Below are positions 1 through 38,509 of a DNA stretch of 38,509 nucleotides, piece after piece. Position 1 is the first letter of the stretch, and each line of letters opens with the position of its first letter. The notes beneath the pieces were generated by a model. That model saw only the letters and a list, made by a program, of their open reading frames with translations, had not been told where the DNA came from and searched no databases. The DNA is from a virus: IMG/VR virus record IMGVR_UViG_3300033149_004340, positions 1 to 38,509 of that record; one strand, given 5' to 3'. The position numbers and the translations under genes were made by a program.

Positions 1-180
1 GCTAAGGCTAGCCTGACACGCGAGCTTTCCGATTATGACCTTGAATGCATGGCCGCCGAGAACGGCGAGTTTAGCGTTGAGTCCATCGGCAAGTGGGTCG
101 ATTGCAACAGCGGAGACTTCTCATCGGTTGACTGGTGGGAAGCGATCATCAATGCCGCTTATTACTCAAGCGATCTGTAA
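1..180 (+). CDS. Partial hypothetical protein (C-terminal 59 aa)
   Basis: Frame 1 is open from the first base to a TAA at 178-180, giving 59 residues of a protein whose start lies outside the window. It is acidic and rich in Trp, Ser and Asp (it contains WWEAIINAAYY) and shows no cysteine pair, signal peptide or membrane segment. I do not recognise the family. A normal-looking gene with its own ribosome binding site starts 38 bp downstream, and its stop codon is the first unit of a short hexanucleotide repeat. It probably belongs to a run of small accessory phage genes upstream of the packaging genes. Confidence 0.6.
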   Translation, partial: AKASLTRELSDYDLECMAAENGEFSVESIGKWVDCNSGDFSSVDWWEAIINAAYYSSDL

Positions 181-200
181 CCTTAACCTTAACCTTAACC
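178..200 (+). repeat. TAACCT hexanucleotide tandem repeat, 3.8 copies
   Basis: Three full TAACCT units and a final TAACC run directly from the stop codon of the upstream gene to just before the AAAAGGAG ribosome binding site of the next. It could be a spacer produced by replication slippage or a protein-binding site. Nothing else in the sequence points to a function. Confidence 0.85.
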
Positions 201-218
201 AAAAGGAGACACCTATCT

Positions 219-383
219 ATGAGAGGGTTAACCGAACTTCGCCGCCGCGATGCCGACGCCGTAGAACGCGCCATTAAGAAACGCGCCGACATCCTTACCG
301 CCGAACGCGAACGCATCATCGAAGATGTCATCCGCCGGGTGCTCGAAACCCTAGGCCACATCAAAACCGAGCACGAACGCTAA
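219..383 (+). CDS. Small charged helical protein, 54 aa
   Basis: The chosen start is the ATG at 219, preceded by AAAAGGAG with good spacing. A longer in-frame version starting at 135 would run through the TAACCT repeat and overlap the upstream gene, so it was rejected. The product is highly charged (many Arg, Glu and Asp) and predicted by eye to be a single amphipathic helix or coiled coil, with no cysteines and no membrane segment. It lies 32 bp upstream of the next gene in the same direction, probably co-transcribed. Function unknown. Confidence 0.6.
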   Translation: MRGLTELRRRDADAVERAIKKRADILTAERERIIEDVIRRVLETLGHIKTEHER

Positions 384-415
384 ACAATTCCATACAAATC
401 GAGGAGGAACACCGC

Positions 416-889
416 ATGTCTCGAACCATCCACATCGGTTGTCAAAGCTACACCGTAGAGTCTCACGCCGACTCCCAAGCCGTCAAGATCAACGGCGTGA
501 GTATCCTTAAGGATGAACTTCTCTCCGGCCTTGACGAACTGCGCGAGACTGTCGAGAAGGTCGAACAGACTGACACCGAAGGCTTTGATCTTTGTGTCGA
601 AGGGGCGGAGCACGCCGAAATCTTCCGCACACACGATGGCAAGGTCTATGCCGGCTTGCACACATCGAACAACGCCCGCGTGCTGGTAGAGATCACCTAT
701 ACCTGGCTAGACGGCATGTCCATCGAGCTAGGCGTTCAATCCAACGCTATCAGTCAGCGTTCCGCGGTCACTTACACTAACGGGCTCTATTTCTTCGACG
801 CCGCCGCGAGCCGACAGCTAGCCGCTTTCTTCGCAGTCCTGACCGAGCCCGAAACCCGAGAGAGACTCCAGAAGATGTTCGACAGCTAG
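416..889 (+). CDS. Hypothetical protein, 157 aa
   Basis: The ATG at 416 follows a strong GAGGAGGA ribosome binding site. The protein is acidic, soluble and mixed alpha/beta in character, with no recognisable catalytic motif, signal peptide or membrane segment. A GC-rich hairpin lies 24 bp after its stop, so it is likely the last gene of the left-hand transcription unit (1-889). I do not recognise the family. Codon use and ribosome binding site make a real gene likely. Confidence 0.7.
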   Translation: MSRTIHIGCQSYTVESHADSQAVKINGVSILKDELLSGLDELRETVEKVEQTDTEGFDLCVEGAEHAEIFRTHDGKVYAGLHTSNNARVLVEITYTWLDGMSIELGVQSNAISQRSAVTYTNGLYFFDAAASRQLAAFFAVLTEPETRERLQKMFDS

Positions 890-912
890 ACGCGGCCTGA
901 CACGCCGCCGCT

Positions 913-938
913 AGGGGCCGCCTCACGGGGCGGCCTCT
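913..938 (+). terminator. GC-rich hairpin, putative transcription terminator
   Basis: A 10-bp stem (913-922 pairing with 929-938, one G-T wobble) encloses a 6-nt loop, 24 bp after the stop of the 157-aa gene. It is followed by a pyrimidine-rich TCTCTC rather than a pure T tract, so it may be a weak intrinsic or factor-assisted terminator. Its place at the end of the left gene run fits. Confidence 0.55.
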
Positions 939-1028
939 CTCGTGCCGTGGACGCGTACACAATCTGTAGGATATCCAGCCACCGCGTTTTTAAAGGTAGT
1001 GTCGTTTGAAATGGGTAAGTTACGGTCC

Positions 1029-1066
1029 GAGTAAGGCTACGAGTAAGGCTACGAGTAAGAGTAAGG
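1029..1066 (+). repeat. Iterated AGTAAG repeats, 12-bp period
   Basis: The 12-mer GAGTAAGGCTAC occurs twice in tandem (1029-1040 and 1041-1052), followed by two shorter AGTAAG copies at 1054 and 1060. A further GTAAG lies at 1015-1019. The iteron-like arrangement just upstream of the terminase genes could bind a terminase small subunit, a replication initiator or a regulator. No direct evidence selects among these. Confidence 0.7.
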
Positions 1067-1105
1067 ACAGCTATAGCTATGAAGGCTACCGGATACCCCC
1101 CCTAC

Positions 1106-1132
1106 CCGGTCAATTTGTGAAAACCGGTTTTT
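1106..1132 (+). terminator. Weak hairpin with T5 tract
   Basis: CCGGT (1106-1110) pairs with ACCGG (1123-1127), optionally extended by TTT/AAA inside the loop, and is followed directly by TTTTT. The stem is short, so as a terminator or attenuator it is only a candidate. It lies between the AGTAAG repeats and the duplicated TTGAC element. Confidence 0.35.
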
Positions 1133-1182
1133 GCTACTCCATGCACGGGATAGGGGCGAATATAAGATACATTCTCGCTATC

Positions 1183-1249
1183 ATCGTTGACGCCGCTATC
1201 CCGAGTCATTAAGGTAAGATTGAGGGTTAATATCGTTGACAGTGCTATC
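1183..1249 (+). promoter_or_regulatory. Duplicated TTGAC-containing 18-mer, candidate twin promoter or operator
   Basis: ATCGTTGACNNNGCTATC occurs at 1183-1200 and again at 1232-1249, 49 bp apart, differing only in the three middle bases. Each carries TTGAC(G/A), which resembles a -35 box. The hexamers 17 bp downstream (TAAGGT and TTACGT) are poor -10 boxes. The repeat may be a twin promoter, an operator pair or a packaging site. It sits just upstream of terS. Confidence 0.45.
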
Positions 1250-1300
1250 GATATATGGTTACGTTCTCGGTAGCGCGAAAGGAAGGAGTTAAAGAGAACG

Positions 1301-1846
1301 GTGGCTGTCTCGGACCGAGTTAAGAGAATCCTGGATAAACAGACGGACGGTAGTGGGGATACGCGGCCGATAGAGACCGGCCTGGAACACCGTCCTCGGG
1401 CCTATCATGCGCGTGCTATGGAGATAGCCGCGTTGAAACTGATGCAGCGGACCAATCGGGAAATCGCCCGCGAACTGGACCTGGACGAAAGCACGGTCTC
1501 GAAATACGTAAACGGCGAGGCGTTCCAGTTGGTCATCCAACAGGTCCGCGAGCGGATGATCGAAACCAGAGGCGACATTACTAAGCGTCTCGAAGGCGAG
1601 CAGGAACGAAACCTTGATATCCTGCTCAAAATGAGAGACAATGAGGCCCTGGAACCGAACGAACGGCGTCTGATTATCAAGGATCTGAACGAATGGCTGC
1701 GCAACCCGCCCACCGGACGCGACCGCATAAAGGAAACGGTAACCTTGAAGCTGGCGCAACCGCCCGAACCGGATGAGGTCTCGACAAGACACGACGACAC
1801 CGCTCCTGCGGTAGTGGTGCCTCTCAGCGGATTGGAGCGGAACTAG
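1301..1846 (+). CDS. terS: Terminase small subunit (putative)
   Basis: This 181-aa protein is probably the DNA-recognition subunit of the packaging motor. A helix-turn-helix of the TxxEIAxxLxxxxSTVSKY kind lies at residues 51-70, followed by a long charged helical stretch that could oligomerise and a Pro-rich tail. The GTG at 1301 is the only usable start in this frame. GGAAGGAG lies upstream with a rather long 12-nt spacing. The stop lies just ahead of the large-terminase gene, and its TAG is next to that gene's AGGAG, so the two are translationally coupled. Identification rests on the helix-turn-helix plus position, because small terminases diverge quickly. A plain transcriptional regulator is the alternative. 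Confidence 0.7.
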   Translation: MAVSDRVKRILDKQTDGSGDTRPIETGLEHRPRAYHARAMEIAALKLMQRTNREIARELDLDESTVSKYVNGEAFQLVIQQVRERMIETRGDITKRLEGEQERNLDILLKMRDNEALEPNERRLIIKDLNEWLRNPPTGRDRIKETVTLKLAQPPEPDEVSTRHDDTAPAVVVPLSGLERN

Positions 1847-1855
1847 GAGAACCCG

Positions 1856-3337
1856 GTGGAAGAAACGCGTTCCGCATACCTGCCCGAAGTCGAGCTGAAC
1901 GACGCCCAAGCGCTCATCCTGAGCTCACCCGAACGAGAGATTAGCTTCGGCGGCGGTTGGGGAAACGGCAAGACGACCGCGTTGGTCCTTCGCGCCCTCC
2001 TCCATCACGAACGCAACCCAGGCGCTCGCATAGCCCTCTGTCGTAAGACCTATACGGAACTCGAAGATACCCTAATGACGGAATTCTTTGCGATCTGCCC
2101 CGAGGTCGCAATCGCTCGCAGAAATCTCTCCCGGCATATCTGTGAGCTCGCCACGCCACCTGGATACCCGCCGACGCAGATTCTCTTCCGCCATCTGGAC
2201 TCGCGTCAGGCGTACCAGGATCTCGCCTCCCTCAATCTCTCAATGTTCGGGATCGACCAAGCGGAAGAGATCGATCCCGAAGCCTATTTTCTCCTGCGCG
2301 GCCGCGCACGCCATGCCGGAACCGTCCGCGAGAGTATGATAACCCACAACCCGGCCGGTCATAACTGGCTCTGGGAACACTTCATAAAGGGTTACGTAAA
2401 GCAGAGCAAATGGAACGACGACGACCCGAAGAGCCCGAATTTCGGCAAGCCGCGCCTGTGGCAGACATGGTGCCGTTACGAAGCCACCGGCCGGCACCGA
2501 GTCCAAGTCGATGCCATTACGAACGTCAACGCGAAGAACCTGCCAAGCGACTACCTTGAATCCCTGGCCGAACTGCCGGAGCGTATGCGGATGCGCTTCC
2601 AGTTCTCTTCCTACGAAGCCTATTCGGGACTGGTCTTCGACTTCCGCTACGATACCCACGTCATCAAGCCCTTCAAAATACCCTCTCACTGGCCTAAATG
2701 GCGTGTTCTCGACCACGGCCAAGCGATAGACCCGACGGTCTGTCTCTGGGTAGCCCGCGACCCGGAAACAGAAATCAGCTACTACTACAGGGAATACGTG
2801 GCCTATGGCCGCGTGCCCAGTGAAAACGCCGCCCGTATTAAAGAATTGAGCGAACGCGACGGCGGCAGGTTCATCACCACCATCGGCGACCCGAGTATCT
2901 TCCAGCGCAACCAGACCCGGACCACTCGCTCCGGCCGGCAAAGAATCTCCTCCATCGCCGAGGACTACTTCGACGCCGGCATACCCATTACCCCCGCCAT
3001 CAACACCATCGACACCGGTGTCGAGCGCGTTAACGAACGCCTATTGGTCCGCCCTGACGTCCTGAACCCCTTCACCGGCAAGCCCGGCTGTCCTTCTCTG
3101 TTCGTCTTTTCTACCTTAGAATACACCATCGACGAGATAACCTCGCTCCCCTGGGATGAGAAAACCGGCAAACCGGACACGAATTTCGCCGACCACGCCT
3201 GTGACGACGTTCGATATTTCGAGACCACCGTTCCGGTTCGGCCGTCCTTCAACCCGATTGCGGAGCGCAAACGCCGCGACCGCCGCCGTGTCCAATATGC
3301 CGAGGAGATACACCGGCGGTCCTGGATGGCGGCGTAG
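1856..3337 (+). CDS. terL: Terminase large subunit (packaging ATPase and nuclease)
   Basis: This 493-aa protein drives DNA into the prohead and cuts the concatemer. Residues 32-41 (GGGWGNGKTT) form the Walker A loop. Residues 128-138 (LSMFGIDQAEE) form Walker B, with Asp134 and the catalytic acid at Glu137/138. The C-terminal RNase H-like nuclease shows Asp286 (RVLDHG), GDPS near 344-347 and DHACDD near 446-451 as the acidic metal ligands. The start is a GTG with AGGAG seven bases upstream, overlapping the end of terS. Length is typical for a TerL. The adjacent terS and portal fit the usual order, except that four extra genes lie between terL and the portal. Confidence 0.95.
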   Translation: MEETRSAYLPEVELNDAQALILSSPEREISFGGGWGNGKTTALVLRALLHHERNPGARIALCRKTYTELEDTLMTEFFAICPEVAIARRNLSRHICELATPPGYPPTQILFRHLDSRQAYQDLASLNLSMFGIDQAEEIDPEAYFLLRGRARHAGTVRESMITHNPAGHNWLWEHFIKGYVKQSKWNDDDPKSPNFGKPRLWQTWCRYEATGRHRVQVDAITNVNAKNLPSDYLESLAELPERMRMRFQFSSYEAYSGLVFDFRYDTHVIKPFKIPSHWPKWRVLDHGQAIDPTVCLWVARDPETEISYYYREYVAYGRVPSENAARIKELSERDGGRFITTIGDPSIFQRNQTRTTRSGRQRISSIAEDYFDAGIPITPAINTIDTGVERVNERLLVRPDVLNPFTGKPGCPSLFVFSTLEYTIDEITSLPWDEKTGKPDTNFADHACDDVRYFETTVPVRPSFNPIAERKRRDRRRVQYAEEIHRRSWMAA

Positions 3338-3347
3338 GAGACTTAAC

Positions 3348-3530
3348 ATGCCCAGGAAGAAACGCGGCCGCGCTAAAGTCCGTAAGGTCATGGGCGAATA
3401 CAAGCGCGGCGAGCTCAAATCGAGCAGCGGCGCCAAAGTGACGTCGCGCAAACAGGCCATCGCCATCGCTATGAGCGAGGCCGGAATGTGGAAGAGAGGG
3501 AGGAAACATGGAAAGAAGAAACGTAACTAA
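3348..3530 (+). CDS. DUF6496-like small basic protein, 60 aa
   Basis: The ATG at 3348 follows TAGGAG just after the terL stop. A longer frame reading back into terL was rejected. The product is very basic and carries the pattern KVMxEYKxGxLKSxxGxKV followed by SRKQAIAIAMSEAG, which I recognise as the DUF6496 family of small proteins of unknown function found in bacteria and phages. Lys/Arg clusters at both ends suggest nucleic-acid binding, but no function is established. The last 23 bp overlap the next gene's start, so the two are translationally coupled. Confidence 0.7.
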   Translation: MPRKKRGRAKVRKVMGEYKRGELKSSSGAKVTSRKQAIAIAMSEAGMWKRGRKHGKKKRN

Positions 3531-4029
3531 ACACAGGGGCCTTATCGACAGAACCGCCCTTCGGTCTCTTCTTAATCATTACCACGATATCATCCGGCGT
3601 CGTTGGAATCGTTCCATACCACCCCAAGAAATCCTGTCCGACCGCTGGCAGCGTGCCCGCGACTTGGGCTTCGGTGAGGGATCCTCTATCTACGGGAGCG
3701 CATATGTCTACGGCAATCCATCCGTGGGTCGCAACGTCTGGATCGGCCCCAACGTTATTCTTGATGGCAGTGGCGGACTTACAATTGGGAGCCGTGTGTC
3801 AATATCCGCCGGGGTCGCGGTTTACACCCACGATTCTATCGGATGGGCTCTCGGAAAAAAAGACGAATGCTCATATGAACCAACACGAATTGGGGATTGT
3901 GTCCATATCGGTCACGGGGCGGTGGTCTTACGAGGAAGTGTAATCCCTTCTTTTACCATCGTTCCGGCTCTGGCAAAGATAACCCGCAAGTCCCGGCGCA
4001 ACCCGCGAACCTGGACAATGGAGGGCTAG
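3508..4029 (+). CDS. Left-handed beta-helix acyltransferase (WbbJ/maltose acetyltransferase-like)
   Basis: This 173-aa protein has hexapeptide-repeat coils from about residue 60 to 145 (YGSAYVYGNPSVGRNVWIG, then LTIGSRVSISAGVAVYTHDS and RIGDCVHIGHGAVVLRGSV). The YTHDS segment at 106-110 is where such transferases place the catalytic His. Members move acetyl from acetyl-CoA to a sugar hydroxyl or amine. The C-terminus jumps from GSVI straight to FTIVPALAKITRK, as if the coil that normally precedes the closing PAKxxRK segment were missing, so activity is uncertain. GGGAGGA precedes the ATG at 3508. Codon use looks less GC-biased than in the acetyltransferase that follows, suggesting separate acquisition. 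The sugar substrate is unknown. Confidence 0.8.
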   Translation: MERRNVTKHRGLIDRTALRSLLNHYHDIIRRRWNRSIPPQEILSDRWQRARDLGFGEGSSIYGSAYVYGNPSVGRNVWIGPNVILDGSGGLTIGSRVSISAGVAVYTHDSIGWALGKKDECSYEPTRIGDCVHIGHGAVVLRGSVIPSFTIVPALAKITRKSRRNPRTWTMEG

Positions 4030-4032
4030 GCC

Positions 4033-4545
4033 ATGACCGACACACGCGAATACGTTTACCGACACCCGTCCGCGTTCGTGGAGACCGACGACATCGGCCC
4101 CGGCACGTCCATCTGGCATTTCTGCCACGTCAGCAAGGGCGCTCGACTCGGCGTCGATTGCACCCTCGGTCAGAACGTTTACATCGGTCCCGACGTGCAC
4201 ATCGGCGACCGCGTGCGCATTCAGAATAACGTCTCCGTTTACCAAGGAGTGACCCTGGAAGACGACGTTTTTATCGGCCCTTCGGCCGTCTTCACCAACG
4301 TCCGCCGACCGCCGGCGGAGAGCCGCGAGGACTTCCTTCCCACTCTCGTTCGGCGCGGCGCCGTCATCGGCGCCAACGCGACCATCGTCTGCGGCGTGAC
4401 CATCGGCGAGAGCGCCTTCATTGCCGCCGGCGCCGTCGTTACCAAGGACGTCCCGCCGGGCGAGACCTGGGGCGGCGTCCCGGCCAAACGGCTGCCGGAG
4501 AAGAGCGACCTGGAAGAGCTACGACGGACAGTTAAGGAGACATAA
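4033..4545 (+). CDS. wbpD-like: WbpD/WlbB-like UDP-amino-sugar N-acetyltransferase
   Basis: This 170-aa left-handed beta-helix protein matches the family that N-acetylates the 3-amino group of UDP-2-acetamido-3-amino-2,3-dideoxy-glucuronate, using acetyl-CoA. Diagnostic segments are IWHFCHV (27-33), LGQNVYIG, RIQNNVSVYQGV (62-73), FIGPSAVFTNV (80-90) and TLVRRGAVIGANATIVCGV (104-122), closing with AAGAVVTKDV. The family tail is replaced by PGETWGGVPAKRL, which resembles other beta-helix transferases. GGAGGG precedes the ATG at 4033 and the next gene starts immediately after the stop. The dehydrogenase and aminotransferase of the same pathway are on the opposite strand, near 34 kb and 38 kb. 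Confidence 0.88.
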   Translation: MTDTREYVYRHPSAFVETDDIGPGTSIWHFCHVSKGARLGVDCTLGQNVYIGPDVHIGDRVRIQNNVSVYQGVTLEDDVFIGPSAVFTNVRRPPAESREDFLPTLVRRGAVIGANATIVCGVTIGESAFIAAGAVVTKDVPPGETWGGVPAKRLPEKSDLEELRRTVKET

Positions 4546-5733
4546 ATGACCGGCCTTAAGATACTCTTCGGCCCCGTAATAACCGCCGGCAACCTGACCG
4601 TCCTGTCCTCTATTCTACGGACACGCGGCCACGAGACGTTGGTAATCGACTACTTCCCCAATTACCTGAAATACCCGTCCGACGTCGCCTACGCCGGACC
4701 CATTCAACAGATCCGTCCCTTCGCCGAACGCTGCGTCGAGCACGCCCAGGAAGCCGACATCATCGTCCTCGACTTCCTCTGCTCCTTTCTTGACTTACCC
4801 ATGTTCGGTGTTAAACTATGTGATAGGTATTACGAGGACGTCGAGCGGCTTCGCGCCCTCGGCAAGCCCGTCTTCATGTGCGTGTGGGGATCCGACGTCC
4901 GGTCCCAATCACACCTTCACTATTACCACCTGCGGTATAGCGGCGTAGACAGCCCCTATCCGCCCCAACAACTGCCCGCCCAAAGAGAGAGAGTTCAACG
5001 GCTCGACGAACTTGGCGTCATCTGGCTTGGTCACAAGCACTTCCGTGACGTCATCCCTCGCTCGGTTCCCTTCTGGGAAACCGGCATCGTGATGGATGAC
5101 TGGTCTCCTCGACCGGCCAAGCCCGCCTTCGAAGGAGTCATCGTGACCGGCTCGACCGACCGCCGGAAGAAGAATATAGGCATCGTAGAGAGCGGCGTCG
5201 CTCAGGCCGGGCACAAGTTGACTATCCTCGAAGGCATACCACACAGCCAGATGGCGGAAGCAGTGCGCGACGCGGACATAGCCTTCCCCCAAGTCTCCGA
5301 GAGCTACGGGCTTTTCGCCGTAGAGATGATGGCGATGAACATCCCTGTCGTCTGCGGTTACGACCCAAGGTTCCCGACCCACCGGGACGAGGCCCCGATA
5401 CACCGGGTAGGCTCGTTCCAGGAAATCGGTCCCGCTTTGGAAGCCGCGTCTCAGGTCGCAAACGCGAACAGCCGCGACTTCGTAGCCGAATACCACGACA
5501 TGGACAAGATCGCCGACCATCTCGTCCGTTACATCGAACAGGCTCTCGACGGCGATGTCGAACAGGTCGAGTTCCCGGAATGGCGCACGCCTCCGACCGA
5601 CTTCTCCTATTACGACGTGTCCATTCCTTACTTCCTCGAAACAGGCGCCACGACGCGCGCCCGTATCGAGATTACCGAGGCGCTGGCATTCGGCTATGAA
5701 GTCCGCCAGTATGCCCATCTTTTAACCCCTTAA
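4546..5733 (+). CDS. GT-B fold glycosyltransferase (GT4-like)
   Basis: This 395-aa protein is probably a retaining glycosyltransferase. The N-terminal half has a Rossmann-like start (LKILFGPVITAGNLTVLSS). The C-terminal half has VTGSTDRRKKNIG (200-212) and the donor-binding segment SESYGLFAVEMMAMNIPVV (251-269), with the paired glutamates typical of GT4 enzymes. There is no signal peptide or membrane segment, so it should act in the cytoplasm. AAGGAG lies inside the end of the acetyltransferase gene and the ATG abuts its stop, so they form one translational unit. It presumably transfers the sugar finished by its neighbours, to an unknown acceptor. Confidence 0.85.
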   Translation: MTGLKILFGPVITAGNLTVLSSILRTRGHETLVIDYFPNYLKYPSDVAYAGPIQQIRPFAERCVEHAQEADIIVLDFLCSFLDLPMFGVKLCDRYYEDVERLRALGKPVFMCVWGSDVRSQSHLHYYHLRYSGVDSPYPPQQLPAQRERVQRLDELGVIWLGHKHFRDVIPRSVPFWETGIVMDDWSPRPAKPAFEGVIVTGSTDRRKKNIGIVESGVAQAGHKLTILEGIPHSQMAEAVRDADIAFPQVSESYGLFAVEMMAMNIPVVCGYDPRFPTHRDEAPIHRVGSFQEIGPALEAASQVANANSRDFVAEYHDMDKIADHLVRYIEQALDGDVEQVEFPEWRTPPTDFSYYDVSIPYFLETGATTRARIEITEALAFGYEVRQYAHLLTP

Positions 5734-5751
5734 CCGTTGCCCGGATAGCCT

Positions 5752-7500
5752 ATGCCTTCCGTTGAGAAAGAAGAACGCGCCCGCCATTTCCTCGAACTTT
5801 TCCGCGATGCCGAAGACGCGTTCGGTCCAGAGATCGAGCAAATGCTTATCGACGACACGTTCTATCACGGCGATCAATGGTCGTCCGAGGACGAAGCGGC
5901 GCTCGACGAAGTGAGTGCCCCGCACCTTACATTCAATATCACCAAACCGAAAGGGCGGTTCGTCAACGGCTACATGCAGACCAACCGCTTCGACATAACC
6001 GCCTTTACAGCTTCCGGCGGCACTGATGAGATTTCGACCGTCTATACCAAAGCGCTTAAGTCGCAGCTCTACTCTCAACACTACGAGGCCGCGATGAACG
6101 CGGTCCTCACCGATGCCATCGTTCGCTCTCGCGGCTGGATGTATTGTCTCCCGTCCTATCACGACGACCTTACACCGACCATCACGTTCGAGCGGCTAAA
6201 CCCATTGAGCGTCTTCCCCGATCCGAAATACGAATCGCTGACCCTCAACGATGCCGACCGCGTGCACATCGTCACTCTCAAGACCCTCGACGAAATAAAG
6301 GACGAGTTCGGCGTATCCGAAGACGAACTGCGTTCCCTCGTCCAACTCGTATACTCCGACGAGGGCCGGAAATACCGCCTCCACGAACGCGCCTTCAAAG
6401 AGAACGACATTCGCGGCTATACAGCCAAAGGCGCCACGCCCGTTCTTCCCTCCCAGGGAGGCCGGGATTGGGAAATCAAGGTCATCGATACATGGTATCG
6501 CAGCCGCGCTGACTACTGGGTAGTCCTTCTGCCCGACGGTCGGACCCAGATCGTCTGGGACGAGAACGAAATGAACATGCTCCTCTCAGCAGGAGCCGTT
6601 ACCGATTACCTGGAACGGACCAAGGATATCGTCAGCCAGATTATCCACGTGGGCAACCTTGTCCTGCACGAATCCATAAATCCCTTCCACGACGACATCT
6701 TCCCCGTTATCCCGCTCCCGTTTAGCTTCGACAGTGGCCGGTCCTACTCCCTAGTCCGCGACATGCGCGACCCGCAGAACTGGATAAACAAGATGATTTC
6801 CAAGTTCGCGCACGCGGTCAACGTCTCCCCTCATGCCGGCCTGATATACGAAGAGGATTCTCTGGTCGATCCCGAACTCATCCAGAACAAGGGCTCCATA
6901 CCCGGCATCCATGTCGTCTATAAATACAACCGGCCGCAGCCGCAACCCTATCCGCCGTCCGGTCCCCAGACCGCGCTGGCCCAAATCATCGGCCAGCTCG
7001 ACGAGATTATCGACAAGATATCCGGCATCAACGTCTCCATGATGGGCTTCGCGGCCAACGCCGACGAATCCGGTAAGGCCGCCGCCCTGCGACAGTCATC
7101 CGGCCAGACCATGCTCTGGGAGTTCATCGAGAATACCCGTATCTTCCGGCACCAGCTCGGGCGCCTGATGATCTCCTATTTCCGCGAGTTCTATACACCG
7201 GAAGACCTTTTCCGCGTCACTGGCGATCAGAACGCCCTCACGGTGCCGCCGCTCGACCTTTCCCACGGCGAGTATAAGATCGTCATCGACGAGCGTCCGT
7301 CCGGCCCGACGAACGAGATAATCGAATTCACTTCCTTGGCGGATCTGGTCCACCAAGGCATGGAGATCAGCCCCTTGACCTTGCTCAAGAAGGCCCCGAT
7401 CCACGACAAGCAAGAAGCCATCGAGGACTTCATGCAATGGACCGGGTTTAAGCAATATCTGGAACAACAGCAACAACAGCAACAGCAACAGCCGGCCTAG
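5752..7500 (+). CDS. Portal protein (P22-like)
   Basis: This 582-aa protein matches the dodecameric portal that forms the DNA entry vertex. The N-terminus has the FYHGDQWSSED and LTFNITKPKGRFVNGY segments typical of P22-type podoviral portals, followed by a long alpha/beta core (NPLSVFPDPKYES, RSYSLVRDMRDPQNWINKM) and a helical region near 430-500. The protein ends in nine consecutive Gln encoded by mixed CAA/CAG codons (7465-7491), which is unusual and may vary between relatives. It lies just before the scaffold-like and capsid genes, the canonical place. The ribosome binding site before the ATG at 5752 is weak. Confidence 0.9.
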   Translation: MPSVEKEERARHFLELFRDAEDAFGPEIEQMLIDDTFYHGDQWSSEDEAALDEVSAPHLTFNITKPKGRFVNGYMQTNRFDITAFTASGGTDEISTVYTKALKSQLYSQHYEAAMNAVLTDAIVRSRGWMYCLPSYHDDLTPTITFERLNPLSVFPDPKYESLTLNDADRVHIVTLKTLDEIKDEFGVSEDELRSLVQLVYSDEGRKYRLHERAFKENDIRGYTAKGATPVLPSQGGRDWEIKVIDTWYRSRADYWVVLLPDGRTQIVWDENEMNMLLSAGAVTDYLERTKDIVSQIIHVGNLVLHESINPFHDDIFPVIPLPFSFDSGRSYSLVRDMRDPQNWINKMISKFAHAVNVSPHAGLIYEEDSLVDPELIQNKGSIPGIHVVYKYNRPQPQPYPPSGPQTALAQIIGQLDEIIDKISGINVSMMGFAANADESGKAAALRQSSGQTMLWEFIENTRIFRHQLGRLMISYFREFYTPEDLFRVTGDQNALTVPPLDLSHGEYKIVIDERPSGPTNEIIEFTSLADLVHQGMEISPLTLLKKAPIHDKQEAIEDFMQWTGFKQYLEQQQQQQQQQPA

Positions 7501-7542
7501 CGCCGGCCCAACCACGGCACTCCACCGTGACCGGAGGAAAAA

Positions 7543-8265
7543 ATGGCTAGAGACGAAGAGCTTGAAATCATCGACCCGGAAGAGGAAGAACGTCCCGAAT
7601 ACGAGATCGATGACGAGGAAGCGGATGACCAAGAAACAGCAGCAGAGGAAGATGAGGACTCAGAAGCGGAAGAGACGGAGGAAGAGGGAGAAGACGACGA
7701 GGCCCACAATCTCCTAGAGGCTCTTCAAGAAGAGCGCCGCGCGCGCCAGGAGCTCCAACGTCAGGTTGACATCCTGGTGGCGGCGCAACAGCAGATGCCC
7801 GAGGATCTCGCATTGAAGCTCGACTTCGAGGACTTCGACGACGACGATCCTCCGACCGTTGCTCAAGTCAAGAAGGCTATCGAGTCTTCCCACGGACTGA
7901 ACCAACGGCTGGTGACCGATCTCGCGTATGCCATCGCCGAGATCGCGGCGTGGAACCGCCACGGCGGTTACGAGAACTATACCGAAGTCACGTCGGCTGT
8001 CTTCGAGCGAGCCAAGGCGGACGAAACCTTCCGTCGAGAGCTCTACTCTCAACCCGATCCTTTCGAGGCCGCGTGGAATTGGTCCGTCGCGGGCGGCAAG
8101 CCCAAAACGACCAAATCTGCCAAGGTCGCTAAGGCCAAAAAGCTTCCGAAGCGCGTAAAAGGCCGTCCGTCAAAGAGACCGGTCAAATCGCTTCGCAAAA
8201 TGACCGGCGAGGAATTCGCCAAGCTCTCCGATGAGGAGCAGGAAGCACTTCTGCTCGGAAACTGA
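7543..8265 (+). CDS. Scaffold-like capsid assembly protein
   Basis: This 240-aa protein sits between portal and major capsid genes, where scaffolds normally lie. The first 60 residues are extremely acidic (runs of Glu/Asp such as EEDEDSEAEETEEEGEDDE), followed by a coiled coil (about 60-90) and a strongly basic Lys/Arg-rich segment at about 185-220. A bipolar charge pattern and a basic C-terminal capsid-binding helix are typical of phage scaffolding proteins. CCGGAGGA precedes the ATG at 7543. Identification rests on composition and position, since scaffolds share little sequence. Confidence 0.75.
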   Translation: MARDEELEIIDPEEEERPEYEIDDEEADDQETAAEEDEDSEAEETEEEGEDDEAHNLLEALQEERRARQELQRQVDILVAAQQQMPEDLALKLDFEDFDDDDPPTVAQVKKAIESSHGLNQRLVTDLAYAIAEIAAWNRHGGYENYTEVTSAVFERAKADETFRRELYSQPDPFEAAWNWSVAGGKPKTTKSAKVAKAKKLPKRVKGRPSKRPVKSLRKMTGEEFAKLSDEEQEALLLGN

Positions 8266-8288
8266 CGTTAGCTCGGAGATCGTGACCA

Positions 8289-9329
8289 ATGGCTAAAATT
8301 TACGCCAACTCAGAACTGACCCCGACCCAATGGGCCTCCGCTACCTGGAAAGAGGCTCTGGACCGGGTGTTCTGGCGCCGCTTTATAGGCCGCGATGAGA
8401 TGTCTCCCATCGTGCAGCGGTCCGAGTTGAATGGCAAGCCGGGCGACACCATTACCTTCGGTTTCACGATGCAGCTCGATGGCGAGGGTGTAACCTCGGG
8501 ACAAACCCTTGAGGGTTCCGAGGACTCCTTCGATGAGTATGCCATGAGCATAACCATCGATGAACTTTGTAACGGTATACGCTTGGCCGGTCCGATGGAG
8601 GAGCAAAAACAGGCCGACAATCTCCGCTTGAAGGCCAAACAGCTTCTCCGCAACTGGTTCGCGCAGCGCCAGGATCAAATCATTTTCAACCAGATGTCGG
8701 CGGACACGACTGAGACCTTCGCCAACACACCCGTCGCTGTGGACTCGGACCACGTGCTCTATGGCGGCGATGCGACCGGCACCAGTGACATTACCGCCGG
8801 CGACACCTTCACCACGGAAGAGATAACCCGTCTGGTCTACCAGGCCCAGGCCATCTCTCCGGAGCTTCGCGCCGTCCGTATTGCCGGTGGTTGGGAAGGC
8901 TATTACATGGTCGTCCATCCGCGTTGCGCTTATACCCTCTGGCAAGACAGCGAGTGGGTAAGCGCACAACAGGCAGCCTACACCGGACGCGGCGAAGAGA
9001 TGCCCTTCTTCCGGCGCGACCTCTTCCTCCAAGGCTATTGGAAGAACGTTGCCGTTTACGAACACCGCAAGGTCCGCCTTGAGACCGATTGGGGGAGTGG
9101 CGGCACCACTACCGGCGCCATCAATCTCTTCTTCGGCGCCCAGGCCGGTGCTTACGTCGAAATCCAGAACCCCTGGTGGCGTGAGAAGACTTTCGACTTC
9201 GGTCGAGAAGTCGGTTTCGCCACCGGCGCTATCTGGGGCTTCAAGGTCTGCCGCTTCAACTCGAAGTATCTGGGCCTTATCCACTTGAAGACTGTCGCCG
9301 CTGCTCCGTCCGGTAGCGACCACGCGTAA
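8289..9329 (+). CDS. Major capsid protein (N4-gp56 family)
   Basis: This 346-aa protein forms the icosahedral shell. Residues 45-70 carry the family's GDTITFGFTMQLDGEGVTSG stretch, followed by LEGSEDSF and MSITIDELCNGIRLAGPMEE, characteristic of N4-gp56 major capsid proteins with the HK97 fold. The start is the ATG at 8289 with CGGAG upstream. It follows the scaffold by 23 bp and is followed closely by a 216-aa gene probably of the same head operon. Length fits the family. Confidence 0.93.
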   Translation: MAKIYANSELTPTQWASATWKEALDRVFWRRFIGRDEMSPIVQRSELNGKPGDTITFGFTMQLDGEGVTSGQTLEGSEDSFDEYAMSITIDELCNGIRLAGPMEEQKQADNLRLKAKQLLRNWFAQRQDQIIFNQMSADTTETFANTPVAVDSDHVLYGGDATGTSDITAGDTFTTEEITRLVYQAQAISPELRAVRIAGGWEGYYMVVHPRCAYTLWQDSEWVSAQQAAYTGRGEEMPFFRRDLFLQGYWKNVAVYEHRKVRLETDWGSGGTTTGAINLFFGAQAGAYVEIQNPWWREKTFDFGREVGFATGAIWGFKVCRFNSKYLGLIHLKTVAAAPSGSDHA

Positions 9330-9340
9330 GGGGGAATAAA

Positions 9341-9991
9341 ATGCCTTACAATTACGGTGCTCATAAGTACTGGTTCGAAGTGGTCGATGAGCGCGGCTAT
9401 CGGATAACTTCCGGTATCAAGGTGTATGTCTTCGACGCGAACACCCAGACTCTCTCGACCGTTTACTCGGATGAGTTCCTGACCTCTAAGGACAACCCCA
9501 TCAGTTCGTCTCAGTTCTCTACGGACGAGATGGTTGAGTTCTTCTCGACCGCCGCGTCTCACGACGTCCTGGTGGTCAACGAGGCCGAGGGCTTCTCCTT
9601 CAAATTCGAAGGCGTCACTCCTACGAAAGACCACCGGCTCATCATGCCGAAGATGGACTTCTCCAAACGGCGCTGGTTGAAGATCCCTTATGGCGGATCG
9701 AGCTACAGCGGCACGACCAACGTGGTCGCCGCCACTCGCATGATCCTCCATAACATCTTCGTCGAGCCGACCACGGCCACCGCCAACGCGCAGATCGTCG
9801 TAGGAACCGTCGGGGATACGGACGTATTCGCATCCTCGGTAGACGTCTCAGGAACCAACATTGTCTCGGCCACATCAGCGATCCAAGGCACGCCCATCAT
9901 TCGGAACGCCTCGGCGACCATCGCGGTCGTCTGCGCGGGAACCGAGAACATCGCCGGCAACGTGTGGATCGAGGTAAGCAAGCTCCCGTAG
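9341..9991 (+). CDS. Putative head accessory or decoration protein, 216 aa
   Basis: The ATG at 9341 follows GGGGGAA, 11 bp after the capsid gene. The N-terminal half looks like a beta-rich fold (HKYWFEVVDERGYRITSG, then IKVYVFDANTQ). The C-terminal half is Ala/Thr/Val-rich, low in charge and beta-prone. No catalytic motif, membrane segment or signal is seen. Immediately 3' of the major capsid gene, decoration, head-fibre or neck proteins are usual, but I do not recognise the family. Two GC-rich hairpins begin at its stop codon. Confidence 0.7.
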   Translation: MPYNYGAHKYWFEVVDERGYRITSGIKVYVFDANTQTLSTVYSDEFLTSKDNPISSSQFSTDEMVEFFSTAASHDVLVVNEAEGFSFKFEGVTPTKDHRLIMPKMDFSKRRWLKIPYGGSSYSGTTNVVAATRMILHNIFVEPTTATANAQIVVGTVGDTDVFASSVDVSGTNIVSATSAIQGTPIIRNASATIAVVCAGTENIAGNVWIEVSKLP

Positions 9992-10005
9992 GATCGGCCT
10001 ACGGG
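9985..10005 (+). terminator. Perfect 8-bp hairpin at the end of the capsid gene group
   Basis: CCCGTAGG (9985-9992) and CCTACGGG (9998-10005) form a perfect stem with the loop ATCGG. The stem contains the stop codon of the 216-aa gene. It is not followed by a T run but by CAGAACCCTCTCTCTC, so it may slow polymerase or protect the capsid mRNA 3' end rather than terminate fully. Confidence 0.55.
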
Positions 10006-10028
10006 CAGAACCCTCTCTCTCTTGGGTG

Positions 10029-10055
10029 TTGGGGGGTCTTGGGCAGGCCCCCCAA
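10029..10055 (+). terminator. Strong GC hairpin, putative terminator or mRNA stabiliser
   Basis: TTGGGGGG pairs with CCCCCCAA, extended inward by T-G and C-G pairs for a 10-bp stem with a 7-nt loop. TAAAA follows rather than a T tract. It lies in the 81-bp gap between the capsid accessory gene and the adaptor gene, 24 bp after another hairpin. Such paired hairpins after capsid genes often allow high capsid expression with reduced read-through. Confidence 0.6.
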
Positions 10056-10072
10056 TAAAATAGGCGGTTGCC

Positions 10073-10687
10073 GTGACGACCTTTAACGAAATCGATACGC
10101 AGGTCCAGGTGGCGTTCAAGCGCGACGACGTTGACTCGACCACGCGGCGCTTCTGGATCAACCAAGCCATCAAGCAGCTGGTCAGCGCCTACGATATCCG
10201 CGAGAGCCACGATGTCTATCGCGCTCAGCTGCCCTCAATCGGTATGTATTACGGCACCCTGCCGAATGACATAAAGACGGCCGACCGGATGATCCTCGAA
10301 TACTCGTCCACCGAACACAAAGACATGGGACCGCCTATCAAGGCCGACGAATTCCACGAGCGCTACCCCGACATCGCCAATCAGTCTACGAACTATCCCC
10401 GTATCTGGGCCATCGACGGAGATAAATTCTGGCTCTACCCCCCGACCGACGATACCTACTGGGTTCGACTAATCCTGACCCATTTCTTCGCTACTCTCGA
10501 TAACGGAGACTCGTTGCCGGCCGACTACCTGGAAGACCTTATTATCGCCCGATCCCTCGCCCTGTTATTCGCTCTCCGAGGCGAATCGGCCGAACAGCGA
10601 ATGCTTTGGGAGAGCGAGTTCGCTAGACTTGAATCGCAGTTCTTCGGCGGTCGTAATCCGCGTGCTGCATTCACGAGGTCTCGCTGA
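10073..10687 (+). CDS. Head-tail adaptor (gp6-like phage adaptor protein)
   Basis: This 204-aa protein begins with a GTG at 10073 just after the hairpins. The N-terminal helix (DVDSTTRRFWINQAIKQLVS), the tryptophan/tyrosine-rich middle (YPRIWAIDGDKFWLYPPTDD) and the C-terminal helical pair (YLEDLIIARSLALLFALRGE) match phage adaptor proteins that dock on the portal. It lies in the usual order after the capsid gene and overlaps the next gene (TGATG), so it is translationally coupled. Function by family resemblance and context. Confidence 0.8.
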   Translation: MTTFNEIDTQVQVAFKRDDVDSTTRRFWINQAIKQLVSAYDIRESHDVYRAQLPSIGMYYGTLPNDIKTADRMILEYSSTEHKDMGPPIKADEFHERYPDIANQSTNYPRIWAIDGDKFWLYPPTDDTYWVRLILTHFFATLDNGDSLPADYLEDLIIARSLALLFALRGESAEQRMLWESEFARLESQFFGGRNPRAAFTRSR

Positions 10688-12249
10688 TGCCGCTTAACAT
10701 GAATCAAGACTGGGGAATGGCCGCCCGTGACGGCCAAATGGTCTCCCTCCACCAACCGTTCGGCGCTCCTATCATTCTCCGGGGCGTCACGGCGGAGCCC
10801 CGAGAGGATGTGTCCGGTCCCGAGTTCACCGACGCGGCGACCAACGCCATCTTCGAAGGGGAGTGGTTTCGCCCCCGCGACGGTTACGGACTCATCGGGG
10901 CAGCACTATCGGCCACCCCTGTCGGTATGGTGTCCGTCTTCGCGGCCAACTCGACTACCGTTCAGAAAACTGCCGTCTGTTTCACGGCCTCGACCTGCGC
11001 CTTCTATAACTGGAACACCGGTTCTTGGGTTGAAACGGCCGCTGGCGCTACCACGTCCGCAGGACATTTACAGCCGCCGTCTGCGGCATACATGCATGGC
11101 AAAGGGCTCCTTGTCGCGTATCCGGCGACCAGCGTTCTTATCGCCACCAATATGCACGACGGCCTCGCGTTCGCCGATAGCACCAACGCCCCCAGGACCG
11201 GCATCATCCGCGCCTCCCACGGGTATGCCATTGCCTTCGGAGTCTATACCACAGACCCGTCCGGCTCCGGCATCGACCAGTATAACGAGCCCTCTACCCG
11301 CATCCAATGGTGCTCCCGAGGAGACCCATCTGATTGGTCGAATAACCAGTATTTTGAGTTCATGGACGACGGCGGCGGTATCCTGGGTGCGGAGCTTCTG
11401 CCGGACCTGACCTACACCGTCCTGCGACAGAACGCCATCTCTATATTCGGTTACGTCGGCGGCAGGGACGAATGGGCCTATCAGACGCCCGTCAGGGATG
11501 TCGGCGGCTCTTCGTATCGTGCCCAGGCTATGACCCCTTACGGACTCTTCTTCATCAGCAGCGACTTCCGCCTGTATCGCTACGGCGGCGGCGCCGAGGT
11601 CGAGGAATTCGGCAAGGAGATAATCCAGCAGATACGCGATCAACACAACTCGACCTATTTCATGCGGATTACGCTGGCATACGACCCCGACGATGACGCT
11701 CTGTATATCCACGTCCCTTGCGCCACTTCCGGGGATGCTCTCGGGATACCCGACCGCTGGTGGAGATTCGGTTTCCGTTACGGAAGCTGGTCGCGCGGGG
11801 CCTGGAACCATGCCGCCTATGCCTTTGGACCGGAGATATTCGCCGGCGGTATTGGCGACGTTCCTTTGCGCGGGGCCGCTTTCGCGGCCGCGACATCGCA
11901 CGAGGTCTACCGTTGCGACGACGGTTATACCGACGACCACGGCGACGACTTTACCATGACTGTCCAGACCGGCTGGTTCATCGTCCCGTATACCGAGCCC
12001 GCTTGGAAGGCCCTCGATGTCGAATGTCGCGGCGGGACCATTACGGCCTATGTAACCAAAGACGGGACGAGCTTTACCGGAACGCAGAATATCGTCCCAT
12101 CCAGTGCGACGTTCTTTGATCGCAAGACGTTTACCTATTACGATACCAGCGAGAGAGCGCGGTTCAAATTCGTCCAGACGGTAGATGCGAACCGGGCTTG
12201 TAAGGTCCGCATGATCATACCGTGGCTGACTGAGAGCGGAAACAGGTAA
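10687..12249 (+). CDS. Beta-propeller-like tail hub / stabilisation protein, copy A
   Basis: This 520-aa beta-rich protein contains RIQWCSRGDPSDWS, IFGYVGGRDEWAYQTPV, MTPYGLFFISS, GGAEVEEFGKEI and LAYDPDDDALYIHV. These look like the repeated blades found in podoviral stabilisation and tail-tube proteins (P22 gp10 type). No signal peptide or enzyme motif is seen. It overlaps the preceding adaptor and the following paralogue by single bases (TGATG, TAATG), so all three are translated as one block. The role, plugging the portal and forming the short tail, is inferred from fold and position. Confidence 0.7.
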   Translation: MPLNMNQDWGMAARDGQMVSLHQPFGAPIILRGVTAEPREDVSGPEFTDAATNAIFEGEWFRPRDGYGLIGAALSATPVGMVSVFAANSTTVQKTAVCFTASTCAFYNWNTGSWVETAAGATTSAGHLQPPSAAYMHGKGLLVAYPATSVLIATNMHDGLAFADSTNAPRTGIIRASHGYAIAFGVYTTDPSGSGIDQYNEPSTRIQWCSRGDPSDWSNNQYFEFMDDGGGILGAELLPDLTYTVLRQNAISIFGYVGGRDEWAYQTPVRDVGGSSYRAQAMTPYGLFFISSDFRLYRYGGGAEVEEFGKEIIQQIRDQHNSTYFMRITLAYDPDDDALYIHVPCATSGDALGIPDRWWRFGFRYGSWSRGAWNHAAYAFGPEIFAGGIGDVPLRGAAFAAATSHEVYRCDDGYTDDHGDDFTMTVQTGWFIVPYTEPAWKALDVECRGGTITAYVTKDGTSFTGTQNIVPSSATFFDRKTFTYYDTSERARFKFVQTVDANRACKVRMIIPWLTESGNR

Positions 12250-13862
12250 TGGATAAGGTTACTCGAACTTGGGGATTGTATAGCCGAGGCGAAGGCTTAC
12301 AAGAGACGCATGTCCCATTTGGTGAACCGATAAGGCCCAAGACATTCAAACCTGGGTGGCCGGGATCAACAATCCACCTTGGTCCTGATATATCGGATGG
12401 GTCTACCGAAGATACCTACATCGAGAATGGCTATGCCGAGATGCGGGCTGGCTATACGGACTTCTATGATACGTCCGGCTACCATCCTATCTTCATTACC
12501 CAAGGTTTCGGATTCTGGGACGGAACCAAGCGTGGTCCTCATGCATATGTCTTTGCCGCCTCTCCTTCGACAGACGACGGCATCATTTACGCGATGCGGG
12601 ACACGTCTTCATGGTCGAGTGCTATCGCCATGCCTAACGCTGCCGGTTACGGATTCACGACCGCCTTCTGGGACGGCGCTTCGAATAAGAGTGTCTTGAT
12701 TGGAAACGGTGCGACAATGCTCTACCATTGGCCGAATACCGGAGGCGTTGACGCTGTTCAATCTACGGGGACGGTCGGCGGGTTCCTGGTCGGCGTCGCG
12801 GAGAACTATGCTCTCCTCTTCGGAACCGTCTCCAAGGGCGCGACCGCCTTCCGATATTCGGATAACAAGAAGATCCAATGGTGCGCTGCCGGAGACGTCA
12901 CAGATTGGGACAACGGCGGTAATCTCTCTATGACCGATGGTCTCGGTCCGTGCCTCAATATCTGGCCGAGTCAGAATTATTTCTACGTCTATCGCGGTCA
13001 AGGTGTGAATCGTGTCTACTATGTCGGTGGCGTTGACGAGTGGACCTATGAGACCATCACTACAGACTTCGGGATGTTTCATCGAGACTCGCTCCGCTCG
13101 TCTTCGGCCGGATGCCGCACACCCTATGGCTATGTGTTTTTTACCAATACGGCTGATATTATGCTCCATCGAGGGGGTTCCGAGTTCATCTCCCTTGGGA
13201 AGGATATTGGGGAACTTCTAAATTCCTATCTCACATATGGCATTCCCGATGTTTCGATGGCTTATGATCCATCTACTGATCGTCTTTATATCTGGTATAG
13301 GACAGGGGCACTGACAGGAAAATTTTTCAGTTATCACTTCGCTTCTAGATCGTGGTCCATTCAGATAGAGTTTCACGATGTCGAGGCTATCGGTGGCATA
13401 AGCAAAGATGTCTCGCAAAGCTACCACGGTCTCTGGCTCGGGAATATGACAAGAGATGATTGGAGCAACACGTTCCGCTTAAAGTATGTGAACCGTGATA
13501 GTACAGGAGCGAGAGATGCCTATGCCAGCGGAGGAAAGACAACGACGCCGACCTTTTCGACGGGATGGTGGAAGTCCATAAAGAAGGAGCGATGGGTTGG
13601 TGTCTCATTTCGGATCACGGCGGATACCAATTATCAGGACGGCCTCAAAATCTACTATCGCATAGATGATGGTAGCTGGTCGGGGGGATCGAGCGGTATC
13701 AGCATCCCCACTACCTGGACCGACGTGATGTATGTATTCGGTGACGGTCCAGTGTCGAACTTCAACGATATAATCTCCGAAAAAATACAGTTCGCTTTTT
13801 CACACGATCAGGCCATTGGTCGCGTTTGGATAACCGATATTCAACCTTGGGTAGCCAGATGA
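12249..13862 (+). CDS. Beta-propeller-like tail hub protein, copy B (paralogue of copy A)
   Basis: This 537-aa protein shares the motif series of the preceding gene in the same order: KIQWCAAGDVTDWD, YYVGGVDEWTYETI, RTPYGYVFFTNTAD, GGSEFISLGKDI and MAYDPSTDRLYIWY. The two must be diverged tandem duplicates. Codon use is visibly less GC-biased than in copy A (many TAT, GAT, ATA and AAT codons), so copy B may have come from a related phage rather than a local duplication. Start overlaps the copy A stop (TAATG), and its own stop overlaps the next start (ATGA). Confidence 0.7.
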   Translation: MDKVTRTWGLYSRGEGLQETHVPFGEPIRPKTFKPGWPGSTIHLGPDISDGSTEDTYIENGYAEMRAGYTDFYDTSGYHPIFITQGFGFWDGTKRGPHAYVFAASPSTDDGIIYAMRDTSSWSSAIAMPNAAGYGFTTAFWDGASNKSVLIGNGATMLYHWPNTGGVDAVQSTGTVGGFLVGVAENYALLFGTVSKGATAFRYSDNKKIQWCAAGDVTDWDNGGNLSMTDGLGPCLNIWPSQNYFYVYRGQGVNRVYYVGGVDEWTYETITTDFGMFHRDSLRSSSAGCRTPYGYVFFTNTADIMLHRGGSEFISLGKDIGELLNSYLTYGIPDVSMAYDPSTDRLYIWYRTGALTGKFFSYHFASRSWSIQIEFHDVEAIGGISKDVSQSYHGLWLGNMTRDDWSNTFRLKYVNRDSTGARDAYASGGKTTTPTFSTGWWKSIKKERWVGVSFRITADTNYQDGLKIYYRIDDGSWSGGSSGISIPTTWTDVMYVFGDGPVSNFNDIISEKIQFAFSHDQAIGRVWITDIQPWVAR

Positions 13863-14104
13863 GTAAATTCCCAAAACCTGTGTCCGCTCCACCGGGAAAG
13901 ATCGACCCCGATCTTCATAGGTATATTGAAGAAGTCGCTCGTTCTGTCGTTATCCTATCCGGGCTCTCAAAAGGCCCTATTGTATCCTCAGTTCCAACGA
14001 CCGACGAAATTGACGAGGGTGAAATACAATTCTACGAAAGCGGCTCGACTCGCCGTCTCTATACGAAAATCAACGGCAGCGTCCGTTATGTAAATCTAAC
14101 ATAG
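13859..14104 (+). CDS. Small phage structural-region protein, 81 aa
   Basis: The ATG at 13859 overlaps the stop of the preceding gene (ATGA). An upstream in-frame ATG inside that gene was rejected. The C-terminal half (TTDEIDEGEIQFYESG, then a STRRLYTKINGSVRYV segment) is a pattern I have seen in small phage tail-region proteins, where beta strands of the RLYVKINGxLRYV kind recur. It is soluble and lacks cysteines. It probably belongs to the tail or adsorption apparatus, but the role is unknown. Confidence 0.65.
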   Translation: MSKFPKPVSAPPGKIDPDLHRYIEEVARSVVILSGLSKGPIVSSVPTTDEIDEGEIQFYESGSTRRLYTKINGSVRYVNLT

Positions 14105-14114
14105 TAGGTGAAAA

Positions 14115-15359
14115 ATGCCTCGCTTAACTCCAAGACAGATAGCAGAAGCGACTCAGAGAGTTAGGGCTTTCAATCGGACGCCTCCGCCAGGGGTGCGCCA
14201 AGAGCCCGTCGAATACGCGCGAAGATCCTCCGGCGTTGGTGGGGCTTTCGGCTCCATCACTCCGGGTCGGCTGGATATCCCTCAAAGCAACCGTCTTGGG
14301 CCGATCTGGGGGTCTCCCAGTAGGCTCGGTGTTTTTGGTAGACAGAGCTCACGATTCTCGACAAAGCCCGGAGTCAGCGGTTCCCGCAATGTCGGCCGGA
14401 CCATACAGCAAATCGCCGCCGCTATCCCGTCCGGCTCGTCCAAGCCGACGGTCGGCAGCATACCTATTACCTATACCAACATTCCCTCTGTTCCCACTCT
14501 TTCTGGAAACCAGAGTGCCAAGCTGAACAAGCTGCTCGGATATCTCAGCGGACAGCTTACTTTCGGCGGCGGCGCTTTCACAGCGGGAACACATCTATAC
14601 GACAACCCTGCGTTGTATGCCGGTTACGAGGCAGCCAAAGGTGCGGCCGGCGGTCCTCAATACGCGCCCGGTGTCGATACCGCTCTACAGACCTTGCTCT
14701 CCGGTGGAGGCGCGCAGTATGCGCCCGGTGTTCAGGATACCCTTTCCCGCCTAATGTCCGGCCAATCCGCCTATACAGCCTCTCCCCAGGAAGATATCCG
14801 GATGTTCCAGGAGAGCTTCGTGCCGGGCGCTCGACAGGCGTTCGAAGACGTGGTAGGAAGCGTCCTGCAATCTCGCGGCCGTAATCTCTTCGGCTCAGGA
14901 ACCGAGCGCATCCTTGGACGCGCCGGCCAAGACTTCTCCAACGCCATCGCCAGCCAATTGTCCGGCATCTTCCAAGCGGGAAGAGAACGCGAACTCCAAG
15001 GCGCCCTCGCCGGCCAACAGACGGCCCTCGGCGCTCTCGGCCAAGGCGTAGCGATGGGAGGCCAGAGTCTCCAAGGACTTCTCGGCGGCCTCGGTATCGG
15101 TGCCCAGATGGGACAGGCCGGCGGACAACAGGCTCTAAACGCGGCCCAGATACTCTCGTCCCTCGGTCTCGGTCAGGCCGGCCTTGGTCAATCCGGCCTC
15201 GCAACCCTGATAAGCGGCTTGACCGGCGCCATCGAAATACCGACCAGCCGCCCCGGCGACGTAGCCCCCGCGAATTACCCCTACGTCATTCCCGGACAAC
15301 AGAACGTTGGTCAAGTTATCAGCGGTCTCCTCCCGGCCCTGACGTCCCTGTTCCGTTAG
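14115..15359 (+). CDS. Putative internal virion / DNA-ejection protein, 414 aa
   Basis: The N-terminal 150 residues are Arg/Pro/Ser-rich and disordered-looking. From about 185 come two copies of a QYAPGVxxxLxxLLSG unit (185-230), then a long Gly/Gln/Ala/Leu-rich helical region (about 250-370). No metal-binding or catalytic motif is seen. The next two genes are also coiled-coil and giant helical proteins. In podoviruses, three consecutive proteins after the tail genes are often internal or ejection proteins delivered into the host with the DNA. The start ATG at 14115 follows GTAGGTG. Confidence 0.6.
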   Translation: MPRLTPRQIAEATQRVRAFNRTPPPGVRQEPVEYARRSSGVGGAFGSITPGRLDIPQSNRLGPIWGSPSRLGVFGRQSSRFSTKPGVSGSRNVGRTIQQIAAAIPSGSSKPTVGSIPITYTNIPSVPTLSGNQSAKLNKLLGYLSGQLTFGGGAFTAGTHLYDNPALYAGYEAAKGAAGGPQYAPGVDTALQTLLSGGGAQYAPGVQDTLSRLMSGQSAYTASPQEDIRMFQESFVPGARQAFEDVVGSVLQSRGRNLFGSGTERILGRAGQDFSNAIASQLSGIFQAGRERELQGALAGQQTALGALGQGVAMGGQSLQGLLGGLGIGAQMGQAGGQQALNAAQILSSLGLGQAGLGQSGLATLISGLTGAIEIPTSRPGDVAPANYPYVIPGQQNVGQVISGLLPALTSLFR

Positions 15360-15369
15360 GAGATGAAAG

Positions 15370-16938
15370 ATGCCCGTATCAGGACAAGTCCCATTGACCG
15401 TTCTTCCGGCTCCCCAACAAGTCGGGGTGCAGGTGCTCGGTCCTCTTCTCTCGGCCCTGACGAGCGCCGAAGAGCTGAAAATCCGCCGCGAAGAGAACAG
15501 GAATCGCCTGTTGATCAACCTGCGCCAGCTGTCCCTGCAAGAGCAGCAACTTAGACAACAGCGTGAGGCAGCCGAGGCTAAGCAAGCCGAAGCGACGGCG
15601 GCCCGTAAGGAAAAGACGGCCGCGACGCAGCGCCAGCTTGATCTGCTACAGGAAAACATCCTCCAAGAGACCCGCGAGAAGGACCGTGCCAGTCAGCGCA
15701 AGACCTTCGAGACCATCGTAAGCACACTGGCGCAACTCCCTGGTGCCGGGGCCGATATCGACATGGACCAAGTGAATGACCTTGGGAAGCGTCTGGGCTT
15801 TCCGGAAGGGTTCGCGCCGGGCATCATGGAGACCGCCGGCAAGGGAGCGGCCCAGAAACAGGCGGCGGAGAGAGCTAAGTTCCAGTTCCAAATTAACAAA
15901 GAAGCGCACGACCAGATGATGGAAGAAGCGCGGCTCTCTTTGGACCGCGCCGAATATGAGGCCGACACAGCGTATCGCTCGGCCGATTTAGCGGTAAGAC
16001 AGCGGGGCAACCAGATGAAGAGCATCGCGTCTCTGCTCCGCGTCTCGTCGGACCTTGCCGAAAGTGCGGCGGAACGACTGAATACTTTAGGACTGAGCAA
16101 AGAGGAGAAGAAAGCGGCCAAAGAGCAATATGACCGCGCTATGGGGGACTTACAGAACCACATGGACTTGCTCCGGCAGATGTCCTTGGGAGCCGTGCCC
16201 CAGGTCGGCGCCGAAGCCGCCGGCGAGGTCGGCGCGCCCGGTCAGGTCGATGCCACGCGTTCCCCGGTGGTAGAGGCCCAGAGACGTCTCTTGGAAGCGG
16301 GCGCGAGCGGAGCCGAGATACTGACTTCGACCTCTCGACGGCCGACGAGGATCCGTGCTCTCGTGGGAGATATAAGGGAGACGACCCGATTTCCTGGGGA
16401 TCCCATCCAAGGAATTCCCTATGAGAAACGTGTCGAGACAATGGAAGGAGCCATCCTAACCAATGTGCCTAGTTACGAAGGAGCCCCCTTGGTTTCGACT
16501 GGTCATGGATTCCTACGGGAGCCTCCCCCGGCGGAACAGCCGGCTCCTTCCGAGAAGGCCGAAAGAGAAGGTAGGCCGGATCTCCGCGCGCGCGTGGAAG
16601 AGGCCGCACGCCGCCCAGAGGCCGCCGAGACAGCGCGCCGGAGCGAGGAACTGCGTAAGGGTATAGCCGATATAAGGGCAGCGGAGACCCAGACGACTGA
16701 CGAACACCTTTACGCTCTTCGAGACATGAAAACCGGCTTGGCGAGCAAAGATATGGACACCGTTCTCGGCGCCGCCCCGATGGTCAAGCAACTCATCAAT
16801 AACTGGCGCGCCCGTGGTCTGAACCCGGCACAAACGGTCGAGTTAAAGCGTCTCTTCAAGATGCTGGTCGATGCTGGTGCGGCATACGGACCTGATCTCT
16901 TCGACGCGGCCACGTGGGACTTTTTGGCGGGACTGTAA
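15370..16938 (+). CDS. Coiled-coil internal virion protein, 522 aa
   Basis: Residues about 33-115 form a long Gln/Glu/Arg-rich coiled coil (for example RQLSLQEQQLRQQREAAEAK). A second helical stretch covers about 170-260. The rest is charged and Ala-rich, with a Pro/Glu linker near 385-420. There are no cysteine pairs, signal peptides or membrane helices. TAGGAG overlaps the upstream stop and precedes the ATG at 15370. The 1634-aa gene follows at once (TAAATG). Position and composition suggest an ejection-apparatus protein; function is not proven. Confidence 0.6.
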   Translation: MPVSGQVPLTVLPAPQQVGVQVLGPLLSALTSAEELKIRREENRNRLLINLRQLSLQEQQLRQQREAAEAKQAEATAARKEKTAATQRQLDLLQENILQETREKDRASQRKTFETIVSTLAQLPGAGADIDMDQVNDLGKRLGFPEGFAPGIMETAGKGAAQKQAAERAKFQFQINKEAHDQMMEEARLSLDRAEYEADTAYRSADLAVRQRGNQMKSIASLLRVSSDLAESAAERLNTLGLSKEEKKAAKEQYDRAMGDLQNHMDLLRQMSLGAVPQVGAEAAGEVGAPGQVDATRSPVVEAQRRLLEAGASGAEILTSTSRRPTRIRALVGDIRETTRFPGDPIQGIPYEKRVETMEGAILTNVPSYEGAPLVSTGHGFLREPPPAEQPAPSEKAEREGRPDLRARVEEAARRPEAAETARRSEELRKGIADIRAAETQTTDEHLYALRDMKTGLASKDMDTVLGAAPMVKQLINNWRARGLNPAQTVELKRLFKMLVDAGAAYGPDLFDAATWDFLAGL

Positions 16939-19900
16939 ATGCCTACACCAATAGAACAGATTATCCAGAACCCTGCCTTCTTCCGGGTCTTCCCGGAGGT
17001 AAGGACGGATTACGATTACTCTCTCCTGCGCTATTCGAAGCTGTTCCCTTTGAAGCTGAATATGCGGCTGCCTGACGAGGATATCGAGGAAGCCTTCGAC
17101 ACCATCGTCCAACAAGGAGACGAGCGCGATCTGCAATGGCTTCGCAGTCAGGCGGACATTCCCGATGATGCACCGCTCAACCCTCTCCGCTCCTACTGGT
17201 CCAAGAACGTCATCGCTCCCTTTATCAGCGGCGCCTACGATACCCTGCCAGGTGAAGCGGCCAAGGCCATTGCCCGTGAGTTCGGCGCCGAGAAAGCCGC
17301 GAAGTATATCGAATTGCTCGGTGATGTCCCGCGCGAAGGCTTGGACGAGAAGATCGTTGCCGGACTGATTAGCGCGGGGCCGATGATAGCCGAGCTAGGT
17401 ATGGCCGGAGGCGCCGTGAGAGCGGGCGCTTCCCGTATCCCGAAGATAGCCGCGTGGCTAAAGAACAGCCCTAAAATGGGAACCGTCCTGCTAAGCACCG
17501 CGACATTCGGCCTACCGGAGGTCATGAAAGCCCCTCTGACGGAACGCGTGGATTTGGGCGACGCACTGCGGGCCGGCGCTGTCGGTGCCGGTTTCGGTGC
17601 GGGTGGTCTCGCACTCGCCGGCGCACCCCTTATCGCTCGCATAGGCGCTCTGGCCGCATACGGCGGCGCGGAGGCATGGCACGCCGGCGGCGATACCGAC
17701 GATATTATTGCCTCGTCCGTAGTCATGGGAGCTCTGGGACTGCTCGAACTCGGCCGGCACCGCGAGGCCAAGAACATGCTGCGCGACCACTTAGAGGAGC
17801 GCGGTGTCGAACCCGAACAAGCGGAGCGCCTGTCGGAACAGGCCGCCGCCAACCTGGGCGAAATGGCCGGCGCTCAAGAGGCTCCCAGAGAGACTCCGCG
17901 TCCGCGTCCTCGTCCGAGAACCGTTGAAGAGGACGATTTTGTCGTTCCTTCTGTCTCACCCGAATGGCAGAGAATCTACGCGGACATTCTGAGCAGACCT
18001 GGGGAGGACATCTCAATCAGGGATATCCGTAGGCTTTTCGGGAAAGATTTGACACAGGCGCGCATCCGAGACATGATGGCTCCTCTCGAACAAGCCGGAC
18101 TCGTGGAATTCGTGAGCGGTCGAAACCGCTGGCGGATCAAAGGGAAAGAAAAAGTATGGCCCGCCGAGGATATACCGACCGTCGAACCTGAAATCGGCGC
18201 AGTCTCCCGACAGGACGTCCAACGACGGCGGAGGCGTAAGAAACCCAAGACAACCCGGCCTCGCAAGAGGAAGAAACCCGAAGATCAGTTTCAAGCGATG
18301 CGCGAGCGCATCCTATCCGTATTCGCTGAGCGCGGTGTGGAACCGCCCCCTCATGAGGAGCTGGATCACTTCGCCGCCGACGCCGTAACGAACCAGTGGA
18401 GCAGGAAGGAGATCGATGGGTTCGTCGATTTCGTTGAGACGCAGCGTCCGGAACGCGCCCCGTCTCCCGAGACGGAGCCCAATACCAAAGACTACGGTGA
18501 CGCTCCGCCGAATTTCTTCGATTTCGAACTGACTGATCGGATCGCCCGCGATCTGGCGAAGGACAGCCCTATTGAGCGTGTCCGGTTCAACGTTCCCAAA
18601 GGAACACTCTATGTGGTCCGAAGCAGCGGCTTTTCTGCGAGTCGGGTAGGGGAGTCCATAAAAATCGGCCTCCCCCAGGAACTCATCGACAATCTCGAAG
18701 GTCTTCGTTTCTCCGATCCTAATCGCATCCTCATAGGATCCTCGATTGCTCATGAGATAAGACACTTGGGACAAACCCTAACGAGAGGGGAGTCCCCCAT
18801 AGGCCCGACGGCTGGCACTCGCGCTCACTACACGGATCGGCGCGAAGTCGAAGCGCGCAAGGCCGAGATCAACTATCTGCTCGATCACGATCAACGCATT
18901 GCCGATTGGTTCAACCAAGAGGTCGGACTGGCTCGCGCGGCCGGTATGCCGGAGAAATTCTGGGCGGACGAGCTTCCGACTATCCTGGCCGACCATTGGC
19001 GCGCGGTTCTCGAAGAACGTTACGGGGTGAAGAACATTCCCAGGATGCGCGAGGTTCAGACTGCTCAGGGAGGCGTCCGCGCCCGCCCCGGCAAGGTCTT
19101 GTTAATCAAGGGAACGCCCGAGCACGAACGCGCCCTTGCCTATGCCAAACCGCGCTTCCAATGGCAAGCGGTTCAAACCCGTTACGGTCCCGCTGAACTG
19201 GCCCACGCCGTCGGCAAGATGGAGCGCGACGTCCTGATGCACCCGCGCGAGTTCGAGGCCGAAATCCAGGCAGCCCGTGAGCGCGGCGCTTCCGAGGCCG
19301 AAATCCGGCTCATGGAAGGCCGGAAGCTCATGCTCCAAGATATCCATGTCCAAGGCTGGCTCGGCCAATGGGACAATGCCCGGAAGCTCTGGAAGGCCCA
19401 GAATAAGGACTACTTCCAGCTCTACTATGATCGAGAGATAAACGCGGAGTTCCTCCAATACGACGAGAAGGTATCGCCCCAACAAGTCATCGCCGATGAA
19501 GAGGCCATGCGCCGGAACTTCCCTCATCTCATGCGGGAGGAACCTGTCTCGACAGAGAGCCTTACTGACCTGGATAAGACCCAGATACACCAGGAGATGG
19601 CTCTGGGCGTCGCTGCCGGCGGACCGGGCGCCCTCTGGCGACAGCTCGCGCCACCATTCAAGCTGGCCCGTATCTTCCCCGAGACCCTAGGCCGCGTGAT
19701 GAACCCATTCATCGACCTGTATAAAGAGGCCACTCGGCGCGAGACCAACAGCCACGCGAAAGCCCTTGAGAAGTTCGCTCGGTTCCCTGGTTTCCAAACG
19801 GTCCGTCAAGATATCGGCGACCGTATGCGCTTCTGGGCCGCAGTCCACGGCCGTCATCCCAAGACCGGAGTCGAGATAGACGAGGCGTGGTTGAAGAAGA

Positions 19901-21843
19901 ACGTCAAACCGGACGTCTTGGCGGCGGCCGAGATCTACAAGGAAGAAATGGCCCGCGCGACCGCCGAGGTCAACGGAATAATCCGGCAGCGCGTCGTTCG
20001 TGATCTTGCAAAGATCGGTGTCAGGCCCGAGCGAGTCGGAGTGCAACTCTACCCGACCGATTATCGCGGCATGGCAATCAGCGACGTCGAGGCCATCAAG
20101 CTCCTACAGACGACTATTCTGTCCGATGCCGTCGAGCGTGCCCGCTTAGACCCGAGCAAGAAGAACAAGGCCGAGGTAGCTTTCATTCGCAAGTCCATCG
20201 AGAATGCGCAGCGCGAACTACTCCGAATGGACCGCGAAGGGCCTCCGAAGTCCGGCCCCGGCGTCAAGTATGGTATCTACCACGCGCCCGATCCGATATT
20301 GGCTTTCGACCGGACGGTCCACGAGATGACCGACCGCGTGCTCCGCTATTATATGCGCGGCTTTATCCTTCCGGTTGCGCGACGGCTGCCGACCAATAGA
20401 CGATGGCAGCAATCACGACAGTTCTTGCTCGATTGGGTAGAAGCGACCCAGAAACAGCTCTCCGCTCCTTGGTCCGAGATGACTCGCTCGGCCATGATAC
20501 GCGGTGTCGAAGTGGTGAACAAGCTCATCAATCGCGATGGCTATGTTCCCCCCAAAGTGCTCAAGTTCATCGGTGAGTATTCGGACGCCGTTCATACTTT
20601 ACAGACCGCTCAGCTCTATGCGAAGATTTATCTCTCGCCGCGTTTCGGTCTGATGAATTACCTGCAACAGTTGAACGTAGCCGGCCGCGTTAACTTTCGC
20701 TCCTTCCTGTATGGATTCTTGGCCCAATTCGATAAGGGCAAGCGGCACGAGGCTCGAATGGCGGGCGCCTTGGAGTTCACCGGTCGGCATCTCGCCGAGA
20801 TACCCGGCGAACGTGCACGGCGGCGCGGCGAGAAGGTCGGCGCCCTTGCTCGTTGGACCGAGGAGCTGGTCCGCGTGGTAGCCTATCATGCCGGCCGGCA
20901 CGAGGCCATGAATCTTTACAACATGAAAGATCCGGTTGGGATACACAATTACGCGATGGAGGTCGTCGCGGATACCGCCTTCCTGTATTCGGCCTATAAC
21001 CGTCCATTGGCTTTCAAGTCGAGAACGGCTCGCGTAATAGGTCAGTTCCAGAGCTACCGTCTGCACTACTACTCGACCCTGAAACAATACTGGAACGAAT
21101 GGCGCGCCGGCGGTCCCAATGCGGAAGAAGCCAGGAAGCGATTCGCTCGGACACTCGCCATCGGGACCGTCACGGCGGGAACCGGTATCATCCCTATGTA
21201 TTCGGTCCTCGAATACGCCCTCGAAAAGCTCGGCGTATTCGACGGCGAGGACGACATCTATCGTGAGGCCGTGCTGCGCTCTCCGATGGACATGGCATTC
21301 AGCCGTATACTCGGTATTGACTTCTCGACCAAGCGGGCGTTCGCCCTGGGGGACGTTCCAGACGATCCCATGTGGGCGCTCGGTCCGACAATGGCCGATA
21401 TTAAAACCCTCCATCGGGCTGCCGAGAGCGGTTCCGTCTACGATATGGTCCTGGGACCGATACCGCGTCTCCGCTCGGCCATCGACGCTGCTCTGGCGCA
21501 CCAGCGCGGCTATACGACCCTCGCGGGCGAGCACTACCGCGAGATGCCGAACGCCCTTGAGAGTATAGGCATAGCGCTTGGCCTATCCAAGAGCCCACGG
21601 TCGGCCAAGTATGAACTCATGGAACACTTGCGCCGTATCTATGGCGACCCTGATACTCCCACGACAGAGAAACGGCGCGCCGCCAACGAGTGGATACGGT
21701 TCTTCCGTAAGAATTACGGTATTCGATTGACGAAGCAACAGTTGACAACGGCAACGAAGTCCGAGCAGACTCGGGCGGAGCGTATTCGCCGTCGTCGTCA
21801 GGAATCACGAGAAATAGCTTTGGGATGGTTCTCTGAGGGATAA
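16939..21843 (+). CDS. Giant internal virion (polyvalent-type) protein with a HEXXH zincin-like domain, 1634 aa
   Basis: This is the largest gene in the window. Visible regions: a helical N-terminus (1-130); a Gly/Ala-rich hydrophobic stretch (about 150-265) that could enter a membrane; a winged-helix-like segment (about 342-405); a basic linker (428-447); a domain with HEIRH at 605-609 followed by REVEARKAE, whose Glu636 or Glu638 could be the third zinc ligand; and a very long helical C-terminal region (about 870-1634) with MNYLQQLNVAGRVNF and RVIGQFQSYRLHYY. Phage polyvalent proteins ejected with the genome combine such modules. The metallopeptidase assignment is inferred from the motif and needs structural support. 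Its ATG abuts the upstream stop. Confidence 0.7.
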   Translation: MPTPIEQIIQNPAFFRVFPEVRTDYDYSLLRYSKLFPLKLNMRLPDEDIEEAFDTIVQQGDERDLQWLRSQADIPDDAPLNPLRSYWSKNVIAPFISGAYDTLPGEAAKAIAREFGAEKAAKYIELLGDVPREGLDEKIVAGLISAGPMIAELGMAGGAVRAGASRIPKIAAWLKNSPKMGTVLLSTATFGLPEVMKAPLTERVDLGDALRAGAVGAGFGAGGLALAGAPLIARIGALAAYGGAEAWHAGGDTDDIIASSVVMGALGLLELGRHREAKNMLRDHLEERGVEPEQAERLSEQAAANLGEMAGAQEAPRETPRPRPRPRTVEEDDFVVPSVSPEWQRIYADILSRPGEDISIRDIRRLFGKDLTQARIRDMMAPLEQAGLVEFVSGRNRWRIKGKEKVWPAEDIPTVEPEIGAVSRQDVQRRRRRKKPKTTRPRKRKKPEDQFQAMRERILSVFAERGVEPPPHEELDHFAADAVTNQWSRKEIDGFVDFVETQRPERAPSPETEPNTKDYGDAPPNFFDFELTDRIARDLAKDSPIERVRFNVPKGTLYVVRSSGFSASRVGESIKIGLPQELIDNLEGLRFSDPNRILIGSSIAHEIRHLGQTLTRGESPIGPTAGTRAHYTDRREVEARKAEINYLLDHDQRIADWFNQEVGLARAAGMPEKFWADELPTILADHWRAVLEERYGVKNIPRMREVQTAQGGVRARPGKVLLIKGTPEHERALAYAKPRFQWQAVQTRYGPAELAHAVGKMERDVLMHPREFEAEIQAARERGASEAEIRLMEGRKLMLQDIHVQGWLGQWDNARKLWKAQNKDYFQLYYDREINAEFLQYDEKVSPQQVIADEEAMRRNFPHLMREEPVSTESLTDLDKTQIHQEMALGVAAGGPGALWRQLAPPFKLARIFPETLGRVMNPFIDLYKEATRRETNSHAKALEKFARFPGFQTVRQDIGDRMRFWAAVHGRHPKTGVEIDEAWLKKNVKPDVLAAAEIYKEEMARATAEVNGIIRQRVVRDLAKIGVRPERVGVQLYPTDYRGMAISDVEAIKLLQTTILSDAVERARLDPSKKNKAEVAFIRKSIENAQRELLRMDREGPPKSGPGVKYGIYHAPDPILAFDRTVHEMTDRVLRYYMRGFILPVARRLPTNRRWQQSRQFLLDWVEATQKQLSAPWSEMTRSAMIRGVEVVNKLINRDGYVPPKVLKFIGEYSDAVHTLQTAQLYAKIYLSPRFGLMNYLQQLNVAGRVNFRSFLYGFLAQFDKGKRHEARMAGALEFTGRHLAEIPGERARRRGEKVGALARWTEELVRVVAYHAGRHEAMNLYNMKDPVGIHNYAMEVVADTAFLYSAYNRPLAFKSRTARVIGQFQSYRLHYYSTLKQYWNEWRAGGPNAEEARKRFARTLAIGTVTAGTGIIPMYSVLEYALEKLGVFDGEDDIYREAVLRSPMDMAFSRILGIDFSTKRAFALGDVPDDPMWALGPTMADIKTLHRAAESGSVYDMVLGPIPRLRSAIDAALAHQRGYTTLAGEHYREMPNALESIGIALGLSKSPRSAKYELMEHLRRIYGDPDTPTTEKRRAANEWIRFFRKNYGIRLTKQQLTTATKSEQTRAERIRRRRQESREIALGWFSEG

Positions 21844-21844
21844 A

Positions 21845-22390
21845 GTGGCTGTCATGACAAGTATCGCAGGTATAGAAAGGAATTGGAGAGAGGTTGCGAA
21901 GACGTTAGGAATCCCCACCTATCGTCAACTCGTAACAAGCGATCCGAATGAGATCGATGCCTTCGTGAATGAAAAGGTCGGTTGGTATCAACTGGCTTGG
22001 GCGGACGATCCCGGTTACCCAATCGAAGGGCCTTCCGCCAGCGTCGCCGAGGTAGCCCTGTTCATTCAGTCCCGATTCGATGTGCTTCTGTCGGTAACTC
22101 GGTGCGGCCCAAAGGAACGGCGGCGGCGCGAGATCGCGGCCCGGTTCGATGGGACGCAATTCGAGGACGACGTTCTCAAGCGCGAATGGGTAGACGGCGA
22201 CTGGAAGGAAACGATAACAAACCGGGAGGATTACGATTACCGCCGCTTGGTCGGCGTCCTGGCGCCGGCTCTACAGGCACTCCACTTTCGTGGAACCGTC
22301 TACGCATATTACGATGCGACAGAGGGCGGGATCGTCCTGACAGGATGGGGGTTCGATAATGCCCACACCAGTATCGTTGACTTGGACTAA
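21845..22390 (+). CDS. Hypothetical protein, 181 aa
   Basis: This soluble, acidic alpha/beta protein lies between the giant internal protein and the fibre, so it is probably a tail or fibre-associated protein, but I do not recognise it. The GTG at 21845 has GAGGG close upstream, and a possible ATG lies three codons on. No catalytic motif, cysteine pair or signal is visible. Its last 32 bp overlap a small gene in another frame that starts at 22359. Confidence 0.6.
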   Translation: MAVMTSIAGIERNWREVAKTLGIPTYRQLVTSDPNEIDAFVNEKVGWYQLAWADDPGYPIEGPSASVAEVALFIQSRFDVLLSVTRCGPKERRRREIAARFDGTQFEDDVLKREWVDGDWKETITNREDYDYRRLVGVLAPALQALHFRGTVYAYYDATEGGIVLTGWGFDNAHTSIVDLD

Positions 22391-22514
22391 GCTCGCAGCG
22401 ACATCGTTGAGCTATACGATCTTCGCCGCGACGGGAATCAACTGGTTCCTGTTTGGCTACGGTGGCTACGGACGGCAACGCTACGGCTATTCTCCATACG
22501 GTAGAGCATCATGA
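22359..22514 (+). CDS. Small Gly/Tyr-rich phage protein, 51 aa
   Basis: An ATG at 22359 opens a 51-codon frame (TGA at 22512-22514). It has a Thr/Leu N-terminus (MPTPVSLTWTKLAATSLSYT) and a C-terminus rich in Gly and Tyr (GYGGYGRQRYGYSPYG). Small proteins of this form precede fibre genes in many phages. It overlaps the upstream gene by 32 bp and its stop overlaps the fibre start (ATGA), giving translational coupling. No ribosome binding site is clear, so the call rests on composition and placement. Confidence 0.55.
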   Translation: MPTPVSLTWTKLAATSLSYTIFAATGINWFLFGYGGYGRQRYGYSPYGRAS

Positions 22515-25500
22515 GCATAACTTGGACAGACAAATTCAAGATGGCCCTGATCGATGCCAGTCAGGGCCTATTGGGAGCGAGCGGGGGCGACCGGTTCTGG
22601 GACGGATACGAGCGCATTACCCGGAGCATTCAGGACGTCGCCCTTGAGAGTATCATGCGCGGCAACGGGCCGAAGGCGAATCCGAGCCTTCGGGTAGGAA
22701 GCTCGACTTATCAGGTCTCATTCGACGCGCATGATCAGATTATCAACGGGACCATCGTGCCCATTGCGGCGTCCGCCGATATCACGATATCGACGACGAA
22801 CGCCGGCGCTGACACGCCGCTGTTGACGTATCTTTACGCGACCGCCGGAGGGACCGTCACGGTGTCCACGACGCGGCCGTCAGTCGATACCGACTACGGT
22901 CCGATTGGTTTCGTGATCGCCGGAGGCACGACCGACACGGCGACTATCGTCTCCTTGGGGCCAGTCAGGGCGGCAACGGTCAATGTCGGCGGCATTACGG
23001 CGGACAGCGACGTTGATTGGACCGGCGACCATAGCTTTGCCGGTTCCGTTTCCTTCAACGGCACGGTCGCTCATACGGGGGCGGTTACCTATTCGGGGGC
23101 GGAGACTCATTCGGGTGAGGAGACCCATTCGGGGGCGGAGATTCACTCTGGAACCGAGACCCATTCTGGAGTCGAGACCCATTCCGGAACGGTAACTTAC
23201 GATGGGGTGATAACCCACGGCGGAACGGTAACCCACAACGGAGCGGCCATCTTCTCGGGGACCGCGACCTTTTCGGGAGACGTTACACATTCCGGCGAGG
23301 TCTCCCATTCGGGCTCCGTCTCTTTTACGAGCTCCGTTTCTTTCGATGGTTCCACTGCTTTCAGCGGCTCCGTCTCATTTGCGGGTTCTACCGCCTTCGC
23401 GAGTTCCGTCGCCTTTACGGATTCCGTCTCCTTCGCGGGTTCCGTCTCTTTCACCGGCTCCGTAGACCTGGGAAAAGCCAGTCTCCGACTCTACAATGTC
23501 CGCGAATACGGTGCGCAGGGCGACGGGGTAACGGATGACTTCTCCGCTATCGATGACGCCATCAACGCAGCGGCGGCCGCCGGCGGGGGCATAGTCTATT
23601 TCCCTGCGGGGACGTATCACATAGGGACTAACGACTACTGGACTTTATCAAGCAATATCGTCATCAGGGGCCAGGGACCGGTTTCGCTCATCGACGTTTC
23701 CAGTGCTACGGTTAAACAATACAACGGTATGTTCCGGGCGACGGGCGCTCTCACGGCCACGACCGCTACACCTTCGACCAGTATCTCTAACGGGGACGTA
23801 AAGATAATCGTCGATTCCTCATCCGGCTTCGCCGAAGGCGATCTAATCATGATTTCCTCGGACGAAACGTGGAGTTGGGGAACCTTCGATACCCCTGTCG
23901 GCGAATTCGCGGTCGTCCGCGCTATCCCAAGTGCTACCGCCATCGACGTGTCTTGGAAAATCGAAGATGATTATACGGTCGCGGATAACGCCCTCGTTAC
24001 CCTGGTGAATCCGGTCAGGAATATTACGATTGAAAATATTAAATTCCTGGGACGGACTTTCACCGAGGGAACAGACGGCACTATGGGAGCCAATATCATA
24101 TACGGGGAGAATATCAATTTCCGCAACGTATCGGCGGAATTGCTCGCTCAGACCGTCGAGTTCAGCAGCGTCTTGTATGGGAATATCTCCGGCTGTCACA
24201 TCATCAATGATCCAACCTATAATGTTGACGCCCAACCTTATGGAATCAATTACGGCGATGCTTGCTCTCACGTTCGTATTACGGGTAACTATGTCCGAAG
24301 CGGTCGTCATGGCATCGACCAGGATTTCATCAGCAACTCGCCCGGCATCTGCCGTCACATTCTTATCGAAGGGAATGAACTGGAAGGTATCTTCGCGAAT
24401 GCCATCGCCACCCACGCCGGAGTGGAGGATTTGCGCATTATCGGCAACGATGTTGTCGCGGGGCCGCAAGAGGCGGGGAACAATCCGAACGGCATTGAGG
24501 TCAACGTAGGGCGGGCCGTAATCGCCAATAACTATATCCAAGGAGCCCACCACGGAATCAAATCGACATTTGTGCCCGAAGAGCTCACCATAGAGAACAA
24601 TATCATCCTTGATGTCGTCGATATAGGTATCTATCTGGACGAGCAAGAGGCTACGAGTCCTCTAAGGAACGTCGCAATCGTCGGCAACGTCATTACGGGG
24701 AAAGCGGATGCGGCCTGTATTTGGATCGACTTTGATACCAATGGAGGGGAAGGCTTTGCAATCGTAGGCAACACCCTGGACGGCGGCCAGCAAGGTATCG
24801 GCCTGGATAGCGACAGCGGCGTCTTCGAGGGGATTCAGATTAGCAATAACGTCATTCGCGGGATAAGCGGAGGCGAGTGTCTTCTCGTAGAGAACGCCCG
24901 CCGCTGTCATATCAAGGGAAACAGGACTGACGGGGGGACATACGGGATTCGCCTGACGGGAGCCTCGACAGAGTACAACGTAGTGGCTATGAATCTCTGC
25001 ACGAGTGCGAGCACGAGCAATATCACACTTACCGGCACCGATAATAAGGTGTTCAGTAACCTGGATGGTTCCGACTGGTCCGACGATGCCACGGGTATGC
25101 CGGAAGAAGGAACCATGAACCTGGAAAATCTCGCCAAGAACGGCGCTTTCGATACATGGAGCGGCGGCGGCTCGGCTGCGCCCGATAATTGGACCTTGCT
25201 CGGGGGAGGTTCGGTAGCTCAAGAGAACGGCTCGGGCAATGTCCAAGAGGGGACATACAGTTGCAAGCTGACTGGTGATGCCAACGGCAATCGTATTTAC
25301 CAGACAATTATTGCGACCATCTCCGATACGCAGAACACACGCTGGCGCGGCATGGACGTAACTGCCGGTGCGTGGATAAAGACCACGAGCGGCAATACGG
25401 CGCGGCTCTATTTCGAAGACGGGGTGGGCTATCAGTATTCGGACTTTCATACCGGGAGCGGCAATTGGGAATGGATTTCAGTGACGTTCACCATTGATGC

Positions 25501-25627
25501 TTCGGCAACGGAACTTGAGTTATCGTGTTCGACAGCGAATGACGCCGCGCCCGCTTACTTCGATTGTATCCACCTGAACATTGGCACGTATGGGTCGGCT
25601 TTCAGACGGCACCGTTCGGACCCCTAA
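22511..25627 (+). CDS. Tail fibre/spike with hexapeptide shaft and pectate-lyase-like beta-helix
   Basis: This 1038-aa protein is the likely host-recognition fibre. Residues 1-170 resemble a virion-attachment region. Residues 173-316 are 24 consecutive six-residue repeats of the xVxFxG / xExHSG type, expected to form a slender trimeric shaft. A pectate-lyase-3-like right-handed beta-helix begins near 327 (NVREYGAQGDGVTDD) and runs to about 840, with repeated ITIENI, VRITGN and ILIEGN-type rungs. Residues about 868-1030 resemble a carbohydrate-binding jelly-roll (NGAFDTWSGG...). It probably binds or cleaves a surface polysaccharide. Specific enzymatic residues could not be assigned. Confidence 0.88.
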   Translation: MSITWTDKFKMALIDASQGLLGASGGDRFWDGYERITRSIQDVALESIMRGNGPKANPSLRVGSSTYQVSFDAHDQIINGTIVPIAASADITISTTNAGADTPLLTYLYATAGGTVTVSTTRPSVDTDYGPIGFVIAGGTTDTATIVSLGPVRAATVNVGGITADSDVDWTGDHSFAGSVSFNGTVAHTGAVTYSGAETHSGEETHSGAEIHSGTETHSGVETHSGTVTYDGVITHGGTVTHNGAAIFSGTATFSGDVTHSGEVSHSGSVSFTSSVSFDGSTAFSGSVSFAGSTAFASSVAFTDSVSFAGSVSFTGSVDLGKASLRLYNVREYGAQGDGVTDDFSAIDDAINAAAAAGGGIVYFPAGTYHIGTNDYWTLSSNIVIRGQGPVSLIDVSSATVKQYNGMFRATGALTATTATPSTSISNGDVKIIVDSSSGFAEGDLIMISSDETWSWGTFDTPVGEFAVVRAIPSATAIDVSWKIEDDYTVADNALVTLVNPVRNITIENIKFLGRTFTEGTDGTMGANIIYGENINFRNVSAELLAQTVEFSSVLYGNISGCHIINDPTYNVDAQPYGINYGDACSHVRITGNYVRSGRHGIDQDFISNSPGICRHILIEGNELEGIFANAIATHAGVEDLRIIGNDVVAGPQEAGNNPNGIEVNVGRAVIANNYIQGAHHGIKSTFVPEELTIENNIILDVVDIGIYLDEQEATSPLRNVAIVGNVITGKADAACIWIDFDTNGGEGFAIVGNTLDGGQQGIGLDSDSGVFEGIQISNNVIRGISGGECLLVENARRCHIKGNRTDGGTYGIRLTGASTEYNVVAMNLCTSASTSNITLTGTDNKVFSNLDGSDWSDDATGMPEEGTMNLENLAKNGAFDTWSGGGSAAPDNWTLLGGGSVAQENGSGNVQEGTYSCKLTGDANGNRIYQTIIATISDTQNTRWRGMDVTAGAWIKTTSGNTARLYFEDGVGYQYSDFHTGSGNWEWISVTFTIDASATELELSCSTANDAAPAYFDCIHLNIGTYGSAFRRHRSDP
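23027..23458 (+). repeat. In-frame 18-bp repeat array, 24 hexapeptide units
   Basis: Twenty-four contiguous 18-bp units (432 bp) each encode a hexapeptide ending mostly in Gly, with His, Phe or Tyr at position 4. An early block is dominated by ExxHSG-like units, such as GAG ACC CAT TCG GGG. A later block is dominated by SVSFxG-like units, such as TCC GTC TCT TTC. The two blocks suggest separate expansions. This is fibre-shaft coding DNA, not CRISPR. Confidence 0.9.
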
Positions 25628-25646
25628 ACAAAAACGGAGTAATTTA

Positions 25647-25835
25647 ATGAACGGTTGGACCAAATCCGCTCTGGTTTCTCTCATTAGCCTTCTTCTGGCC
25701 GCTAGTTTTGCTTACACGACTATGGTCCATAATTGGGCAAAGGAAGACCGCCTCGATTTGAAGGCGGATATTGTAAGGCGGCTTGACCGCATTGAGAACA
25801 TGTTACTTGATCAGCGAAGGAGTGAAAGGCCGTGA
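25647..25835 (+). CDS. Small single-pass membrane protein (lysis-cassette, i-spanin-like?), 62 aa
   Basis: The ATG at 25647 follows CGGAG. A longer frame reading back into the fibre gene was rejected. Residues about 8-30 are a strong transmembrane helix (SALVSLISLLLAASFAYTT). The remaining 30 residues form a charged amphipathic helix (DLKADIVRRLDRIENMLL). Its stop overlaps the start of a lipoprotein gene (GTGA), a layout resembling i-spanin/o-spanin pairs, though i-spanins are usually longer. A small holin is the alternative. Confidence 0.6.
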   Translation: MNGWTKSALVSLISLLLAASFAYTTMVHNWAKEDRLDLKADIVRRLDRIENMLLDQRRSERP

Positions 25836-26260
25836 AATATCTAAGAAACCTGATTCGCACACTGCTCCTGGCTCTGCTGTTGGGCAGTCTGGCGGCGTGT
25901 CAGACGTTCGCTCTATTACCAGGGCCGACGAGCAACTACGTGGAATGGGAAACCAGTGAGGGTCTGACCGTCCTGGTCCCGCCCTTCTTCCGGGTGCCTC
26001 CGCTGGACACCCTGGAAGAGTATATCCCGCCGTTAAATAAGCGTTACATCGGAGATAACGGCGAGAATCTATCCATGAAAGCCTTCGCCGAAGACGCGAT
26101 GGAATGCTACATGGGGCCTTGCGAATACGCTTATACCGAGACATACGAGATTGGCAGCCACATTCTCTACGGCATGTGCGCTCGTATAGAGGGCCAATGG
26201 CTATGTGTTCGCCGCGACCCCGAGGACAGCAAAGTCTTTCACCTTAGATTGGAGGAATAA
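25832..26260 (+). CDS. Lipoprotein, 142 aa (possible outer-membrane lysis partner)
   Basis: The GTG at 25832 overlaps the stop of the preceding membrane protein. A positively charged start, a leucine-rich hydrophobic core and the lipobox LAAC (Cys23) mark a lipoprotein signal peptide. Unlike short o-spanins, it has about 120 mature residues with four further cysteines (AMECYMGPCEYAY and MCARIEGQWLCV), probably disulfide-bonded in the periplasm. Neighbours are a single-pass membrane protein and a holin-like protein, so a lysis or superinfection-exclusion role is plausible. The family is not recognised. Confidence 0.7.
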   Translation: MKYLRNLIRTLLLALLLGSLAACQTFALLPGPTSNYVEWETSEGLTVLVPPFFRVPPLDTLEEYIPPLNKRYIGDNGENLSMKAFAEDAMECYMGPCEYAYTETYEIGSHILYGMCARIEGQWLCVRRDPEDSKVFHLRLEE

Positions 26261-26263
26261 CCC

Positions 26264-26446
26264 ATGAAAACCCCCGGTATGAAAAGTTCGGAGTTCTGGG
26301 TCGGTATCCTTGGCGCTATCCTGGCCGGCCTGAATGAGAAATTCCAACTGGGCATCCCCGTCGAGAGCTTCGCTATCGCGGGAGCGTATATCATCTCTCG
26401 CGGGCTGGCTAAATGGGGGACTTGGGACGCTTCGGGTAAATCATAA
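26264..26446 (+). CDS. Holin-like small membrane protein, 60 aa
   Basis: GGAGG precedes the ATG at 26264. The protein has an N-terminal motif SSEFWVGILGAILAGLNEKF and a second hydrophobic stretch (about 35-52, FAIAGAYIISRGLAK), as in a common family of small phage holins with two membrane helices. It would time lysis by forming membrane holes. Its stop codon overlaps the stop of the convergent methyltransferase gene by 6 bp (TCATAA), leaving no space for a terminator. No endolysin gene follows it. Confidence 0.75.
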   Translation: MKTPGMKSSEFWVGILGAILAGLNEKFQLGIPVESFAIAGAYIISRGLAKWGTWDASGKS

Positions 26447-27136
26447 TTCCAGTCCCCAGGCGTCCCAACCCGGCGCCCGTTCGCGAGCGAACAGCTCGAT
26501 CCTAGGAAGGTCCCCCAGGAGAGTCACGATACGGTCCCGAACTTCGTCGGGCTTTTGGCTATGCTTCCGCACAGGAGAGACCACCAATTGACGGACGGCC
26601 TTGTTAATACGACGGGGCCGTCCTTTTACACCTAACAGACACAGTTCTACGTTTGCCCGAGTCCAATATCCCATCCCCACGTGCCACTTACCGTGCTTGG
26701 TCGTCTTGGCCCAGGAGAAGGCGGCCGTCTTGTATTTGAACCCCCAAGATTCCATGACCGAAAAAGCCTCGGGAAGCATCGGCAGCGTTGCCCAAAGGAA
26801 TAGAGCGCAGTCAGGGGCCGCGATAGCTCCGACATCTATACAGGCAATATTGTCGGGGAGCATGGTGGTGTAGTGAGAGTCGGCGCTACGGCCGGTTCCG
26901 GTGTCTCGACACCAGACTTTGAATCTCCACGGAGGGTCGGCGTAGATGATGTCGTATCTACGCCCATCGCGGATAAGTTCTTCAAGGCAAGTTCCAGGCC
27001 AGGAGCGGCCTCTGTCGCCTTGCGGAACGCCGCTATCGCTCCCTCGTTGTCCCCCAGATTCCTCTTCGCCACACCGATGTTGTTCCAGCTCAGGGCGTCG
27101 TCCGGTTTGATCGTGACTACCTTCTCGTGCGCGCAT
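26441..27136 (-). CDS. MT-A70 family DNA adenine methyltransferase
   Basis: The product shows YDIIYADPPW (the DPPW catalytic motif of N6-adenine methyltransferases), then HYTTMLPDNIACIDVGAIA, LFLWATLPMLPEA and a KPDEVRDRIVTLLGD segment, all typical of phage MT-A70 enzymes. It would methylate adenine in DNA, for example to evade restriction. The start is uncertain. The only usable in-frame starts are ATG 27136 (GGAAGGA upstream) and ATG 27151, both inside the upstream glycosyltransferase, so about 65 N-terminal residues would be read from a frame shared with its TPR region. A frameshift joining the two genes is the alternative. Confidence 0.85.
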   Translation of the reverse strand: MRAREGSHDQTGRRPELEQHRCGEEESGGQRGSDSGVPQGDRGRSWPGTCLEELIRDGRRYDIIYADPPWRFKVWCRDTGTGRSADSHYTTMLPDNIACIDVGAIAAPDCALFLWATLPMLPEAFSVMESWGFKYKTAAFSWAKTTKHGKWHVGMGYWTRANVELCLLGVKGRPRRINKAVRQLVVSPVRKHSQKPDEVRDRIVTLLGDLPRIELFARERAPGWDAWGLEL

Positions 27137-28305
27137 AGTGCTTCCTTCCATTCGTTTTGGGCCAGGAAGACCTGTCCCATGTTCGCGTATATCTCCGCTT
27201 CGAAGGGGGGATGCGGCTCAAAGGCCAGCGATTGCCGCCACGCGGTCAAGGCTCGTTGGTAGCCGCCGAACTTGGCGTGCATGTTGCCGATGTGGAAGTA
27301 GGCCACGTAGCCCAGACCGATACAGTTCAGGATATAGTGATGCCCCGCCGGACAGGTTCGCTCCTTCTCTTCGGCATAGAGATAGTGCTCGAAGAGGGTT
27401 ACGACCTCAAGGCTATCCCCGCCGTCTTCCGTTAACAACTCGGCCAGCACGTAGAGAGCGTCGATATAATTCGGATCCTCCGCCAGCGCCGCCCGGCAGT
27501 CGCGGATGGCCGAACGCCGGTCGCCCAGGGCGCGGCACATAATGGCCCGCATGTAGCGTCCCATTTGCTGGATCTCCGAACCGTTGGGGGAATATTCGAT
27601 GGCGCGGGCGGCGTGGACCAGACCGGCATCGAATTCCCGCAGGTTATTCAGACAGACGCAGAGATTGTAATGCTGGAAGCCGTTTGTCGGATCGTCTTCC
27701 AAAGTCTTATAGAGCAACCCCTTGGTCCGCGTCCACTTGCGGCGCATCTCTTCCGGGCTTAGGCCGTAGCCCTTGTGTATGATGCGTATCGGCAAGGTCT
27801 CCGTTCGTCCGGGAGAGTGAAGCTGATTGTGCACGCGGCCGTGATAGAAGTAGTCCTTTCTGTTTCGGAACAGGCGGGGATTGTAAGGTATCCCCCATTG
27901 CGCCCCTCCGTCGAAGGTCAGGTTGATATTCGGACACATGACGACATCGATATCGTTCCGATTGACCGTCTTCCGGATGAGCGCGTGTTGGTCCTTCTCG
28001 ATATACTCATCGGCGTCGAGTATCAGGATCCAGCCTCCGGTCGCGGCCATAAGACTGACGTTCCGGGCTTTCGAGAAGCTGTCTTCCCAAGGCTCGTGAA
28101 TGACCTTGGCGCCGGCGGCCTCGGCTATCTCCACCGTCCGGTCAGTCGAACCGGTATCGACGATTATCATTTCATCGACCAGACCTTGGACGCTTTTCAG
28201 GGCCTCCGGCAGGTCGCGCTCCTCATCGCGGACGATCATGCACAGGCTGATAGTCGGGCGCGGCCGGATTGCTTTACGGGGGCGTTTTCGTTTCGGTTTG
28301 ACCAT
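26836..28305 (-). CDS. GT2 family glycosyltransferase with TPR domain
   Basis: This 489-aa protein starts with a GT-A GT2 domain: TISLCMIVRDEERDLPEAL (18-36), MIIVDTGSTDRTVEIA, and LDADE (96-100) as the DxD-type metal site. Residues about 195-445 are helical TPR repeats (FQHYNLCVCLNNLREFDAGL, ALSWNNIGVAKRNLGDNEGA). SunS-like and other TPR-linked GT2 enzymes modify proteins or polysaccharides; the acceptor here is unknown. AAGGAG precedes the ATG at 28305. The TPR similarity ends near ALKNLSAMG. The last 40 residues are low-complexity and read over the methyltransferase frame, as if the natural stop were lost. Confidence 0.85.
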   Translation of the reverse strand: MVKPKRKRPRKAIRPRPTISLCMIVRDEERDLPEALKSVQGLVDEMIIVDTGSTDRTVEIAEAAGAKVIHEPWEDSFSKARNVSLMAATGGWILILDADEYIEKDQHALIRKTVNRNDIDVVMCPNINLTFDGGAQWGIPYNPRLFRNRKDYFYHGRVHNQLHSPGRTETLPIRIIHKGYGLSPEEMRRKWTRTKGLLYKTLEDDPTNGFQHYNLCVCLNNLREFDAGLVHAARAIEYSPNGSEIQQMGRYMRAIMCRALGDRRSAIRDCRAALAEDPNYIDALYVLAELLTEDGGDSLEVVTLFEHYLYAEEKERTCPAGHHYILNCIGLGYVAYFHIGNMHAKFGGYQRALTAWRQSLAFEPHPPFEAEIYANMGQVFLAQNEWKEALCAHEKVVTIKPDDALSWNNIGVAKRNLGDNEGAIAAFRKATEAAPGLELALKNLSAMGVDTTSSTPTLRGDSKSGVETPEPAVAPTLTTPPCSPTILPV

Positions 28306-28309
28306 GCTT

Positions 28310-29563
28310 TCACTCCTTCGCTTTGATGCTCAGCAACTCTTCCAGGGCTTCCTTTATCGGATAGAACCGTAGGTCTTTCAACTGGTAGGTTCCGTCCTTG
28401 CGCTGGCCGCGACCGGTAATGCGCAGGTGCCCGCCCTGTTCCAGCTGCATAAGGTCTTCGCGTATGGCCTCGGTAGTCAGCTCACCGGCGAACCTGTTCA
28501 GGGCCTCTCGATATGTAAAGCCCTCGATACGGTTCTCATACATCCAGCGAGCGAGCCTTATGATGGTCCGGCCGCGTTCGACCGTAGGCGCTCGCGTGAC
28601 CAGCCCGAGCATTCGGGTCATCGGAACTTCGAGATTGTCCAGCAGGTCCATCGCCATGCCGAAGTGTCCGGGTCCAATGACGAGACTGCGGTCGAGCATC
28701 GCGGCCATGATAATGGAGAGCTTTAGGCCAGTCGTATACTTCCGCCCGAACCAAGGCTGCATGTAGTCCGGACCGATAGGGTTATAGTTCATATACTCGG
28801 ACACGTACTGCTCGTCCGCCTCTTCGGACCACGCCATCTTGCCCCGGAGCTTACACAGTTCCAACAGTTCGGCGACAAGGTGGTCTTGGAGCTTCTTCAA
28901 TTGCGTGGTCATGACTGGGTGCGGAATGCGCCGGCTGTTCCTGTCCTGATAGACGAAAAGTATCCGGGGCAGAAAGCCGCCCGTCATGGCGGTCGAAGGG
29001 GCGACATCGGTAAACCAGTCCGGCGTCGTCCCGCCGAGCAGATTGACGCAGGGCCGTTCGACCACATAGGTTCCGGCTGTCTTGGTATCGGTCCCGAAGG
29101 GATCGCCGTCATAGAACTTAATCAGATCCTCGAAGAAGCCGGACCTATAGGCGTCGCGGTTCAGACAGGCCCCGAGTTCGTCCGCGTGGACGGTTACCGG
29201 GGCCGAGCCTAATTCCGCCTCGACCTCGTGGAGCCGTTGGATGAACGCTTCCTTGGTCAAGCGCTTAAGATACAGCATAAACGGCGGACGCTTTCCTTGG
29301 AACCTCTCTTCGAGTCTCTGCAAGAGACGTTGACCGATTCGAATGGCGGATGACTTACGGCATAGAGCCGAGCCCGCGACCAAGACAACGTAGAGATTCG
29401 GAAACAGCGCCCCGTCGCCCCAGGGCAACCATACGCGGCGCCCCAGGACCGATGCCAGGACCGAGATGCCCGTCCACAGGTGGAATATTTTCGGACTCTC
29501 GGCAAGTTCTTGAGCGTAGTTGAGATATCCTTCCAGCCAATTCGCATACGGTCTTTCGCTCAC
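28310..29563 (-). CDS. DUF3987-like P-loop ATPase (primase/helicase-related)
   Basis: This 417-aa protein has WTGISVLASVLGRRVWL (30-46), an atypical P-loop GSALCRKS (64-71, with Arg-Lys instead of Gly-Lys, as in other DUF3987 proteins) and a Walker-B-like VTVHADELG (124-131). The C-terminus has a winged-helix-like region (about 340-400). DUF3987 proteins in phages often stand in for the replicative helicase/primase. The location next to the DNA polymerase fits. The GTG start at 29563 lies just past the stop of the upstream zinc-ribbon gene, with GAGGA upstream. Confidence 0.8.
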   Translation of the reverse strand: MSERPYANWLEGYLNYAQELAESPKIFHLWTGISVLASVLGRRVWLPWGDGALFPNLYVVLVAGSALCRKSSAIRIGQRLLQRLEERFQGKRPPFMLYLKRLTKEAFIQRLHEVEAELGSAPVTVHADELGACLNRDAYRSGFFEDLIKFYDGDPFGTDTKTAGTYVVERPCVNLLGGTTPDWFTDVAPSTAMTGGFLPRILFVYQDRNSRRIPHPVMTTQLKKLQDHLVAELLELCKLRGKMAWSEEADEQYVSEYMNYNPIGPDYMQPWFGRKYTTGLKLSIIMAAMLDRSLVIGPGHFGMAMDLLDNLEVPMTRMLGLVTRAPTVERGRTIIRLARWMYENRIEGFTYREALNRFAGELTTEAIREDLMQLEQGGHLRITGRGQRKDGTYQLKDLRFYPIKEALEELLSIKAKE

Positions 29564-29565
29564 GT

Positions 29566-30063
29566 TTATCCATCCTCACGCGTCTCCGTTTTCGCTGTTT
29601 TCTTGACAGGGCGGACGACTTCACGAACGGCCAACAGGTCGGTGCGTTCCGCCGGCACCATGTTACCTTCGTCATCGCGACAGGTTCGACAGTAGAGGCG
29701 CAGTCTACCGGGAACTTCGTCACGAGCCAGCCGTTCGGTAATGGCGACGCCGCGCCGAATGGTGTATTCCTTCTCTACCGTTTCGACGATACGCTTAACT
29801 GTCCCGTCGTCCTCGGTCTCGTGTCGGACCTTATCAACGAATCGCGTGAACCGCTGGCGTCCGCAATAGGGACACCGCAGGTTGGCGATGTGTGGATAGT
29901 CGCGGATCGGCAGCATGACCAGACGATCCTGGTCGAGCGCCGGTTCGACAGGCGGACGGTCCGGTTCCGGGGGCTTATGCCCTTCCGGAATATAAGTTCC
30001 GACAGCTTCCACACTGACAATCTCTTCTCTTCCTTTAGGCAGTCTGGGTTTTTTGGGGGACAT
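29566..30063 (-). CDS. Zinc-ribbon protein, 165 aa
   Basis: GAAGGAG precedes the ATG at 30063. A Pro-rich N-terminus is followed by CPYC (about residue 64) and CRTC (about residue 125), which together can bind one zinc. A charged middle has KEYTIRRGVAITERLARDE and the tail is Lys/Arg-rich. It lies between the polymerase and the DUF3987 ATPase, so a replication or single-strand DNA role is possible. No known family is recognised. Confidence 0.65.
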   Translation of the reverse strand: MSPKKPRLPKGREEIVSVEAVGTYIPEGHKPPEPDRPPVEPALDQDRLVMLPIRDYPHIANLRCPYCGRQRFTRFVDKVRHETEDDGTVKRIVETVEKEYTIRRGVAITERLARDEVPGRLRLYCRTCRDDEGNMVPAERTDLLAVREVVRPVKKTAKTETREDG

Positions 30064-30117
30064 CTCGTTTTCTCCTTCGCTGTTAGGGATGATCCCCTCT
30101 CTTGGGCGAATATCGTT

Positions 30118-32622
30118 TCACTTACATTCTTTCCAGTTGCGGCCCCAAGCGATCTCGACGGGTATCGTTATCTCGTGCCGACCGATCCTCATGGGGCGCT
30201 CCATGTAGCCGCGAATGGTGGGCTCGTATTCTTCTTCTTTCCCCTCGGGAACCTGACCTACGATGGCATCATGGACCTGTAGGAGCAGCTGGACATCGGT
30301 CTTTTTGAACAGGTCGATCAGCGCTTGGCCGATGACCCAACAAACCACGTCTTGGGGGATAAAGCTCAGTGCTTTCCTTACATCATGGCCGGAGATGAAA
30401 GGCCCGTGCGGTCGAATAAGTAGACGTCTCCTGGTGGGAGAACGGATAGCACGTCGCTGTTTAACCACTCGTTCAACCGTCCTTTGCCAAAGGACAATCT
30501 TGTGGTAGATCGTTTTGAAGCGAGCAAGGAGGAGCTTGCAGTCGGCTTCGCTGATGTCGCGTGCGTAATCGTCTTCAAGGATAAGATTACGAAGTGTCCG
30601 AGGCCCCATTCCGTAATTGAAACCGTGGCCCGCTCTTTTGGCGAGGTAGCGTTGATCAGGTGTGACGTCTTCCTCAGCAACCCCGAAAAGGCGGGCCGCG
30701 TTATACGTATGTATGTCAACGTTAGCACGAAGTTTCTCCAAAAGGTTAGTGTCGTCGGCTAGGGCGGCGACGACCCAGGTTTCGGCGCGTTCCAGGTCGG
30801 CCTGGAACATGATCATTCCAGGATCGGCTATGAACATGGCCCGCTCCTCCGGCGAGCGGTTTTGGAGATTGGTCCCGCTGCCGTCGAAGGACTTGCGCGA
30901 GGCCAACCGGCCCGTATCCGTGCCGTGGATACGGTAAGAGCAACGGCATCGGCCGTCGGCATCGGTAGCGACCTGTAGGGCTTTCGAATAGAAGTTCTGT
31001 AGCTCGTTTACCTTTCGGAAAGCCTCAAGGAGAGGCGGTATCTTCCCGTGGCGGCGTTGGAAATGTCGAAGCAGACGGATGACCGCCTCTTCATCGACCG
31101 AGGCCCGCCCGGTTTTCTCCGTCCGCTTCTGGACGGGCCAGCCGAGGTCTTCGTGGAACAGCCGAGCGACCTGCTGTTGACTGCCCCAGTTGATGGAGAT
31201 TTCCTTCGCCAATGCGCGGGCTTTGCCGATAGCGCGGCCCTTGAACGGCGGGGAAAAGAATTCATCCCAAATCGAACCGGCCCGTGAAGCGATTTCCGGA
31301 GCCGCGAGACAGGAAAGATAATGAGATAATCTATTAATCTCTTTAGTCGTTTCCCGTTTCATAGCGGAACGCTTTCGGATGTCGATCTTAATCCCGCGTT
31401 TCTGCATCGCCAGCAGAGGTTCGGGAAGCTTCATTACGTAGTTGAAGAATAAATCGCTGAGGCCGGCGCGCTCAAGCTCGGCCTCTAACTTTTGAGCGAT
31501 CTCCCAGGTGGCAAGGCAGTCGGTGGCGTTATATCGCCAGAGCCGGTCGATACTGTCGATCTCAAGAGCGGCGGAATCATCCTCATCTTCCTTGGCGTCG
31601 CGCCATTTTATCTGATCCTTGAAATATGGTCTTGACGTATACAGGGAAGCCAGAAACCCGAGATCGTGAGCGGACGCCGAATCGAGCGTATGATGGGCCA
31701 GCATGGTATCGAGGTAGAAGTCTGCACATCCGATTCCGAGCTTGCCGAGATACCATAGGTCGAAGCTGGCGTTTTGTCCGACGAAGCGGCGGCGGGAAGA
31801 GAAAAATCGTTTCAAGTTGGACAATAGGGCCAGCTCTTCCTCCAAGGTCCAATACGACTCTAGGAGATCGCCAACTTGTCGCACGAAAGGGATTACGAGT
31901 GCATTGTGGATACCATCCGCTATCCCTAAACACGCGACGGTCCTCCCGATACGCTCGATGTCGAAGGCTATGACTTCTCCGGCCGTATTTAGCCATTCCA
32001 TCGTCTCCTTGAAGGTCGGATTGATTAGGATTCGGTCCTCTTCTTCGTATGTGATCGGGATGCCCCGAAGCGCCTCGGCGACCGTTTTAAGATCATGGAG
32101 CGCGAGGCCGTAGTTTCGGGGCGACCTTCCGGGCAGTAGATTAGCCGGATGGAAGGTAGGTATAACGGTGCATTCCCGTCCTCCGATTTCCACTCGATAA
32201 ATTGAACCGCGTAGCTTGGTGATACCACGCTTTCCAAGAAGCGCACTAATAGCTTCGTTTCCGAGGGGGACAACGATCTCAGGTTCGACAGAAGCAAGTT
32301 CATCGAAAAGCTCTTGCTTGGACCATTGGAGGATCGTAGGCGCGTGTCTGCGGAAGAGATCGAAGTCATTATCCGGCGGGCGATACTTGACAACGTTGGT
32401 GAGATAAGGGAGTCGGGTGATTCCCGCATCGCCCAGGATTCTATTGAGCAACTTACCGGCGCGGCCAACAAAGGGACGGCCTCTTTCTTCTTCTTCTTCA
32501 CCAGGGGCTTCTCCTATTAAGACCAACCGGGCCTTCGAAGGACCGGAGGGTCCGACGTAGGGAAAGCCGGCGGCCTCCATTTCGGGTATGCGGCCGGGAT
32601 CCTTGAATTCAGACTGTCCCAT
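30118..32622 (-). CDS. Uracil-DNA-glycosylase-like / 3'-5' exonuclease / family A DNA polymerase fusion
   Basis: This 834-aa protein is the replicative polymerase. The ATG at 32622 follows GGGAAGGAG; the ATG 12 codons earlier lacks a ribosome binding site. Residues about 30-185 are a UDG-superfamily domain (GEAPGEEEEERGRPFVGRAG, then FHPANLLPG). Residues about 215-390 are a DnaQ-like exonuclease with Asp221/Glu223, Asp288 and Asp368. The family A polymerase (about 400-834) has Asp609/Glu614 (motif A), the O-helix with Lys662, His666 and Tyr670 (motif B) and VHD with Asp785 (motif C). No cysteine occurs before residue 151, so the Fe-S cluster of family 4 glycosylases is absent. Confidence 0.92.
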   Translation of the reverse strand: MGQSEFKDPGRIPEMEAAGFPYVGPSGPSKARLVLIGEAPGEEEEERGRPFVGRAGKLLNRILGDAGITRLPYLTNVVKYRPPDNDFDLFRRHAPTILQWSKQELFDELASVEPEIVVPLGNEAISALLGKRGITKLRGSIYRVEIGGRECTVIPTFHPANLLPGRSPRNYGLALHDLKTVAEALRGIPITYEEEDRILINPTFKETMEWLNTAGEVIAFDIERIGRTVACLGIADGIHNALVIPFVRQVGDLLESYWTLEEELALLSNLKRFFSSRRRFVGQNASFDLWYLGKLGIGCADFYLDTMLAHHTLDSASAHDLGFLASLYTSRPYFKDQIKWRDAKEDEDDSAALEIDSIDRLWRYNATDCLATWEIAQKLEAELERAGLSDLFFNYVMKLPEPLLAMQKRGIKIDIRKRSAMKRETTKEINRLSHYLSCLAAPEIASRAGSIWDEFFSPPFKGRAIGKARALAKEISINWGSQQQVARLFHEDLGWPVQKRTEKTGRASVDEEAVIRLLRHFQRRHGKIPPLLEAFRKVNELQNFYSKALQVATDADGRCRCSYRIHGTDTGRLASRKSFDGSGTNLQNRSPEERAMFIADPGMIMFQADLERAETWVVAALADDTNLLEKLRANVDIHTYNAARLFGVAEEDVTPDQRYLAKRAGHGFNYGMGPRTLRNLILEDDYARDISEADCKLLLARFKTIYHKIVLWQRTVERVVKQRRAIRSPTRRRLLIRPHGPFISGHDVRKALSFIPQDVVCWVIGQALIDLFKKTDVQLLLQVHDAIVGQVPEGKEEEYEPTIRGYMERPMRIGRHEITIPVEIAWGRNWKECK

Positions 32623-32944
32623 CGGGGATCTCCTTCCCGGTGCCTTGGCAGTCTTCATGATATCCAGGGTGATATTTTGCTATCTCCCCATTATATGGCA
32701 CTCCTTCTACAGCGTCGTCTAATCCACGATTGAACCAAAATATACTCATTTTATTTTCCTCACACGTCGGGCACACCTTTTCCTTTATCGGCCGCCCGCA
32801 TTGGTAGCAATACGTCGCGTCCTGGGACATCCAGCGGTCGCCTTCATCGGCATCGAAAAAATAGATGACAACGAATTGCGCTCCACAGTGAGGGCATTCG
32901 TTATAGGGGAACTCTCTAGGGAAAAGAAGTGTCGCTTTTTTCAT
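32609..32944 (-). CDS. Cysteine-rich zinc protein with DnaJ-type C-terminal knuckle, 111 aa
   Basis: Two rubredoxin-like pairs, CPHC and CYQC (17-20 and 46-49), form one zinc site. A third pair CPTC (58-61) and a C-terminal HEDCQGTGKE resemble a DnaJ-type CxxCxGxG knuckle with one Cys replaced by His. The ATG at 32944 overlaps the upstream stop (ATGA). The codons of its C-terminal TGKE also provide the ribosome binding site for the DNA polymerase, whose ATG lies inside its end. Function unknown; the zinc sites suggest a nucleic-acid or protein-interaction role. Confidence 0.7.
   Translation of the reverse strand: MKKATLLFPREFPYNECPHCGAQFVVIYFFDADEGDRWMSQDATYCYQCGRPIKEKVCPTCEENKMSIFWFNRGLDDAVEGVPYNGEIAKYHPGYHEDCQGTGKEIPDGTV
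32620..32641 (-). promoter_or_regulatory. Shine-Dalgarno and start of the DNA polymerase embedded in the upstream CDS end
   Basis: On the minus strand the element reads ACCGGGAAGGAG, then ATC, then CCCGATG. It encodes TGKEIPD in the upstream gene and gives GGAAGGAG plus the ATG of the polymerase. An almost identical element lies at 35947-35968. Confidence 0.7.
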
Positions 32945-33195
32945 TCGGCTGTCTCCTCCAAAGGGAAGAAATACTCGTCTCCTTCTTCTGCATAGCCCTC
33001 TTCTATCATCTCAGCCGTCACCGGACATTTGCGCGCAGGTCTACAATCGCCTGAGTAGTCGTGGCACGGCATTAGGTCGTTCACGGGACACCCGCATCCG
33101 CAGTCGGGGTTGCATAGCCCGTCTGCTCCCATCTTTTCTAACATCTCCTGGACCATTCTAAATACGGTCATAGGGTCTCGCCTATCTCTCGACAT
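32941..33195 (-). CDS. Cysteine-rich small protein, 84 aa
   Basis: The middle carries a compact cysteine cluster, CNPDCGCGCPVNDLMPC followed by C...C (about 28-57), with no CxxCxGxG. The same CPV-DL-PC arrangement occurs in small proteins of other phages as I remember them, but no function is known. The ATG at 33195 lies 14 bp inside the end of the upstream 110-aa gene, and the stop overlaps the next start (ATGA). It may bind zinc or iron. Confidence 0.6.
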   Translation of the reverse strand: MSRDRRDPMTVFRMVQEMLEKMGADGLCNPDCGCGCPVNDLMPCHDYSGDCRPARKCPVTAEMIEEGYAEEGDEYFFPLEETAE

Positions 33196-33514
33196 CTATC
33201 CCCTTTCCCGGCCAGCCGCGTGCAGCCGATACCTCAAGCATCATGTATACAAGGTCTTCGAGCTTCTTCAGCGCATAGTGCGGATTGTCCTTGGTCATCT
33301 TCAAGGGAATCCCGCCTACGCACTCGGCCCAATCCTCGGTCGCGTGGACGAACCAGACCTCGAACGAAAAGGACCACGGGTTGTAATAAACGCCGCATTC
33401 CGTTACGTTTTCTATATTCGTGAGCTGTTTATCCTTCCTGATTCCGTCGAAGAACGTCTCGGGATCTTGAAGGATATCCAAAGTGAAGACACGGTTTGGC
33501 CCTCCGTTAGTCAT
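33182..33514 (-). CDS. Hypothetical protein, 110 aa
   Basis: The ATG at 33514 has GGAGAGGAG upstream and overlaps the dehydrogenase stop by 8 bp. An upstream in-frame start, 13 codons earlier, was rejected. The product has a mixed alpha/beta look (FTLDILQDPETFFDGIRK, then a Trp-rich YYNPWSFSFEVWFV) and no cysteine pairs. No family is recognised. It belongs to the sugar/cysteine-rich operon by overlap. Confidence 0.6.
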   Translation of the reverse strand: MTNGGPNRVFTLDILQDPETFFDGIRKDKQLTNIENVTECGVYYNPWSFSFEVWFVHATEDWAECVGGIPLKMTKDNPHYALKKLEDLVYMMLEVSAARGWPGKGIDVER

Positions 33515-34349
33515 GACAGCTCCTCTCCTGTGCCAGGGACAGAATACGGACAACTCGCTCGCCCTCGCCGCCGTTGGTTATCGGGGCGCGGTCGTTCTCA
33601 ATACACTCGATAAAGTGTCTCATTTCCTGTTTCAGGGGCTCTGGATCCTCGGCCGGCACGTAGTCATTGAACTCGTATGTCCGTCCGTTCTCTCCATAAG
33701 TATTGACTGTAAAGGTTCGCTTGGGCGGGCTGTAATTGTGCCCGAACTCGATACGGGCGCTGACGGCGCGGACGGGCCATTCGAGTTCGATATACCCCAG
33801 GGAGTGGGACGTTCGACACCGGATGACGGATGGTTCCTCGCGCATAAAACCGAGGACCATCGATACGTCATGGGGGGCGAGGCGCCATAGGGCGCTCTCC
33901 TGGTAGTGAGGCTCCTGGTTCTTGATTCGGACGGCGCGGATATGCCGTATTTCTCTAGGGTCTATCTCTTCCTTGAGCCGTTGGAAGCCGGCGTGATAGT
34001 GCATAATGTGACCGACCATGAGGACTCTCCGATGGTCGAGAGAGAGACGGTGAAGATCCTGCGCTTCCCGCCGGTTCATGCACATGGGCTTCTCTACGAA
34101 GACGTGCTTACCTGCCTGTAAAGCTTGAGCGGCAAGACTGTAATGGAACTCGGAAGGGGTGGCTATGGCGACGGCATCTATGTCGTCGGCGCACTTCACC
34201 AAATAGTCGGCCCCCGGTAATTGATAGACTCCCCGGAGGGATTCTTTCGATATTCTCGGGTCTACGATTGCCTTGAGCACACCGAGTTCACTCAGCACTC
34301 GCGCGATGTTCTTGCCCCAACGTCCGCAACCAATTAATGCCGTTTTCAT
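33507..34349 (-). CDS. wlbA-like: Gfo/Idh/MocA dehydrogenase, WlbA/WbpB-like
   Basis: This 280-aa protein has the NAD-binding motif GCGRWG (7-12) and the catalytic EKP (Lys87). The opening GCGRWGKNIARVLSELG strongly resembles WlbA/WbpB, which oxidise UDP-GlcNAcA at C3 so that an aminotransferase can add the 3-amino group. It is short of the usual 310-350 residues, with a compact C-terminal beta domain. Its ATG overlaps the stop of a mini beta-helix gene. The aminotransferase (38.2 kb) and WbpD-like acetyltransferase (4.0 kb) complete the pathway. Confidence 0.85.
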   Translation of the reverse strand: MKTALIGCGRWGKNIARVLSELGVLKAIVDPRISKESLRGVYQLPGADYLVKCADDIDAVAIATPSEFHYSLAAQALQAGKHVFVEKPMCMNRREAQDLHRLSLDHRRVLMVGHIMHYHAGFQRLKEEIDPREIRHIRAVRIKNQEPHYQESALWRLAPHDVSMVLGFMREEPSVIRCRTSHSLGYIELEWPVRAVSARIEFGHNYSPPKRTFTVNTYGENGRTYEFNDYVPAEDPEPLKQEMRHFIECIENDRAPITNGGEGERVVRILSLAQERSCHD

Positions 34350-34558
34350 TAAACCTTCCTTCCTCGGATGGTTGCCCGGTCCGGTATCTCAGTATTGTCG
34401 GGAACGACGACGAAGGGACCGATAAAGACACCCGATCCGATGGTGCAGTTACGCCCTATCTTGGCGGTTTTCTCTACGTGGGTCCAAGGCCCTATGATTG
34501 TGTCCTCGCCAACGTCGTCCGTTTCTACGATAGCCGTGGGATGGATCCGAGCACCCAT
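34349..34558 (-). CDS. Mini left-handed beta-helix protein, 69 aa (WbpD-like N-terminal fragment)
   Basis: The whole protein is hexapeptide coils (IHPTAIVETDDVGEDTIIG, TAKIGRNCTIGSGVFIG). It resembles the start of the 170-aa WbpD-like protein at 4033 but lacks the catalytic coils, the FTNV segment and the C-terminal helix. It keeps an intact start, follows the XRE stop directly (TAGATG) and overlaps the dehydrogenase start. It could be a remnant acetyltransferase whose function was taken over by the plus-strand gene, or a stand-alone partner. Acetyltransferase activity is unlikely. Confidence 0.7.
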   Translation of the reverse strand: MGARIHPTAIVETDDVGEDTIIGPWTHVEKTAKIGRNCTIGSGVFIGPFVVVPDNTEIPDRATIRGRKV

Positions 34559-34774
34559 CTATCCTTCCCACGTTCCTGCAAGCCAGTCCAAGGGCACCCC
34601 CAGGGCCTTCGCTATCTGAACCGCGTTGGTCAGTGAGGGCTCTCGCCGGCCCGTTTCGAAGTGGGATAAATGAGTGCGATCCATTTGAGGAACGATTAGC
34701 TCTCCGAGTTCTTTTTGGGTAAGCCCCCGCCAGTGGCGGGCCTGTCGTAATCTCTCAGCGAATAGTTTTACCAT
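34559..34774 (-). CDS. XRE-family helix-turn-helix regulator, 71 aa
   Basis: The protein is essentially one lambda-repressor-like HTH domain: LTQKELGELIV (18-28), then DRTHLSHFETGRREPSLTNA (32-51) as recognition and loop region. It probably controls phage transcription, perhaps its own operon. The ATG at 34774 overlaps the end of the M15 gene, with GGGAG upstream. No integrase or partner repressor is seen, so lysogeny is not supported by it. Confidence 0.85.
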   Translation of the reverse strand: MVKLFAERLRQARHWRGLTQKELGELIVPQMDRTHLSHFETGRREPSLTNAVQIAKALGVPLDWLAGTWEG

Positions 34775-35472
34775 CTTACTCTCCCTCTTGGGTCTAAGAC
34801 GTGAACGTGTATCCAGACCTTGCGGCCGGTGCCTTCACAGGCGGGGCAGCCTTTCCATCCCCCCAAATCTCCTCTACCTCCGCAGTCCTTGCACTCCTCA
34901 TCATACAGATGCCATCCGCCGTAGTGAATAGGCTCATACAGGGCGTTCAGGGCTTCCATTGCGGGGATGTCCAGGGTCCAGGGGGCGACATTTTCTCCGT
35001 TACACCGGCGGCAAGGCATGGTGCCCGTGCCCATCGGATCCCCTGGGATTGGGTCGGAGCCGTCGTGGTAAGCGGGTCTGCGTCCCGTGCCGTGGCATTC
35101 AGGGCAAACCTCTCGTCTTTTCACCTGGAAATCACAGGCGAAAGAGAAGTGCAGAAGTTTCTTGCCGCTATAGAACCATTCAAACGCGGGGTCGAAAATT
35201 ATCTCACTGCCCTCCGCGACGCGCCTCGGTAGGTGCCAGCTCTTCTTCGCGCCGCCCACCGCAGCGTTATGCTTGGGGCAACGGCATCCGGACGTGGGGA
35301 ATAGGCCATATTCCAAAGGCATATTGCCCAACCTTGCGTAATGCACATTCAACCACGCCCGCATCTGTTCCAGCATGGCTACGACTGATGGGTGTATATT
35401 GTCCCAACCGCAACAGGGACAAGCGAATTCTCGACGGCTAAAGTGGGGGCTAAGGTCTCCCATCATTTTCAT
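34768..35472 (-). CDS. M15 peptidase (possible endolysin) with two DnaJ-like zinc-knuckle insertions
   Basis: This 234-aa protein has the M15A D-Ala-D-Ala carboxypeptidase layout: LSPHFSRREFACPCCG (7-22), SGCRCPKHN (61-69), His80 (KKSWH), Asp114 (ACDF) and IHVHV with His222/His224, which supply the zinc ligands. Family members cut peptidoglycan stem peptides and often serve as phage endolysins. Two insertions interrupt it: 119-165 with CPECHGTG and CRRCNG, and 191-217 with CKDCGGRG and CPACEGTG. Each carries four cysteines, enough for its own zinc. Candidate starts are the ATG at 35472 and two ATGs shortly after it. No signal peptide or membrane anchor is seen. Confidence 0.75.
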   Translation of the reverse strand: MKMMGDLSPHFSRREFACPCCGWDNIHPSVVAMLEQMRAWLNVHYARLGNMPLEYGLFPTSGCRCPKHNAAVGGAKKSWHLPRRVAEGSEIIFDPAFEWFYSGKKLLHFSFACDFQVKRREVCPECHGTGRRPAYHDGSDPIPGDPMGTGTMPCRRCNGENVAPWTLDIPAMEALNALYEPIHYGGWHLYDEECKDCGGRGDLGGWKGCPACEGTGRKVWIHVHVLDPRGRVRW

Positions 35473-35699
35473 TCCTCCGTTTCTTGGCGAGCCTCCTCGT
35501 CGCGCTGATACCTACCCCTTGGGCGGATATACGAGAGCTTTCCGTCCGGATTGCAGTCCGGGCAGGGAATAGGCTTCACCAACCCCATCGTTACAGACAG
35601 GGCGCTCTGCACGGGCAACGTTTCCCAAACCCACCACGCGCTCTGCTCATCGTCGTTGGCTATAAAATGGCAGTCGTCGCATCGGTCACACTTGCTCAT
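35469..35699 (-). CDS. Cysteine-rich small protein, 76 aa
   Basis: The N-terminus has CDRCDDCHF (4-12) and the C-terminal half has PCPDCNPDGK, which could together hold one zinc. The tail is Glu/Arg-rich. The ATG at 35699 lies inside the end of the upstream gene, with its ribosome binding site GAGGAG formed by the codons of EE in that gene's C-terminal EEAPDEQV. Its stop overlaps the next start (ATGA). Function unknown. It belongs to a run of cysteine-rich genes between 32.6 and 36.7 kb. Confidence 0.65.
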   Translation of the reverse strand: MSKCDRCDDCHFIANDDEQSAWWVWETLPVQSALSVTMGLVKPIPCPDCNPDGKLSYIRPRGRYQRDEEARQETEE

Positions 35700-35949
35700 C
35701 AGGGGCCTCCTCGTCCGGACCTTCCCAAAGCGCCTCTTCCTCGGCTTCGGATAGCTTGCCGGGGTAGCTGATTACCTGCATCCCACCTCGGTCAAAAGTG
35801 GCGACGAATTGTTCTTTGTGCCTGCCGTTGCTCACGCGCACGAGTGCCCTACCCTCATTGGAGTTTCCCAGGGGCTCTCTGCTCACCCACACCATTACAT
35901 TCCCAGCATCTATCCACAGCGACTCGCCGTGATTTGTCTCAATCTTCAT
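35686..35949 (-). CDS. Hypothetical protein, 87 aa
   Basis: The start is the ATG at 35949 inside the end of the upstream gene (GAAGGAG formed by its TGKE codons). A longer frame starting at 36018 was rejected because it lacks a ribosome binding site and runs over the upstream gene. The product is beta-rich (NVMVWVSREPLGNSNEGRAL), without cysteines, and ends in EEAPDEQV. No family recognised. Confidence 0.6.
   Translation of the reverse strand: MKIETNHGESLWIDAGNVMVWVSREPLGNSNEGRALVRVSNGRHKEQFVATFDRGGMQVISYPGKLSEAEEEALWEGPDEEAPDEQV
35697..35715 (-). promoter_or_regulatory. Shine-Dalgarno embedded in the upstream CDS end (third junction copy)
   Basis: On the minus strand the element reads GACGAGGAGGCCCCTGATG. 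It encodes DEEAPD near the end of the 87-aa protein and gives GAGGAG and the ATG of the 76-aa gene. It resembles the elements at 32620-32641 and 35947-35968 but the upstream knuckle codons are absent. Confidence 0.55.
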
Positions 35950-36742
35950 CGGGGGCCTCCTTCCCGGTGCCCCCGCAGTCGGGGCAGATATCACGACACT
36001 GGATAGGGTATAAGTCACCTTCTCGGTCAGGGTCGCCAGAGTCTAGGGCCATTTCTCGGGTGACCGGTGCAAGCTCTTCCCACTCGACCTCGCAGCGACC
36101 TTTGCACGTCGGGCACACCCCGACCTCCGAACTATCATGCTTTACTTCCATTTCTCGGCGGGCCTCAGCCTTCTCCACATACTCAGGATCACCAATAACC
36201 CAAGCACCCTCTTTGGCGGAATCTGCTACAAGCTCTTTGAACTCTCGCCAGCATCTTGCGTCCCGCTCTGCGATGGCGAGGTCCCGCTTGAGGCTTATTA
36301 TTTCCCTATCTTTATTCATGCATAGAACGTAAAGTTCCTGGGCAGCGAGCGCTTGTGCTTGCGCTTGCAATAGATATCCGCGCTTCGCCCGGTTCGCCCT
36401 TAAAAAGAGTTCTCGGTCCCGCCTTCCAAGCAACACCAGTCGATTATGGTCGTCCTCCCATCCCTGTTCCAACTCCTCCACCCTGGCCTTGAGCCGGTCC
36501 CTCTCGGCCTCTAGATCTTGCAGAGCAATCCTCAGACGAGCTATCGTGGAGGCTAGTTCTCTGGTTCGCAACAACCGCTTGACCGAAGCTTCCTCGTTCT
36601 CGGTCTTAAGTCCCTCGCTCCGGTTTTCACGGTGCAGTTGCTCAACCTCGGACTCCTGGTAGCGAGCTCGAAATTCCTCGTTTTCTCGCTGATAGCTGGC
36701 TATTATTTTATGCCTGTATCTCCGGTAAAGTTGACCGATCAT
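35939..36742 (-). CDS. Coiled-coil protein with C-terminal DnaJ-like zinc knuckle, 267 aa
   Basis: Residues about 20-120 and 130-175 form long coiled coils (for example EEASVKRLLRTRELASTIAR). The C-terminus has CPTCKG followed by CRDICPDCGGTGKE, two CxxCxG elements that can form a DnaJ-like zinc site. The ATG at 36742 overlaps the stop of the preceding 63-aa gene. The end overlaps the next gene, whose ribosome binding site is encoded by its TGKE codons. It may be a scaffold for protein complexes; function unknown. Confidence 0.65.
   Translation of the reverse strand: MIGQLYRRYRHKIIASYQRENEEFRARYQESEVEQLHRENRSEGLKTENEEASVKRLLRTRELASTIARLRIALQDLEAERDRLKARVEELEQGWEDDHNRLVLLGRRDRELFLRANRAKRGYLLQAQAQALAAQELYVLCMNKDREIISLKRDLAIAERDARCWREFKELVADSAKEGAWVIGDPEYVEKAEARREMEVKHDSSEVGVCPTCKGRCEVEWEELAPVTREMALDSGDPDREGDLYPIQCRDICPDCGGTGKEAPDED
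35947..35968 (-). promoter_or_regulatory. Shine-Dalgarno and start embedded in the upstream CDS end (second junction copy)
   Basis: On the minus strand the element reads ACCGGGAAGGAG, then GCC, then CCCGATG. It encodes TGKEAPD in the 267-aa gene and gives GGAAGGAG plus the ATG of the 87-aa gene. It differs from the polymerase junction (32620-32641) only in the codon between the two blocks (GCC versus ATC). Confidence 0.7.
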
Positions 36743-36930
36743 TCATTCGTCCTCTGCATTACCGCTATGTCTATTCCCGCCTCAGTCCTAAAGTATTCCG
36801 CAGTGTTGTGATGATCGGAAAAACGGGCGACAACTCCCGCTGCCATTTCCAGAGCCCGCTTCTCAACTTCAAGCTCGGCTTCAAGCTCCCGGATGCGGGC
36901 TTTTGCCTCTTGCAATTCTTTCTCGACCAT
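36739..36930 (-). CDS. Small coiled-coil protein, 63 aa
   Basis: Residues 1-35 form an amphipathic coiled coil (KELQEAKARIRELEAELEVE), followed by a short hydrophilic tail. GAGGAGAG precedes the ATG at 36930, and the stop overlaps the start of the 267-aa coiled-coil gene (ATGA). The two may form a complex through their coiled coils, which is inference. No known family. Confidence 0.55.
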   Translation of the reverse strand: MVEKELQEAKARIRELEAELEVEKRALEMAAGVVARFSDHHNTAEYFRTEAGIDIAVMQRTNE

Positions 36931-36951
36931 TTCCGCGCTCTCTCCTCTTGA

Positions 36952-37737
36952 TCAATCGTCTCTCTTCCTTACCTCATCGAGTTCATGAACCGCCAACCAT
37001 ATACGAGTTACCAACAGCTGTAACTGGCGCTTTACCTCTTCGATAGAAGGGTTCTCCATAACGGCCGGCATGTGAGGCTTAAGTTCTCGCTCCCATGTCG
37101 CCCGGTATTGGACGAATGCTGGCGGCGTAGGCGGTTGGTTGAGCACGAAGTCGGGCACGATGCCTCGATAGGCTTCCCTGAGACAAGCCTTGTCGGAGGG
37201 CTCGTAATACTCGATAACCTCGCGCCAATCGAGATCGGAGAAGGGCACTCGCAAGTCCAGTTCGAAATACTGGTGGACGATATCGTAGGTCTTACGGACA
37301 TATTCTATCTGTCCCGCCCACCCGTGGAGATAGTCGCGGTCGTGGTAGCCGCCGAAGTGCTCATCCGCACCCTCGCCGATAAAGATAGTCTTGCGCATAT
37401 CCCGGTGGGCGGCGCGGGCCAACCAGTAAGGCCACAGGTTATACCTCGGCTGATCGAACAGGCGAAGTATCTGCGGCAACGTCCGAACGAAGTTCCGAAC
37501 AGGGATGACCTGGTGAGAGAGACTGTAGTGTTCGGCTACCCGACGAGCGGCGTCGGTAATCCCTCCATCATCTACCCCAAAGTCCGCCGTATAGGTCAGG
37601 GGTTCCTCGGGACTCTCTTCCACCACGTGGTGGAGGATGATGGTGCTGTCGATCCCGCCGGAGATGTAGACGGCTGGCCGGGGGCCGAGAGACTGAACGA
37701 CGTGGTAACGGATCATGTCAACGAGAGGACTAGTCAT
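36952..37737 (-). CDS. Asparagine-synthetase-like amidotransferase, no glutaminase domain
   Basis: This 261-aa protein has the PP-loop SGGIDS (26-31) and GEGADEHFGGY (121-131), both diagnostic of the asparagine-synthetase C-terminal domain that adenylates a carboxylate and replaces it with an amide. The N-terminal glutaminase domain, with its catalytic Cys2, is missing. It may therefore use free ammonia or another glutaminase. In sugar clusters such enzymes convert uronic acids to uronamides, which would fit the dehydrogenase/aminotransferase pathway here. The ATG at 37737 overlaps the upstream stop by 8 bp. Confidence 0.8.
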   Translation of the reverse strand: MTSPLVDMIRYHVVQSLGPRPAVYISGGIDSTIILHHVVEESPEEPLTYTADFGVDDGGITDAARRVAEHYSLSHQVIPVRNFVRTLPQILRLFDQPRYNLWPYWLARAAHRDMRKTIFIGEGADEHFGGYHDRDYLHGWAGQIEYVRKTYDIVHQYFELDLRVPFSDLDWREVIEYYEPSDKACLREAYRGIVPDFVLNQPPTPPAFVQYRATWERELKPHMPAVMENPSIEEVKRQLQLLVTRIWLAVHELDEVRKRDD

Positions 37738-37969
37738 CGGAAGTCTCCTTTGCGTTCTGCTCCCTGGCTAAGAGTATTCGGTGATAGCTCTTAATGAGGC
37801 CAATCAGCTTGCCTACCGTAAACAGGACGCCGATAAGCCAAGCGAGCGGTTTCAGGATAAGGCTGATACCGAAAAGGACCAGCAATCCCCCTGCCGGCGC
37901 GTCGAGGGTGTTCAACGTCTCCGCCAGGGCCTTGAGCATCGTTCCAAACTCAGAGGTAAAGGCATCCAT
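37730..37969 (-). CDS. Small two-helix membrane protein, 79 aa
   Basis: The ATG at 37969 follows AAAGGAGA. An upstream in-frame start over the neighbouring gene was rejected. After about 25 polar residues, two hydrophobic segments (GGLLVLFGISLILKPLAWLI, then VGKLIGLI) are consistent with membrane helices. The C-terminus is charged. It sits between another membrane protein and the amidotransferase, so it may be a holin-like protein or part of sugar export or assembly. Function not recognised. Confidence 0.6.
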   Translation of the reverse strand: MDAFTSEFGTMLKALAETLNTLDAPAGGLLVLFGISLILKPLAWLIGVLFTVGKLIGLIKSYHRILLAREQNAKETSDD

Positions 37970-38207
37970 TATCGTCTCCTTTCTCAATGCACCAGATAAT
38001 CCCGGTGAGGATAGAGAGAATAAGAAAAACGACGCCAATAGCGAACAGAAGGGCTCCGATCCAGCCTTCCCCTATCTGCACCCCTATGGTGATGAACACG
38101 GCCGCGAGGGGAGCAGCCGCGACAAAGACTCTTCCTGGTCCGCTAAAGAAGGACCAGAACCCCATGTCCTTCAACCCTATCGAGAAGCACTCAAGAAACG
38201 CTTTCAT
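37950..38207 (-). CDS. Small membrane protein, 85 aa
   Basis: GGAGG precedes the ATG at 38207, which lies 17 bp inside the end of the aminotransferase gene. Two hydrophobic stretches (VFVAAAPLAAVFITIGVQI and IGALLFAIGVVFLILSILTG) suggest two membrane helices with a short loop. Its last 20 bp overlap the next membrane protein gene. Function unknown; the placement inside a sugar operon hints at a role in glycan export or host-membrane change. Confidence 0.6.
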   Translation of the reverse strand: MKAFLECFSIGLKDMGFWSFFSGPGRVFVAAAPLAAVFITIGVQIGEGWIGALLFAIGVVFLILSILTGIIWCIEKGDDNGCLYL

Positions 38208-38509
38208 TAAGCACCTCCATCAGACGGCCAATGACGAAATCCTGATCGGCGTGGGTCAATTCATAATAGAGCGGCAACGCGATGGACCGCGTATGGACCG
38301 CGTGAGCATTCGGGAACTCGGCCGCTCCCGTATACCAGGGACGGAACCGCTCGATCATGTGGAGAGCGTGGGTGCCTTGGCGAGTCATAATGCCGAACCC
38401 TCGTAGTTTCTCCATGATGGTCTCGGCCGCCTTGAACTTCTTGTCATTGATGACGATGACGAATGCTTGCCAGCTGTGACCAGGGTGAGGACGGGGAAGA
38501 GCGAAGAGA
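38191..38509 (-). CDS. DegT/DnrJ/EryC1-type aminotransferase (C-terminal part)
   Basis: The frame is open from the window edge to the stop at 38191, giving 105 residues of the C-terminal domain. It reads HSWQAFVIVIND at the start, then LRGFGIMTRQGTHALHM, FPNAHAVHTRSIALPLYYEL and QDFVIGRLMEVL. This is the typical end of PLP-dependent sugar aminotransferases of the DegT family, such as WbpE/WlbC. They add the 3-amino group after WlbA/WbpB oxidation. The PLP lysine lies outside the window. The 85-aa membrane-protein gene starts inside its end. Confidence 0.8.
   Translation of the reverse strand, partial: LFALPRPHPGHSWQAFVIVINDKKFKAAETIMEKLRGFGIMTRQGTHALHMIERFRPWYTGAAEFPNAHAVHTRSIALPLYYELTHADQDFVIGRLMEVLNESVS

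Follow-up and report, generated by a model that had tools for sequence, protein, structure and literature searches.

The window analysed here, a 38,509-base IMG/VR virus record that is incomplete, carries a set of nucleotide-sugar genes alongside phage genes. Judged from TerL, a P22-like portal, a capsid protein, an SU10-type adaptor and a family-A DNA polymerase (PolA), its source is a phage; a tailspike-like protein of 1038 aa is also encoded. The sugar genes (Table 1) are genuine open reading frames, each preceded by ribosome-site-like sequence, and they are split over two divergent gene strings rather than gathered in a single operon. As the right-hand genes run leftward and the late genes rightward, the two strings may have their point of divergence in the absent portion of the genome. 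A preliminary description had read positions 33507-38509, together with a transferase gene on the other strand, as a split pathway for a diacetamido-uronic-acid sugar. We recovered the genes that it named at or near the same positions, with scores far above chance; the interval itself also holds an unrelated M15 peptidase, small membrane proteins and a coiled-coil-like protein. Single-sequence queries of IMG/VR returned no close relatives of the dehydrogenase, the portal, the aminotransferase end, the Asn_synthase protein or the second glycosyltransferase. An ARAGORN match at 11847-11934 is odd, ill-defined and within a coding region, and we do not believe it.

Table 1. Sugar-related, virion and neighbouring genes in the window.
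Feature	Position	Strand	Evidence
TerL	1856-3337	+	Pfam
Virion genes TerL, portal and capsid (flank the acetyltransferase gene)	1856-9329	+	Pfam
Second hexapeptide acyltransferase, 173 aa	3508-4029	+	Hexapep, 32.2 bits
WlbB/WbpD-type N-acetyltransferase, 170 aa	4033-4545	+	PDB 3mqg (WlbB), E 3.5e-47
Putative GT-B (GT1-like) glycosyltransferase, between WlbB and portal	4546-5733	+	GT1 Pfam, E 0.0011; PHROG, E 1.6e-4
P22-like portal	5752-7500	+	Pfam
Capsid	8289-9329	+	Pfam
GT2 glycosyltransferase fused to TPR repeats	26836-28305	-	Pfam GT2, E 8e-21; TPR
Gfo/Idh/MocA NAD(P)-dependent dehydrogenase, 280 aa	33507-34349	-	Pfam GFO_IDH_MocA, E 2e-19
Short left-handed beta-helix protein, 69 aa	34349-34558	-	Hexapep, E 1.4e-15
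HTH_3 small DNA-binding protein	34559-34774	-	Pfam HTH_3, E 7e-16
Asn_synthase (ATP-PPase) domain protein	36952-37737	-	PF00733, E 4.5e-23; SGGIDS motif
DegT/DnrJ/EryC1 aminotransferase, C-terminal 105 aa	38191-38508	-	PF01041 columns 270-359/360, E 4.6e-9

The dehydrogenase keeps the NAD-binding glycine motif (GCGRWG) and the EKP and HD motifs, and is about 40-50 residues shorter than its relatives, the loss falling within the C-terminal domain. An AF2 model of the protein, built with 51 sequences (pLDDT 91.8), finds its best fold match in GnnA (7bvj, Z 34.1), the UDP-GlcNAc 3-dehydrogenase of Acidithiobacillus. It is followed by 3c1a, about tied at Z 33.0, and by Bordetella WlbA at Z 30.7. 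The top NCBIfam model is also a UDP-GlcNAc 3-dehydrogenase (an archaeal model), at 92.5 bits against a cut-off of 450. In a tree with characterised enzymes, the phage protein lies outside the WbpB clade (3oa2, 3o9z) and apart from WlbA (3q2k), with starred branches between, and belongs to a third clade, of support 100/94, in which GnnA is the basal branch. Because the branch leading to the phage protein is long (1.39), its position inside this clade is unsettled. The label 'WlbA/WbpB-like' given earlier thus holds only at the level of the Gfo/Idh/MocA superfamily; on the evidence of the tree, the enzyme is not an orthologue of either WbpB or WlbA, and we infer that it is a sugar-nucleotide 3-dehydrogenase. 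When phage records were searched by tblastn for the dehydrogenase, the matches were all unannotated and of low identity; as they may be host DNA, we discarded them as evidence.

The N-acetyltransferase can be firmly assigned by homology to the WlbB/WbpD type, as had been proposed. Its left-handed beta-helix is homologous to WlbB over its full length, with residues 11-154 aligning almost without gaps, and WlbB is its best solved relative, ahead of other N-acetyltransferases, WxcM and QdtC. An FTN motif at residue 87 is also kept. Neither this transferase nor the dehydrogenase fell in an unrelated family, an outcome that would have counted against the preliminary reading. The further beta-helix acyltransferase of the preliminary description is likewise present, immediately upstream. 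A truncated WlbB paralogue that had gone unmentioned lies directly before the dehydrogenase start and is coupled to it through TAATG. This 69-aa protein is homologous to the N-terminal third of WlbB (about 60 residues), is 44% identical over 59 residues to the contig's own WlbB (E 2e-14), and is either a second WlbB in decay or a small subunit of helix type. The HTH_3 gene is joined to it in turn by TAG/ATG, and belongs to the same coupled string as the dehydrogenase.

The aminotransferase is cut by the contig end, with about 70% of the protein missing, which puts its PLP lysine off the contig. Membership of the DegT family, recognised from the outset, is secure from the profile match of the C-terminal fragment. 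Its substrate class is not secure, as the closest equivalog model is PseC rather than WbpE, scoring 38.8 bits where the cut-off is 423.5, in a search where all scores were weak. We looked for the rest of the gene at the opposite contig end and found none there; PF01041 matches the right end only. The asparagine-synthetase-like enzyme was also confirmed, as an ATP-PPase part with no glutaminase domain, and an amidation step is a possible role for it.

We surveyed 80 bacterial loci with near relatives of the dehydrogenase, using a simple open-frame picker for the neighbouring genes that missed the dehydrogenase itself at 14 of these loci. We counted 21 loci at which one protein of about 440-620 aa combines the dehydrogenase with a WbpD-type domain; elsewhere WbpD is the gene after the dehydrogenase, and DegT is often alongside. 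Fusions with DegT neighbours (L047, L049, L051, L052, L056, L069) are among the closest bacterial relatives of the phage proteins. The phage dehydrogenase is about 31-36% identical to these fusions, and the phage transferase, among the sequences fetched, is at most 66% identical to WbpD-type domains fused or adjacent to a dehydrogenase; unlike the fusions, the phage pair are separate genes on opposite strands. Fusion and adjacency provide the best evidence that the dehydrogenase, DegT and WbpD proteins would act in sequence. The fusions mark a 3-dehydrogenase branch for which we found no characterised member.

The same families recur in viruses. Relatives of the N-acetyltransferase are present in 39 viral contigs, and of the 12 closest (L002-L012 and L032, at least about 54% identical across most of the protein's length), a Gfo/Idh/MocA gene is present in 9 and a DegT gene in 7. 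Independent cases are fewer than these counts, since L007, L008 and L010 look like one lineage and the genes of L011, a large record, lie far apart. Like our phage, L007/L008/L010, L009, L012, L036 and L134 have a DegT gene, a dehydrogenase and a WbpD-type transferase, and in all of these the trio is adjacent. In L007 the same stretch holds a WbpI-type epimerase, together with a terminase, an SU10/P22-type portal and a capsid match, and in L012 a terminase and a P22-type portal stand next to it. Their dehydrogenases differ from the one described here: that of L012 is clearly orthologous to WbpB (3o9z, E 6e-66), those of L002, L013, L007 and L009 fall with it in the WbpB clade, and that of L036 is WlbA-like. 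Phages have thus gained the route on more than one occasion, and with differing dehydrogenases. DegT was not found on the L002 and L013 records, where WbpB and WbpD are present, and 19 viral contigs whose WlbB-like proteins are about 44% identical (L014-L031, L033) yielded neither a dehydrogenase nor a DegT gene and were left aside.

A route in which a UDP-2-acetamido sugar is oxidised at C3, aminated there and then N-acetylated is well supported. On balance, and with some reserve, we favour a model in which phage genes supply the three middle steps of UDP-2,3-diacetamido-2,3-dideoxy-hexose synthesis and the sugar is transferred by phage glycosyltransferases, most likely to protein. The dehydrogenase would oxidise C3 of the UDP-2-acetamido sugar, leaving a 3-keto group for the DegT enzyme to aminate, and the amine so formed would be N-acetylated by the WlbB-type hexapeptide transferase. 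Either UDP-GlcNAc or UDP-GlcNAcA would serve as precursor, provided by the host or by genes past the contig end. Weighing against the model are the truncation of the aminotransferase and its weak, PseC-leaning scores, the long branch of the dehydrogenase, the two divergent strings, and L002 and L013 with their WbpB and WbpD but no DegT on the record. The preliminary description had named these as three successive enzymes of UDP-2,3-diacetamido-uronate synthesis. The families do fit 3-oxidation, 3-amination and 3-N-acetylation; 'uronate' is unproven, as the contig has no gene for making or epimerising a uronic acid, the incomplete sequence giving no match to PF03721 (6-dehydrogenase, WbpA type) or PF02350 (2-epimerase, WbpI type).

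Two known systems resemble the phage set, one leading to an acidic and one to a neutral sugar. The acidic case is the five-step UDP-ManNAc3NAcA pathway (PMC10622841). WbpB, WbpE and WbpD (WlbA, WlbC and WlbB) belong to the same three enzyme families, and the phage acetyltransferase is a close homologue of WlbB; the phage set differs in its short dehydrogenase from another clade, in having no WbpA or WbpI gene on the contig, in its split strings and in being phage-borne. By this route, host-supplied UDP-GlcNAcA would be converted to UDP-GlcNAc3NAcA, and the Asn_synthase-like protein might amidate the carboxylate, an idea that comes from general knowledge. We put the chances of the acidic route at just short of even. 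Consistent with it, the closest solved relative of the transferase is WlbB, and L056 has the whole Wbp set in the order 6-dehydrogenase, fused dehydrogenase-WbpD, DegT and Epimerase_2, with most of the set also in L061, L091 and L117. A 6-dehydrogenase-type gene lies near relatives of the dehydrogenase in L046, L056, L059, L060, L061, L078, L091 and L117, where 6-dehydrogenase and epimerase labels come from protein similarity between loci and recognisable motifs rather than a curated model. However, for many of the bacterial relatives no 6-dehydrogenase lies within 4 kb, the contig itself matches neither of the two families, and the phage dehydrogenase is closer in fold score to GnnA than to WlbA and outside the clades of the acidic-route enzymes.

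The neutral case is a possibility that we take seriously while leaning against it. GnnA and GnnB pair a 3-dehydrogenase fold with a DegT partner, as the phage does, and make the amine UDP-GlcNAc3N for lipid A, whereas the phage set adds a WlbB-type N-acetyltransferase. A GnnA/GnnB-like conversion of UDP-GlcNAc to UDP-GlcNAc3N followed by acetylation would give UDP-2,3-diacetamido-2,3-dideoxyglucose. The best NCBIfam model, the best fold match, the position of GnnA at the base of a supported clade that excludes WbpB and WlbA, and the failure to find a 6-dehydrogenase on the contig are all consistent with this route. Against it, the NCBIfam score is under the cut-off, and a 6-dehydrogenase is frequent in the bacterial clusters of nearer relatives.

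Two glycosyltransferases had been proposed. The GT2-TPR enzyme is clear, while the protein encoded between WlbB and the portal has weak matches only, that to GT1 being below the Pfam cut-off, and its single-sequence fold model (pLDDT 38.6) is unusable. The solved GT2 proteins nearest to the GT2-TPR enzyme are GmaR (E 4.9e-24) and SunS (E 4e-17), a likeness not remarked on before. It is GmaR/SunS-like in architecture: all three have a GT2 domain, which acts on protein in GmaR and SunS, and GmaR also has TPR. A homologue with a 42-43% identical catalytic part adjoins WbpB and WbpD in viral L002 and L013. GmaR, which also combines GT2 and TPR, attaches GlcNAc to flagellin (PMC9638930), and phage-encoded glycosyltransferases of mycobacteriophages modify capsid and tail proteins (PMC12363180).

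The preliminary description had left the particle, DNA and the host surface as candidates for decoration. The GT2-TPR architecture favours a protein target, and DNA is the least supported. The phage glycosyltransferases would then use the diacetamido sugar, with the GT2-TPR enzyme as the best candidate, most likely acting on protein to judge by its architecture. Because the acetyltransferase and the second glycosyltransferase lie in the late string, between terminase and portal, a virion protein is a plausible target; the sugar would thus go to protein, perhaps of the virion. A fuller version of this model, in which a dedicated system, recurring as a donor-plus-transferase module in several phage lineages, synthesises a UDP-2,3-diacetamido sugar of its own and uses a GmaR-like GT2-TPR enzyme to attach it to virion proteins, strikes us as rather doubtful. 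We know of no GmaR/SunS or mycobacteriophage-type system demonstrated to draw on a phage-encoded diacetamido donor pathway.

The sugar could alternatively go to the host O-antigen or capsule, changing a receptor or blocking superinfection. A related sugar, ManNAc3NAcA, is a component of bacterial O-antigen (PMC10622841), and a virome survey reads viral wbpD in this way (PMC13211439). However, the scanned proteins include no flippase, polymerase or membrane glycosyltransferase, and the one clear glycosyltransferase is of protein-acting architecture, so that we consider a host-surface target unlikely. That the genes are unrelated acquisitions with no common pathway is less probable again: the two gene strings and the truncated WlbB copy beside the dehydrogenase would fit such an origin, but the same families are recurrently adjacent or fused in bacteria and in several viral lineages. 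DNA glycosylation occurs in phages generally and the dehydrogenase string includes a coupled HTH gene, but we reject modification of phage DNA as very improbable because base-modifying genes are missing, the scanned proteins giving no match to a base-hydroxylating enzyme, a thymidylate-synthase-like enzyme or a DNA glycosyltransferase.

Phage genes for O-antigen nucleotide sugars have been reported in surveys (PMC12911398), and wbpD is already on record as a viral auxiliary gene (PMC13211439). Other phages have similar sets; what is new here is the split set, the non-WbpB dehydrogenase and the GmaR-like transferase. The virome survey treated the pathway gene as a single auxiliary gene and read it as host-surface modification (PMC13211439). 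With the three steps found together in phage genomes, adjoining virion genes and accompanied by a protein-type glycosyltransferase, glycosylation of virion proteins with a rare sugar becomes an alternative that can be tested directly.

In bacterial loci bearing near relatives of the window dehydrogenase (L047, L049, L051, L052, L056 and L069, among others), a Gfo/Idh/MocA dehydrogenase and a WbpD-type N-acetyltransferase are naturally fused into a single protein. These fusions are present across several bacterial phyla, and the fused protein is apparently a bifunctional enzyme. In the window itself, a truncated WlbB paralogue is translationally coupled to both the HTH_3 gene and the dehydrogenase.

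Two viral contigs with relatives of the window WlbB, L002 and L007, each have a GT2 glycosyltransferase domain in a composite open frame, and the L007 phage protein adjoins that contig's DegT–dehydrogenase–WbpD-type sugar cassette. The window polymerase is also a composite, and a PHROG 17 match spans the same stretch as its three domains. Several large late genes, one encoding a 1634-aa protein, went unmatched in the Pfam search and had hardly any hits to PHROG. The M15-type peptidase, with inserted CxxCxGxG zinc-ribbon-like repeats, is likely the endolysin, and the small membrane proteins near it could be holins.

Coordinates of the features discussed
Feature	Source	Position	Strand
GIY-YIG + NUMOD3 homing-endonuclease motifs with GT2 domain (556-aa frame)	L002	18398-20068	
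Methyltransferase + GT2 (722 aa)	L007	10506-12674	
Large late genes without Pfam matches	window	10687-22390	
Family-4 uracil-DNA glycosylase + 3'-5' exonuclease + family-A DNA polymerase	window	30118-32658	-
Truncated WlbB paralogue (69 aa)	window	34349-34558	-
M15-type peptidase	window	34768-35472	-
Two small membrane proteins	window	37730-38207

Follow-up and report, generated by a model that had tools for sequence, protein, structure and literature searches.

A phage M15-fold protein with two insertions bearing DnaJ-like cysteine pairs

M15 endolysins are small, compact enzymes. Those of the phage Peptidase_M15_3 group (PF08291, phrog_894), among them the M15 proteins of Lelliottia phage phD2B and Vibrio phage 1.148 and a group with the motif SWHxPR (L010, L073), are about 115–145 aa long, contain H-x6-D (a few have a longer spacing), and have HxD as their terminal motif. 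The same fold is found in the Zn DD-peptidase of Streptomyces albus G (1lbu, M15A) and in the N-domains of hedgehog proteins, in which H-x6-D is unbroken and zinc-knuckle insertions are absent; in DD-peptidases and hedgehog, HxH is standard (PMC6027127). Cysteine elements of the form CxxCxGxG make up the CR domain of DnaJ (PF00684), as four contiguous repeats. The DNA polymerases of HMO-2011-type phages contain a partial DnaJ domain with two such motifs (PMC9038755, PMC6918029), placed as a single insert between domains.

Here we describe an M15 protein encoded by one virus record of 38,509 bases, analysed as a whole (hereafter the window). The protein shares FxCxCCG, SGxRC, H...D, the terminal H and RW with the phage endolysins, at a core identity of about 35–46%, but those endolysins lack its four insertions and have no CxxCxG pair of any kind. 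With 1lbu and the hedgehog N-domains it has the fold and the H-x-H in common. With the DnaJ CR domain it shares the cysteine elements, three of the four being full CxxCxGxG; however, it scores 14.7 bits against PF00684, below the cut-off of 32.7, it has no J-domain, and its elements are split by core residues 166–190, with spacings of 31, 40 and 15 residues. As in the HMO-2011-type polymerase, the insertion is made within a phage enzyme, but here two putative zinc inserts lie inside one catalytic domain. We lean towards the view that the protein is a phage peptidoglycan peptidase of M15_3/M15A fold, likely an endolysin, with structural zinc knuckles.

The M15 gene and its surroundings

The M15 gene runs from 35472 to 34768 as a minus-strand ORF coding for 234 residues, and overlaps a gene on each side.

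34768..35472, minus strand: M15 peptidase gene with candidate zinc-knuckle insertions (234-aa ORF; Pfam and PHROG matches)
35469..35699, minus strand: upstream coupled ORF (76 aa, with CxxC elements of its own; context only)
34559..34774, minus strand: downstream XRE/HTH repressor-like gene (phrog_4, 4.9e-14; context only)
29566-30063, 32609-32944, 32941-33195, 35469-35699 and 35939-36742, minus strand: proteins with CxxC or other clustered cysteines

The M15 gene shares an ATGA with the upstream ORF, its first ATG overlapping the TGA of that ORF, and its 3′ end overlaps the HTH gene, which makes it part of a row of tightly packed genes. Immediately 5′ of the first ATG stands GGAGG. Translation might instead begin at M3 (35466) or M4 (35463); both agree with the GGAGG and with the start MGDLS of relatives, and M4 yields MGDLS itself, as in many relatives.

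Genes for a primase, a family A DNA polymerase (encoded separately from the insert-bearing M15 protein) and a DNA methyltransferase lie in the leftward module, along with those of numerous small proteins, while the plus strand carries the terminase, portal, major head protein and tail spike genes. Holin-like and lipoprotein genes come after the tail spike, apart from the M15 gene. A search for relatives of this phage via its DNA polymerase found no close one. A scan for promoters and terminators gave nothing informative.

Several other features of the window were observed. Small or coiled-coil proteins with clustered cysteines, as CxxC or otherwise, abound in the leftward module; those at 29566, 32609, 35469 and 35939 have CxxC pairs. 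An apparent dehydrogenase (recognised by eye), proteins like hexapeptide acetyltransferases and the C-terminal part of a DegT aminotransferase (together at 33507-34349, 34349-34558 and 38191-38415, minus strand, and 3508-4545, plus strand), with glycosyltransferases at 4546-5733 and 26836-28305, resemble a phage-borne diacetamido-sugar pathway. The tail spike (22511-25627, plus strand) contains short imperfect repeats (THSGxETHSG...) before the spike domain.

An M15 core with four insertions

Peptidase_M15_3 (PF08291) matches residues 10–84 only, at 26.8 bits against a cut-off of 23.2, and phrog_894 (endolysin) matches the protein at 2.7e-15. Identity to aligned M15 proteins is 29–46%, with the motifs conserved; for the N-terminal core, identity to relatives from phages, viral contigs and bacterial genomes is about 30–60%. 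The nearest clades have either a MGDLS...FSRxEFxCxCG start or SWHxPR.

We aligned the protein with 100 non-redundant homologues using E-INS-i, and used a 63-row alignment in the same register, for which homologues were picked because they keep that register. Four stretches are absent from nearly all 100 homologues (43–54, 85–111, about 118–161 and 191–217), and core columns re-align between them: AxD at 112–114, a helix and GGxxxY at 166–190, and xHx...RW at 219–234.

35221..35472, minus strand: N-terminal core, residues 1–84, with MGDLSPHFSRREFACPCCG, SGCRCPKHN and GGAKKSWH
35311..35346, minus strand: insertion A, residues 43–54; no cysteine, almost no homologue residues here
35233-35235, minus strand: predicted metal ligand H80, within GGAKKSWH of the N-terminal core
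35140..35220, minus strand: insertion B, residues 85–111; no cysteine, between H80 and D114
35131..35133, minus strand: D114, second predicted catalytic-zinc ligand, invariant in the 63-row alignment
34978..35121, minus strand: insertion C, residues 118–165, with CPECHGTG (123–130) and CRRCNGEN (154–161)
34819..34902, minus strand: insertion D, residues 191–218, with CKDCGGRG (194–201) and CPACEGTG (209–216)
34771..34818, minus strand: C-terminal core, residues 219–234, WIHVHVLDPRGRVRW, aligned to the HxD...RW end of relatives
34807-34809 and 34801-34803, minus strand: HxH motif H222/H224, in the C-terminal core

The initial annotation had described an M15 core with two four-cysteine insertions, each with two CxxCxG elements. 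Both insertions are real, and alignment and fold match bear this description out, but the total is four, the cysteine-free stretches 43–54 and 85–111 having been overlooked. Four CxxCxG elements arose in none of 20,000 composition-preserving shuffles, and three in a single one. Insertion C matches phrog_9961 (4.4e-6 over 121–167) and, below the cut-off, DnaJ_CXXCXGXG (14.7 bits), and insertion D matches phrog_3931 (2.6e-4 over 191–218); the insertions searched by themselves gave only weak, motif-level matches. Copying of the knuckles within the genome from neighbouring ORFs was considered and rejected, the likeness being limited to 6–18 residues around the motif.

A misassembly, frameshift or pseudogene could mimic an insertion-bearing enzyme, and the absence of the insertions from homologues, together with the lack of a second genome for this singleton, speaks for such an artefact. 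Yet the gene is a single continuous ORF with coupled neighbours and an intact RW C-terminal end, all four insertions are in frame and end at conserved motifs, and codon-position composition is alike across the segments of the gene. We find an artefact hardly credible on these grounds, and the misassembly that the initial annotation had associated with insertion-free homologues was not found, although homologues do lack the insertions.

Residues E15, C18, R64, C65, N69 and H80 are invariant in the 63-sequence alignment, and H80, D114 and H222 fall in invariant or near-invariant columns. The gap from H to AxD is 31 residues, compared with 4 in 136 relatives and a maximum of 16 among relatives; with insertion B between H80 and D114, the usual H-x6-D becomes H-x33-D. 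In addition, the second position of the terminal motif is D in 60 of 62 aligned relatives, while the protein described here has HVH. HxD is present in 176 of the 189 distinct M15 sequences in which the motif is readable (219 distinct hits were collected), and HxH was found once among the collected hits, in this protein. The HIH of Sonic hedgehog aligns to the same columns as H222-V-H224. The intact catalytic skeleton reported initially thus stands in that all metal-binding residues are kept, but spacing and HVH differ, so that the skeleton is not that of close relatives.

The split of H-x6-D and the change from HxD to HxH make altered or lost activity possible. The protein might not be the lysis enzyme, but an M15-fold protein that is divergent or expressed early and has a different substrate or lower activity. 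H-x33-D and HVH, unique among relatives, favour this reading, as do the position of the gene in the leftward module, coupled to an HTH gene, and the location of the holin-like genes elsewhere; the distance from the holin-like genes speaks mildly against a lysis function, and the placement in a module with an HTH regulator counts against the peptidoglycan peptidase that we prefer. Against a role outside lysis stand the retention of every metal-binding residue and the classical status of HxH in DD-peptidases and hedgehog. Furthermore, the M15 protein is the sole recognisable peptidoglycan hydrolase among the scanned proteins of the 38.5 kb, which, with its family membership, argues for a lysis function. 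We consider a non-lysis protein improbable.

Predicted fold and role of the insertions

We built an AlphaFold2 model on the 63-row M15 alignment, which guides the core. The model has a mean pLDDT of 73.8 and a pTM of 0.70; the N-terminal core is mostly confident, its ten-residue pLDDT means reaching 96, the C-terminal core less so (66–76), and the means of the insertions are about 46–75. VIA-align matches the model to 1lbu with a Z of 11.4 (114 residues, 2.6 Å) and to hedgehogs with a Z of about 7.3. Foldseek against viral models returned M15 peptidases; against the PDB it gave no significant match, and 1lbu stood out only upon realignment. In the model the M15 core is unbroken, although the alignment of M15 homologues used to build it accounts for part of the core match. 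The preserved core predicted by the initial annotation was therefore seen, with no sign of the breakage that it had named as contrary evidence, whereas, at these pLDDT values, the folding of each insertion as a separate knuckle stays a prediction of that annotation. The fragment 110–226 modelled alone reached a pLDDT of 41 and is meaningless.

From the strand order 112–121, 186–191 and 219–224, insertions C and D are predicted to leave the antiparallel sheet at the same end, and insertion D ends a few residues before H222. This topology does not sustain the initial placement of both insertions around the active site: they would share a sheet end, and it is residues 85–111 that border the metal ligands.

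In the peptidoglycan peptidase that we favour, a hedgehog/DD-peptidase core would arrange H80, D114 and the H222/H224 pair around one catalytic zinc. This core would have gained four loop insertions, two of them with CxxCxG pairs. In the reducing cytoplasm, we infer, these pairs coordinate structural zinc and so stiffen the long loops, which are predicted to lie together at one end of the central sheet. Cleavage of stem or cross-link peptides by the enzyme would follow once the holin has opened.

Alternatively, the insertions could be there for binding, not stability. Zinc modules like these often bind ligands, and those described here might anchor the enzyme to peptidoglycan, to a holin or to another phage protein, or form a lid that opens on zinc loss or cysteine oxidation in the periplasm. 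The predicted exit of C and D from one sheet end and the closeness of D to H222 fit such binding or regulation; however, nothing in the sequence separates it from a structural role, and insertion B, not the zinc loops, parts the metal ligands. We judge the anchor and the lid alike to be unlikely, and structural stabilisation by the zinc loops to be at least as likely as regulation or targeting.

A far-fetched version of such control would make insertions C and D the two halves of one CR domain (zinc 1+4 and 2+3), interleaved with the peptidase strands and acting as a latch under zinc or redox control, which would keep the endolysin shut in the cytoplasm and open it in the periplasm. The insertions joined artificially score 33.7 bits against the PF00684 cut-off of 32.7, and shuffles that keep the motifs score 21–27. 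With the order swapped, the score is almost unchanged (32.0), indicating that it mainly reflects motif content; assigning the DnaJ element order by sequence was rejected for this reason. Structural knuckles on a peptidoglycan peptidase remain our preferred explanation.

Search for the same architecture

We searched viral contigs by profile (three scans) and by exact matching to three DNA patterns specific to the architecture, as well as one genome collection, phages and plasmids (tblastn), and 1,189 sampled bacterial genomes. Among the approximately 218 other M15 proteins in the matches listed, none has CxxCxG pairs, and a single-protein viral scan by 8-mers found no relative. Two degenerate CxxCxG...[FW]xHx[DH] patterns and a stricter one gave 8, 32 and 19 hits in viral contigs, none of them M15; the hits are other small zinc proteins, terminases or chance. 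In phages and plasmids, the tblastn matches to M15 mostly concern the N-terminal core, and none covers 80%. In the 1,189 bacterial genomes, M15 matches are confined to the N-terminal core, in short ORFs, while matches to the cysteine part mostly fall in longer ORFs of 372–483 codons, probably DnaJ-like, and are otherwise short chance stretches. In the literature we found no account of M15 endolysins with zinc insertions.

With no second example in the collections searched, among the matches listed, the architecture is a singleton. The novelty proposed by the initial annotation is supported within the material searched, and rare relatives may exist.

Single cysteine motifs and paired-cysteine loops were also observed in other proteins. 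A Prevotella M15 protein (L209:880-1386) has a single CYPC in the region after the conserved motif, and no pair. A dCMP deaminase (L233, IMGVR_UViG_3300009551_000005, about 805-858, plus strand) has an insertion of ~50 residues with CTPCGTCSG and CPTCHGTG, which splits the conserved domain between GYNGG and HAEDNA. Terminase small subunits (L238, L241 and L267; Pfam Terminase_2 is shown for L238) have an internal CRYCWGEG...CPECAGLG pair, and an insertion of this type recurs across several contigs. The Terminase_2 protein and the dCMP deaminase resemble the M15 protein in having a paired-cysteine loop inside a conserved fold, with one insertion each.

A single M15 enzyme bearing four insertions, one of which separates its metal ligands while two carry putative zinc modules, shows the extent to which this fold can be decorated. 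The grafting of paired CxxCxG modules into enzyme loops by phages is recurrent and little studied, and a habit seen in polymerase, terminase and dCMP deaminase now extends to a cell-wall enzyme. Should the modules turn out to be regulatory, they would represent a new means of endolysin control.
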